From Owenia fusiformis (lineage: Eukaryota > Annelida > Polychaeta > Sabellida > Oweniidae): a stretch of 64,000 bases of DNA. The DNA lies in contig CAIIXF020000002.1 in the NCBI GenBank assembly GCA_903813345.2, forward strand, positions 12,296,150 through 12,360,149, written 5' to 3'. Both the position numbers and the translations under genes were made by a program. The notes under the pieces are model-generated. The model was not told the origin of the DNA. It saw only the letters and a list, made by a program, of their open reading frames with translations, and ran no database searches. This document shows, piece by piece, positions 1 to 64,000 of the stretch (position 1 is the first letter of the stretch; each line of letters opens with the position of its first letter).

Positions 1-599
1 GATAAAAATATAATACTGGTATTGAAGCAGGTGATGATGAGAATAATAACAGGGCTACGAAAAATGAGACATGACAAGGAACGTAAAAATAGGGCTAGTA
101 GGCCTACCAGTCATGGTAATTCTTTAATATTTTAAGGACTGGTTAGTTTTCACTTGGACTGGTGATATAACAGAAGTTACAGGTCTAGGTGACCGATGAT
201 GCTTTGCCTGGACTGGTTGAAATAATGATTTTGCCAGCCCATTGGTCCTGTGAGTTGTGTTCGCTTAGGAAAATCACTGTCTACACCTGCAAGAAAAAAT
301 TGTTAAGACACAAGCCATGGCTCATTTAAAAACGAAAAATCAAAACATTGAAAAAATGTGTGATAAGACCCCTTCTCCTGTGGCCTGGCTCAAATTAACA
401 TGTATATTAACATAATCAGTTTTAATACAGTATTTTACAATCAAGTGCTGGGCAATGGCTACTAACATATTAGGGCTGACAGTAAACTGCTTTTCAGATG
501 TAAAATTCTAGCAGAAAATATGTCAAAATAAGGAAAATCTTAACAATTATTTCATACATATCAAGGCATAGTATGTCTCTTCATATTGATGTTTGCACT
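1..599. other. Non-repetitive flank, no gene seen
   Basis: AT-rich sequence with stops in all frames and no convincing coding segment. The only pattern noticed is the octamer GGACTGGT three times on the + strand, at about 136, 156 and 210. I do not recognise it as a known site. It ends where the first 39-bp minisatellite units begin at about 600. Confidence 0.6.
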
Positions 600-1790
600 G
601 TACTTTTTAACCATGGTTCATACTGGTACCCATACTGGTGTATGGTTGACCATGCTTCATATTGGTACCCATACTGGCGTATGGTTGACCATGGTGCATA
701 TTGGTACCCATACTGGCGTATGGTTGACCATGATGTATATTGGTACCCATACTGGCGTATGGTTGACCATGGTTCATATTGATACCCATACTGGCGTATG
801 GTTGACCATGGTCCATATTGGTGTCCACACTGGAGAATGGTTGACCATGGTCCATATTGGTGTCCACACTGGAGAATGGTTGACCATAATTCATATTGGC
901 ATCCATATTGGGGAATGTTTAACCATGATTCATAGTGGGCTCCATAGTGGAGAATGGTTGACCATAATTCATATTGGTGTCCACATTGGAGAATGGTTGA
1001 CCTTAATTCATATTGGCATCCATATTGGGGAATGTTTAACCATGATTCATAGTGGGCTCCATAGTGGAGAATGGTTGACCATGGTTCATATTGGTGTCCA
1101 CACTGGAGAATGGTTGACCATAATTCATATTGGCATCCATATTGGGGAATGTTTAACCATGATTCATAGTGGGCTCCATAGTGGAGAATGGTTGACCATA
1201 ATTCATATTGGTGTCCACACTGGAGAATGGTTGACCATAATTCATATTGGCATCCATATTGGGGAATGTTTAACCATGATTAATAGTGGGCTCCATAGTG
1301 GAGAATGGTTGACCATGGTTCATATTGGTGTCCACACTGGAGAATGGTTGACCATAATTCATATTGGCATCCATATTGGGGAATGTTTAACCATGATTCA
1401 TAGTGGGCTCCATAGTGGAGAATGGTTGACCATGGTTCATATTGGTGTCCACACTGGAGAATGGTTGACCGTAATTCATATTGGCATCCATATTGGGGAA
1501 TGTTTAACCATGATTCATAGTGGGCTCCATAGTGGAGAATGGTTGACCATGGTTCATATTGGTGTCCACACTGGAGAATGGTTGACCATAATTCATATTG
1601 GCATCCATATTGGGGAATGTTTAACCATGATTCATAGTGGGTTCCATAGTGGAGAATGGTTGACCATGATTTATATTAGTGTCCATACTGGAGAATGTTT
1701 GACCATGATTCATAATGGGATACATAGTGTAGAATGGTTGACTATGGTTTATAGTTGTGCCTATACTGGACAATTTTAACCATGCATCAA
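600..1790 (+). repeat. 39-bp minisatellite array, left part, with 117-bp higher-order repeat
   Basis: The tandem unit is 39 bp, with landmarks TTCATATTGG, a GTCCATACTGG-like centre and GAATGGTTGACCAT. At about 607-820 five units share a GGTACCCATACTGG version. At about 840-1700 three variant units alternate in fixed order, so the array repeats every 117 bp; CATAGTGGGC starts at 931, 1048 and 1165. About seven such triplets are visible. Because 39 is divisible by 3, a 397-codon + frame (586-1779) stays open and translates as a 13-residue periodic chain (HIGVHTGEWLTMI-like). Another + frame and an antisense frame are also open here, so this looks like a by-product of the period rather than a gene. 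No signal peptide, intron or start context supports coding. Confidence 0.93.
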
Positions 1791-2141
1791 ATAAGTGTCC
1801 ATACTGGGGAATGGTTGACCATGATTCATATTGGTGGCCATAGTGGAGAATGGTAGACCATGCTCAACATTGGTGTCCATACATAAGAATGGTAGACCAT
1901 AATTAACACTTGGTCCATATTGAAAAATGGGTTACCAAGATTATCATTTGAGTCCATAATGTAGAATGGTGGTCAATAATTCACATTGGTACCTATAAAG
2001 AAGAAAGGTTGACCATGATTCATATTGGTGACCATACTTGAGCATGTAGTCTTGCTTCAAAACCCTGGACCCCATCTCTTTACTTTACTTGGAGCAAAGT
2101 AAAACTTTGACAGTCCAGACTTGAATGGTTGACCATGATTC
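1791..2141 (+). repeat. Decayed 39-bp minisatellite units and a unique spacer
   Basis: Units continue with many substitutions and indels (TGGTTGACCATGATTCATATTGG and close variants are recognisable). At about 2040-2120 they are interrupted by a spacer containing TGTAGTCTTGCTTCAAAACC and AGTCCAGACTTGAATGG. A diverged copy of the spacer lies at about 5430-5540 in the other part of the array. The array then resumes for half a unit before the LINE insertion. Confidence 0.8.
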
Positions 2142-2152
2142 ATATAGATGTC
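2142..2152. repeat. Target-site duplication, left copy
   Basis: ATATAGATGTC here recurs at 3976-3986, immediately after the A10 tail. Joining the flanks and keeping one copy restores an ordinary 39-bp minisatellite unit of the type seen from 3987 onward. That is the pattern expected of target-primed reverse transcription into the minisatellite. Confidence 0.85.
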
Positions 2153-2193
2153 AAAAAACTATCATGGGAGAAATTCAAAAAGGTAGATGAAAA

Positions 2194-2712
2194 ATGGTTG
2201 AATCTTCAACAATGGAAAAAGCATTAAAAGTTGCCAGGATAAAAAGATTTTTAGAAAATGATGAAGCAAAATGGAAAGTAATACCATATTCTTTTTTAGA
2301 CAAAGTAGGAAAAGATCTAATATTTGAATCAAACTTTAACACAGAAAAAATTGATATAAATGGTCTACCAATGTTTTATAAGACAATGCTAAAAGGATGG
2401 GAACAAGTTAAAAATTGTGAACATCCAACATGCAAGAGTGAGGTCGAAGAAGAGTATATATGGAATAACAAAAATATCCCAATCGAAAATAAATCAATAT
2501 TCATAAAAACATGGAGAAATAAAGGTAGAAATAAAATAAGAGATCTCATAAAATCAAATGGCATTTTTTATAACATAGAGGAATTACAACAAAAATATGG
2601 CATTGTATTAAAAGACTTGAAATATATCTCTATTATAAGTGCAATCCCGAGAAGCTGGAAACAATTGCTAAGACAACCAAATATTACAAGTACACAACAA
2701 GATAATAATTGA
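2194..2712 (+). pseudogene. LINE ORF2 C-terminal fragment, part 1 (post-RT region)
   Basis: 172 codons from an internal ATG to a TGA. The blocks match the region after the RT domain of L1/Tx1-like ORF2 proteins: KALKVARIKRFL near residues 9-20, KWKVIP near 26-31, PMFYKTML near 59-66, IWNN at 89-92, NGIFYNIEEL near 122-131 and SAIPRSW at 149-155. In the family this part follows the polymerase and precedes a zinc-binding tail. The ATG is only the equivalent of an internal methionine, not a true start. The frame closes at 2710-2712 and the homology goes on in the +1-shifted frame, so this is one ORF broken by a frameshift near 2700-2712. It encodes no active enzyme. Confidence 0.82.
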
Positions 2713-3034
2713 GGCAAACAAAATAACATACAAAATAGCATACAAAATTCTAAATGAAAAAGAATTCCAACCACCAACAGCTTTAAAGAAAATAAAAGAA
2801 TACATAGAAAATGATGATGAAATAAAAGATTACTTTATGATGCCGAGAAGAATAACAAAGGACACAAAATTAATTGAATTTCAATTTAAGATTCTTCATA
2901 ACATTTTAATATGTCAGGAAAAGCTACAAGCTATGGGTGTAGAACAAACAGCAAATTGTAAACATTGTCAAATGAGACACTCAATCAAACATATGATAAT
3001 AGAATGTGAAACATCAGAAAAATTATGGAAATAA
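2711..3034 (+). pseudogene. LINE ORF2 C-terminal fragment, part 2 (zinc-knuckle region)
   Basis: Continues part 1 in another frame, open well before its first ATG at 2837. It reads ITYKIAYKIL near the start, then a PRRITKDTKL block and EFQFKILHNIL, which match the stretch of L1/Tx1-like elements just before the terminal zinc motif. The motif itself is C-x2-C (CKHC) followed by H-x4-C (HMIIEC) and EKLW, the usual CCHC-type arrangement at the end of these ORF2 proteins. In active elements this region binds nucleic acid. A stop at 3032-3034 interrupts it just after EKLW. The next blocks lie in the third frame, which indicates a second frameshift in the A-rich stretch near 3022-3034. Confidence 0.8.
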
Positions 3035-3302
3035 GTTCAAAGAGGATATGAAATGTTTCTTCGATACAATTCAACTCTCAGATAAAGACATTTTATATGG
3101 ACACAAACCCAAAGATGACTATAAGGAATACAATTTAACAATATTAATAATGAAATTTTATTTATACACTAGCTTTCTCAACAAAACAAAACCAACATAT
3201 TTTGATTTTAAATTACTTTTTCAACATCATGTAGAAATAACAACATACATGTACTCTGTAAGTCATGACAAGTTGAGAAATATACAACAATCGCTTTCAT
3301 AA
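3025..3302 (+). pseudogene. LINE ORF2 C-terminal fragment, part 3 (extreme C terminus)
   Basis: A third frame carries on from EKLW with NKFKEDMKCFF, then LSDKDILYGH and a NLTILIMKFYLYTSFLN block, ending in a TAA after QSLS at 3302. The order DILFG-like block, then an N-L-ILI-K-Y helix, is the usual end of L1/Tx1-like ORF2 proteins. The frame has only a GTG in its first codons, so it is not an independent gene. With parts 1 and 2 it shows a single ORF with at least two frame breaks. Confidence 0.75.
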
Positions 3303-3640
3303 TACACACTTCTATCTTTTTGTATGAATGTCCTAAATAAACGATAACATATGCTTAAAATAATGAAAAGTAGTATGAATGAGTGAATGGAGGAAAAATG
3401 GCGGTGGTGTGAAAGACATATTGTTTCTAAGAATAGGTAAGTATAACTTTTTCTTTTTTTCAAATTTAATTATATCACCTCAAATAAAAACAAAGCGCAG
3501 ACAATCTAAATTTTGGGCTCTAAAATCTGTTTAAGCTTAAATTTGACTGACTGAATCAAGAAAATGATCATGTGATCTAAATGATGTAAAAACAATTCAT
3601 TGTATGATCTGTAAAATGAAGCCGTCTGATTGGTCAGTTC
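3303..3640 (+). other. Probable LINE 3' UTR, unannotated
   Basis: AT-rich sequence after the ORF2 stop. No coding pattern and no tandem repeat. It lies between the LINE ORF and the fold-back, inside the insertion bounded by the 11-bp duplication, so it is best read as the LINE 3' untranslated region. It could instead include a later insertion. Confidence 0.5.
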
Positions 3641-3647
3641 TTGTGCT

Positions 3648-3901
3648 GTACCAATCTGTATTGCTACTGAGATTGTCCCCGTTGATCATCTCCGTTGCAA
3701 TACAGAAAATATTGGTACGGAAGAGGAAATCTCAGTAGCAATACAGAGGATCACAGGATAAAAACGCTATTGAATGATTTGAAGTGCAATACAGGATATA
3801 TTATGTCTTGATATTCTGTATTGACACTCCACTTCGTCTCGTTCCAATACGGAATTTCTCGAGCAGAATATATCCTGTATTGCACTTCAAATCATTCAAT
3901 A
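3648..3901. repeat. Complex fold-back (nested inverted repeats)
   Basis: Four pairs of inverted arms are visible. 3655-3673 pairs perfectly with 3729-3747 (19 bp). 3768-3802 pairs perfectly with 3867-3901 (35 bp). Inside the latter loop, 3813-3823 pairs with 3845-3855 (one mismatch). 3648-3655 pairs with 3711-3718 (8 bp) and would cross the first stem. The octamer CAATACAG occurs at 3698, 3739 and 3787, and its reverse complement CTGTATTG at 3656, 3816 and 3875. It may be a non-autonomous fold-back or MITE-like element inserted into the LINE, or a structured LINE 3' UTR. No family was recognised. Confidence 0.85.
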
Positions 3902-3946
3902 ACTTATAGTATTGTAACTAAATATGTATTGTAATTATGTGTAAAA

Positions 3947-3976
3947 AATAAAGTGAAATAAAGTAGAAAAAAAAAA
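3947..3976 (+). promoter_or_regulatory. Poly(A) signals and A10 tail of the LINE copy
   Basis: AATAAA at 3947-3952 and again at 3957-3962, followed by ten A residues at 3967-3976, after which minisatellite sequence begins at once. This is the usual 3' end of a retrotransposed polyadenylated transcript and fixes the orientation of the insertion as +. Confidence 0.75.
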
Positions 3977-3986
3977 TATAGATGTC
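3976..3986. repeat. Target-site duplication, right copy
   Basis: ATATAGATGTC, identical to 2142-2152. Its first A is shared with the tail, so the duplication is 10 or 11 bp. The following bases continue a minisatellite unit in the correct phase. Confidence 0.85.
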
Positions 3987-4190
3987 GATAATGGGGAATA
4001 GTTGACCAAGATTAATATAGATGTCGATAATGGGGAATAGTTGACCATGATTCATATAGATGTCGATAGTGGGGAATAGTTGACCATGAATCATATAGAT
4101 GTCGATAGTGGGGAATAGTTGACCATGATTCATATAGATGTCGATAGTGGGGAATAGTTGACCATGATTAATATTGGTATCCATACTGAA
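3987..4190 (+). repeat. 39-bp minisatellite, ATAGATGTCGATA subtype
   Basis: Five nearly identical 39-bp units carry GATGTCGATAGTGGGGAAT and AGTTGACCATGATTCAT. They are the direct continuation of the half unit left of the LINE (2130-2152). The low divergence shows a local, recent expansion of one subtype next to the insertion. Confidence 0.9.
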
Positions 4191-5420
4191 GAACATGATT
4201 CATATTGGTGTCCATACATGAGAACGGTTGACAGTGATTCATAGGGGTATCCATACAGGGGAATGTTTAACCATAATTCATAATAAGCACCACATTGGTG
4301 GCACCAGATTCAAATCGGTATCCATGTGGGAAATGTTTGACCATGATTAATATTGGTATCCATACTGGTTAACACCAATTCATATTGGTATCCATACTCA
4401 AGAATGGTTGACCATGGTTCATAATGGGATACATGAAAGGGAATGATTGAGCATGATATGTATTAATGTCCATCCTGGATGTGGGTCCCCATACAGGAGA
4501 ATGGTTAACTATGATTCATATTTGTGTCCATACTGGAGAATGGTTAACTATGATTCATATTTGTGTCCATACTGGAGAATGGTTGAACATGATTCATATT
4601 TGTGACATAATGGAGAATGGTTGAACATGATTCATATTGGTATCCATACTGGGGATTAGTTGATCAGGATTCATGTGTGTGTCCATACAGGAGAATGGTT
4701 GACCATGATTTATATTGCTGTCTATACAGGGAAATGGTTGACCATAATTCATATCGCTGTCCATACTGGAGAATGGTTGACCATAATTCATATTGGTAAC
4801 CATACAGAAGAATAATTGACCATGATTTATATTGTCATACATATGTGGAAAAGGTTATTTATTATTCATAATGGGATCATGATTCATATTGATTCCATAC
4901 AGGAGTATGGTTGACCATGGTTCATATTGGTGTTTATGCTGTAGAATGCTTGTCCATAATTCATATTGTACCCTTTTATACATAAATGGAATCGATTATT
5001 TATTATTGATAATGAGATCATGATTCATATTGGTGTCCATACAGGGGAATGGTTGATTATGATTCATATTGGTGTCCATACTGGAGAATGGTTGAACATG
5101 ATTCATATTGGTGCCCATACTGGAGAATGGTTGAACATGATTCATATTGGTGTCCATACAGGAGAATGGTTGAACATGATTCATATTGGTGTCCATACTG
5201 GAGAATGGTTGAACATGATTCATATTGGTGACCATGATTAACATTTTTGTCCATACTGTAGAATGATGGACCATAATTCACTTGGCAATGGTTGACCATG
5301 ATTTACATCGGTACTGTCCATATTGTAGAATGGTGAACCTTCATTCATATTATTGGTGAATGGTTGACCATAATTCATATTGGTATCCATACTGGGGAAT
5401 GGTTGATACTATTCATACTG
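4191..5420 (+). repeat. 39-bp minisatellite array, right part
   Basis: Degenerate units of the same 39-bp family (TTCATATTGGTGTCCATAC, GGAGAATGGTTGACC). A clean block at about 5022-5230 holds five or six near-identical units whose last part is GGTTGAACATGA instead of GGTTGACCATGA. Several frames of 60-92 codons are open on both strands over the same bases. They are periodic artefacts and are not annotated as genes. Confidence 0.9.
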
Positions 5421-5545
5421 TTGTCCATACTTGACAATGTAGCCTTGCTTCAATACCCTAGATACCCCCTTCTTTTCTGTGTTAATTTAATTGAAGCAAG
5501 ACTATTGCGAATGGTCATTCAGGTCTAGACTTTGGAGTGGTTGAC
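5421..5545 (+). repeat. Diverged duplicate of the 2040-2120 spacer
   Basis: Contains TGTAGCCTTGCTTCAATACC, a run with TTCTTTTCTGTG, and GGTCTAGACTTTGGAGTGGT. The order and wording match the spacer at about 2040-2120 (TGTAGTCTTGCTTCAAAACC, AGTCCAGACTTGAATGGT), with an extra segment of about 15-20 bp. The pair shows that the array duplicated as a block long ago, spacer included. Confidence 0.7.
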
Positions 5546-6250
5546 CATGTTTTACAAAGGTACAGATGCAGGAGAATAGTTGACTATTATTCATAGAGGT
5601 GTCCATATGGTTGACTATTATTCATATAGGTGTCCATATGGTTGACTGTTATTCATAAAGGTGTCCATATGGTTGACTACTATTCATAGAGGTGTCCATA
5701 TGGTTGAATATTATTCATATACGTGTCCATATGGTTGACTGTTACTCATTAAGGTGTCCATATGGTTGACTATTATTCATAGAGGTGTCCATATGGTTGA
5801 CTATTATTCATAAATGTATCCATATGGTTGACTATCATTCATATAGTTTTCCATATGATTGACTTTTATTCATAGAGGTGTCCATATGGTTGACTATTAT
5901 TCATAAATGTATCCATATGGTTGACTATCATTCATATAGTTTTCCATATGATTGACTTTTATTCATAAAGGTATCCATATGGTTGACTATCATTCATATA
6001 GTTTTCCATATGGTTGACTTTTATTCAAAGAGGTGTCCATATGGTTGACTGTTATTCACATAGCTGTCCATATGGTTGACTTTTATTCTTAAAGGTCTCC
6101 ATATGGCTGACTATTATTCATATAGGTTTCCATATAGTTGACTATTATTTTAAACGTGTCCGTATGGTTGACTATTATCCATAAAGGTTGACTTTTATTC
6201 ATAAAGGTGTCCATATGGTTGACTATTATTCATATAGGTTTCGATCTGGT
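5546..6250 (+). repeat. 31-bp minisatellite derived from the 39-bp unit
   Basis: About 22 units with period 31 bp; GTCCATATGG at 5601 recurs as GTCCATATG at 5632. The unit reads GGTGTCCATATGGTTGACTATTATTCATA-like. Removing the 8 bases CTGGAGAA from the neighbouring 39-bp unit gives this arrangement exactly (GTCCATA joined to TGGTTGAC), so the 31-bp family probably began with an 8-bp deletion in one 39-bp unit and was then amplified. A pair of longer variants (TAGTTTTCCATATGATTGAC) repeats at about 5850 and 5940. Confidence 0.9.
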
Positions 6251-7089
6251 TGATAGGTAATAATGAGCACAAGTGTATAAATGCAGTCCAGAATAAGGCA
6301 TCAAAATTCTTTCTTGGTGTCGGTGTCAAAACAAACAACGAAGCAGCTCGAGCTGACCTTGGATGGGACTTACCACTTCACAAACAACAGATAGAGAGTG
6401 CACGTCTTTTTATACGCCTGCAAAATTTGGACAAAGATAGGTTAAACTCAAAAATACATCATTGGTCCTTAAGACGTAAAAAAAGTTGTGACTACAGAGT
6501 CCACAAGTTCTTAGAGGCATCAGGCCAAGGGAATATAACTCAAATGGAAAACTTAAATGCTAAAGCTATTTTAGAAGAGGTCAAGCTTTATCAACAATCT
6601 CAAGATCCCTTTCTAAAAAACATTTGGAATGACAAAAACAATGAAGTGAACGGTAATAAATTAAGAACTTTCAGGCAATTTAAGTATGGAGTAGTAGCAG
6701 AAAGTTATGTAACTTGTTTCATCCCAAGACACCATCGAAGTGCATTGGCTAAACTGAGAACTGGTACGCTACAACTCCGTATAGAAACTGGTAGATATGA
6801 TGGTACTCCTCTGGACCAGAGAGCTTGCAGACTCTGTGATTTGGAGCCCCCTTTGGATGAAGTTGAAAATGAAATTCATTTTCTGATAAAATGTCCACAC
6901 TATAAGCTCCTAAGGGATACCTTCTATAGAGAGATTGTGCAAGAGCAATTGCCATATATAGACTTGAATAATGCAAATTCACTTTTGACATTTATTAGCC
7001 TAATGCTTGCCAAGAAGATTCAAAAACCTCTAGCAGCTCTTATTCATAATATGTATTCAAAAAGGCAATTTGACTATGGCAGATTATAG
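6250..7089 (+). pseudogene. Non-LTR retrotransposon RT C-terminal fragment
   Basis: 279 open codons ending in TAG. The first codon is TTG and no in-frame ATG occurs until about codon 99, so this is a 5'-truncated remnant, not a complete gene. Residues 13-24 (VQNKASKFFLGV), 36-40 (DLGWD), 138-146 (KLRTFRQFK), 160-183 (R-HHRSALAKLRTG ... ETGRY), CRLC at 193-196 and the H210/C215 pair (EIHFLIKCPHY) form the known C-terminal module of many invertebrate LINE-type reverse transcriptases, with a C-x2-C...H-x4-C zinc motif. The RT catalytic domain (YxDD) is absent. It is flanked on both sides by 31-bp minisatellite units. The frame is intact over 279 codons, so the copy may be fairly young. Clade uncertain; it differs from the 2153-3976 element. 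Confidence 0.8.
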
Positions 7090-7225
7090 GAGTTACATTT
7101 GCGAAGTCCAGACTTGGTTAAAACTGATACTTTTTAGAATTAAAGATATAACTGGGCAGCAGGTGTGTGTCCCCAATCTGTTGACTATTATTCATAAAGG
7201 TATCCATATGGTTGACTATTTGGTC
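7090..7225 (+). repeat. LINE tail and last 31-bp minisatellite units
   Basis: About 7090-7160 is non-repetitive and probably the 3' end of the preceding LINE fragment. From about 7165 a degraded unit (GGTGTGTGTCC then CTGTTGACTATTATTCATAAAG) and one further unit (GGTATCCATATGGTTGACTA) belong to the 31-bp family. Hence the LINE fragment lies inside that array. No poly(A) and no clear target-site duplication were found. Confidence 0.65.
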
Positions 7226-7545
7226 AATAAGCGTTTTGTTTCAAGGCTTTTTTCTCAATAGAACGTTTTATTTGAGGCTTTATGTCAAAAACGTTTTGTT
7301 TCGAGGCTTTTTTGGTTTTATTTGAGGTCTTTTGTTTTATTTGAGGTCTTTGGTCAAAAAGCGCTTTGTTTCGAGGCTTTTTCTCTATAAAACGTTTTAT
7401 TTGAGGCTTTTTGACAGAAAACGTTTTGTTTCGAGGCTTTTTTTTCGTTTTATTCGAGGTCTTTTGTTTTATTTGATGTCTTTGGTCAAAAAGCGCTTTG
7501 TTTCGATGCTTTTTTCTCTATAAAACATTTTATTTGAGGCTTTTC
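7226..7545 (+). repeat. Irregular left edge of the 61-bp satellite
   Basis: Short blocks of GTTTTATTTGAGG and CGTTTTGTTTCGAGGC type alternate with irregular spacing, including two GTTTTATTTGAGGTCTTT copies in direct succession at about 7316-7350. A segment repeats at 132 bp (GCGCTTTGTT at 7361 and 7493). The two halves of the later 61-bp unit look more alike here than in the main array. This is either the ancestral short-period state or an edge that escaped homogenisation. Small open frames of about 63 codons here are repeat artefacts. Confidence 0.8.
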
Positions 7546-10500
7546 GTCGATTAACGTTTTCTTTCGAGGCTATTTTGTGTATAAAACGTTTTATTTGAGG
7601 CTTTTCGTCGATTTACGTTTTGTTTCGAGTCTATTATGTGTATAAAACGTTTTATTTGAGGCTTTTCGTCGATTATCGCTTTGTTTCGAGGCTATTTTGT
7701 GTATAAAGCGTTTTATTTGAGGCTTTTCGTCGATTTACGTTTTGTTTCGAGGCTATTATGTGTATAAAACGTTTTATTTGAGGCTTTTCGTCGATTATCG
7801 CTTTGTTTCGAGGCTATTTTGTGTATAAAACGTTTTATTTGAGGCTTTTCGTCGATTAACGTTTTGTTTCGAGGCTATTAAGTGTATAAAACGTTTTATT
7901 TGAGGCTTTTCGTCGATTAACGTTTTGTTTCGAGGCTATAATGTGTATAAAACGTTTTATTTGAGGCTTTTCTTCGATTTACGTTTTGTTTCGAGGCTAT
8001 TATGTGTATAAAACGTTTTATTTGAGCCTTTTCGTCGATTTACGTTTTGTTTCGAGGCTATTATGTGTATAAAATGGTTTATTTGAGACTTTTCGTCGAT
8101 TTACGTTTTGTTTCGAGGCTATTATGTGTATAAAACGTTTTATTTGAGGCTTTTCGACGATTTACGTTTTGTTTCGAGGCTATTATGTGTATAAGACGTT
8201 TTATTTGAGGCTTTTCGTCGATTTACGTTTTGTTTCGAGGCTATTATGTGTATAAGACGTTTTATTTGAGGCTTTTCGTCGATTTACGTTTTGTTTCGAG
8301 GCTATTATGTGTATAAGACGTTTTATTTGAGGCTTTTCGTCGATTTACGTTTTGTTTCGAGGCTATTATGTGTATAAGACGGTTTATTTGAGGCTTTTCG
8401 TCGATTTACGTTTTGTTTCGAGGCTATTATGTGTATAAAACGTTTTATTTGAGGCTTTTCGACGATTTACGTTTTGTTTCGAGGCTATTATGTGTATAAA
8501 ACGGTTTATTTGAGGCTTTTCGTCGATTTACGTTTTGTTTCGAGGCTATTATGTGTATAAAACGGTTTATTTGAGGCTTTTCGTCGATTTACGTTTTGTT
8601 TCGAGGCTATTATGTGTATAAAACGTTTTATTTGAGGCTTTTCGTCGATTTACGTTTTGTTTCGAGGCTATTATGTGTATAAAACGTTTTATTTGAGGCT
8701 TTTCGTCGATTTACGTTTTGTTTCGAGGCTATTATGTGTATAAAACGTTTTATTTGAGGCTTTTCGTCGATTTACGTTTTGTTTCGAGGCTATTATGTGT
8801 ATAAAACGTTTTATTTGAGGCTTTTCGTCGATTTACGTTTTGTTTCGAGGCTATTATGTGTATAAGACGGTTTATTTGAGGCTTTATGTCGATTTACGTT
8901 TTGTTTCGAGGCTATTATGTGTATAAGACGTTTTATTTGAGGCTTTTCGTCGATTTACGTTTTGTTTCGAGGCTATTATGTGTATAAGACGGTTTATTTG
9001 AGGCTTTTCGTCGATTTACGTTTTGTTTCGAGGCTATTATGTGTATAACACGGTTTATTTGAAGCTTTTCGTCGATTTACGTTTTGTTTCGAGGCTGTTA
9101 TGTGTATAAAACGGTTTATTTGAGGATTTTCGTCGATTAACGTTTTGTTTCGAGGCTATTATGTGTATAAAACGTTTTATTTGAGGCTTTTCGACGATTT
9201 ACGTTTTGTTTCGAGGCTTTTATGTGTATAAAACGGTTTATTTGAGGCCTTTGTCGATTTACGTTTTGTTACGAGGCTATTATGTGTATAAAACGGTTTA
9301 TTTGAGGCTTTTTGTCGATTTACGTTTTGTTTCGAGGCTATTATGTGTATAAAACGTTTTATTTGAGGCTTTTCGTCGATTTACGTTTTGTTTCGAGGCT
9401 ATTATGTGTATAAAACGGTTTATTTGAGGGTTTTCGTCGATTAACGTTTTGTTCCGAGGCTATTATGTGTATAAAACGTTTTATTTGAGGCTTTTCGTCG
9501 ATTATCGCTTTGTTTCGAGGCTATTTTGTGTATACAACGTTTTATTTGAGGCTTTTCGTCGATTAACGTTTTGTTTCGAGGCTATTAAGTGTATAAAACG
9601 TTTTATTTGAGGCTTTTCGTCGATTAACGTTTTGTTTCGAGGCTATTATGTGTATAAAACGTTTTATTTGAGGCTTTTCTTCGATTTACGTTTTGTTTCG
9701 AGGCTATTATGTGTATAAAACGTTTAATTGAGCCTTTTCGTCGATTTACGTTTTGTTTCGAGGCTATTATGTGTATAAAATGGTTTATTTGAGACTTTTC
9801 GTCGATTTACGTTTTGTTTCGAGGCTATTATGTGTATAAAACGTTTTATTTGAGGCTTTTCGTCGATTTACGTTTTGTTTCGAGGCTATTATGTGTATAA
9901 AACGTTTTATTTGAGGCTTTTCGTCGATTTACGTTTTGTTTCGAGGCTATTATGTGTATAAGACGTTTTATTTGAGGCTTTTCGTCGATTTACGTTTTGT
10001 TTCGAGGCTATTATGTGTATAAGACGGTTTATTTGAGGCTTTTCGTCGATTTACGTTTTGTTTCGAGGCTGTTATGTGTATAAAACGGTTTATTTGAGGC
10101 TTTTCGTCGATTTACGTTTTGTTTCGAGGCTATTATGTGTATAAAACGTTTTATTTGAGGCTTTTCGACGATTTACGTTTTGTTTCGAGGCTATTATGTG
10201 TATAAAACGGTTTATTTGAGGCTTTTCGTCGATTTACGTTTTGTTTCGAGGCTATTATGTGTATAAAACGTTTTATTTGAGGCTTTTCATCGATTTACGT
10301 TTTGTTTCGAGGCTATTATGTGTATAAAACGTTTTATCTGAGGCTTTTCGTCGATTTACGTTTTGTTTCGAGGCTATTATGTGTATAAAACGTTTTATTT
10401 GAGGCTTTTCGTCGATTTACGTTTTGTTTCGAGGCTATTATGTGTATAAAACGTTTTATTTGAGGCTTTTCGTCGATTTACGTTTTGTTTCGAGGCTATT

Positions 10501-13500
10501 ATGTGTATAAAACGTTTTATTTGAGGCTTTTCGTCGATTTACGTTTTGTTTCGAGGCTATTATGTGTATAAGACGGTTTATTTGAGGCTTTATGTCGATT
10601 TACGTTTTGTTTCGAGGCTATTATGTGTATAAGACGTTTTATTTGAGGCTTTTCGTCGATTTACGTTTTGTTTCGAGGCTATTATGTGTATAAGACGGTT
10701 TATTTGAGGCTTTTCGTCGATTTACGTTTTGTTTCGAGGCTATTATGTGTATAACACGGTTTATTTGAAGCTTTTCGTCGATTTACGTTTTGTTTCGAGG
10801 CTGTTATGTGTATAAAACGGTTTATTTGAGGCTTTTCGTCGATTTACGTTTTGTTTCGAGGCTATTATGTGTATAAAACGGTTTATTTGAGGGTTTTCGT
10901 CGATTAACGTTTTGTTCCGAGGCTATTATGTGTATAAAACGTTTTATTTGAGGCTTTTCGTCGATTTACGTTTTGTTTCGAGGCTATTATGTGTATAAAA
11001 CGTTTTATTTGAGGCTTTTCGTCGATTTACGTTTTGTTTCGAGGCTATTATGTGTATAAAACGTTTTATTTGAGGCTTTTCATCGATTTACGTTTTGTTT
11101 CGAGGCTATTATGTGTATAAAACGTTTTATTTGAGGCTTTTCATCGATTTACGTTTTGTTTCGAGGCTATTATGTGTATAAAACGTTTTATTTGAGGCTT
11201 TTCGTCGATTTACGTTTTGTTTCGAGGCTATTATGTGTATAAAACGTTTTATTTGAGGCTTTTCATCGATTTACGTTTTGTTTCGAGGCTATTATGTGTA
11301 TAAAACGTTTTATTTGAGGCTTTTCGTCGATTTACGTTTTGTTTCGAGGCTATTATGTGTATAAAACGTTTTATTTGAGGCTTTTCGTCGATTAACGTTT
11401 TGTTTCGAGGCTATTAAGTGTATAAAACGTTTTATTTGAGGCTTTTCGTCGATTAACGTTTTGTTTCGAGGCTATTATGTGTATGAAACGTTTTATTTGA
11501 GGCTTTTCTTCGATTTACGTTTTGTTTCGAGGCTATTATGTGTATAAAACGTTTTATTTGAGCCTTTTCGTCGATTTACGTTTTGTTTCGAGGCTATTAT
11601 GTGTATAAAATGGTTTATTTGAGACTTTTCGTCGATTTACGTTTTGTTTCGAGGCTATTATGTGTATAAAACGTTTTATTTGAGGCTTTTCGTCGATTTA
11701 CGTTTTGTTTCGAGGCTATTATGTGTATAAAACGTTTTATTTGAGGCTTTTCGTCGATTTACGTTTTGTTTCGAGGCTATTATGTGTATAAGACGTTTTA
11801 TTTGAGGCTTTTCGTCGATTTACGTTTTGTTTCGAGGCTATTATGTGTATAAGACGGTTTATTTGAGGCTTTTCGTCGATTTACGTTTTGTTTCGAGGCT
11901 GTTATGTGTATAAAACGGTTTATTTTAGGCTTTTCGTCGATTTACGTTTTGTTTCGAGGCTATTATGTGTATAAGACGGTTTATTTGAGGCTTTTCGTCG
12001 ATTTACGTTTTGTTTCGAGGCTGTTATGTGTATAAAACGGTTTATTTGAGGCTTTTCGTCGATTTACGTTTTGTTTCGAGGCTATTATGTGTATAAAACG
12101 TTTTATTTGAGGCTTTTCGACGATTTACGTTTTGTTTCGAGGCTATTATGTGTATAAAACGGTTTATTTGAGGCTTTTCGTCGATTTATGTGTATAAAAC
12201 GTTTTATTTGAGGCTTTTCGTCGATTAACGTTTTGTTTCGAGGCTATTAAGTGTATAAAACGTTTTATTTGAGGCTTTTCGTCGATTAACGTTTTGTTTC
12301 GAGGCTATTATGTGTATAAAACGTTTTATTTGAGGCTTTTCTTCGATTTACGTTTTGTTTCGAGGCTATTATGTGTATAAAACGTTTTATTTGAGCCTTT
12401 TCGTCGATTTACGTTTTGTTTCGAGGCTATTATGTGTATAAAATGGTTTATTTGAGACTTTTCGTCGATTTACGTTTTGTTTCGAGGCTATTATGTGTAT
12501 AAAACGTTTTATTTAAGGCTTTTCGTCGATTTACGTTTTGTTTCGAGGCTATTTTGTGTATAAAACGTTTTATTTGAGGCTTTTCGTCGATTTACGTTTT
12601 GTTTCGAGGCTATTATGTGTATAAAACGTTTTATTTGAGGCTTTTCGACGATTTACGTTTTGTTTCGAGGCTATTATGTGTATAAAACGGTTTATTTGAG
12701 GCTTTTCGTCGATTTACGTTTTGTTTCGAGGCTATTATGTGTATAAAACGTTTTATTTGAGGCTTTTCATCGATTTACGTTTTGTTTCGAGGCTATTATG
12801 TGTATAAAACGTTTTATTTGAGGCTTTTCGTCGATTTACGTTTTGTTTCGAGGCTATTATGTGTATAAAACGTTTTATTTGAGGCTTTTCGTCGATTTAC
12901 GTTTTGTTTCGAGGCTATTATGTGTATAACACGGTTTATTTGAAGCTTTTCGTCGATTTACGTTTTGTTTCGAGGCTGTTATGTGTATAAAACGTTTTAT
13001 TTGAGCCTTTTCGTCGATTTACGTTTTGTTTCGAGGCTATTATGTGTATAAAATGGTTTATTTGAGACTTTTCGTCGATTTACGTTTTGTTTCGAGGCTA
13101 TTATGTGTATAAGAGGCTTTTTCGTCGATTTACGTTTTGTTTCGAGGCTATTATGTGTATAAAACGTTTTATTTGAGGCTTTTCGTCGATTTACGTTTTG
13201 TTTCGAGGCTATTATGTGTATAAGACGTTTTATTTGAGGCTTTTCGTCGATTTACGTTTTGTTTCGAGGCTATTATGTGTATAAGACGGTTTATTTGAGG
13301 CTTTTCGTCGATTTACGTTTTGTTTCGAGGCTGTTATGTGTATAAAACGGTTTATTTGAGGCTTTTCGTCGATTTACGTTTTGTTTCGAGGCTATTATGT
13401 GTATAAAACGTTTTATTTGAGGCTTTTCGACGATTTACGTTTTGTTTCGAGGCTATTATGTGTATAAAACGGTTTATTTGAGGCTTTTCGTCGATTTACG

Positions 13501-16500
13501 TTTTGTTTCGAGGCTATTATGTGTATAAAACGTTTTATTTGAGGCTTTTCATCGATTTACGTTTTGTTTCGAGGCTATTATGTGTATAAAACGTTTTATT
13601 TGAGGCTTTTCGTCGATTTACGTTTTGTTTCGAGGCTATTATGTGTATAAAACGTTTTATTTGAGGCTTTTCGTCGATTTACGTTTTGTTTCGAGGCTAT
13701 TATGTGTATAAAACGTTTTATTTGAGGCTTTTCGTCGATTTACGTTTTGTTTCGAGGCTATTATGTGTATAAGACGTTTTATTTGAGGCTTTTCGTCGAT
13801 TTACGTTTTGTTTCGAGGCTATTATGTGTATAAGACGGTTTATTTGAGGCTTTTCGTCGATTTACGTTTTGTTTCGAGGCTATTATGTGTATAACACGGT
13901 TTATTTGAAGCTTTTCGTCGATTTACGTTTTGTTTCGAGGCTGTTATGTGTATAAAACGGTTTATTTGAGGATTTTCGTCGATTAACGTTTTGTTTCGAG
14001 GCTATTATGTGTATAAAACGTTTTATTTGAGGCTTTTCGACGATTTACGTTTTGTTTCGAGGCTTTTATGTGTATAAAACGGTTTATTTGAGGCCTTTGT
14101 CGATTTACGTTTTGTTACGAGGCTATTATGTGTATAAAACGGTTTATTTGAGGCTTTTTGTCGATTTACGTTTTGTTTCGAGGCTATTATGTGTATAAAA
14201 CGTTTTATTTGAGGCTTTTCGTCGATTTACGTTTTGTTTCGAGGCTATTATGTGTATAAAACGGTTTATTTGAGGGTTTTCGTCGATTAACGTTTTGTTC
14301 CGAGGCTATTATGTGTATAAAACGTTTTATTTGAGGCTTTTCGTCGATTATCGCTTTGTTTCGAGGCTATTTTGTGTATAAAACGTTTTATTTGAGGCTT
14401 TTCGTCGATTAACGTTTTGTTTCGAGGCTATTAAGTGTATAAAACGTTTTATTTGAGGCTTTTCGTCGATTAACGTTTTGTTTCGAGGCTATTATGTGTA
14501 TAAAACGTTTTATTTGAGGCTTTTCTTCGATTTACGTTTTGTTTCGAGGCTATTATGTGTATAAAACGTTTTATTTGAGCCTTTTCGTCGATTTACGTTT
14601 TGTTTCGAGGCTATTATGTGTATAAAATGGTTTATTTGAGACTTTTCGTCGATTTACGTTTTGTTTCGAGGCTATTATGTGTATAAAACGTTTTATTTGA
14701 GGCTTTTCGTCGATTTACGTTTTGTTTCGAGGCTATTATGTGTATAAGACGGTTTATTTGAGGCTTTTCGTCGATTTACGTTTTGTTTCGAGGCTGTTAT
14801 GTGTATAAAACGGTTTATTTGAGGCTTTTCGTCGATTTACGTTTTGTTTCGAGGCTATTATGTGTATAAAACGTTTTATTTGAGGCTTTTCGACGATTTA
14901 CGTTTTGTTTCGAGGCTATTATGTGTATAAAACGGTTTATTTGAGGCTTTTCGTCGATTTACGTTTTGTTTCGAGGCTATTATGTGTATAAAACGTTTTA
15001 TTTGAGGCTTTTCATCGATTTACGTTTTGTTTCGAGGCTATTATGTGTATAAAACGTTTTATTTGAGGCTTTTCGTCGATTTACGTTTTGTTTCGAGGCT
15101 ATTATGTGTATAAAACGTTTTATTTGAGGCTTTTCGTCGATTTACGTTTTGTTTCGAGGCTATTTTGTGTATAAAACGTTTTATTTGAGGCTTTTCGTCG
15201 ATTTACGTTTTGTTTCGAGGCTATTATGTGTATAAAACGTTTTATTTGAGGCTTTTCGTCGATTTACGTTTTGTTTCGAGGCTATTATGTGTATAAGACG
15301 GTTTATTTGAGGCTTTATGTCGATTTACGTTTTGTTTCGAGGCTATTATGTGTATAAGACGTTTTATTTGAGGCTTTTCGTCGATTTACGTTTTGTTTCG
15401 AGGCTATTATGTGTATAAGACGGTTTATTTGAGGCTTTTCGTCGATTTACGTTTTGTTTCGAGGCTATTATGTGTATAACACGGTTTATTTGAAGCTTTT
15501 CGTCGATTTACGTTTTGTTTCGAGGCTGTTATGTGTATAAAACGGTTTATTTGAGGCTTTTCGTCGATTTACGTTTTGTTTCGAGGCTATTATGTGTATA
15601 AAACGGTTTATTTGAGGGTTTTCGTCGATTAACGTTTTGTTCCGAGGCTATTATGTGTATAAAACGTTTTATTTGAGGCTTTTCGTCGATTTGCGTTTTG
15701 TTTCGAGGCTATTATGTGTATAAAACGTTTTATTTGAGGCTTTTCGTCGATTTACGTTTTGTTTCGAGGCTATTATGTGTATAAAACGTTTTATTTGAGG
15801 CTTTTCATCGATTTACGTTTTGTTTCGAGGCTATTATGTGTATAAGACGTTTTATTTGAGGCTTTTCGTCGATTTACGTTTTGTTTCGAGGCTATTATGT
15901 GTATAAGACGGTTTATTTGAGGCTTTTCGTCGATTTACGTTTTGTTTCGAGGCTATTATGTGTATAACACGGTTTATTTGAAGCTTTTCGTCGATTTACG
16001 TTTTGTTTCGAGGCTGTTATGTGTATAAAACGGTTTATTTGAGGATTTTCGTCGATTAACGTTTTGTTTCGAGGCTATTATGTGTATAAAACGTTTTATT
16101 TGAGGCTTTTCGACGATTTACGTTTTGTTTCGAGGCTTTTATGTGTATAAAACGGTTTATTTGAGGCCTTTGTCGATTTACGTTTTGTTACGAGGCTATT
16201 ATGTGTATAAAACGGTTTATTTGAGGCTTTTTGTCGATTTACGTTTTGTTTCGAGGCTATTATGTGTATAAAACGTTTTATTTGAGGCTTTTCGTCGATT
16301 TACGTTTTGTTTCGAGGCTATTATGTGTATAAAACGGTTTATTTGAGGGTTTTCGTCGATTAACGTTTTGTTCCGAGGCTATTATGTGTATAAAACGTTT
16401 TATTTGAGGCTTTTCGTCGATTATCGCTTTGTTTCGAGGCTATTTTGTGTATAAAACGTTTTATTTGAGGCTTTTCGTCGATTAACGTTTTGTTTCGAGG

Positions 16501-19500
16501 CTATTAAGTGTATAAAACGTTTTATTTGAGGCTTTTCGTCGATTAACGTTTTGTTTCGAGGCTATTATGTGTATAAAACGTTTTATTTGAGGCTTTTCTT
16601 CGATTTACGTTTTGTTTCGAGGCTATTATGTGTATAAAACGTTTTATTTGAGCCTTTTCGTCGATTTACGTTTTGTTTCGAGGCTATTATGTGTATAAAA
16701 TGGTTTATTTGAGACTTTTCGTCGATTTACGTTTTGTTTCGAGGCTATTATGTGTATAAAACGTTTTATTTGAGGCTTTTCGTCGATTTACGTTTTGTTT
16801 CGAGGCTATTATGTGTATAAAACGTTTTATTTGAGGCTTTTCGTCGATTTACGTTTTGTTTCGAGGCTATTATGTGTATAAGACGTTTTATTTGAGGCTT
16901 TTCGTCGATTTACGTTTTGTTTCGAGGCTATTATGTGTATAAGACGGTTTATTTGAGGCTTTTCGTCGATTTACGTTTTGTTTCGAGGCTGTTATGTGTA
17001 TAAAACGGTTTATTTGAGGCTTTTCGTCGATTTACGTTTTGTTTCGAGGCTATTATGTGTATAAAACGTTTTATTTGAGGCTTTTCGACGATTTACGTTT
17101 TGTTTCGAGGCTATTATGTGTATAAAACGGTTTATTTGAGGCTTTTCGTCGATTTACGTTTTGTTTCGAGGCTATTATGTGTATAAAACGTTTTATTTGA
17201 GGCTTTTCATCGATTTACGTTTTGTTTCGAGGCTATTATGTGTATAAAACGTTTTATTTGAGGCTTTTCGTCGATTTACGTTTTGTTTCGAGGCTATTAT
17301 GTGTATAAAACGTTTTATTTGAGGCTTTTCGTCGATTTACGTTTTGTTTCGAGGCTATTATGTGTATAAAACGTTTTATTTGAGGCTTTTCGTCGATTTA
17401 CGTTTTGTTTCGAGGCTATTATGTGTATAAAACGTTTTATTTGAGGCTTTTCGTCGATTTACGTTTTGTTTCGAGGCTATTATGTGTATAAGACGGTTTA
17501 TTTGAGGCTTTATGTCGATTTACGTTTTGTTTCGAGGCTATTATGTGTATAAGACGTTTTATTTGAGGCTTTTCGTCGATTTACGTTTTGTTTCGAGGCT
17601 ATTATGTGTATAAGACGGTTTATTTGAGGCTTTTCGTCGATTTACGTTTTGTTTCGAGGCTATTATGTGTATAACACGGTTTATTTGAAGCTTTTCGTCG
17701 ATTTACGTTTTGTTTCGAGGCTGTTATGTGTATAAAACGGTTTATTTGAGGCTTTTCGTCGATTTACGTTTTGTTTCGAGGCTATTATGTGTATAAAACG
17801 GTTTATTTGAGGGTTTTCGTCGATTAACGTTTTGTTCCGAGGCTATTATGTGTATAAAACGTTTTATTTGAGGCTTTTCGTCGATTTACGTTTTGTTTCG
17901 AGGCTATTATGTGTATAAAACGTTTTATTTGAGGCTTTTCGTCGATTTACGTTTTGTTTCGAGGCTATTATGTGTATAAAACGTTTTATTTGAGGCTTTT
18001 CATCGATTTACGTTTTGTTTCGAGGCTATTATGTGTATAAAACGTTTTATTTGAGGCTTTTCATCGATTTACGTTTTGTTTCGAGGCTATTATGTGTATA
18101 AAACGTTTTATTTGAGGCTTTTCGTCGATTTACGTTTTGTTTCGAGGCTATTATGTGTATAAAACGTTTTATTTGAGGCTTTTCATCGATTTACGTTTTG
18201 TTTCGAGGCTATTATGTGTATAAAACGTTTTATTTGAGGCTTTTCGTCGATTTACGTTTTGTTTCGAGGCTATTATGTGTATAAAACGTTTTATTTGAGG
18301 CTTTTCGTCGATTAACGTTTTGTTTCGAGGCTATTAAGTGTATAAAACGTTTTATTTGAGGCTTTTCGTCGATTAACGTTTTGTTTCGAGGCTATTATGT
18401 GTATGAAACGTTTTATTTGAGGCTTTTCTTCGATTTACGTTTTGTTTCGAGGCTATTATGTGTATAAAACGTTTTATTTGAGCCTTTTCGTCGATTTACG
18501 TTTTGTTTCGAGGCTATTATGTGTATAAAATGGTTTATTTGAGACTTTTCGTCGATTTACGTTTTGTTTCGAGGCTATTATGTGTATAAAACGTTTTATT
18601 TGAGGCTTTTCGTCGATTTACGTTTTGTTTCGAGGCTATTATGTGTATAAAACGTTTTATTTGAGGCTTTTCGTCGATTTACGTTTTGTTTCGAGGCTAT
18701 TATGTGTATAAGACGTTTTATTTGAGGCTTTTCGTCGATTTACGTTTTGTTTCGAGGCTATTATGTGTATAAGACGGTTTATTTGAGGCTTTTCGTCGAT
18801 TTACGTTTTGTTTCGAGGCTGTTATGTGTATAAAACGGTTTATTTTAGGCTTTTCGTCGATTTACGTTTTGTTTCGAGGCTATTATGTGTATAAGACGGT
18901 TTATTTGAGGCTTTTCGTCGATTTACGTTTTGTTTCGAGGCTGTTATGTGTATAAAACGGTTTATTTGAGGCTTTTCGTCGATTTACGTTTTGTTTCGAG
19001 GCTATTATGTGTATAAAACGTTTTATTTGAGGCTTTTCGACGATTTACGTTTTGTTTCGAGGCTATTATGTGTATAAAACGGTTTATTTGAGGCTTTTCG
19101 TCGATTTACGTTTTGTTTCGAGGCTATTATGTGTATAAAACGTTTTATTTGAGGCTTTTCATCGATTTACGTTTTGTTTCGAGGCTATTATGTGTATAAA
19201 ACGTTTTATTTGAGGCTTTTCGTCGATTTACGTTTTGTTTCGAGGCTATTATGTGTATAAAACGTTTTATTTGAGGCTTTTCGTCGATTTACGTTTTGTT
19301 TCGAGGCTATTATGTGTATAAAACGTTTTATTTGAGGCTTTTCGTCGATTTACGTTTTGTTTCGAGGCTATTATGTGTATAAAACGTTTTATTTGAGGCT
19401 TTTCGTCGATTTACGTTTTGTTTCGAGGCTATTATGTGTATAAAACGTTTTATTTGAGGCTTTTCGTCGATTTACGTTTTGTTTCGAGGCTATTATGTGT

Positions 19501-22500
19501 ATAAGACGGTTTATTTGAGGCTTTATGTCGATTTACGTTTTGTTTCGAGGCTATTATGTGTATAAGACGTTTTATTTGAGGCTTTTCGTCGATTTACGTT
19601 TTGTTTCGAGGCTATTATGTGTATAAGACGGTTTATTTGAGGCTTTTCGTCGATTTACGTTTTGTTTCGAGGCTATTATGTGTATAACACGGTTTATTTG
19701 AAGCTTTTCGTCGATTTACGTTTTGTTTCGAGGCTGTTATGTGTATAAAACGGTTTATTTGAGGCTTTTCGTCGATTTACGTTTTGTTTCGAGGCTATTA
19801 TGTGTATAAAACGGTTTATTTGAGGGTTTTCGTCGATTAACGTTTTGTTCCGAGGCTATTATGTGTATAAAACGTTTTATTTGAGGCTTTTCGTCGATTT
19901 ACGTTTTGTTTCGAGGCTATTATGTGTATAAAAGGTTTTATTTGAGGCTTTTCGTCGATTTACGTTTTGTTTCGAGGCTATTATGTGTATAAAACGTTTT
20001 ATTTGAGGCTTTTCATCGATTTACGTTTTGTTTCGAGGCTATTATGTGTATAAAACGTTTTATTTGAGGCTTTTCATCGATTTACGTTTTGTTTCGAGTC
20101 TATTATGTGTATAAAACGTTTTATTTGAGGCTTTTCGTCGATTTACGTTTTGTTTCGAGGCTATTATGTGTATAAAACGTTTTATTTGAGGCTTTTCATC
20201 GATTTACGTTTTGTTTCGAGGCTATTATGTGTATAAAACGTTTTATTTGAGGCTTTTCGTCGATTTACGTTTTGTTTCGAGGCTATTATGTGTATAAAAC
20301 GATTTATTTGAGGCTTTTCGTCGATTAACGTTTTGTTTCGAGGCTATTAAGTGTATAAAACGTTTTATTTGAGGCTTTTCGTCGATTAACGTTTTGTTTC
20401 GAGGCTATTATGTGTATAAAACGTTTTATTTGAGGCTTTTCTTCGATTTACGTTTTGTTTCGAGGCTATTATGTGTATAAAACGTTTTATTTGAGCCTTT
20501 TCGTCGATTTACGTTTTGTTTCGAGGCTATTATGTGTATAAAATGGTTTATTTGAGACTTTTCGTCGATTTACGTTTTGTTTCGAGGCTATTATGTGTAT
20601 AAAACGTTTTATTTGAGGCTTTTCGTCGATTTACGTTTTGTTTCGAGGCTATTATGTGTATAAAACGTTTTATTTGAGGCTTTTCGTCGATTTACGTTTT
20701 GTTTCGAGGCTATTATGTGTATAAGACGTTTTATTTGAGGCTTTTCGTCGATTTACGTTTTGTTTCGAGGCTATTATGTGTATAAGACGGTTTATTTGAG
20801 GCTTTTCGTCGATTTACGTTTTGTTTCGAGGCTGTTATGTGTATAAAACGGTTTATTTGAGGCTTTTCGTCGATTTACGTTTTGTTTCGAGGCTATTATG
20901 TGTATAAAACGTTTTATTTGAGGCTTTTCGACGATTTACGTTTTGTTTCGAGGCTATTATGTGTATAAAACGGTTTATTTGAGGCTTTTCGTCGATTTAC
21001 GTTTTGTTTCGAGGCTATTATGTGTATAAAACGTTTTATTTGAGGCTTTTCATCGATTTACGTTTTGTTTCGAGGCTATTATGTGTATAAAACGTTTTAT
21101 TTGAGGCTTTTCGTCGATTTACGTTTTGTTTCGAGGCTATTATGTGTATAAAACGTTTTATTTGAGGCTTTTTGTCGATTTACGTTTGTTTCGAGGCTAT
21201 TATGTGTATAAAACGTTTTATTTGAGGCTTTTCGTCGATTTACGTTTTGTTTCGAGGCTATTATGTGTATAAAACGTTTTATTTGAGGCTTTTCGTCGAT
21301 TTACGTTTTGTTTCGAGGCTATTATGTGTATAAGACGGTTTATTTGAGGCTTTATGTCGATTTACGTTTTGTTTCGAGGCTATTATGTGTATAAGACGTT
21401 TTATTTGAGGCTTTTCGTCGATTTACGTTTTGTTTCGAGGCTATTATGTGTATAAGACGGTTTATTTGAGGCTTTTCGTCGATTTACGTTTTGTTTCGAG
21501 GCTATTATGTGTATAACACGGTTTATTTGAAGCTTTTCGTCGATTTACGTTTTGTTTCGAGGCTATTATGTGTATAAAACGGTTTATTTGAGGGTTTTCG
21601 TCGATTAACGTTTTGTTCCGAGGCTATTATGTGTATAAAACGTTTTATTTGAGGCTTTTCGTCGATTTACGTTTTGTTTCGAGGCTATTATGTGTATAAG
21701 ACGGTTTATTTGAGGCTTTTCGTCGATTTACGCTTTGTTTCGAGGCTGTTATGTGTATAAAACGGTTTATTTGAGGCTTTTCGTCGATTTAAGTTTTCTT
21801 TCGAGGCTATTATGTGTATAAAACGTATTATTTGAGGCTTTTCGACGATTTACGTTTTGTTTCGAGGCTATTATGTGTATAAAACGGTTTATTTGAGGCT
21901 TTTCGTCGATTTACGTTTTGTTTCGAGGCTATTATGTGTACAAAACGTTTTATTTGAGGCTTTTCATCGATTTACGTTTTGTTTCGAGGCTATTATGTGT
22001 ATAAAACGTTTTATTTGAGGCTTTTCGTCGATTTACGTTTTGTTTCGAGGCTATTATGTGTATAAAACGGTTTATTTGAGGCTTTTCGTCGATTTACGTT
22101 TTGTTTCGAGGCTATTATGTGTATAAAACGGTTTATTCGAGGGTTTTCTTCGATTTACGTTTTGTTACGAGGCTATTATGTGTATAAAACGTTTTATTTG
22201 AGGCTTTTCGTCGATTTACGTTTTGTTTCGAGGCTATTATGTGTATAAGACGTTTTATTTGAGGCTTTTCGTCGATTTACGTTTTGTTTCGAGGCTATTA
22301 TGTGTATAAAACGGTTTATTCGAGGGTTTTCTTCGATTTACGTTTTGTTTCGAGGCTATTATGTGTATAAAACGTTTTATTTGAGGCTTTTCGTCGATTT
22401 ACGTTTTGTTTCGAGGCTATTATGTGTATAAGACGTTTTATTTGAGGCTTTTCGTCGATTTACGTTTTGTTTCGAGGCTATTATGTGTATAAAACGTTTT

Positions 22501-24887
22501 ATTTGAGGCTTTTCGTCGATTTACGTTTTGTTTCGAGGCTATTATGTGTATAAAACGTTTTATTTGAGGCTTTTCGTCGATTTACGTTTTGTTTCGAGGC
22601 TATTATGTGTATAAAACGTTTTATTTGAGGCTTTTCGTCGATTTACGTTTTGTTTCGAGGCTATTATGTGTATAAGACGTTTTATTTGAGGCTTTTCGTC
22701 GATTTACGTTTTGTTTCGAGGCTATTATGTGTATAAGACGGTTTATTTGAGGCTTTTCGTCGATTTACGTTTTGTTTCGAGGCTGTTATGTGTATAAAAC
22801 GGTTTATTTGAGGCTTTTCGTCGATTTACGTTTTGTTTCGAGGCTATTATGTGTATAAAACGTTTTATTTGAGGCTTTTCGACGATTTACGTTTTGTTTC
22901 GAGGCTATTATGTGTATAAAACGGTTTATTTGAGGCTTTTCGTCGATTTACGTTTTGTTTCGAGGCTATTATGTGTATAAAACGTTTTATTTGAGGCTTT
23001 TCATCGATTTACGTTTTGTTTCGAGGCTATTATGTGTATAAAACGTTTTATTTGAGGCTTTTCGTCGATTTACGTTTTGTTTCGAGGCTATTATGTGTAT
23101 AAAACGTTTTATTTGAGGCTTTTCGTCGATTTACGTTTTGTTTCGAGGCTATTATGTGTATAAAACGTTTTATTTGAGGCTTTTCGTCGATTTACGTTTT
23201 GTTTCGAGGCTATTATGTGTATAAAACGTTTTATTTGAGGCTTTTCGTCGATTTACGTTTTGTTTCGAGGCTATTATGTGTATAAGACGGTTTATTTGAG
23301 GCTTTATGTCGATTTACGTTTTGTTTCGAGGCTATTATGTGTATAAGACGTTTTATTTGAGGCTTTTCGTCGATTTACGTTTTGTTTCGAGGCTATTATG
23401 TGTATAAGACGGTTTATTTGAGGCTTTTCGTCGATTTACGTTTTGTTTCGAGGCTATTATGTGTATAACACGGTTTATTTGAAGCTTTTCGTCGATTTAC
23501 GTTTTGTTTCGAGGCTGTTATGTGTATAAAACGGTTTATTTGAGGCTTTTCGTCGATTTACGTTTTGTTTCGAGGCTATTATGTGTATAAAACGGTTTAT
23601 TTGAGGGTTTTCGTCGATTAACGTTTTGTTCCGAGGCTATTATGTGTATAAAACGTTTTATTTGAGGCTTTTCGTCGATTTACGTTTTGTTTCGAGGCTA
23701 TTATGTGTATAAAACGTTTTATTTGAGGCTTTTCGTCGATTTACGTTTTGTTTCGAGGCTATTATGTGTATAAAACGTTTTATTTGAGGCTTTTCATCGA
23801 TTTACGTTTTGTTTCGAGGCTATTATGTGTATAAAACGGTTTATTTGAGGCTTTTCGACGATTTACGTTTTGTTTCGAGGCTATTATGTGTATAAAACGT
23901 TTTATTTGAGGCTTTTCGTCGATTAACGTTTTGTTTCGAGGCTATTAAGTGTATAAAACGTTTTATTTGAGGCTTTTCGTCGATTAACGTTTTGTTTCGA
24001 GGCTATTATGTGTATAAAACGTTTTATTTGAGGCTTTTCTTCGATTTACGTTTTGTTTCGAGGCTATTATGTGTATAAAACGTTTTATTTGAGCCTTTTC
24101 GTCGATTTACGTTTTGTTTCGAGGCTATTATGTGTATAAAATGGTTTATTTGAGACTTTTCGTCGATTTACGTTTTGTTTCGAGGCTATTATGTGTATAA
24201 AACGTTTTATTTGAGGCTTTTCGTCGATTTACGTTTTGTTTCGAGGCTATTATGTGTATAAAACGTTTTATTTGAGGCTTTTCGACGATTTACGTTTTGT
24301 TTCGAGGCTATTATGTGTATAAAACGTTTTATTTGAGGCTTTTCGTCGATTAACGTTTTGTTTCGAGGCTATTATGTGTATAAAACGGTTTATTTGAGGC
24401 TTTTCGTCGATTTTCATTTTGTTTCGAGGCTATTATGTGTATAAAACGTTTTATTTGAGGCTTTTCGTCGATTTACGTTTTGTTTCGAGGCTATTATGTG
24501 TATAAAACGTTTTATTTGAGGCTTTTCGTCGATTTACGTTTTGTTTCGAGGCTATTATGTGTATAAGACGGTTTATTTGAGGCTTTATGTCGATTTACGT
24601 TTTGTTTCGAGGCTATTATGTGTATAAGACGTTTTATTTGAGGCTTTTCGTCGATTTACGTTTTGTTTCGAGGCTATTATGTGTATAAGACGGTTTATTT
24701 GAGGCTTTTCGTCGATTTACGTTTTGTTTCGAGGCTATTATGTGTATAACACGGTTTATTTGAAGCTTTTCGTCGATTTACGTTTTGTTTCGAGGCTATT
24801 ATGTGTATAAAACGTTTTATTTGAGGCTTTTCGTCGATTTACGTTTTGTTTCGAGGCTATTATGTGTATAAAACGTTTTATTTTAGG
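7546..24887 (+). repeat. 61-bp satellite array, + orientation, main block
   Basis: About 285 tandem units with period exactly 61 bp; ATTTACG at 8221 recurs at 8282. Landmarks in order are ATAAAACGTTTTAT (a perfect 14-bp palindrome), TTTGAGGCTTTTCGTCG, ATTTACGTTTTG, TTTCGAGGCTATTATGTG. The consensus is about 33% GC, with 5 of its 7 cytosines in CpG. Units differ by recurring diagnostic changes (AAGACG, ACGG, CATCG, GACGATT, GTTATG, TTAAGTG, GAGCC with AAAATGG). Their order repeats in long blocks: GAGGCCT at 9244, 14090 and 16163 shares its neighbours in all three places. Truncated units occur at about 12188 and 13110. No gene is present, and stops occur in every frame. Confidence 0.97.
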
Positions 24888-25357
24888 GTATGAGTACCGT
24901 AATCCAACGCCAAATTCGAAAATTCATAACAATACTTTGCACATATGGCGTTCGTGACCAACTATAAAACGCTTACCCCCCATAGTGTTATATATCAAAA
25001 TGTACCTGTTCATATAGGGGTTTGATTGATCTACATCAAATTATAGGGAGTCAGGTTACTTTTTGAGATATCAGCGTCCGTTTATTGTGACTCGCGTTTG
25101 CTACCACATCCTCAATTCTGATACGACGGGCAAACGCGTAGTAAACACCTTCACGTCGGAACTATTTTTGACCTACATCGCTATTTTCGTAATTCAAATG
25201 AAAGTTGAACTCCTCCTCTTTATTTTGATACCAAATAGTGGCATACTAGGTACCCTAGAAGCAAACTATGGCGTTATTTAGAACAATACCACGAGTTTTT
25301 AAATGGACTATATAGGGGTCATACCTTTTGGCGGATGGATATGGAACCTCATACCTT
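24887..25357. repeat. Terminal direct repeat A, left copy
   Basis: 471 bp, begins GGTATGAGTACCG and ends ACCTCATACCTT, so its own ends are inverted (GGTATGAG/CTCATACC). Internal features: an inverted pair CGCGTTTGC (25093-25101) and GCAAACGCG (25130-25138) with a 28-nt loop, and a TATA-like CTATATAGG at 25308-25316 near its right end. A 72-codon open frame at 25063-25281 starts with TTG and has no ATG start; I do not regard it as a gene. Confidence 0.9.
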
Positions 25358-26614
25358 AATGTGTTATGACATCACACTGATTTTTGTCTCTGCAACTTTT
25401 TTTGGCAGAATATATCATTTTTAGTTCAAAAATGCATAAAAACGTCGGAACTGGCTGAATATGTGAAAAATTTATCCATTTAGGCTAGAAAGGGTTAATT
25501 TGCCCTACCCCAAATACGTCTAAATATGCTAGTCTAACTTTGCCACTGTGACGTCACAAATCTAACCTGACTATCTATGAGTTTATTGAAGAAGATGATA
25601 CGTCTGACAAACAGCTTTCATACCCTATATGGCACACCTTCTACTAAGAGTTGCATCATTGACTAAATCTAAGACAAAGGTCCTGTGTCCCGAGGATTTT
25701 GACTGAAATTTGGCCATTTTCGCCCAAATCTAACTAAATTGCAGTTTCCCCCACACCTGTATTTTGAAATAAATATTGCTACAATGTAGCAATTTAAAAA
25801 TCACACATGATTACTGTTTCTGTCGACCTGACACGTGTATCTAGCCTGTAAAAATGAAAAATCGCTATATTGTAGCAATTTCACTGAGATATGGGCCCTG
25901 AAAATCATGTAATTTTAGCAAAAAATGAAGAAATAACCTGCAATTTTGACGGAATTTCAGAGGGCTCTCTTTCATCCATGACCCTCCACGGGCCTCTTAT
26001 GACCATTCTTATACTCACAGAATGGTTGAAAGTGATTTCAAATCATTGTTTGCCCTACGCAGAACGAAAAAATCGATTCTGTTCTCAAATTCTGCTAGAA
26101 TATTGGTCTCTGGCCAACTAGCAGACAATTTTAGGCCTCATATTAAGGTATGAGTACCGTAATCCAACGCCAAATTCGAAAATTCATAACAATACTTTGC
26201 ACATATGGCGTTCGTGACCAACTATAAAACGCTTACCCCCCATAGTGTTATATATCAAAATGTACCTGTTCATATAGGGGTTTGATTGATCTACATCAAA
26301 TTATAGGGAGTCAGGTTACTTTTTGAGATATCAGCGTCCGTTTATTGTGACTCGCGTTTGCTACCACATCCTCAATTCTGATACGACGGGCAAACGCGTA
26401 GTAAACACCTTCACGTCGGAACTATTTTTGACCTACATCGCTATTTTCGTAATTCAAATGAAAGTTGAACTCCTCCTCTTTATTTTGATACCAAATAGTG
26501 GCATACTAGGTACCCTAGAAGCAAACTATGGCGTTATTTAGAACAATACCACGAGTTTTTAAATGGACTATATAGGGGTCATACCTTTTGGCGGATGGAT
26601 ATGGAACCTCATAC
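24888..26614. mobile_element. Unclassified A-B-A composite insertion in the satellite
   Basis: The only non-satellite sequence inside the 61-bp array. Two identical 471-bp direct repeats (24887-25357 and 26147-26617, offset 1260, no difference seen) flank about 789 bp of other sequence. The outer ends are inverted, GTATGAG and CTCATAC. The satellite reads ...AGG before and CTTTTCG... after, which in an uninterrupted unit are adjacent (GAGGCTTTTCG), so no bases were lost and no duplication is evident. It resembles a non-autonomous LTR-type element in outline, but I see no tRNA primer-binding site after the first repeat and no purine tract before the second. No transposase or integrase frame exists. 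Family unknown. Confidence 0.85.
25358..26146. other. Central segment B of the composite element
   Basis: About 789 bp, unrelated to repeat A and to the satellite. Its margins are CCTTAATGTG on the left and CATATTAAGG on the right, inverted with one mismatch. TTAA therefore lies at both A/B junctions (25356-25359 and 26143-26146), and the inverted match extends into A as CTCATACCTTAAT. A near-perfect 19-bp palindrome, ATTGCTACA-A-TGTAGCAAT, lies at 25775-25793, with a further TGTAGCAATTT near 25871. The longest ATG frame is 76 codons (25891-26121) with no recognisable domain. Its function is unknown. Confidence 0.75.
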
Positions 26615-26617
26615 CTT
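26147..26617. repeat. Terminal direct repeat A, right copy
   Basis: Identical over 471 bp to 24887-25357, including the CGCGTTTGC/GCAAACGCG stem (26353-26361 and 26390-26398). Its last bases, CTCATACCTT, run straight into satellite sequence (TTCGTCGATTTACG). Perfect identity implies recent duplication, recent insertion, or gene conversion. Confidence 0.9.
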
Positions 26618-28481
26618 TTCGTCGATTTACGTTTTGTTTCGAGGCTATTATGTGTATAAGACGGTTTATTTGAGGCTTTTCGTCGATTTACGTTTTGTTT
26701 CGAGGCTGTTATGTGTATAAAACGGTTTATTTGAGGCTTTTCGTCGATTTACGTTTTGTTTCGAGGCTATTATGTGTATAAAACGTTTTATTTGAGGCTT
26801 TTCGACGATTTACGTTTTGTTTCGAGGCTATTATGTGTATAAAACGGTTTATTTGAGGCTTTTCGTCGATTTACGTTTTGTTTCGAGGCTATTATGTGTA
26901 TAAAACGTTTTATTTGAGGCTTTTCATCGATTTACGTTTTGTTTCGAGGCTATTATGTGTATAAAACGTTTTATTTGAGGCTTTTCGTCGATTTACGTTT
27001 TGTTTCGAGGCTATTATGTGTATAAAACGTTTTATTTGAGGCTTTTCGTCGATTTACGTTTTGTTTCGAGGCTATTATGTGTATAAAACGTTTTATTTGA
27101 GGCTTTTCGTCGATTTACGTTTTGTTTCGAGGCTATTTTGTGTATAAAACGTTTTATTTGAGGCTTTTCGTCGATTTACGTTTTGTTTCGAGGCTATTAT
27201 GTGTATAAAACGTTTTATTTGAGGCTTTTCGTCGATTTGCGTTTTGTTTCGAGGCTATTATGTGTATAAGACGTTTTATTTGAGGCTTTTCGTCGATTTA
27301 CGTTTTGTTTCGAGGCTATTATGTGTATAAAACCGTTTATTTGAGGCTTTTCGTCGATTTACGTTTTGTTTCGAGGCTATTATGTGTATAAAACGTTTTA
27401 TTTGAGGCTTTTCGTCGATTTACGTTTTGTTTCGAGGCTATTATGTGTATAAAACGTTTTATTTGAGGCTTTTCGTCGATTTACGTTTTGTTTCGAGGCT
27501 ATTATGTGTATAAAACGTTTTATTTGAGGCTTTTCGTCGATTTGCGTTTTGTTTCGAGGCTATTATGTGTATAAAACGTTTTATTTGAGGCTTTTCGTCG
27601 ATTTACGTTTTGTTTCGAGGCTATTATGTGTATAAAACGTTTTATTTGAGGCTTTTCATCGATTTACGTTTTGTTTCGAGGCTATTATGTGTATAAAACG
27701 TTTTATTTGAGGCTTTTCGTCTATATACGTTTTGTTTCGAGGCTATTATGTGTATAAAACGTTTTATTTGAGGCTTTTCGTCGATTAACGTTTTGTTTCG
27801 AGGTTATTATGTGTATAAAACGGTTTATTTGAGGCTTTTCGTCGATTTACGTTTTGTTTCGAGGCTATTATGTGTATAAAACGTTTTATTTGAGGCTTTT
27901 CATCGATTTACGTTTTGTTTCGAGGCTATTATGTGTATAAAACGTTTTATTTGAGACTTTTCGTCGATTTACGTTTTGTTTCGAGGCTATTATGTGTATA
28001 AAACGTTTTATTTGAGGCTTTTCGTCGATTTACGTTTTGTTTCGAGGCTATTATGTGTATAAAACGGTTTATTTGAGGCTTTTCGTCGATTTACGTTTTG
28101 TTTCGAGGCTATTATGTGTATAAAACGTTTTATTTGAGGCTTTTCGTCGATTTACGTTATGTTTCGAGGCTATTTTGTGTATAAAACGTTTTATTTGAGG
28201 CTTTTCGTCGATTTACGTTTTGTTTCGAGGCTATTATGTGTATAAAACGTTTTATTTGAGGCTTTTCGTCGATTTACGTTTTGTTTCGAGGCTATTATGT
28301 GTATAAAACGGTTTATTTGAGGCTTTTCGTCGATTTACGTTTTGTTTCGAGGCTATTATGTGTATAAAACGTTTTATTTGAGGCTTTTCGTCGATTTACG
28401 TTTTGTTTCGAGGCTATTATGTGTATAAAACGGTTTATTTGAGGCTTTTCGTCGATTTACGTTTTGTTTCGAGGCTATTAT
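26615..28481 (+). repeat. 61-bp satellite array, + orientation, second block
   Basis: About 31 further units of the same monomer in the same orientation and phase as before the insertion, up to the inversion point. Variants seen here include ATTTGCG at about 27238 and 27542, CGTCTATATACG at about 27719, and GTTATG lost to GTTATTATG near 27800. Confidence 0.96.
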
Positions 28482-28510
28482 GTGTATATATAAAATAATA
28501 ACCTCGAAAC
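28471..28510. repeat. Inversion centre between opposite satellite arrays
   Basis: GAGGCTATTAT (28471-28481) is followed by a 13-nt spacer GTGTATATATAAA (28482-28494) and then ATAATAACCTC, the reverse complement with one change. From here the monomer is read on the other strand to the window end. The arms therefore form a near-palindrome extending for kilobases on both sides. The order of ACGG and ACGT unit variants outward from the centre is not mirrored, so it is not a simple fold-back copy of the adjacent units. Confidence 0.9.
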
Positions 28511-31500
28511 AAAACGTAAATCGACGAAAAGCCTAAAATAAACCGTTTTATACACATAATAGCCTCGAAACAAAACGTTTACCAACGAAAAGCCTCAAAT
28601 AAAACGTTTTATACACATAATAGCCTCGAAACAAAACGTAAATCGACGAAAAGCCTCAAATAAAACGTTTTATACACATAATAGCCTCGAAACAAAACGT
28701 AAATCGACGAAAAGCCTCAAATAAACCGTTTTATACACATAATAGCCTCGAAACAAAACGTAAATCGACGAAAAGCCTCAAATAAAACGTTTTATACACA
28801 TAATAGCCTCGAAACAAAACGTAAATCGACGAAAAGCATCGAATAAACCGTTTTATACACATAATAGCCTCGAAACAAAACGTAAATCGACGAAAAGCCT
28901 CAAATAAACCATTTTATACACATAATAGCCTCGAAACAAACGTTAATCGACGAAAAGGCTCAAATAAAACGTTTAATACACAAAATAGCCTCGAAACAAA
29001 ACGTAAATCGACGAAAAGCCTCAAATAAAACGTTTTATACACATAATAGCTTCGAAACAAAACATAAATCGACGAAAAGCCTCAAATAAAACGTTTTATA
29101 CACATAATAGCCTCGAAACAAAACGTAAATCGACGAAAAGCCTCAAATAAACCGTTTTATACACATAATAGCCTCGAAACAAAACGTATATCGACGAAAA
29201 GCCTCAAATAAAACGTTTTATACACAAAATAGCCTCGAAACAAAACGTTAATCGACGAAAAGCCTCAAATTAAACGTTTTATACACAAAATAGCCTCGAA
29301 ACAAAACGTAAATCGACGAAAAGCCTCAAATAAACCGTCTTATACACATAATAGCCTCGAAACAAAACGTAAATCGACGAAAAGCCTCAAATAAAACGTT
29401 TTATACACATAATAGCCTCGAAACAAAACGTAAATCGACGAAAAGCCTCAAATAAAACGTTTTATACACATAATAGCCTCGAAACAAAACGTAAATCGAC
29501 GAAAAGCCTCAAATAAAACGTTTTATACACATAATAGCCTCGAAACAAAACGTAAATCGACGAAAAGCCTCAAATAAAACGTTTTATACACATAATAGCC
29601 TCGAAACAAAACGTAAATCGATGAAAAGCCTCAAATAAAACGTTTTATACACATAATAGCCTCGAAACAAAACGTAAATCGACGAAAAGCCTCAAATAAA
29701 ACGTTTTATACACATAATAGCCTCGAAACAAAACGTAAATCGACGAAAGGCCTCAAATAAACCGTTTTATACACATAAAAGCCTCGAAACAAAACGTAAA
29801 TCGTCGAAAAGCCTCAAATAAAACGTTTTATACACATAATAGCCTCGAAACAAAACGTTAATCGACGAAAATCCTCAAATAAACCGTTTTATACACATAA
29901 TAGCCTCGTAACAAAACGTAAATCGACAAAGGCCTCAAATAAACCGTTTTATACACATAAAAGCCTCGAAACAAAACGTAAATCGACGAAAAGCCTCAAA
30001 TAAAACGTTTTATACACATAATAGCCTCGAAACAAAACGTAAATCGACGAAAAGCCTCAAATAAAACGTTTTATACACATAATAGCCTCGAAACAAAACG
30101 TAAATCGACGAAAAGCCTCAAATAAAACGTTTTATACACATAATAGCCTCGAAACAAAACGTAAATCGACGAAAAGCCTCAAATAAAACGTTTTATACAC
30201 ATAATAGCCTCGAAACAAAACGTAAATCGACGAAAAGCCTCAAATAAAACGTTTTATACACATAATAGCCTCGAAACAAAACGTAAATCGATGAAAAGCC
30301 TCAAATAAAACGTTTTATACACATAATAGCCTCGAAACAAAACGTAAATCGACGAAAAGCCTCAAATAAAACGTTTTATACACATAATAGCCTCGAAACA
30401 AAACGTAAATCGACGAAAGGCCTCAAATAAACCGTTTTATACACATAAAAGCCTCGAAACAAAACGTAAATCGTCGAAAAGCCTCAAATAAAACGTTTTA
30501 TACACATAATAGCCTCGAAACAAAACGTTAATCGACGAAAATCCTCAAATAAACCGTTTTATACACATAATAGCCTCGTAACAAAACGTAAATCGACAAA
30601 GGCCTCAAATAAACCGTTTTATACACATAAAAGCCTCGAAACAAAAGGTAAACGTTTTAAAGCCTCAAATAAAACGTTTTATACACATAATAGCCTCGAA
30701 ACAAAACGTAAATCGACGAAAAGTCTCAAATAAACCATTTTATACACATAATAGCCTCGAAACAAAACGTAAATCGACGAAAAGGCTCAAATAAAACGTT
30801 TTATACACATAATAGCCTCGAAACAAAACGTAAATCGATGAAAAGCCTCAAATAAAACGTTTTATACACATAATAGCCTCGAAACAAAACGTAAATCGAC
30901 GAAAAGCCTCAAATAAAACGTTTTATACACATAATAGCCTCGGAACAAAACGTTAATCGACGAAAACCCTCAAATAAACCGTTTTATACACATAATAGCC
31001 TCGAAACAAAACGTAAATCGACGAAAAGCCTCAAATAAAACGTTTTATACACATAATAGCCTCGAAACAAAACGTAAATCGACGAAAAGCCTCAAATAAA
31101 ACGTTTTATACACATAATAGCCTCGAAACAAAACGTAAATCGACGAAAAGCCTCAAATAAAACGTTTTATACACATAATAGCCTCGGAACAAAACGTTAA
31201 TCGACGAAAAGCCTCAAATAAAACGTTTTATACACATAATAGCCTCGAAACAAAACGTAAATCGACAAAAAGCCTCAAATAAACCGTTTTATACACATAA
31301 TAGCCTCGTAACAAAACGTAAATCGACAAAGGCCTCAAATAAACCGTTTTATACACATAAAAGCCTCGAAACAAAACGTAAATCGTCGAAAAGCCTCAAA
31401 TAAAACGTTTTATACACATAATAGCCTCGAAACAAAACGTTAATCGACGAAAATCCTCAAATAAACCGTTTTATACACATAACAGCCTCGAAACAAAACG

Positions 31501-34500
31501 TAAATCGACGAAAAGCTTCAAATAAACCGTGTTATACACATAATAGCCTCGAAACAAAACGTAAATCGACGAAAAGCCTCAAATAAACCGTCTTATACAC
31601 ATAATAGCCTCGAAACAAAACGTAAATCGACGAAAAGCCTCAAATAAAACGTCTTATACACATAATAGCCTCGAAACAAAACGTAAATCGACATAAAGCC
31701 TCAAATAAACCGTCTTATACACATAATAGCCTCGAAACAAAACGTAAATCGACGAAAAGCCTCAAATAAAACGTTTTATACACATAATAGCCTCGAAACA
31801 AAACGTAAATCGACGAAAAGCCTCAAATAAAACGTTTTATACACATAATAGCCTCGAAACAAAACGTAAATCGACGAAAAGCCTCAAATAAAACGTTTTA
31901 TACACATAATAGCCTCGAAACAAAACGTAAATCGCCGAAAAGCCTCAAATAAAACGTTTTATACACATAATAGCCTCGAAACAAAACGTAAATCGACGAA
32001 AAGCCTCAAATAAAACGTTTTATACACATAATAGCCTCGAAACAAAACGTAAATCGACGAAAAGCCTCAAATAAAACGTTTTATACACATAATAGCCTCG
32101 AAACAAAACGTAAATCGACATAAAGCCTCAAATAAACCGTCTTATACACATAATAGCCTCGAAACAAAACGTAAATCGACGAAAAGCCTCAAATAAAACG
32201 TCTTATACACATAATAGCCTCGAAACAAAACGTAAATCGACATAAAGCCTCAAATAAACCGTCTTATACACATAATAGCCTCGAAACAAAACGTAAATCG
32301 ACGAAAAGCCTCAAATAAAACGTTTTATACACATAATAGCCTCGAAACAAAAAGCAAATCGACGAAAAGCCTCAAATAAAACGTTTTATACACATAATAG
32401 CCTCGAAACAAAACGTAAATCGACGAAAAGCCTCAAATAAAACGTTTTATACACATAATAGCCTCGAAACAAAACGTAAATCGACGAAAAGCCTCAAATA
32501 AAACGTTTTATACACATAATAGCCTCGAAACAAAACGTAAATCGACGAAAAGCCTCAAATAAAACGTTTTATACACATAATAGCCTCGAAACAAAACGCA
32601 AATCGACGAAAAGCCTCAAATAAAACGTTTTATACACATAATAGCCTCGAAACAAAACGTAAATCGACGAAAAGGCTCAAATAAAACGTCTTATACACAT
32701 AATAGCCTCGAAACAAAACGTAAATCGACGAAAAGCCTCAAATAAAACGTTTTATACACATAATAGCCTCGAAACAAAACGTAAATCGACGAAAAGCCTC
32801 AAATAAACCGTTTTATACACATAATAGCCTCGAAACAAAACGTAAATCGACGAAAAGCCTCAAATAAAACGTTTTATACACATAATAGCCTCGAAACAAA
32901 ACGTAAATCGACTAAAAGCCTCAAATAAAACGTTTTATACACAAAATAGCCTCGAAACATAACGTAAATCGACGAAAAGCCTCAAATAAAACGTTTTATA
33001 CACATAATAGCCTCGAAACAAAACGTAAATCGATGAAAAGCCTCAAATAAAACGTTTTATACACATAATAGCCTCGAAACAAAACGTAAATCGACGAAAA
33101 GCCTCAAATAAAACGTTTTATACACATAATAGCCTCGAAACAAAACGTAAATCGACTAAAAGCCTCAAATAAAACGTTTTATACACAAAATAGCCTCGAA
33201 ACATAACGTAAATCGACGAAAAGCCTCAAATAAAACGTTTTATACACATAATAGCCTCGAAACAAAACGTAAATCGACGAAAAGCCTCAAATAAACCGTT
33301 TTATACACATAATAGCCTCGAAACAAAACGTAAATCGACGAAAAGCCTCAAATAAAACGTTTTATACACATAATAGCCTCGAAACAAAACGTAAATCGAC
33401 GAAAAGTCTCAAATAAAACGTTTTATACACATAATAGCCTCGAAACAAAACGTAAATCGATGAAAAGCCTCAAATAAAACGTTTTATACACATAATAGCC
33501 TCGAAACAAAACGTAAATCGACGAAAAGCCTCAAATAAACCGTTTTATACACATAATAACCTCGAAACAAAACGTAATCGACGAAAAGCCTCAAATAAAA
33601 CGTTTTATACACATAATAGCCTCGAAACAAAACGTATATAGACGAAAAGCCTCAAATAAAACGTTTTATACACATAATAGCCTCGAAACAAAACGTAAAT
33701 CGATGAAAAGCCTCAAATAAAACGTTTTATACACATAATAGCCTCGAAACAAAACGTAAATCGAAAAGCCTCAAATAAAACGTTTTATACACATAATAGC
33801 CTCGAAACAAAACGCAAATCGACGAAAAGCCTCAAATAAAACGTTTTATACACATAATAGCCTCGAAACAAAACGTAAATCGACGAAAAGCCTCAAATAA
33901 AACGTTTTATACACATAATAGCCTCAAAACAAAACGTAAATCGACGAAAAGCCTCAAATAAAACGTTTTATACACATAATAGCCTCGAAACAAAACGTAA
34001 ATCGACGAAAAGCCTCAAATAAAACGGTTTTATACACATAATAGCCTCGAAACAAAACGTAAATCGACGAAAAGCCTCAAATAAAACGTCTTATACACAT
34101 AATAGCCTCGAAACAAAACGTAAATCGACGAAAAGCTCAAATAAAACGTCTTATACACATAATAGCCTCGAAACAAAACGTAACTTGACGAAAAGCCTCA
34201 AATAAAACGTTTTATACACATAATAGCCTCGAAACAAAACGTAAATCGACAAAAAGCCTCAAATAAAACGTTTTATACACATAATAGCCTCGAAACAAAA
34301 CGTAAATCGACGAAAAGCCTCAAATAAAACGTTTTATACACATAATAGCCTCGAAACAAAACGTAAATCGACGAAAAGCCTCAAATAAAACGTTTTATAC
34401 ACATAATAGCCTCGAAACAAAACGTAAATCGATGAAAAGCCTCAAATAAAACGTTTTATACACATAATAGCCTCGAAACAAAACGTAAATCGACGAAAAG

Positions 34501-37500
34501 CCTCAAATAAAACGTTTTATACACATAATAGCCTCGAAACAAAACGCAAATCGACGAAAAGCCTCAAATAAAACGTTTTATACACATAATAGCCTCGAAA
34601 CAAAACGTAAATCGACGAAAAGCCTCAAATAAAACGTTTTATACACATAATAGCCTCGAAACAAAACGTAAATCGACGAAAAGCCTCAAATAAAACGTTT
34701 TATACACATAATAGCCTCGAAACAAAACGTAAATCGACGAAAAGCCTCAAATAAACGGTTTTATACACATAATAGCCTCGAAACAAAACGTAAATCGACG
34801 AAAAGCCTCAAATAAAACGTCTTATACACATAATAGCCTCGAAACAAAACGCAAATCGACGAAAAGCCTCAAATAAAACGTTTTATACACATAATAGCCT
34901 CGAAACAAAACGTAAATCGACGAAAAGCCTCAAATAAAACGTTTTATACACATAATAGCCTCGAAACAAAACGTAAATCGACGAAAAGCCTCAAATAAAA
35001 CGTTTTATACACATAATAGCCTCGAAACAAAACGTAAATCGACGAAAAGCCTCAAATAAACGGTTTTATACACATAATAGCCTCGAAACAAAACGTAAAT
35101 CGACGAAAAGCCTCAAATAAAACGTTTTATACACATAATAGCCTCGAAACAAAACGTAAATCGACGAAAAGCCTCAAATAAAACGTTTTATACACATAAT
35201 AGCCTCGAAACAAAACGTAAATCGACGAAAAGCCTCAAATAAAACGTTTTATACACATAATAGCCTCGAAACAAAACGTAAATCGACGAAAAGCCTCAAA
35301 TAAACGGTTTTATACACATAATAGCCTCGAAACAAAACGCAAATCGACGAAAAGCCTCAAATAAAACGTTTTATACACATAATAGCCTCGAAACAAAACG
35401 TAAATCGACGAAAAGCCTCAAATAAAACGTTTTATACACATAATAGCCTCGAAACAAAACGTAAATCGACGAAAAGCCTCAAATAAAACGTTTTATACAC
35501 ATAATAGCCTCGAAACAAAATGAAAATCGACGAAAAGCCTCAAATAAACCGTTTTATACACATAATAGCCTCGAAACAAAACGTTAATCGACGAAAAGCC
35601 TCAAATAAAACGTTTTATACACATAATAGCCTCGAAACATAACGTAAATCGACGAAAAGCCTCAAATAAACCGTTTTATACACATAATAGTCTCGAAACA
35701 AAACGTAAATCGACGAAAAGCCTCAAATAAAACGTTTTATACACATAATAGCCTCGAAACAAAACGTAAATCGACGAAAAGCCTCAAATAAAACGTTTTA
35801 TACACATAATAGCCTCGAAACAAAACGTAAATCGACAAAGGCCTTAAATAAACCGTTTTATACACATAAAAGCCTCGAAACAAAACGTAAATCGTCGAAA
35901 AGCCTCAAATAAAACGTTTTATACACATAATAGCCTCGAAACAAAACGTTAATCGACGAAAAGCCTCAAATAAACCGTTTTATACACATAACAGCCTCGA
36001 AACAAAACGTAAATCGACGAAAAGCCTCGAATAAACCGTTTTATACACATAATAGCCTCGAAACAAAACGTAAATCGACGAAAAGCCTCAAATAAACGTT
36101 TTATACACACAATAGCCTCGAAACAAAACGTAAATCGACGAAAAGCCTCAAATAAAACGTTTTATACACATAATAGCCTCGAAACAAAACGTAAATCGAC
36201 GAAAAGCCTCAAATAAAACGTTTTATACACATAATAGCCTCGAAACAAAACGTAAATCGACGAAAAGCCTCAAATAAAACGTTTTATACACATAATAGCC
36301 TCGAAACAAAACGTAAATCGACGAAAAGCCTCAAATAAAACGTTTTATACACATAATAGCCTCGAAACAAAACGTAAATCGACGAAAAGCCTCAAATAAA
36401 ACGTTTTATACACATAATAGCCTCGAAACAAAACGTAAATCGACGAAAAGCCTCAAATAAACCGTGTTATACACATAATAGCCTCGAAACAAAACGTAAA
36501 TCGACGAAAAGCCTCAAATAAACCGTGTTATACACATAATAGCCTCGAAACAAAACGTAAATCGACGAAAAGCCTCAAATAAAACGTTTTATACACATAA
36601 TAGCCTCGAAACAAAACGTAAATCGACGAAAAGCCTCAAATAAACCGTTTTATACACATAATAGCCTCGAAACAAAACGTAAATCGACGAAAAGCCTCAA
36701 ATAAACCGTTTTATACACATAATAGCCTCGAAACAAAACGTAAATCGGACGAAAAGCCTCAAATAAAACGTTTTATACACATAATAGCCTCGAAACAAAA
36801 CGTAAATCGACGAAAAGCCTCAAATAAAACGTCTTATACACATAATAGCCTCGAAACAAAACGTAACTTGACGAAAAGCCTCAAATAAAACGTTTTATAC
36901 ACATAATAGCCTCGAATCAAAACGTAAATCGACGAAAAAGCCTCAAATAAAACGTTTTATACACATAATAGCCTCGAAACAAAACGTAAATCGACGAAAA
37001 GCCTCAAATAAAACGTTTTATACACATAATAGCCTCGAAACAAAACGTAAATCGATGAAAAGCCTCAAATAAAACCGTTTTTATACACATAATAGCCTCG
37101 TAACAAAACGTAAATCGACGAAAGGCCTTAAATAAAACGTTTTATACACATAATAGCCGTCGAAACAAAACGTAAATCGACGAAAAGCCTCAAATAAAAC
37201 GTTTTATACACATAATAGCCTCGAAACAAAACGTAAATCGATCGAAAAGCCTCAAATAAAACGTTTTATACACATAATAGCCTCGAAACAAAACGTAAAT
37301 CGACGAAAAGCCTCAAATAAAACGTTTTATACACATAATAGCCTCGAAACAAAACTGAAATCGACGAAAAGCCTCAAATAAAACGTTTTATACACATAAT
37401 AGCCTCGAAACAAAACGTAAATCGACGAAAAGCCTCAAATAAAACGTTTTATACACATAATAGCCTCGAAACAAAACGTAAATCGACGAAAAGCCTCAAA

Positions 37501-38699
37501 TAAAACGTTTTATACACATAATAGCCTCGAAACAAAACGTAAATCGACGAAAAGCCTCAAATAAACCGTTTTATACACATAATAGCCTCGAAACAAAACG
37601 TAAATCGTCGAAAAGCCTCAAATAAAACGTTTTATACACATAATAGCCTCGAAACAAAACGTAAATCGACGAAAAGCCTCAAATAAACCGTTTTATACAC
37701 ATAATAGCCTCGAAACAAAACGTAAATCGACGAAAAGCCTCAAATAAAACGTCTTATACACATAATAGCCTCGAAACAAAACGTAAATCGACATAAAGCC
37801 TCAAATAAACCGTTTATACACATAATAGCCTCGAAACAAAACGTAAATCGACGAAAAGCCTCAAATAAAACGTTTTATACACATAATAGCCTCGAAACAA
37901 AACGTAAATCGACGAAAAGCCTCAAATAAAACGTTTTATACACATAATAGCCTCGAAACAAAACGTAAATCGACGAAAAGCCTCAAATAAAACGTTTTAT
38001 ACACATAATAGCCTCGAAACAAAACGTAAATCGACGAAAAGCCTCAAATAAAACGTTTTATACACATAATAGCCTCGAAACAAAACGTAAATCGACGAAA
38101 AGCCTCAAATAAAACGTTTTATACACATAATAGCCTCGAAACAAAACGTAAATCGACGAAAAGCCTCAAATAAAACGTTTTATACACATAATAGCCTCGA
38201 AACAAAACGTAAATCGACGAAAAGCCTCAAATAAAACGTTTTATACACATAATAGCCTCGAAACAAAACGTAAATCGACGAAAAGCCTCAAATAAACGTT
38301 TTATACACATAATAGCCTCGAAACAAAACGTAAATCGACGAAAAGCCTCAAATAAAACGTTTTATACACATAATAGCCTCGAAACAAAACGTAAATCGAC
38401 GAAAAGCCTCAAATAAAACGTTTTATACACATAATAGCCTCGAAACAAAACGTAAATCGACGAAAAGCCTCAAATAAAACGTTTTATACACATAATAGCC
38501 TCGAAACAAAACGTAAATCGACGAAAAGCCTCAAATAAAACGTTTTATACACATAATAGCCTCGAAACAAAACGTAAATCGACGAAAAGCCTCAAATAAA
38601 ACGTTTTATACACATAATAGCCTCGAAACAAAACGTAAATCGACGAAAAGCCTCAAATAAACCGTTTTATACACATAATAGCCTCGAAACAAAACGTAA
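28495..38699 (-). repeat. 61-bp satellite array, - orientation, variable part
   Basis: About 167 units in reverse orientation, for example AATAGCCTCGAAAC at 28741 and 28802. It has the same diagnostic variants as the + array: CGTAACAAAACG with CGACAAAGGCCTC (29918, 30580 and 31308 regions), GTTAATCGACGAAAATCC, and CTTCAAATAAACCGTG. The run at about 31240-31560 is the reverse complement of the ordered block at 9041-9320. A local 670-bp (11-unit) duplication places CGACGAAAGG at 29741 and 30411. Scattered one-base insertions at 36.7-37.4 kb (CGGACG, GAAAAAGCC, AAAACCGTTTTTAT, CCGTCG) look like uncorrected sequencing errors. Confidence 0.96.
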
Positions 38700-41600
38700 A
38701 TCGACGAAAAGCCTCAAATAAAACGTTTTATACACATAATAGCCTCGAAACAAAACGTAAATCGACGAAAAGCCTCAAATAAAACGTTTTATACACATAA
38801 TAGCCTCGAAACAAAACGTAAATCGACGAAAAGCCTCAAATAAAACGTTTTATACACATAATAGCCTCGAAACAAAACGTAAATCGACGAAAAGCCTCAA
38901 ATAAAACGTTTTATACACATAATAGCCTCGAAACAAAACGTAAATCGACGAAAAGCCTCAAATAAAACGTTTTATACACATAATAGCCTCGAAACAAAAC
39001 GTAAATCGACGAAAAGCCTCAAATAAAACGTTTTATACACATAATAGCCTCGAAACAAAACGTAAATCGACGAAAAGCCTCAAATAAAACGTTTTATACA
39101 CATAATAGCCTCGAAACAAAACGTAAATCGACGAAAAGCCTCAAATAAAACGTTTTATACACATAATAGCCTCGAAACAAAACGTAAATCGACGAAAAGC
39201 CTCAAATAAAACGTTTTATACACATAATAGCCTCGAAACAAAACGTAAATCGACGAAAAGCCTCAAATAAAACGTTTTATACACATAATAGCCTCGAAAC
39301 AAAACGTAAATCGACGAAAAGCCTCAAATAAAACGTTTTATACACATAATAGCCTCGAAACAAAACGTAAATCGACGAAAAGCCTCAAATAAAACGTTTT
39401 ATACACATAATAGCCTCGAAACAAAACGTAAATCGACGAAAAGCCTCAAATAAAACGTTTTATACACATAATAGCCTCGAAACAAAACGTAAATCGACGA
39501 AAAGCCTCAAATAAAACGTTTTATACACATAATAGCCTCGAAACAAAACGTAAATCGACGAAAAGCCTCAAATAAAACGTTTATACACATAATAGCCTCG
39601 AAACAAAACGTAAATCGACGAAAAGCCTCAAATAAAACGTTTTATACACATAATAGCCTCGAAACAAAACGTAAATCGACGAAAAGCCTCAAATAAAACG
39701 TTTTATACACATAATAGCCTCGAAACAAAACGTAAATCGACGAAAAGCCTCAAATAAAACGTTTTATACACATAATAGCCTCGAAACAAAACGTAAATCG
39801 ACGAAAAGCCTCAAATAAACGTTTTATACACATAATAGCCTCGAAACAAAACGTAAATCGACGAAAAGCCTCAAATAAAACGTTTTATACACATAATAGC
39901 CTCGAAACAAAACGTAAATCGACGAAAAGCCTCAAATAAAACGTTTTATACACATAATAGCCTCGAAACAAAACGTAAATCGACGAAAAGCCTCAAATAA
40001 AACGTTTTATACACATAATAGCCTCGAAACAAAACGTAAATCGACGAAAAGCCTCAAATAAAACGTTTTATACACATAATAGCCTCGAAACAAAACGTAA
40101 ATCGACGAAAAGCCTCAAATAAAACGTTTTATACACATAATAGCCTCGAAACAAAACGTAAATCGACGAAAAGCCTCAAATAAAACGTTTTATACACATA
40201 ATAGCCTCGAAACAAAACGTAAATCGACGAAAAGCCTCAAATAAAACGTTTTATACACATAATAGCCTCGAAACAAAACGTAAATCGACGAAAAGCCTCA
40301 AATAAAACGTTTTATACACATAATAGCCTCGAAACAAAACGTAAATCGACGAAAAGCCTCAAATAAAACGTTTTATACACATAATAGCCTCGAAACAAAA
40401 CGTAAATCGACGAAAAGCCTCAAATAAAACGTTTTATACACATAATAGCCTCGAAACAAAACGTAAAATCGACGAAAAGCCTCAAATAAAACGTTTTATA
40501 CACATAATAGCCTCGAAACAAAACGTAAATCGACGAAAAGCCTCAAATAAAACGTTTTATACACATAATAGCCTCGAAACAAAACGTAAATCGACGAAAA
40601 GCCTCAAATAAAACGTTTTATACACATAATAGCCTCGAAACAAAACGTAAATCGACGAAAAGCCTCAAATAAAACGTTTTATACACATAATAGCCTCGAA
40701 ACAAAACGTAAATCGACGAAAAGCCTCAAATAAAACGTTTTATACACATAATAGCCTCGAAACAAAACGTAAATCGACGAAAAGCCTCAAATAAACGTTT
40801 TATACACATAATAGCCTCGAAACAAAACGTAAATCGACGAAAAGCCTCAAATAAAACGTTTTATACACATAATAGCCTCGAAACAAAACGTAAATCGACG
40901 AAAAGCCTCAAATAAAACGTTTTATACACATAATAGCCTCGAAACAAAACGTAAATCGACGAAAAGCCTCAAATAAAACGTTTTATACACATAATAGCCT
41001 CGAAACAAAACGTAAATCGACGAAAAGCCTCAAATAAAACGTTTTATACACATAATAGCCTCGAAACAAAACGTAAATCGACGAAAAGCCTCAAATAAAA
41101 CGTTTTATACACATAATAGCCTCGAAACAAAACGTAAATCGACGAAAAGCCTCAAATAAAACGTTTTATACACATAATAGCCTCGAAACAAAACGTAAAT
41201 CGACGAAAAGCCTCAAATAAACGTTTTAATACACATAATAGCCTCGAAACAAAACGTAAATCGACGAAAAGCCTCAAATAAAACGTTTTATACACATAAT
41301 AGCCTCGAAACAAAACGTAAATCGACGAAAAGCCTCAAATAAAACGTTTTATACACATAATAGCCTCGAAACAAAACGTAAATCGACGAAAAGCCTCAAA
41401 TAAAACGTTTTATACACATAATAGCCTCGAAACAAAACGTAAATCGACGAAAAGCCTCAAATAAACGTTTTATACACATAATAGCCTCGAAACAAAACGT
41501 AAATCGACGAAAAGCCTCAAATAAAACGTTTTATACACATAATAGCCTCGAAACAAAACGTAAATCGACGAAAAGCCTCAAATAAAACGTTTTATACACA

Positions 41601-44370
41601 TAATAGCCTCGAAACAAAACGTAAATCGACGAAAAGCCTCAAATAAAACGTTTTATACACATAATAGCCTCGAAACAAAACGTAAATCGACGAAAAGCCT
41701 CAAATAAAACGTTTTATACACATAATAGCCTCGAAACAAAACGTAAATCGACGAAAAGCCTCAAATAAAACGTTTTATACACATAATAGCCTCGAAACAA
41801 AACGTAAATCGACGAAAAGCCTCAAATAAAACGTTTTATACACATAATAGCCTCGAAACAAAACGTAAATCGACGAAAAGCCTCAAATAAAACGTTTTAT
41901 ACACATAATAGCCTCGAAACAAAACGTAAATCGACGAAAAGCCTCAAATAAAACGTTTTATACACATAATAGCCTCGAAACAAAACGTAAATCGACGAAA
42001 AGCCTCAAATAAAACGTTTTATACACATAATAGCCTCGAAACAAAACGTAAATCGACGAAAAGCCTCAAATAAAACGTTTTATACACATAATAGCCTCGA
42101 AACAAAACGTAAATCGACGAAAAGCCTCAAATAAAACGTTTTATACACATAATAGCCTCGAAACAAAACGTAAATCGACGAAAAGCCTCAAATAAAACGT
42201 TTTATACACATAATAGCCTCGAAACAAAACGTAAATCGACGAAAAGCCTCAAATAAAACGTTTTATACACATAATAGCCTCGAAACAAAACGTAAATCGA
42301 CGAAAAGCCTCAAATAAAACGTTTTATACACATAATAGCCTCGAAACAAAACGTAAATCGACGAAAAGCCTCAAATAAAACGTTTTATACACATAATAGC
42401 CTCGAAACAAAACGTAAATCGACGAAAAGCCTCAAATAAAACGTTTTATACACATAATAGCCTCGAAACAAAACGTAAATCGACGAAAAGCCTCAAATAA
42501 ACGTTTTATACACATAATAGCCTCGAAACAAAACGTAAATCGACGAAAAGCCTCAAATAAAACGTTTTATACACATAATAGCCTCGAAACAAAACGTAAA
42601 TCGACGAAAAGCCTCAAATAAAACGTTTTATACACATAATAGCCTCGAAACAAAACGTAAATCGACGAAAAGCCTCAAATAAAACGTTTTATACACATAA
42701 TAGCCTCGAAACAAAACGTAAATCGACGAAAAGCCTCAAATAAAACGTTTTATACACATAATAGCCTCGAAACAAAACGTAAATCGACGAAAAGCCTCAA
42801 ATAAAACGTTTTATACACATAATAGCCTCGAAACAAAACGTAAATCGACGAAAAGCCTCAAATAAAACGTTTTATACACATAATAGCCTCGAAACAAAAC
42901 GTAAATCGACGAAAAGCCTCAAATAAAACGTTTTATACACATAATAGCCTCGAAACAAAACGTAAATCGACGAAAAGCCTCAAATAAAACGTTTTATACA
43001 CATAATAGCCTCGAAACAAAACGTAAATCGACGAAAAGCCTCAAATAAACGTTTTATACACATAATAGCCTCGAAACAAAACGTAAATCGACGAAAAGCC
43101 TCAAATAAAACGTTTTATACACATAATAGCCTCGAAACAAAACGTAAATCGACGAAAAGCCTCAAATAAAACGTTTTATACACATAATAGCCTCGAAACA
43201 AAACGTAAATCGACGAAAAGCCTCAAATAAAACGTTTTATACACATAATAGCCTCGAAACAAAACGTAAATCGACGAAAAGCCTCAAATAAAACGTTTTA
43301 TACACATAATAGCCTCGAAACAAAACGTAAATCGACGAAAAGCCTCAAATAAAACGTTTTATACACATAATAGCCTCGAAACAAAACGTAAATCGACGAA
43401 AAGCCTCAAATAAACGTTTTATACACATAATAGCCTCGAAACAAAACGTAAATCGACGAAAAGCCTCAAATAAAACGTTTTATACACATAATAGCCTCGA
43501 AACAAAACGTAAATCGACGAAAAGCCTCAAATAAAACGTTTTATACACATAATAGCCTCGAAACAAAACGTAAATCGACGAAAAGCCTCAAATAAAACGT
43601 TTTATACACATAATAGCCTCGAAACAAAACGTAAATCGACGAAAAGCCTCAAATAAAACGTTTTATACACATAATAGCCTCGAAACAAAACGTAAATCGA
43701 CGAAAAGCCTCAAATAAAACGTTTTATACACATAATAGCCTCGAAACAAAACGTAAATCGACGAAAAGCCTCAAATAAAACGTTTTATACACATAATAGC
43801 CTCGAAACAAAACGTAAATCGACGAAAAGCCTCAAATAAACGTTTTATACACATAATAGCCTCGAAACAAACGTAAATCGACGAAAAGCCTCAAATAAAA
43901 CGTTTTATACACATAATAGCCTCGAAACAAAACGTAAATCGACGAAAAGCCTCAAATAAAACGTTTTATACACATAATAGCCTCGAAACAAACGTAAATC
44001 GACGAAAAGCCTCAAATAAACGTTTTATACACATAATAGCCTCGAAACAAAACGTAAATCGACGAAAAGCCTCAAATAAAACGTTTTTATACACATAATA
44101 GCCTCGAAACAAACGTAAATCGACGAAAAGCCTCAAATAAACGTTTTATACACATAATAGCCTCGAAACAAAACGTAAATCGACGAAAAGCCTCAAATAA
44201 AACGTTTTATACACATAATAGCCTCGAAACAAAACGTAAATCGACGAAAAGCCTCAAATAAAACGTTTTATACACATAATAGCCTCGAAACAAAACGTAA
44301 ATCGACGAAAAGCCTCAAATAAAACGTTTTATACACATAATAGCCTCGAAACAAAACGTAAATCGACGAA
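38700..44370 (-). repeat. Substitution-free core of the 61-bp satellite
   Basis: About 93 consecutive units in which I see no base substitution against the consensus. The only differences are one-base length changes in runs, mostly AATAAACG for AATAAAACG, plus a few such as GTAAAATCG at about 40466 and TTTTAATAC at about 41227. Flanking parts of the array have many substitution variants. This is either a very recent amplification of one monomer with residual long-read errors, or a consensus produced by an assembler over a poorly resolved stretch. Confidence 0.9.
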
Positions 44371-47300
44371 AAGCCTCGAATAAACCGTTTTATACACATA
44401 ATAGCCTCGAAACAAAACGTAAATCGACGAAAAGCCTCAAATAAAACGTTTTATACACATAATAGCCTCGAAACAAAACGTAAATCGACGAAAAGCCTCA
44501 AATAAAACGTTTTATACACATAATAGCCTCGAAACAAAACGTAAATCGACGAAAAGCCTCAAATAAAACGTTTTATACACACTAATAGCCTCGAAACAAA
44601 ACGTAAATCGACGAAAAGCCTCAAATAAAACGTTTTATACACATAATAGCCTCGAAACAAAACGTAAATCGACGAAAAGCCTCAAATAAAACGTTTTATA
44701 CACATAATAGCCTCGAAACAAAACGTAAATCGACGAAAAGCCTCAAATAAAACGTTTTATACCATAATAGCCTCGAAACAAAACGTAAATCGACGAAAAG
44801 CCTCAAATAAAACGTTTTATACACATAATAGCCTCGAAACAAAACGTAAATCGACGAAAAGCCTCAAATAAAACGTTTTATACACATAACAGCCTCGAAA
44901 CAAAACGTAAATCGACGAAAAGCCTCAAATAAACCGTCTTATACACATAATAGCCTCGAAACAAAACGTTAATCGACGAAAACCCTCAAATAAACCGTTT
45001 TATACACATAATAGCCTCGAAACAAAACGTAAATCGACGAAAAGCCTCAAATAAAACGTTTTATACACATAACAGCCTCGAAACAAAACGTTAATCGACG
45101 AAAAGCCTCAAATAAAACGTTTTATACACATAATAGCCTCGAAACAAAACGTAAATCGACGAAAAGCCTCAAATAAAACGTTTTATACACATAATAGCCT
45201 CGAAACAAAACGCAAATCGACGAAAAGCCTCAAATAAAACGTTTTATACACATAATAGCCTCGAAACAAAACGTAAATCGACGAAAAGCCTCAAATAAAA
45301 CATTTTATACACATAATAGCCTCGAAACAAAACGTAAATCGACGAAAAGCCTCAAATAAAACGTTTTATACACATAATAGCCTCGAAACAAAACGTAAAT
45401 CGACGAAAAGCCTCAAATAAACGGTTTTATACACATAATAGCCTCGAAACAAAACGTAAATCGACGAAAAGCCTCAAATAAAACGTTTTATACACATAAT
45501 AGCCTCGAAACAAAACGTAAATCGACGAAAAGCCTCAAATAAAACGTTTTATACACATAATAGCCTCGAAACAAAACGTAAATCGACGAAAAGCCTCAAA
45601 TAAAACGTTTTATACACATAATAGCCTCGAAACAAAACGTAAATCGACGAAAAGCCTCAAATAAAACGTTTTATACACATAATAGCCTCGAAACAAAATG
45701 TAAATCGTCGAAAAGCCTCAAATAAAACGTTTTATACACATAATAGCCTCGAAACAAAACGTAAATCGACGAAAAGCCTCAAATAAAACGTTTTATACAC
45801 ATAATAGCCTCGAAACAAAATGAAAATCGACGAAAAGCCTCAAATAAACCGTTTTATACACATAATAGCCTCGAAACAAAACGTTAATCGACGAAAAGCC
45901 TCAAATAAAACGTTTTATACACATAATAGCCTCGAAACATAACGTAAATCGACGAAAAGCCTCAAATAAACCGTTTTATACACATAATAGCCTCGAAACA
46001 AAACGTTAATCGACGAAAACCCTCAAATAAACCGTTTTATACACATAATAGCCTCGAAACAAAACGTAAATCGACGAAAAGCCTCAAATAAAACGTTTTA
46101 TACACATAACAGCCTCGAAACAAAACGTTAATCGACGAAAAGCCTCAAATAAAACGTTTTATACACATAATAGCCTCGAAACAAAACGTAAATCGACGAA
46201 AAGCCTCAAATAAAACGTTTTATACACATAATAGCCTCGAAACAAAACGTAAATCGACGAAAAGCCTCAAATAAAACGTTTTATACACATAATAGCCTCG
46301 AAACAAAACGTAAATCGACGAAAAGCCTCAAATAAAACGTTTTATACACATAATAGCCTCGAAACAAAACGTAAATCGACGAAAAGCCTCAAATAAAACG
46401 TTTTATACACATAATAGCCTCGAAACAAAATGTAAATCGTCGAAAAGCCTCAAATAAAACGTTTTATACACATAATAGCCTCGAAACAAAACGTAAATCG
46501 ACGAAAAGCCTCAAATAAAACGTTTTATACACATAATAGCCTCGAAACAAAATGAAAATCGACGAAAAGCCTCAAATAAAACGTTTTATACACATAATAG
46601 CGTCGAAACAAAACGTAAATCGACGAAAAGCCTCAAATAAAACGTTTTATACACATAATAGCCTCGAAACAAAACGTAAATCGATGAAAAGCCTCAAATA
46701 AAACGTTTTATACACATAATAGCCTCGAAACAAAACGTAAATCGACGAAAAGCCTCAAATAAACCGTTTTATACACATAATAGCCTCGAAACAAAACGTA
46801 AATCGTCGAAAAGCCTCAAATAAAACGTTTTATACACATAATAGCCTCGAAACAAAACGTAAATCGACGAAAAGCCTCAAATAAACCGTTTTATACACAT
46901 AACAGCCTCGAAACAAAACGTAAATCGACGAAAAGCCTCAAATAAAACGTCTTATACACATAATAGCCTCGAAACAAAACGTAAATCGACATAAAGCCTC
47001 AAATAAACCGTCTTATACACATAATAGCCTCGAAACAAAACGTAAATCGACGAAAAGCCTCAAATAAAACGTTTTATACACATAATAGCCTCGAAACAAA
47101 ACGTAAATCGACGAAAAGCCTCAAATAAAACGTTTTATACACATAATAGCCTCGAAACAAAACGTAAATCGACGAAAAGCCTCAAATAAACGGTTTTATA
47201 CACATAATAGCCTCGAAACAAAACGTAAATCGACGAAAAGCCTCAAATAAAACGTCTTATACACATAATAGCCTCGAAACAAAACGCAAATCGACGAAAA

Positions 47301-50300
47301 GCCTCAAATAAAACGTTTTATACACATAATAGCCTCGAAACAAAACGTAAATCGACGAAAAGCCTCAAATAAAACGTTTTATACACATAATAGCCTCGAA
47401 ACAAAACGTAAATCGACGAAAAGCCTCAAATAAAACGTTTTATACACATAATAGCCTCGAAACAAAACGTAAATCGACGAAAAGCCTCAAATAAACGGTT
47501 TTATACACATAATAGCCTCGAAACAAAACGTAAATCGACAAAAAGCCTCAAATAAAACGTTTTATACACATAATAGCCTCGAAACAAAACGTAAATCGAC
47601 GAAAAGCCTCAAATTAAACGTTTTATACACATAATAGCCTCGAAACAAAACGTAAATCGATGAAAAGCCTCAAATAAAACGTTTTATACACATAATAGCC
47701 TCGAAACAAAACGTAAATCGACGAAAAGCCTCAAATAAAACGTTTTATACACATAATAGCCTCGAAACAAAACGTAAATCGACGAAAAGTCTCAAATAAA
47801 ACGTTTTATACACATAATAGCCTCGAAACAAAACGTAAATCGATGAAAAGCCTCAAATAAAACGTTTTATACACATAATAGCCTCGAAACAAAACGTAAA
47901 TCGACGAAAAGCCTCAAATAAACCGTTTTATACACATAATAACCTCGAAACAAAACGTTAATCGACGAAAAGCCTCAAATAAAACGTTTTATACACATAA
48001 TAGCCTCGAAACAAAACGTATATAGACGAAAAGCCTCAAATAAACCGTTTTATACACATAATAGCCTCGGAACAAAACGTAAATCGGCGAAAAGCCTCAA
48101 ATAAAACGTTTTATACACATAATAGCCTCGAAACAAAACGTAAATCGACGAAAAGCTCAAATAAAACGTCTTATACACATAATAGCCTCGAAACAAAACG
48201 TAACTTGACGAAAAGCCTCAAATAAAACGTTTTATACACATAATAGCCTCGAAACAAAACGTAAATCGACGAAAAGCCTCAAATAAACCGTTTTATACAC
48301 ATAATAGCCTCGAAACAAAACGTAAATCGACGAAAAGCCTCAAATAAAACGTTTTATACACATAATAGCCTCGAAACAAAATGAAAATCGACGAAAAGCC
48401 TCAAATAAACCGTTTTATACACATAATAGCCTCGAAACAAAACGTTAATCGACGAAAAGCCTCAAATAAAACGTTTTATACACATAATAGCCTCGAAACA
48501 TAACGTAAATCGACGAAAAGCCTCAAATAAACCGTTTTATACACATAATAGTCTCGAAACAAAACGTAAATCGACGAAAAGCCTCAAATAAAACGTTTTA
48601 TACACATAATAGCCTCGAAACAAAACGTAAATCGACGAAAAGCCTCAAATAAAACGTTTTATACACATAATAGCCTCGAAACAAAACGTTAATCGACGAA
48701 AAGCCTCAAATAAACCGTTTTATACACATAACAGCCTCGAAACAAAACGTAAATCGACGAAAAGCCTCGAATAAACCGTTTTATACACATAATAGCCTCG
48801 AAACAAAACGTAAATCGACGAAAAGCCTCAAATAAAACGTTTTATACACACAATAGCCTCGAAACAAAACGTAAATCGACGAAAAGCCTCAAATAAAACG
48901 TTTTATACACATAATAGCCTCGAAACAAAACGTAAATCGACGAAAAGCCTCAAATAAAACGTTTTATACACACAATAGCCTCGAAACAAAACGTAAATCG
49001 ACGAAAAGCCTCAAATAAAACGTTTTATACCATAATAGCCTCGAAACAAAACGTAAATCGACGAAAAGCCTCAAATAAAACGTTTTATACACATAATAGC
49101 CTCGAAACAAAACGTAAATCGACGAAAAGCCTCAAATAAAACGTTTTATACCATAATAGCCTCGAAACAAAACGTAAATCGACGAAAAGCCTCAAATAAA
49201 ACGTTTTATACACATAATAGCCTCGAAACAAAACGTAAATCGACGAAAAGCCTCAAATAAAACGTTTTATACACATAACAGCCTCGAAACAAAACGTAAA
49301 TCGACGAAAAGCCTCAAATAAACCGTCTTATACACATAATAGCCTCGAAACAAAACGTTAATCGACGAAAACCCTCAAATAAACCGTTTTATACACATAA
49401 TAGCCTCGAAACAAAACGTAAATCGACGAAAAGCCTCAAATAAAACGTTTTATACACATAACAGCCTCGAAACAAAACGTTAATCGACGAAAAGCCTCAA
49501 ATAAAACGTTTTATACACATAATAGCCTCGAAACAAAACGTAAATCGACGAAAAGCCTCAAATAAAACGTTTTATACACATAATAGCCTCGAAACAAAAC
49601 GCAAATCGACGAAAAGCCTCAAATAAAACGTTTTATACACATAATAGCCTCGAAACAAAACGTAAATCGACGAAAAGCCTCAAATAAAACATTTTATACA
49701 CATAATAGCCTCGAAACAAAACGTAAATCGACGAAAAGCCTCAAATAAAACGTTTTATACACATAATAGCCTCGAAACAAAACGTAAATCGACGAAAAGC
49801 CTCAAATAAACGGTTTTATACACATAATAGCCTCGAAACAAAACGTAAATCGACGAAAAGCCTCAAATAAAACGTTTTATACACATAATAGCCTCGAAAC
49901 AAAACGTAAATCGACGAAAAGCCTCAAATAAAACGTTTTATACACATAATAGCCTCGAAACAAAACGTAAATCGACGAAAAGCCTCAAATAAAACGTTTT
50001 ATACACATAATAGCCTCGAAACAAAACGTAAATCGACGAAAAGCCTCAAATAAAACGTTTTATACACATAATAGCCTCGAAACAAAATGTAAATCGTCGA
50101 AAAGCCTCAAATAAAACGTTTTATACACATAATAGCCTCGAAACAAAACGTAAATCGACGAAAAGCCTCAAATAAAACGTTTTATACACATAATAGCCTC
50201 GAAACAAAATGAAAATCGACGAAAAGCCTCAAATAAACCGTTTTATACACATAATAGCCTCGAAACAAAACGTTAATCGACGAAAAGCCTCAAATAAAAC

Positions 50301-53300
50301 GTTTTATACACATAATAGCCTCGAAACATAACGTAAATCGACGAAAAGCCTCAAATAAACCGTTTTATACACATAATAGCCTCGAAACAAAACGTAAATC
50401 GACGAAAAGCCTCAAATAAAACGTTTTATACACATAATAGCCTCGAAACAAAACGTAAATCGTCGAAAAGCTTCAAATAAACCGTGTTATACACATAATA
50501 GCCTCGAAACAAAACGTAAATCGACGAAAAGCCTCAAATAAACCGTGTTATACACATAATAGCCTCGAAACAAAACGTAAATCGACGAAAAGCCTCAAAT
50601 AAAACGTCTTATACACATAATAGCCTCGAAACAAAACGTAAATCGACATAAAGCCTCAAATAAACCGTCTTATACACATAATAGCCTCGAAACAAAACGT
50701 AAATCGACGAAAAGCCTCAAATAAAACGTTTTATACACATAATAGCCTCGAAACAAAACGTAAATCGACGAAAAGCCTCAAATAAAACGTTTTATACACA
50801 TAATAGCCTCGAAACAAAACGTAAATCGACGAAAAGCCTCAAATAAAACGTTTTATACACATAATAGCCTCGAAACAAAACGTAAATCGACGAAAAGCCT
50901 CAAATAAAACGTTTTATACACATAATAGCCTCGAAACAAAACGTAAATCGATGAAAAGCCTCAAATAAAACGTTTTATACACATAATAGCCTCGAAACAA
51001 AACGTAAATCGACGAAAAGCCTCAAATAAACCGTTTTATACACATAATAGCCTCGAAACAAAACGTAAATCGTCGAAAAGCCTCAAATAAAACGTTTTAT
51101 ACACATAATAGCCTCGAAACAAAACGTAAATCGACGAAAAGCCTCAAATAAACCGTTTTATACACATAACAGCCTCGAAACAAAACGTAAATCGACGAAA
51201 AGCCTCAAATAAACCGTCTTATACACATAATAGCCTCGAAACAAAACGTAAATCGACGAAAAGCCTCAAATAAAACGTTTTATACACATAATAGCCTCGA
51301 AACAAAACGTAAATCGACGAAAAGCCTCAAATAAAACGTTTTATACACATAATAGCCTCGAAACAAAATGAAAATCGACGAAAAGCCTCAAATAAACCGT
51401 TTTATACACATAATAGCCTAGAAACAAAACGTTAATCGACGAAAAGCCTCAAATAAAACGTTTTATACACATAATAGCCTCGAAACATAACGTAAATCGA
51501 CGAAAAGCCTCAAATAAACCGTTTTATACACATAATAGTCTCGAAACAAAACGTAAATCGACGAAAAGCCTCAAATAAAACGTTTTATACACATAATAGC
51601 CTCGAAACAAAACGTAAATCGACGAAAAGCCTCAAATAAACCGTTTTTTACACATAATAGCCTCGTAACAAAACGTAAATCGACAAAGGCCTTAAATAAA
51701 CCGTTTTATACACATAAAAGCCTCGAAACAAAACGTAAATCGTCGAAAAGCCTCAAATAAAACGTTTTATACACATAATAGCCTCGAAACAAAACGTTAA
51801 TCGACGAAAAGCCTCAAATAAACCGTTTTATACACATAACAGCCTCGAAACAAAACGTAAATCGACGAAAAGCCTCGAATAAACCGTTTTATACACATAA
51901 TAGCCTCGAAACAAAACGTAAATCGACGAAAAGCCTCAAATAAAACGTTTTATACACACAATAGCCTCGAAACAAAACGTAAATCGACGAAAAGCCTCAA
52001 ATAAAACGTTTTATACACATAATAGCCTCGAAACAAAACGTAAATCGATGAAAAGCCTCAAATAAAACGTTTTATACACATAATAGCCTCGAAACAAAAC
52101 GTAAATCGACGAAAAGCCTCAAATAAAACGTTTTATACCATAATAGCCTCGAAACAAAACGTAAATCGACGAAAAGCCTCAAATAAAACGTTTTATACAC
52201 ATAATAGCCTCGAAACAAAACGTAAATCGACGAAAAGCCTCAAATAAAACGTTTTATACCATAATAGCCTCGAAACAAAACGTAAATCGACGAAAAGCCT
52301 CAAATAAAACGTTTTATACACATAATAGCCTCGAAACAAAACGTAAATCGACGAAAAGCCTCAAATAAAACGTTTTATACACATAACAGCCTCGAAACAA
52401 AACGTTAATCGACGAAAAGCCTCAAATAAAACGTTTTATACACATAATAGCCTCGAAACAAAACGTAAATCGACGAAAAGCCTCAAATAAAACGTTTTAT
52501 ACACATAATAGCCTCGAAACAAAACGTAAATCGACGAAAAGCCTCAAATAAAACGTTTTATACACATAATAGCCTCGAAACAAAACGTAAATCGACGAAA
52601 AGCCTCAAATAAAACGTTTTATACACATAATAGCCTCGAAACAAAACGTAAATCGACGAAAAGCCTCAAATAAAACGTTTTATACACATAATAGCCTCGA
52701 AACAAAATGTAAATCGTCGAAAAGCCTCAAATAAAACGTTTTATACACATAATAGCCTCGAAACAAAACGTAAATCGACGAAAAGCCTCAAATAAAACGT
52801 TTTATACACATAATAGCCTCGAAACAAAATGAAAATCGACGAAAAGCCTCAAATAAAACGTTTTATACACATAATAGCCTCGAAACAAAACGTAAATCGA
52901 CGAAAAGCCTCAAATAAAACGTTTTATACACATAATAGCCTCGAAACAAAACGTAAATCGATGAAAAGCCTCAAATAAAACGTTTTATACACATAATAGC
53001 CTCGAAACAAAACGTAAATCGACGAAAAGCCTCAAATAAACCGTTTTATACACATAATAGCCTCGAAACAAAACGTAAATCGTCGAAAAGCCTCAAATAA
53101 AACGTTTTATACACATAATAGCCTCGAAACAAAACGTAAATCGACGAAAAGCCTCAAATAAACCGTTTTATACACATAACAGCCTCGAAACAAAACGTAA
53201 ATCGACGAAAAGCCTCAAATAAAACGTCTTATACACATAATAGCCTCGAAACAAAACGTAAATCGACATAAAGCCTCAAATAAACCGTCTTATACACATA

Positions 53301-56300
53301 ATAGCCTCGAAACAAAACGTAAATCGACGAAAAGCCTCAAATAAAACGTTTTATACACATAATAGCCTCGAAACAAAACGTAAATCGACGAAAAGCCTCA
53401 AATAAAACGTTTTATACACATAATAGCCTCGAAACAAAACGTAAATCGACGAAAAGCCTCAAATAAACGGTTTTATACACATAATAGCCTCGAAACAAAA
53501 CGTAAATCGACGAAAAGCCTCAAATAAAACGTCTTATACACATAATAGCCTCGAAACAAAACGCAAATCGACGAAAAGCCTCAAATAAAACGTTTTATAC
53601 ACATAATAGCCTCGAAACAAAACGTAAATCGACGAAAAGCCTCAAATAAAACGTTTTATACACATAATAGCCTCGAAACAAAACGTAAATCGACGAAAAG
53701 CCTCAAATAAAACGTTTTATACACATAATAGCCTCGAAACAAAACGTAAATCGACGAAAAGCCTCAAATAAACGGTTTTATACACATAATAGCCTCGAAA
53801 CAAAACGTAAATCGACGAAAAGCCTCAAATAAAACGTTTTATACACATAATAGCCTCGAAACAAAACGTAAATCGACGAAAAGCCTCAAATTAAACGTTT
53901 TATACACATAATAGCCTCGAAACAAAACGTAAATCGATGAAAAGCCTCAAATAAAACGTTTTATACACATAATAGCCTCGAAACAAAACGTAAATCGACG
54001 AAAAGCCTCAAATAAAACGTTTTATACACATAATAGCCTCGAAACAAAACGTAAATCGACGAAAAGTCTCAAATAAAACGTTTTATACACATAATAGCCT
54101 CGAAACAAAACGTAAATCGATGAAAAGCCTCAAATAAAACGTTTTATACACATAATAGCCTCGAAACAAAACGTAAATCGACGAAAAGCCTCAAATAAAC
54201 CGTTTTATACACATAATAACCTCGAAACAAAACGTTAATCGACGAAAAGCCTCAAATAAAACGTTTTATACACATAATAGCCTCGAAACAAAACGTATAT
54301 AGACGAAAAGCCTCAAATAAACCGTTTTATACACATAATAGCCTCGGAACAAAACGTAAATCGGCGAAAAGCCTCAAATAAAACGTTTTATACACATAAT
54401 AGCCTCGAAACAAAACGTAAATCGACGAAAAGCTCAAATAAAACGTCTTATACACATAATAGCCTCGAAACAAAACGTAACTTGACGAAAAGCCTCAAAT
54501 AAAACGTTTTATACACATAATAGCCTCGAAACAAAACGTAAATCGACAAAAAGCCTCAAATAAAACGTTTTATACACATAATAGCCTCGAAACAAAACGT
54601 AAATCGACGAAAAGCCTCAAATAAAACGTTTTATACACATAATAGCCTCGAAACAAAACGTAAATCGACAAAAAGCCTCAAATAAAACGTTTTATACACA
54701 TAATAGCCTCGAAACAAAACGTAAATCGATGAAAAGCCTCAAATAAAACGTTTTATACACATAATAGCCTCGAAACAAAACGTAAATCGACGAAAAGCCT
54801 CAAATAAAACGTTTTATACACATAATAGCCTCGAAACAAAACGCAAATCGACGAAAAGCCTCAAATAAAACGTTTTATACACATAATAGCCTCGAAACAA
54901 AACGTAAATCGACGAAAAGCCTCAAATAAAACGTTTTATACACATAATAGCCTCGAAACAAAACGTAAATCGACGAAAAGCCTCAAATAAAACGTTTAAT
55001 ACACATAATAGCCTCGAAACAAAACGTAAATCGACGAAAAGCCTCAAATAAACGGTTTTATACACATAATAGCCTCGAAACAAAACGTAAATCGACGAAA
55101 AGCCTCAAATAAAACGTCTTATACACATAATAGCCTCGAAACAAAACGCCTATCGACGAAAAGCCTCAAATAAAACGTTTTATACACATAATAGCCTCGA
55201 AACAAAACGTAAATCGACGAAAAGCCTCAAATAAAACATTTTATACACATAATAGCCTCGAAACAAAACGTAAATCGACGAAAAGCCTCAAATAAAACGT
55301 TTTATACACATAATAGCCTCGAAACAAAACGTAAATCGACGAAAAGCCTCAAATAAACGGTTTTATACACATAATAGCCTCGAAACAAAACGTAAATCGA
55401 CGAAAAGCCTCAAATAAAACGTCTTATACACATAATAGCCTCGAAACAAAACGCAAATCGACGAAAAGCCTCAAATAAAACGTTTTATACACATAATAGC
55501 CTCGAAACAAAACGTAAATCGACGAAAAGCCTCAAATAAAACGTTTTATACACATAATAGCCTCGAAACAAAACGTAAATCGACGAAAAGCCTCAAATAA
55601 AACGTTTTATACACATAATAGCCTCGAAACAAAACGTAAATCGACGAAAAGCCTCAAATAAAACGTTTTATACACATAATAGCCTCGAAACAAAACGTAA
55701 ATCGACGAAAAGCCTCAAATAAACGGTTTTATACACATAATAGCCTCGAAACAAAACGTAAATCGACGAAAAGCCTCAAATAAAACGTCTTATACACATA
55801 ATAGCCTCGAAACAAAACGTTAATCGACGAAAACCCTCAAATAAACCGTTTTATACACATAATAGCCTTGGAACAAAACGTAAATCGACGAAAAGCCTCA
55901 AATAAAACGTTTTATACACATAATAGCCTCGAAACAAAACGTAAATCGACGAAAAGCCTCAAATAAAACGTTTTATACACATAATAGCCTCGAAACAAAA
56001 CGTAAATCGACGAAAAGCCTCAAATAAAACGTTTTATACACATAATAGCCTCGAAACAAAATGAAAATCGACGAAAAGCCTCAAATAAACCGTTTTATAC
56101 ACATAATAGCCTCGAAACAAAACGTTAATCGACGAAAAGCCTCAAATAAAACGTTTTATACACATAATAGCCTCGAAACATAACGTAAATCGACGAAAAG
56201 CCTCAAATAAACCGTTTTATACACATAATAGTCTCGAAACAAAACGTAAATCGACGAAAAGCCTCAAATAAAACGTTTTATACACATAATAGCCTCGAAA

Positions 56301-59300
56301 CAAAACGTAAATCGACGAAAAGCCTCAAATAAACCGTTTTTTACACATAATAGCCTCGTAACAAAACGTAAATCGACAAAGGCCTTAAATAAACCGTTTT
56401 ATACACATAAAAGCCTCGAAACAAAACGTAAATCGTCGAAAAGCCTCAAATAAAACGTTTTATACACATAATAGCCTCGAAACAAAACGTTAATCGACGA
56501 AAAGCCTCAAATAAAACGTTTTATACACATAATAGCCTCGAAACAAAATGAAAATCGACGAAAAGCCTCAAATAAACCGTTTTATACACATAATAGCCTC
56601 GAAACAAAACTTTAATCGACGAAAAGCCTCAAATAAAACGTTTTATACACATAATAGCCTCGAAACATAACGTAAATCGACGAAAAGCCTCAAATAAACC
56701 GTTTTATACACATAATAGCCTCGAAACAAAACGTAAATCGACGAAAAGCCTCAAATAAAACGTTTTATACACATAATAGCCTCGAAACAAAACGTAAATC
56801 GTCGAAAAGCTTCAAATAAACCGTGTTATACACATAATAGCCTCGAAACAAAACGCCTATCGACGAAAAGCCTCAAATAAAACGTTTTATACACATAATA
56901 GCCTCGAAACAAAACGTAAATCGACGAAAAGCCTCAAATAAAACATTTTATACACATAATAGCCTCGAAACAAAACGTAAATCGACGAAAAGCCTCAAAT
57001 AAAACGTTTTATACACATAATAGCCTCGAAACAAAACGTAAATCGTCGAAAAGCCTCAAATAAAACGTTTTATACACATAATAGCCTCGAAACAAAACGT
57101 AAATCGACGAAAAGCCTCAAATAAAACGTTTTATACACATAATAGCCTCGAAACAAAATGAAAATCGACGAAAAGCCTCAAATAAACCGTTTTATACACA
57201 TAATAGCCTCGAAACAAAACGTTAATCGACGAAAAGCCTCAAATAAAACGTTTTATACACATAATAGCCTCGAAACAAAACGTATATAGACGAAAAGCCT
57301 CAAATAAACCGTGTTATACACATAATAGCCTCGAAACAAAACGTAAATCGACGAAAAGCCTCAAATAAAACGTCTTATACACATAATAGCCTCGAAACAA
57401 AACGTAAATCGACATAAAGCCTCAAATAAACCGTCTTATACACATAATAGCCTCGAAACAAAACGTAAATCGACGAAAAGCCTCAAATAAAACGTTTTAT
57501 ACACATAATAGCCTCGAAACAAAACGTAAATCGATGGGAAGCCTCAAATAAAACGTTTTATACACATAATAGCCTCGAAACAAAACGTAAATCGACGAAA
57601 AGCCTCAAATAAAACGTTTTATACACATAATAGCCTCGAAACAAAACGTAAATCGATGGGAAGCCTCAAATAAAACGTTTTATACACATAATAGCCTCGA
57701 AACAAAACGTAAATCGACGAAAAGCCTCAAATAAAACGTTTTAAACACATAATAGCCTCGAAACAAAACGTAAATCGTCGAAAAGCCTCAAATAAAACGT
57801 TTTATACACATAATAGCCTCGAAACAAAACGTAAATCGACGAAAAGCCTCAAATAAAACGTTTTATACACATAATAGCCTCGAAACAAAATGAAAATCGA
57901 CGAAAAGCCTCAAATAAACCGTTTTATACACATAATAGCCTCGAAACAAAACGTTAATCGACGAAAAGCCTCAAATAAAACGTTTTATACACATAATAGC
58001 CTCGAAACATAACGTAAATCGACGAAAAGCCTCAAATAAACCGTTTTATACACATAATAGTCTCGAAACAAAACGTAAATCGACGAAAAGCCTCAAATAA
58101 AACGTTTTATACACATAATAGCCTCGAAACAAAACGTAAATCGACGAAAAGCCTCAAATAAAACGTTTTATACACATAATAGCCTCGAAACAAAACGTAA
58201 ATCGACGAAAAGCCTCAAATAAAACGTTTTATACACATAATAGCCTCGAAACAAAACGTAAATCGACGAAAAGCCTCAAATAAACGGTTTTATACACATA
58301 ATAGCCTCGAAACAAAACGTAAATCGACGAAAAGCCTCAAATAAAACGTCTTATACACATAATAGCCTCGAAACAAAACGTTAATCGACGAAAACCCTCA
58401 AATAAACCGTTTTATACACATAATAGCCTTGGAACAAAACGTAAATCGACGAAAAGCCTCAAATAAAACGTTTTATACACATAATAGCCTCGAAACAAAA
58501 CGTAAATCGACGAAAAGCCTCAAATAAAACGTTTTATACACATAATAGCCTCGAAACAAAACGTAAATCGACGAAAAGCCTCAAATAAAACGTTTTATAC
58601 ACATAATAGCCTCGAAACAAAATGAAAATCGACGAAAAGCCTCAAATAAACCGTTTTATACACATAATAGCCTCGAAACAAAACGTTAATCGACGAAAAG
58701 CCTCAAATAAAACGTTTTATACACATAATAGCCTCGAAACATAACGTAAATCGACGAAAAGCCTCAAATAAACCGTTTTATACACATAATAGTCTCGAAA
58801 CAAAACGTAAATCGACGAAAAGCCTCAAATAAAACGTTTTATACACATAATAGCCTCGAAACAAAACGTAAATCGACGAAAAGCCTCAAATAAACCGTTT
58901 TTTACACATAATAGCCTCGTAACAAAACGTAAATCGACAAAGGCCTTAAATAAACCGTTTTATACACATAAAAGCCTCGAAACAAAACGTAAATCGTCGA
59001 AAAGCCTCAAATAAAACGTTTTATACACATAATAGCCTCGAAACAAAACGTTAATCGACGAAAAGCCTCAAATAAAACGTTTTATACACATAATAGCCTC
59101 GAAACAAAATGAAAATCGACGAAAAGCCTCAAATAAACCGTTTTATACACATAATAGCCTCGAAACAAAACTTTAATCGACGAAAAGCCTCAAATAAAAC
59201 GTTTTATACACATAATAGCCTCGAAACATAACGTAAATCGACGAAAAGCCTCAAATAAACCGTTTTATACACATAATAGCCTCGAAACAAAACGTAAATC

Positions 59301-62300
59301 GACGAAAAGCCTCAAATAAAACGTTTTATACACATAATAGCCTCGAAACAAAACGTAAATCGTCGAAAAGCTTCAAATAAACCGTGTTATACACATAATA
59401 GCCTCGAAACAAAACGCCTATCGACGAAAAGCCTCAAATAAAACGTTTTATACACATAATAGCCTCGAAACAAAACGTAAATCGACGAAAAGCCTCAAAT
59501 AAAACATTTTATACACATAATAGCCTCGAAACAAAACGTAAATCGACGAAAAGCCTCAAATAAAACGTTTTATACACATAATAGCCTCGAAACAAAACGT
59601 AAATCGTCGAAAAGCCTCAAATAAAACGTTTTATACACATAATAGCCTCGAAACAAAACGTAAATCGACGAAAAGCCTCAAATAAAACGTTTTATACACA
59701 TAATAGCCTCGAAACAAAATGAAAATCGACGAAAAGCCTCAAATAAACCGTTTTATACACATAATAGCCTCGAAACAAAACGTTAATCGACGAAAAGCCT
59801 CAAATAAAACGTTTTATACACATAATAGCCTCGAAACAAAACGTATATAGACGAAAAGCCTCAAATAAACCGTGTTATACACATAATAGCCTCGAAACAA
59901 AACGTAAATCGACGAAAAGCCTCAAATAAAACGTCTTATACACATAATAGCCTCGAAACAAAACGTAAATCGACATAAAGCCTCAAATAAACCGTCTTAT
60001 ACACATAATAGCCTCGAAACAAAACGTAAATCGACGAAAAGCCTCAAATAAAACGTTTTATACACATAATAGCCTCGAAACAAAACGTAAATCGATGGGA
60101 AGCCTCAAATAAAACGTTTTATACACATAATAGCCTCGAAACAAAACGTAAATCGACGAAAAGCCTCAAATAAAACGTTTTATACACATAATAGCCTCGA
60201 AACAAAACGTAAATCGATGGGAAGCCTCAAATAAAACGTTTTATACACATAATAGCCTCGAAACAAAACGTAAATCGACGAAAAGCCTCAAATAAAACGT
60301 TTTAAACACATAATAGCCTCGAAACAAAACGTAAATCGTCGAAAAGCCTCAAATAAAACGTTTTATACACATAATAGCCTCGAAACAAAACGTAAATCGA
60401 CGAAAAGCCTCAAATAAAACGTTTTATACACATAATAGCCTCGAAACAAAATGAAAATCGACGAAAAGCCTCAAATAAACCGTTTTATACACATAATAGC
60501 CTCGAAACAAAACGTTAATCGACGAAAAGCCTCAAATAAAACGTTTTATACACATAATAGCCTCGAAACATAACGTAAATCGACGAAAAGCCTCAAATAA
60601 ACCGTTTTATACACATAATAGTCTCGAAACAAAACGTAAATCGACGAAAAGCCTCAAATAAAACGTTTTATACACATAATAGCCTCGAAACAAAACGTAA
60701 ATCGACGAAAAGCCTCAAATAAACCGTTTTTTACACATAATAGCCTCGTAACAAAACGTAAATCGACAAAGGCCTTAAATAAACCGTTTTATACACATAA
60801 AAGCCTCGAAACAAAACGTAAATCGTCGAAAAGCCTCAAATAAAACGTTTTATACACATAATAGCCTCGAAACAAAACGTTAATCGACGAAAAGCCTCAA
60901 ATAAAACGTTTTATACACATAATAGCCTCGAAACAAAATGAAAATCGACGAAAAGCCTCAAATAAACCGTTTTATACACATAATAGCCTCGAAACAAAAC
61001 TTTAATCGACGAAAAGCCTCAAATAAAACGTTTTATACACATAATAGCCTCGAAACATAACGTAAATCGACGAAAAGCCTCAAATAAACCGTTTTATACA
61101 CATAATAGCCTCGAAACAAAACGTAAATCGACGAAAAGCCTCAAATAAAACGTTTTATACACATAATAGCCTCGAAACAAAACGTAAATCGTCGAAAAGC
61201 TTCAAATAAACCGTGTTATACACATAATAGCCTCGAAACAAAACGTAAATCGACGAAAAGCCTCAAATAAACCGTGTTATACACATAATAGCCTCGAAAC
61301 AAAACGTAAATCGACGAAAAGCCTCAAATAAAACGTCTTATACACATAATAGCCTCGAAACAAAACGTAAATCGACATAAAGCCTCAAATAAACCGTCTT
61401 ATACACATAATAGCCTCGAAACAAAACGTAAATCGACGAAAAGCCTCAAATAAAACGTTTTATACACATAATAGCCTCGAAACAAAACGTAAATCGACGA
61501 AAAGCCTCAAATAAAACGTTTTATACACATAATAGCCTCGAAACAAAACGTAAATCGACGAAAAGCCTCAAATAAAACGTTTTATACACATAATAGCCTC
61601 GAAACAAAACGTAAATCGACGAAAAGCCTCAAATAAAACGTTTTATACACATAATAGCCTCGAAACAAAACGTAAATCGATGAAAAGCCTCAAATAAAAC
61701 GTTTTATACACATAATAGCCTCGAAACAAAACGTAAATCGACGAAAAGCCTCAAATAAACCGTTTTATACACATAATAGCCTCGAAACAAAACGTAAATC
61801 GTCGAAAAGCCTCAAATAAAACGTTTTATACACATAATAGCCTCGAAACAAAACGTAAATCGACGAAAAGCCTCAAATAAACCGTTTTATACACATAACA
61901 GCCTCGAAACAAAACGTAAATCGACGAAAAGCCTCAAATAAACCGTCTTATACACATAATAGCCTCGAAACAAAACGTAAATCGACGAAAAGCCTCAAAT
62001 AAAACGTTTTATACACATAATAGCCTCGAAACAAAACGTAAATCGACGAAAAGCCTCAAATAAAACGTTTTATACACATAATAGCCTCGAAACAAAATGA
62101 AAATCGACGAAAAGCCTCAAATAAACCGTTTTATACACATAATAGCCTCGAAACAAAACGTTAATCGACGAAAAGCCTCAAATAAAACGTTTTATACACA
62201 TAATAGCCTCGAAACATAACGTAAATCGACGAAAAGCCTCAAATAAACCGTTTTATACACATAATAGTCTCGAAACAAAACGTAAATCGACGAAAAGCCT

Positions 62301-64000
62301 CAAATAAAACGTTTTATACACATAATAGCCTCGAAACAAAACGTAAATCGACGAAAAGCCTCAAATAAACCGTTTTTTACACATAATAGCCTCGTAACAA
62401 AACGTAAATCGACAAAGGCCTTAAATAAACCGTTTTATACACATAAAAGCCTCGAAACAAAACGTAAATCGTCGAAAAGCCTCAAATAAAACGTTTTATT
62501 CACATAATAGCCTCGAAACAAAACGTTAATCGACGAAAAGCCTCAAATAAACCGTTTTATACACATAACAGCCTCGAAACAAAACGTAAATCGACGAAAA
62601 GCCTCGAATAAACCGTTTTATACACATAATAGCCTCGAAACAAAACGTAAATCGACGAAAAGCCTCAAATAAAACGTTTTATACACACAATAGCCTCGAA
62701 ACAAAACGTAAATCGACGAAAAGCCTCAAATAAAACGTTTTATACACATAATAGCCTCGAAACAAAACGTAAATCGACGAAAAGCCTCAAATAAAACGTT
62801 TTATACACATAATAGCCTCGAAACAAAACGTAAATCGACGAAAAGCCTCAAATAAAACGTTTTATACCATAATAGCCTCGAAACAAAACGTAAATCGACG
62901 AAAAGCCTCAAATAAAACGTTTTATACACATAATAGCCTCGAAACAAAACGTAAATCGACGAAAAGCCTCAAATAAAACGTTTTATACACATAACAGCCT
63001 CGAAACAAAACGTAAATCGACGAAAAGCCTCAAATAAACCGTCTTATACACATAATAGCCTCGAAACAAAACGTTAATCGACGAAAACCCTCAAATAAAC
63101 CGTTTTATACACATAATAGCCTCGAAACAAAACGTAAATCGACGAAAAGCCTCAAATAAAACGTTTTATACACATAACAGCCTCGAAACAAAACGTTAAT
63201 CGACGAAAAGCCTCAAATAAAACGTTTTATACACATAATAGCCTCGAAACAAAACGTAAATCGACGAAAAGCCTCAAATAAAACGTTTTATACACATAAT
63301 AGCCTCGAAACAAAACGTAAATCGACGAAAAGCCTCAAATAAAACGTTTTATACACATAATAGCCTCGAAACAAAACGTAAATCGACGAAAAGCCTCAAA
63401 TAAAACGTTTTATACACATAATAGCCTCGAAACAAAACGTAAATCGACGAAAAGCCTCAAATAAAACGTTTTATACACATAATAGCCTCGAAACAAAATG
63501 TAAATCGTCGAAAAGCCTCAAATAAAACGTTTTATACACATAATAGCCTCGAAACAAAACGTAAATCGACGAAAAGCCTCAAATAAAACGTTTTATACAC
63601 ATAATAGCCTCGAAACAAAATGAAAATCGACGAAAAGCCTCAAATAAACCGTTTTATACACATAATAGCCTCGAAACAAAACGTTAATCGACGAAAAGCC
63701 TCAAATAAAACGTTTTATACACATAATAGCCTCGAAACATAACGTAAATCGACGAAAAGCCTCAAATAAACCGTTTTATACACATAATAGCCTCGAAACA
63801 AAACGTAAATCGACGAAAAGCCTCAAATAAAACGTTTTATACACATAATAGCCTCGAAACAAAACGTAAATCGTCGAAAAGCTTCAAATAAACCGTGTTA
63901 TACACATAATAGCCTCGAAACAAAACGTAAATCGACGAAAAGCCTCAAATAAACCGTGTTATACACATAATAGCCTCGAAACAAAACGTAAATCGACGAA
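44371..64000 (-). repeat. 61-bp satellite array, - orientation, with long higher-order repeats
   Basis: About 322 units running off the window end. Ordered variants repeat in long blocks. The block with GCCTTGGAAC at 55866 recurs at 58427, CGCCTAT at 56854 recurs at 59415, and CGATGGG at 57533/57655 recurs at 60094/60216. All have an offset of 2,561 bp (42 units minus 1 bp), giving a tandem duplication over about 55.6-60.7 kb. AACCCTC with its neighbours occurs at 44981, 49370 and 63086 regions, so blocks of 1-4 kb were copied over 4 and 14 kb. The variant CGTTTTTTAC occurs at 51642, 56335, 58896, 60725 and 62371. Confidence 0.96.

Follow-up and report, generated by a model that had tools for sequence, protein, structure and literature searches.

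KolobokP, a lineage of the Kolobok superfamily described from animals, consists of composite-like transposons with direct-repeat ends (LTDRs) of about 450 or 660 bp (PMC9587614). Each LTDR has inverted ends of its own, 11 to 18 bp long and perfect or imperfect, with RR/YY termini, and insertions are flanked by duplications of 3 to 5 bp; the sections of PMC9587614 on which we draw report no strong target preference. Solo LTDRs and multimers of the form (LTDR-INT)n-LTDR, where INT is the middle part, are described in the same source, as are INT-INT borders that lack 3 to 4 bp, one flank copy having been lost. Coding families carry a DDD/E transposase, marked by a CCHC finger behind the first D and by C/DxxH, and a minus-strand His-Me nuclease (PMC9587614). 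Owenia fusiformis appears in Table 1 of that paper, whose text also names KolobokP-1_OwFu and places its LTDR in the 660-bp class.

We analyzed an insertion in a 64-kb stretch of the Owenia genome, called here the window. From its sequence, this insertion is very probably (about 0.95) a non-autonomous KolobokP DNA transposon with the layout LTDR(469)-INT(791)-LTDR(469). In common with the elements described in PMC9587614, it has two direct-repeat ends of the class of about 450 bp (469 bp; 458 to 471 bp and 656/649 bp in relatives), and its family and relatives include solo LTDRs, multimers, INT-INT borders with one flank copy lost, short duplications, and coding members with a transposase and a minus-strand nuclease, recognized here by domain matches to PF20700 and PF05551. 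The window family differs from the elements reported there in that it is gene-less, with an INT of 791 bp, and makes TTAA-like duplications, with none at the window copy itself. A preliminary description had spoken of an unrecognised type; the type is KolobokP, already published by Kojima and Bao (2022, PMC9587614), and the window family is a non-autonomous member of it.

Other described systems share some of these features. The Xenopus T2-MITE and Xmix elements (PMC6004289) have a presumed Kolobok kinship, a TTAA target, purine termini, and tandem repeats within the MITE, but their terminus is AGGRR, and long direct-repeat ends go unmentioned in the parts of that paper used here. Bacterial composite and IS26-type pseudo-composite transposons likewise enclose a passenger between copies of a mobile unit in direct orientation (PMC9587614), whereas in the Owenia elements it is the middle part that carries the genes, the end repeat being gene-less.

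Results

Structure of the window insertion

The insertion and its surroundings comprise the following features; the LTDR and INT of this family are called A and B below.

7497..28488, + strand: forward part of the host 61-bp satellite, in two rows (7497-12188 and 12186-28488); holds the insertion
24883..24886, + strand: left flank tetramer TTAG; no counterpart on the right
24887..25355, + strand: left LTDR (A), 469 bp, inverted ends GGTATGAG/CTCATACC; same sequence as 26147-26615
25356..26146, + strand: INT (B), 791 bp, TTAA at both ends; longest listed ORF 76 aa
26147..26615, + strand: right LTDR, 469 bp, no difference from the left LTDR
26616..26619, + strand: right flank tetramer TTTT

Alignment recovered the two identical 471-bp direct repeats around about 789 bp in a 61-bp satellite that had been described previously (24887-25357 and 26147-26617, zero differences, 789 bp between them), and an exact repeat of this length is no chance event. 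The feature thus stands as first described, with its start and end off by 1 to 3 bases. Comparison with other copies sets the LTDR as an element of 469 bp, GGTATGAG...CTCATACC, and the final two T of the 471-bp aligned repeat belong to the flank or the INT. The inverted ends are perfect over 8 bp and match at 14 of the first 20 positions by eye, and the termini, GG...CC, fit the RR/YY of KolobokP. Open reading frames are short, with listed maxima of 76 aa in the INT and 72 aa per LTDR. Within the window, a 14-base word scan and blastn on both strands detected no additional A or B. The single Rfam match at the insertion scored 13.6 bits (gathering score 241; E 1.8) and was regarded as chance.

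The 61-bp satellite switches strand at window positions 28480-28500, 1.9 kb to the right of A-B-A. A simple assembly fold-back that includes A-B-A is excluded there because no mirror copy of A-B-A lies to the right. Tandem arrays of 39-bp, 117-bp, and 31-bp units occupy positions 610-6253, to the left of the 61-bp satellite.

Copies of A and B in the genome

We searched the genome (498,259,871 bases in 525 contigs) for A and B. The first search gave 1737 candidates for A and there were 303 for B, with 40 of each scored. The first 19 bases of A, with at most 3 mismatches, occurred 572 + 558 times, compared with 22 + 25 for the reversed control. Reading 20 stretches and then 11 more for their layout, we found solo A, A-B-A, A-B-B-A, A-B-A-B-A, and long arrays, among them a stretch on C5 with 11 A and 24 B pieces, one on C3 with 7 A and 21 B, and one on C2 with 6 A and 5 B. 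A and B all pointed in the same direction within each of the 13 arrays counted. The single direction of A in these 13 arrays, and array ends that consist of A and carry duplications of their own, spoke against A as an ordinary MITE inserted repeatedly in a B satellite, and that reading was rejected.

Two loci lie outside the 13-array count. In L030, A occurs in both orientations and single A pieces adjoin an array. In L031 (C2:585000-591000), an opposed pair of A lies 4.5 kb apart with mirrored flanks, within a large inverted duplication.

A further sample (L032-L071) comprised 40 A starts taken from 100 listed exact matches, 37 on C1 and 3 on C2; it is biased against arrays because these are mostly sites without a second listed A start nearby. 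B adjoined A in 4 of the 40. The left flank ATTGTGCTATAA of another dispersed repeat, called repeat C here, was present in 20 of the 40, with a variant in L055. At about half of the sampled sites, then, solo A sits at one fixed spot of this repeat, reading ATTGTGCTATAA|A|ATAAGCTTC or ATACGATAAGCTC. In L027:1-2301, A and repeat C are in tandem together with a period of 960. The solo LTDR in repeat C apparently hitchhiked within another element.

A inside repeat C: L032-L034, L040, L044, L045, L050-L053, L056, L061, L063-L068, L070, L071

The genome copies bear out the earlier suggestion of a young non-autonomous element, not an LTR retrotransposon, whose unit A also occurs alone. Solo copies of A elsewhere have 4-bp duplications of their own, and A-B-A is not confined to the window: it recurs at many sites, where its own ends and duplications are also present.

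Target duplications and inner junctions

Among 11 arrays read at both ends, an exact 4-bp duplication flanked the outer ends of 10 (TTAA four times, and TTTA, TAAA, ATAA, TTAG, TTAT, and ATAT), and 3 of 4 bases agreed in the remaining one. At both-ended sites outside repeat C, counted without the C5 array, the mixed-strand L030 and L031, and loci missing or unread at one end (e.g., L005, L010, L013, L029, L042, and L047), the duplication was exact in 18 of 25, two of which (L011 and L059) have flanks in common, and covered 2 to 3 of 4 bases in 7 of 25. Both-ended sites in repeat C were tallied separately (n = 17; 8 exact, 9 with 3 of 4 bases).

Inner junctions were counted in 67 loci or joined stretches. 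TTAA was present at 44 A-B and 45 B-A junctions, and B-B junctions had a single TTAA in 32 cases and ACCTTAA in one; five A/B junctions outside the 0-8 base gap rule (one in L010, two in L019, one each on C3 and C5) are not in these counts. Since the outer duplications differ by site while the inner junctions read TTAA, the unit moves as a whole by its outer ends, and it inherits its inner junctions.

Similarity of A within and between sites

We compared 48 near-full-length copies of A from 13 loci (12 arrays and the window). Divergence averaged 0.10% within loci (97 pairs, maximum 0.64%) against 1.81% between loci (1031 pairs, minimum 0), and the nearest copy, ties included, came from the same locus for 47 of 48. 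The first A of L003 matches that of another locus exactly and is 0.43% diverged from the last A of L003, and L001 and L019 have nearest-copy ties; these three loci count mildly against clustering by site. The likeness of A within sites favors local duplication or exchange.

A coding relative with A-like LTDRs

A search of the genome with PF05551 gave 54 matches and led to C7:17833443, where the LTDRs are 469 and 466 bp long and are 85.9 and 85.5% identical to A over its full length. The INT of this copy measures 3485 bp and, as in B, has TTAA at its start and end; TTGG stands on both flanks. Its PF05551 match scores 31.3 bits (cut-off 27). The PF20700 matches fall in two frames, so this copy has a split or frameshifted transposase gene. 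A-like LTDRs, PF20700, and PF05551 occur together at this locus.

Positions 151-233 of B align with positions 151-233 of the C7 INT, in the same register, at 79.8% over 84 columns. The rest of B has no match above chance to the C7 INT, and most of B has no similarity to any of the coding INTs examined. Because it has TTAA ends and this one collinear stretch in common with the C7 relative, B looks like the shortened INT of a larger element, so that the alternative first proposed, in which a second element interrupts a smaller element in dimer form, is not the best reading.

Further coding families

A PF20700 profile search of the genome gave 115 matches. A 711-aa frame is repeated on small contigs with spacings of 3346, 3821, and 4295 bp, the last seen once, on C313. 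Its unit, T, is 3346 bp long, and a repeat of about 470 bp, A', is present at some T-T borders; on C11, a chromosomal copy has the layout A'-T-A', and its transposase frame contains one stop. Of 15 further T-T borders (C513, C418, and C443), 6 had A', 2 had TATTA, and 7 had TAATA. A' is flanked by TATTA and TAATA, and therefore a border after loss of A' retains one flank copy or the other. The contigs C513, C313, C418, and C443 (L082 and L093-L107) are arrays of open 711-aa transposase and nuclease frames with LTDRs at some borders only.

Five coding families with LTDRs are listed below, the first being that of A'-T-A'; the duplications of families 1, 3, 4, and 5 shift by one or two bases with the placement of the ends.

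Family 1: LTDR 471 bp, INT 3349 bp; duplication readable as CTAA
Family 2: LTDR 460 bp, INT 3404 bp; duplication unclear (TAC)
Family 3: LTDR 459 bp, INT 3700 bp; duplication readable as CATC
Family 4: LTDR 458 bp, INT 3393 bp; duplication readable as AGAG
Family 5: LTDRs 656/649 bp, INT 3490 bp; duplication readable as ATCT

Left and right LTDRs of families 1 to 4 have the same sequence. Each of the five families carries a PF20700 transposase in its middle part and, toward the right end, a minus-strand ORF whose PF05551 match exceeds the cut-off (E 1.4e-9 to 6.2e-14). The one nuclease ORF compared with the PDB, that of family 2, matched I-PpoI (E 0.0045), and PF20700 was the sole match in a Pfam scan of one family-1 protein.

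The INTs of families 2, 3, and 4 (L086, L085, and L108) have common inverted-looking ends, TANTAGT.../...GGGCGATAATA, within unlike LTDRs; the parts of PMC9587614 used here make no mention of such ends. Short similar stretches occur in otherwise unlike LTDRs of families 1 and 2 (about positions 130-177; 85% over 40 bp) and of families 2 and 4 (about positions 151-202; 74.5% over 51 bp), and could possibly be a nuclease, promoter, or splice site.

Direct repeats were absent from the stretches read around the PF20700 loci L084 and L090 (559 aa), L087 (535 aa), and L110, and were partial or diverged at L111 (143 bp, 69%) and L112 (142 bp, 79%, plus 40-bp pairs). Neither L113 (no repeat longer than 60 bp) nor L114 (diverged repeats only), both His-Me loci, has LTDRs. 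L117 has a 102-bp repeat (96%) cut by the locus end.

Other candidates for the coding partner were rejected. GGTATGAG was absent from the ends of five piggyBac loci, its one occurrence, in L079, lying outside the candidate element, and from the five loci read for a THAP-bearing Kolobok. Four of the loci from the THAP search presumably encode HTH_Tnp_4/DDE_4 proteins, which they resemble by eye. An end-motif search with GGTATGAGMNNNNNNATCCA gave 7 places, five like variants of the A ends and two (C8 and C9) unlike them.

Discussion

Alternative explanations

A TRIM-type LTR retrotransposon would have short direct repeats around a core that lacks genes and would occur as tandem arrays and solo repeats as well, and the direct repeats, solo copies, arrays, and within-site likeness of A are all compatible with it. 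TRIM arrays, as presented in PMC9587614, share the direct repeats, arrays, and solo repeats with the Owenia elements but not the coding relatives with DNA transposon ends and enzymes, here a transposase domain and a nuclease. A also ends in GG...CC with 8-bp inverted ends rather than TG...CA, solo A has 4-bp duplications of its own, and the C7 relative weighs strongly against a retrotransposon, which we consider almost certainly the wrong explanation. The TTAA-like targets would suit two piggyBac-type MITEs that enclosed a stretch of host DNA lying between two TTAA sites and now mobilize it as a composite, and a family search did find piggyBac transposases with open frames in the Owenia genome. 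However, many duplications of the A family are not TTAA, as opposed to the strict TTAA of piggyBac, and four of the five piggyBac loci examined end in TTAA plus C-type inverted ends (CTCTTTC, CTCATT, CCTTTAG, and CTCTTTCTTTGCG), the fifth yielding no candidate. The C7 relative, moreover, pairs A-like repeats with a PF20700 transposase, and such a composite is very improbable.

A different question concerns the window copy alone, which has no matching target duplication (TTAG on the left against TTTT on the right). The earlier statement that a duplication is missing holds for this copy and fails for the family, which makes duplications; likewise, the satellite phase was said to be kept, and it is (61 bp) if one G and one C are assigned to the satellite, but it is 59 bp if both outer bases belong to the element. 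In the genome, the right junction CTCATACCTTTTCGTC occurs once without mismatch and at 4 other places with one mismatch (6 + 6 for the reversed control), and the left flank variant TTTATTTTAGGCTTTTCG appears twice within unbroken 61-bp units of the array's forward part. The absent duplication could stem from later exchange, from flank loss of the KolobokP type, or from repair joining. Under the last of these, repair or recombination, and not a transposase, would have pasted A-B-A into the satellite, leaving no duplication. The unlike flanks, the single exact match of the right junction, and a join that is exact if one G and one C are satellite, like end joining with a one-base overlap on each side, agree with such pasting. 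Later exchange between two insertions would give the same picture, as would the loss of a few flank bases, and flank loss of 1 to 5 bp is known for KolobokP LTDR excision in the material cited from PMC9587614; repair pasting is a tentative and somewhat unlikely account of this one copy.

Proposed mechanism

Taking the insertion as a KolobokP element, a KolobokP transposase acting in trans would cut the outermost LTDR ends, so that the whole unit moves, and the same transposase could cut both ends of one LTDR, so that the LTDR moves alone. Loss of an LTDR from an array would leave an INT-INT border with a single flank copy. Exchange between LTDRs, perhaps aided by nuclease cuts, may give rise to arrays, to like LTDRs at each site, and to solo LTDRs.

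The border between LTDR and INT might itself be a cut site of the KolobokP His-Me nuclease, although on the sequences compared we judge this improbable. Both LTDR/INT borders of the window family read ATTAAGGTATGAG; the I-PpoI consensus CTCTCTTAAGGTAGC includes TTAAGGTA in the part of PMC6294500 cited here, and the I-PpoI cut leaves TTAA overhangs (PMC9587614). PMC9587614, in the sections drawn on here, left the homing site of the KolobokP nuclease open, and neither TTAAGG nor CCTTAA occurs in its main text. Against a nuclease site, the borders of families 1 to 5 do not read TTAAGGTA, and TTAA plus a purine end is expected from Kolobok targeting alone. If the border is such a site, cuts by the nuclease, and not the transposase alone, would free LTDRs, leave the single TTAA at INT-INT borders, and drive array growth.

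The question posed by A-B-A is settled as a published transposon type, with gene-bearing relatives, arrays, and solo ends within one genome. With array junctions that retain one or the other flank copy, and with open transposase frames arrayed on small contigs, the Owenia genome is suited to the study of how KolobokP keeps its ends alike even though the ends can leave alone.
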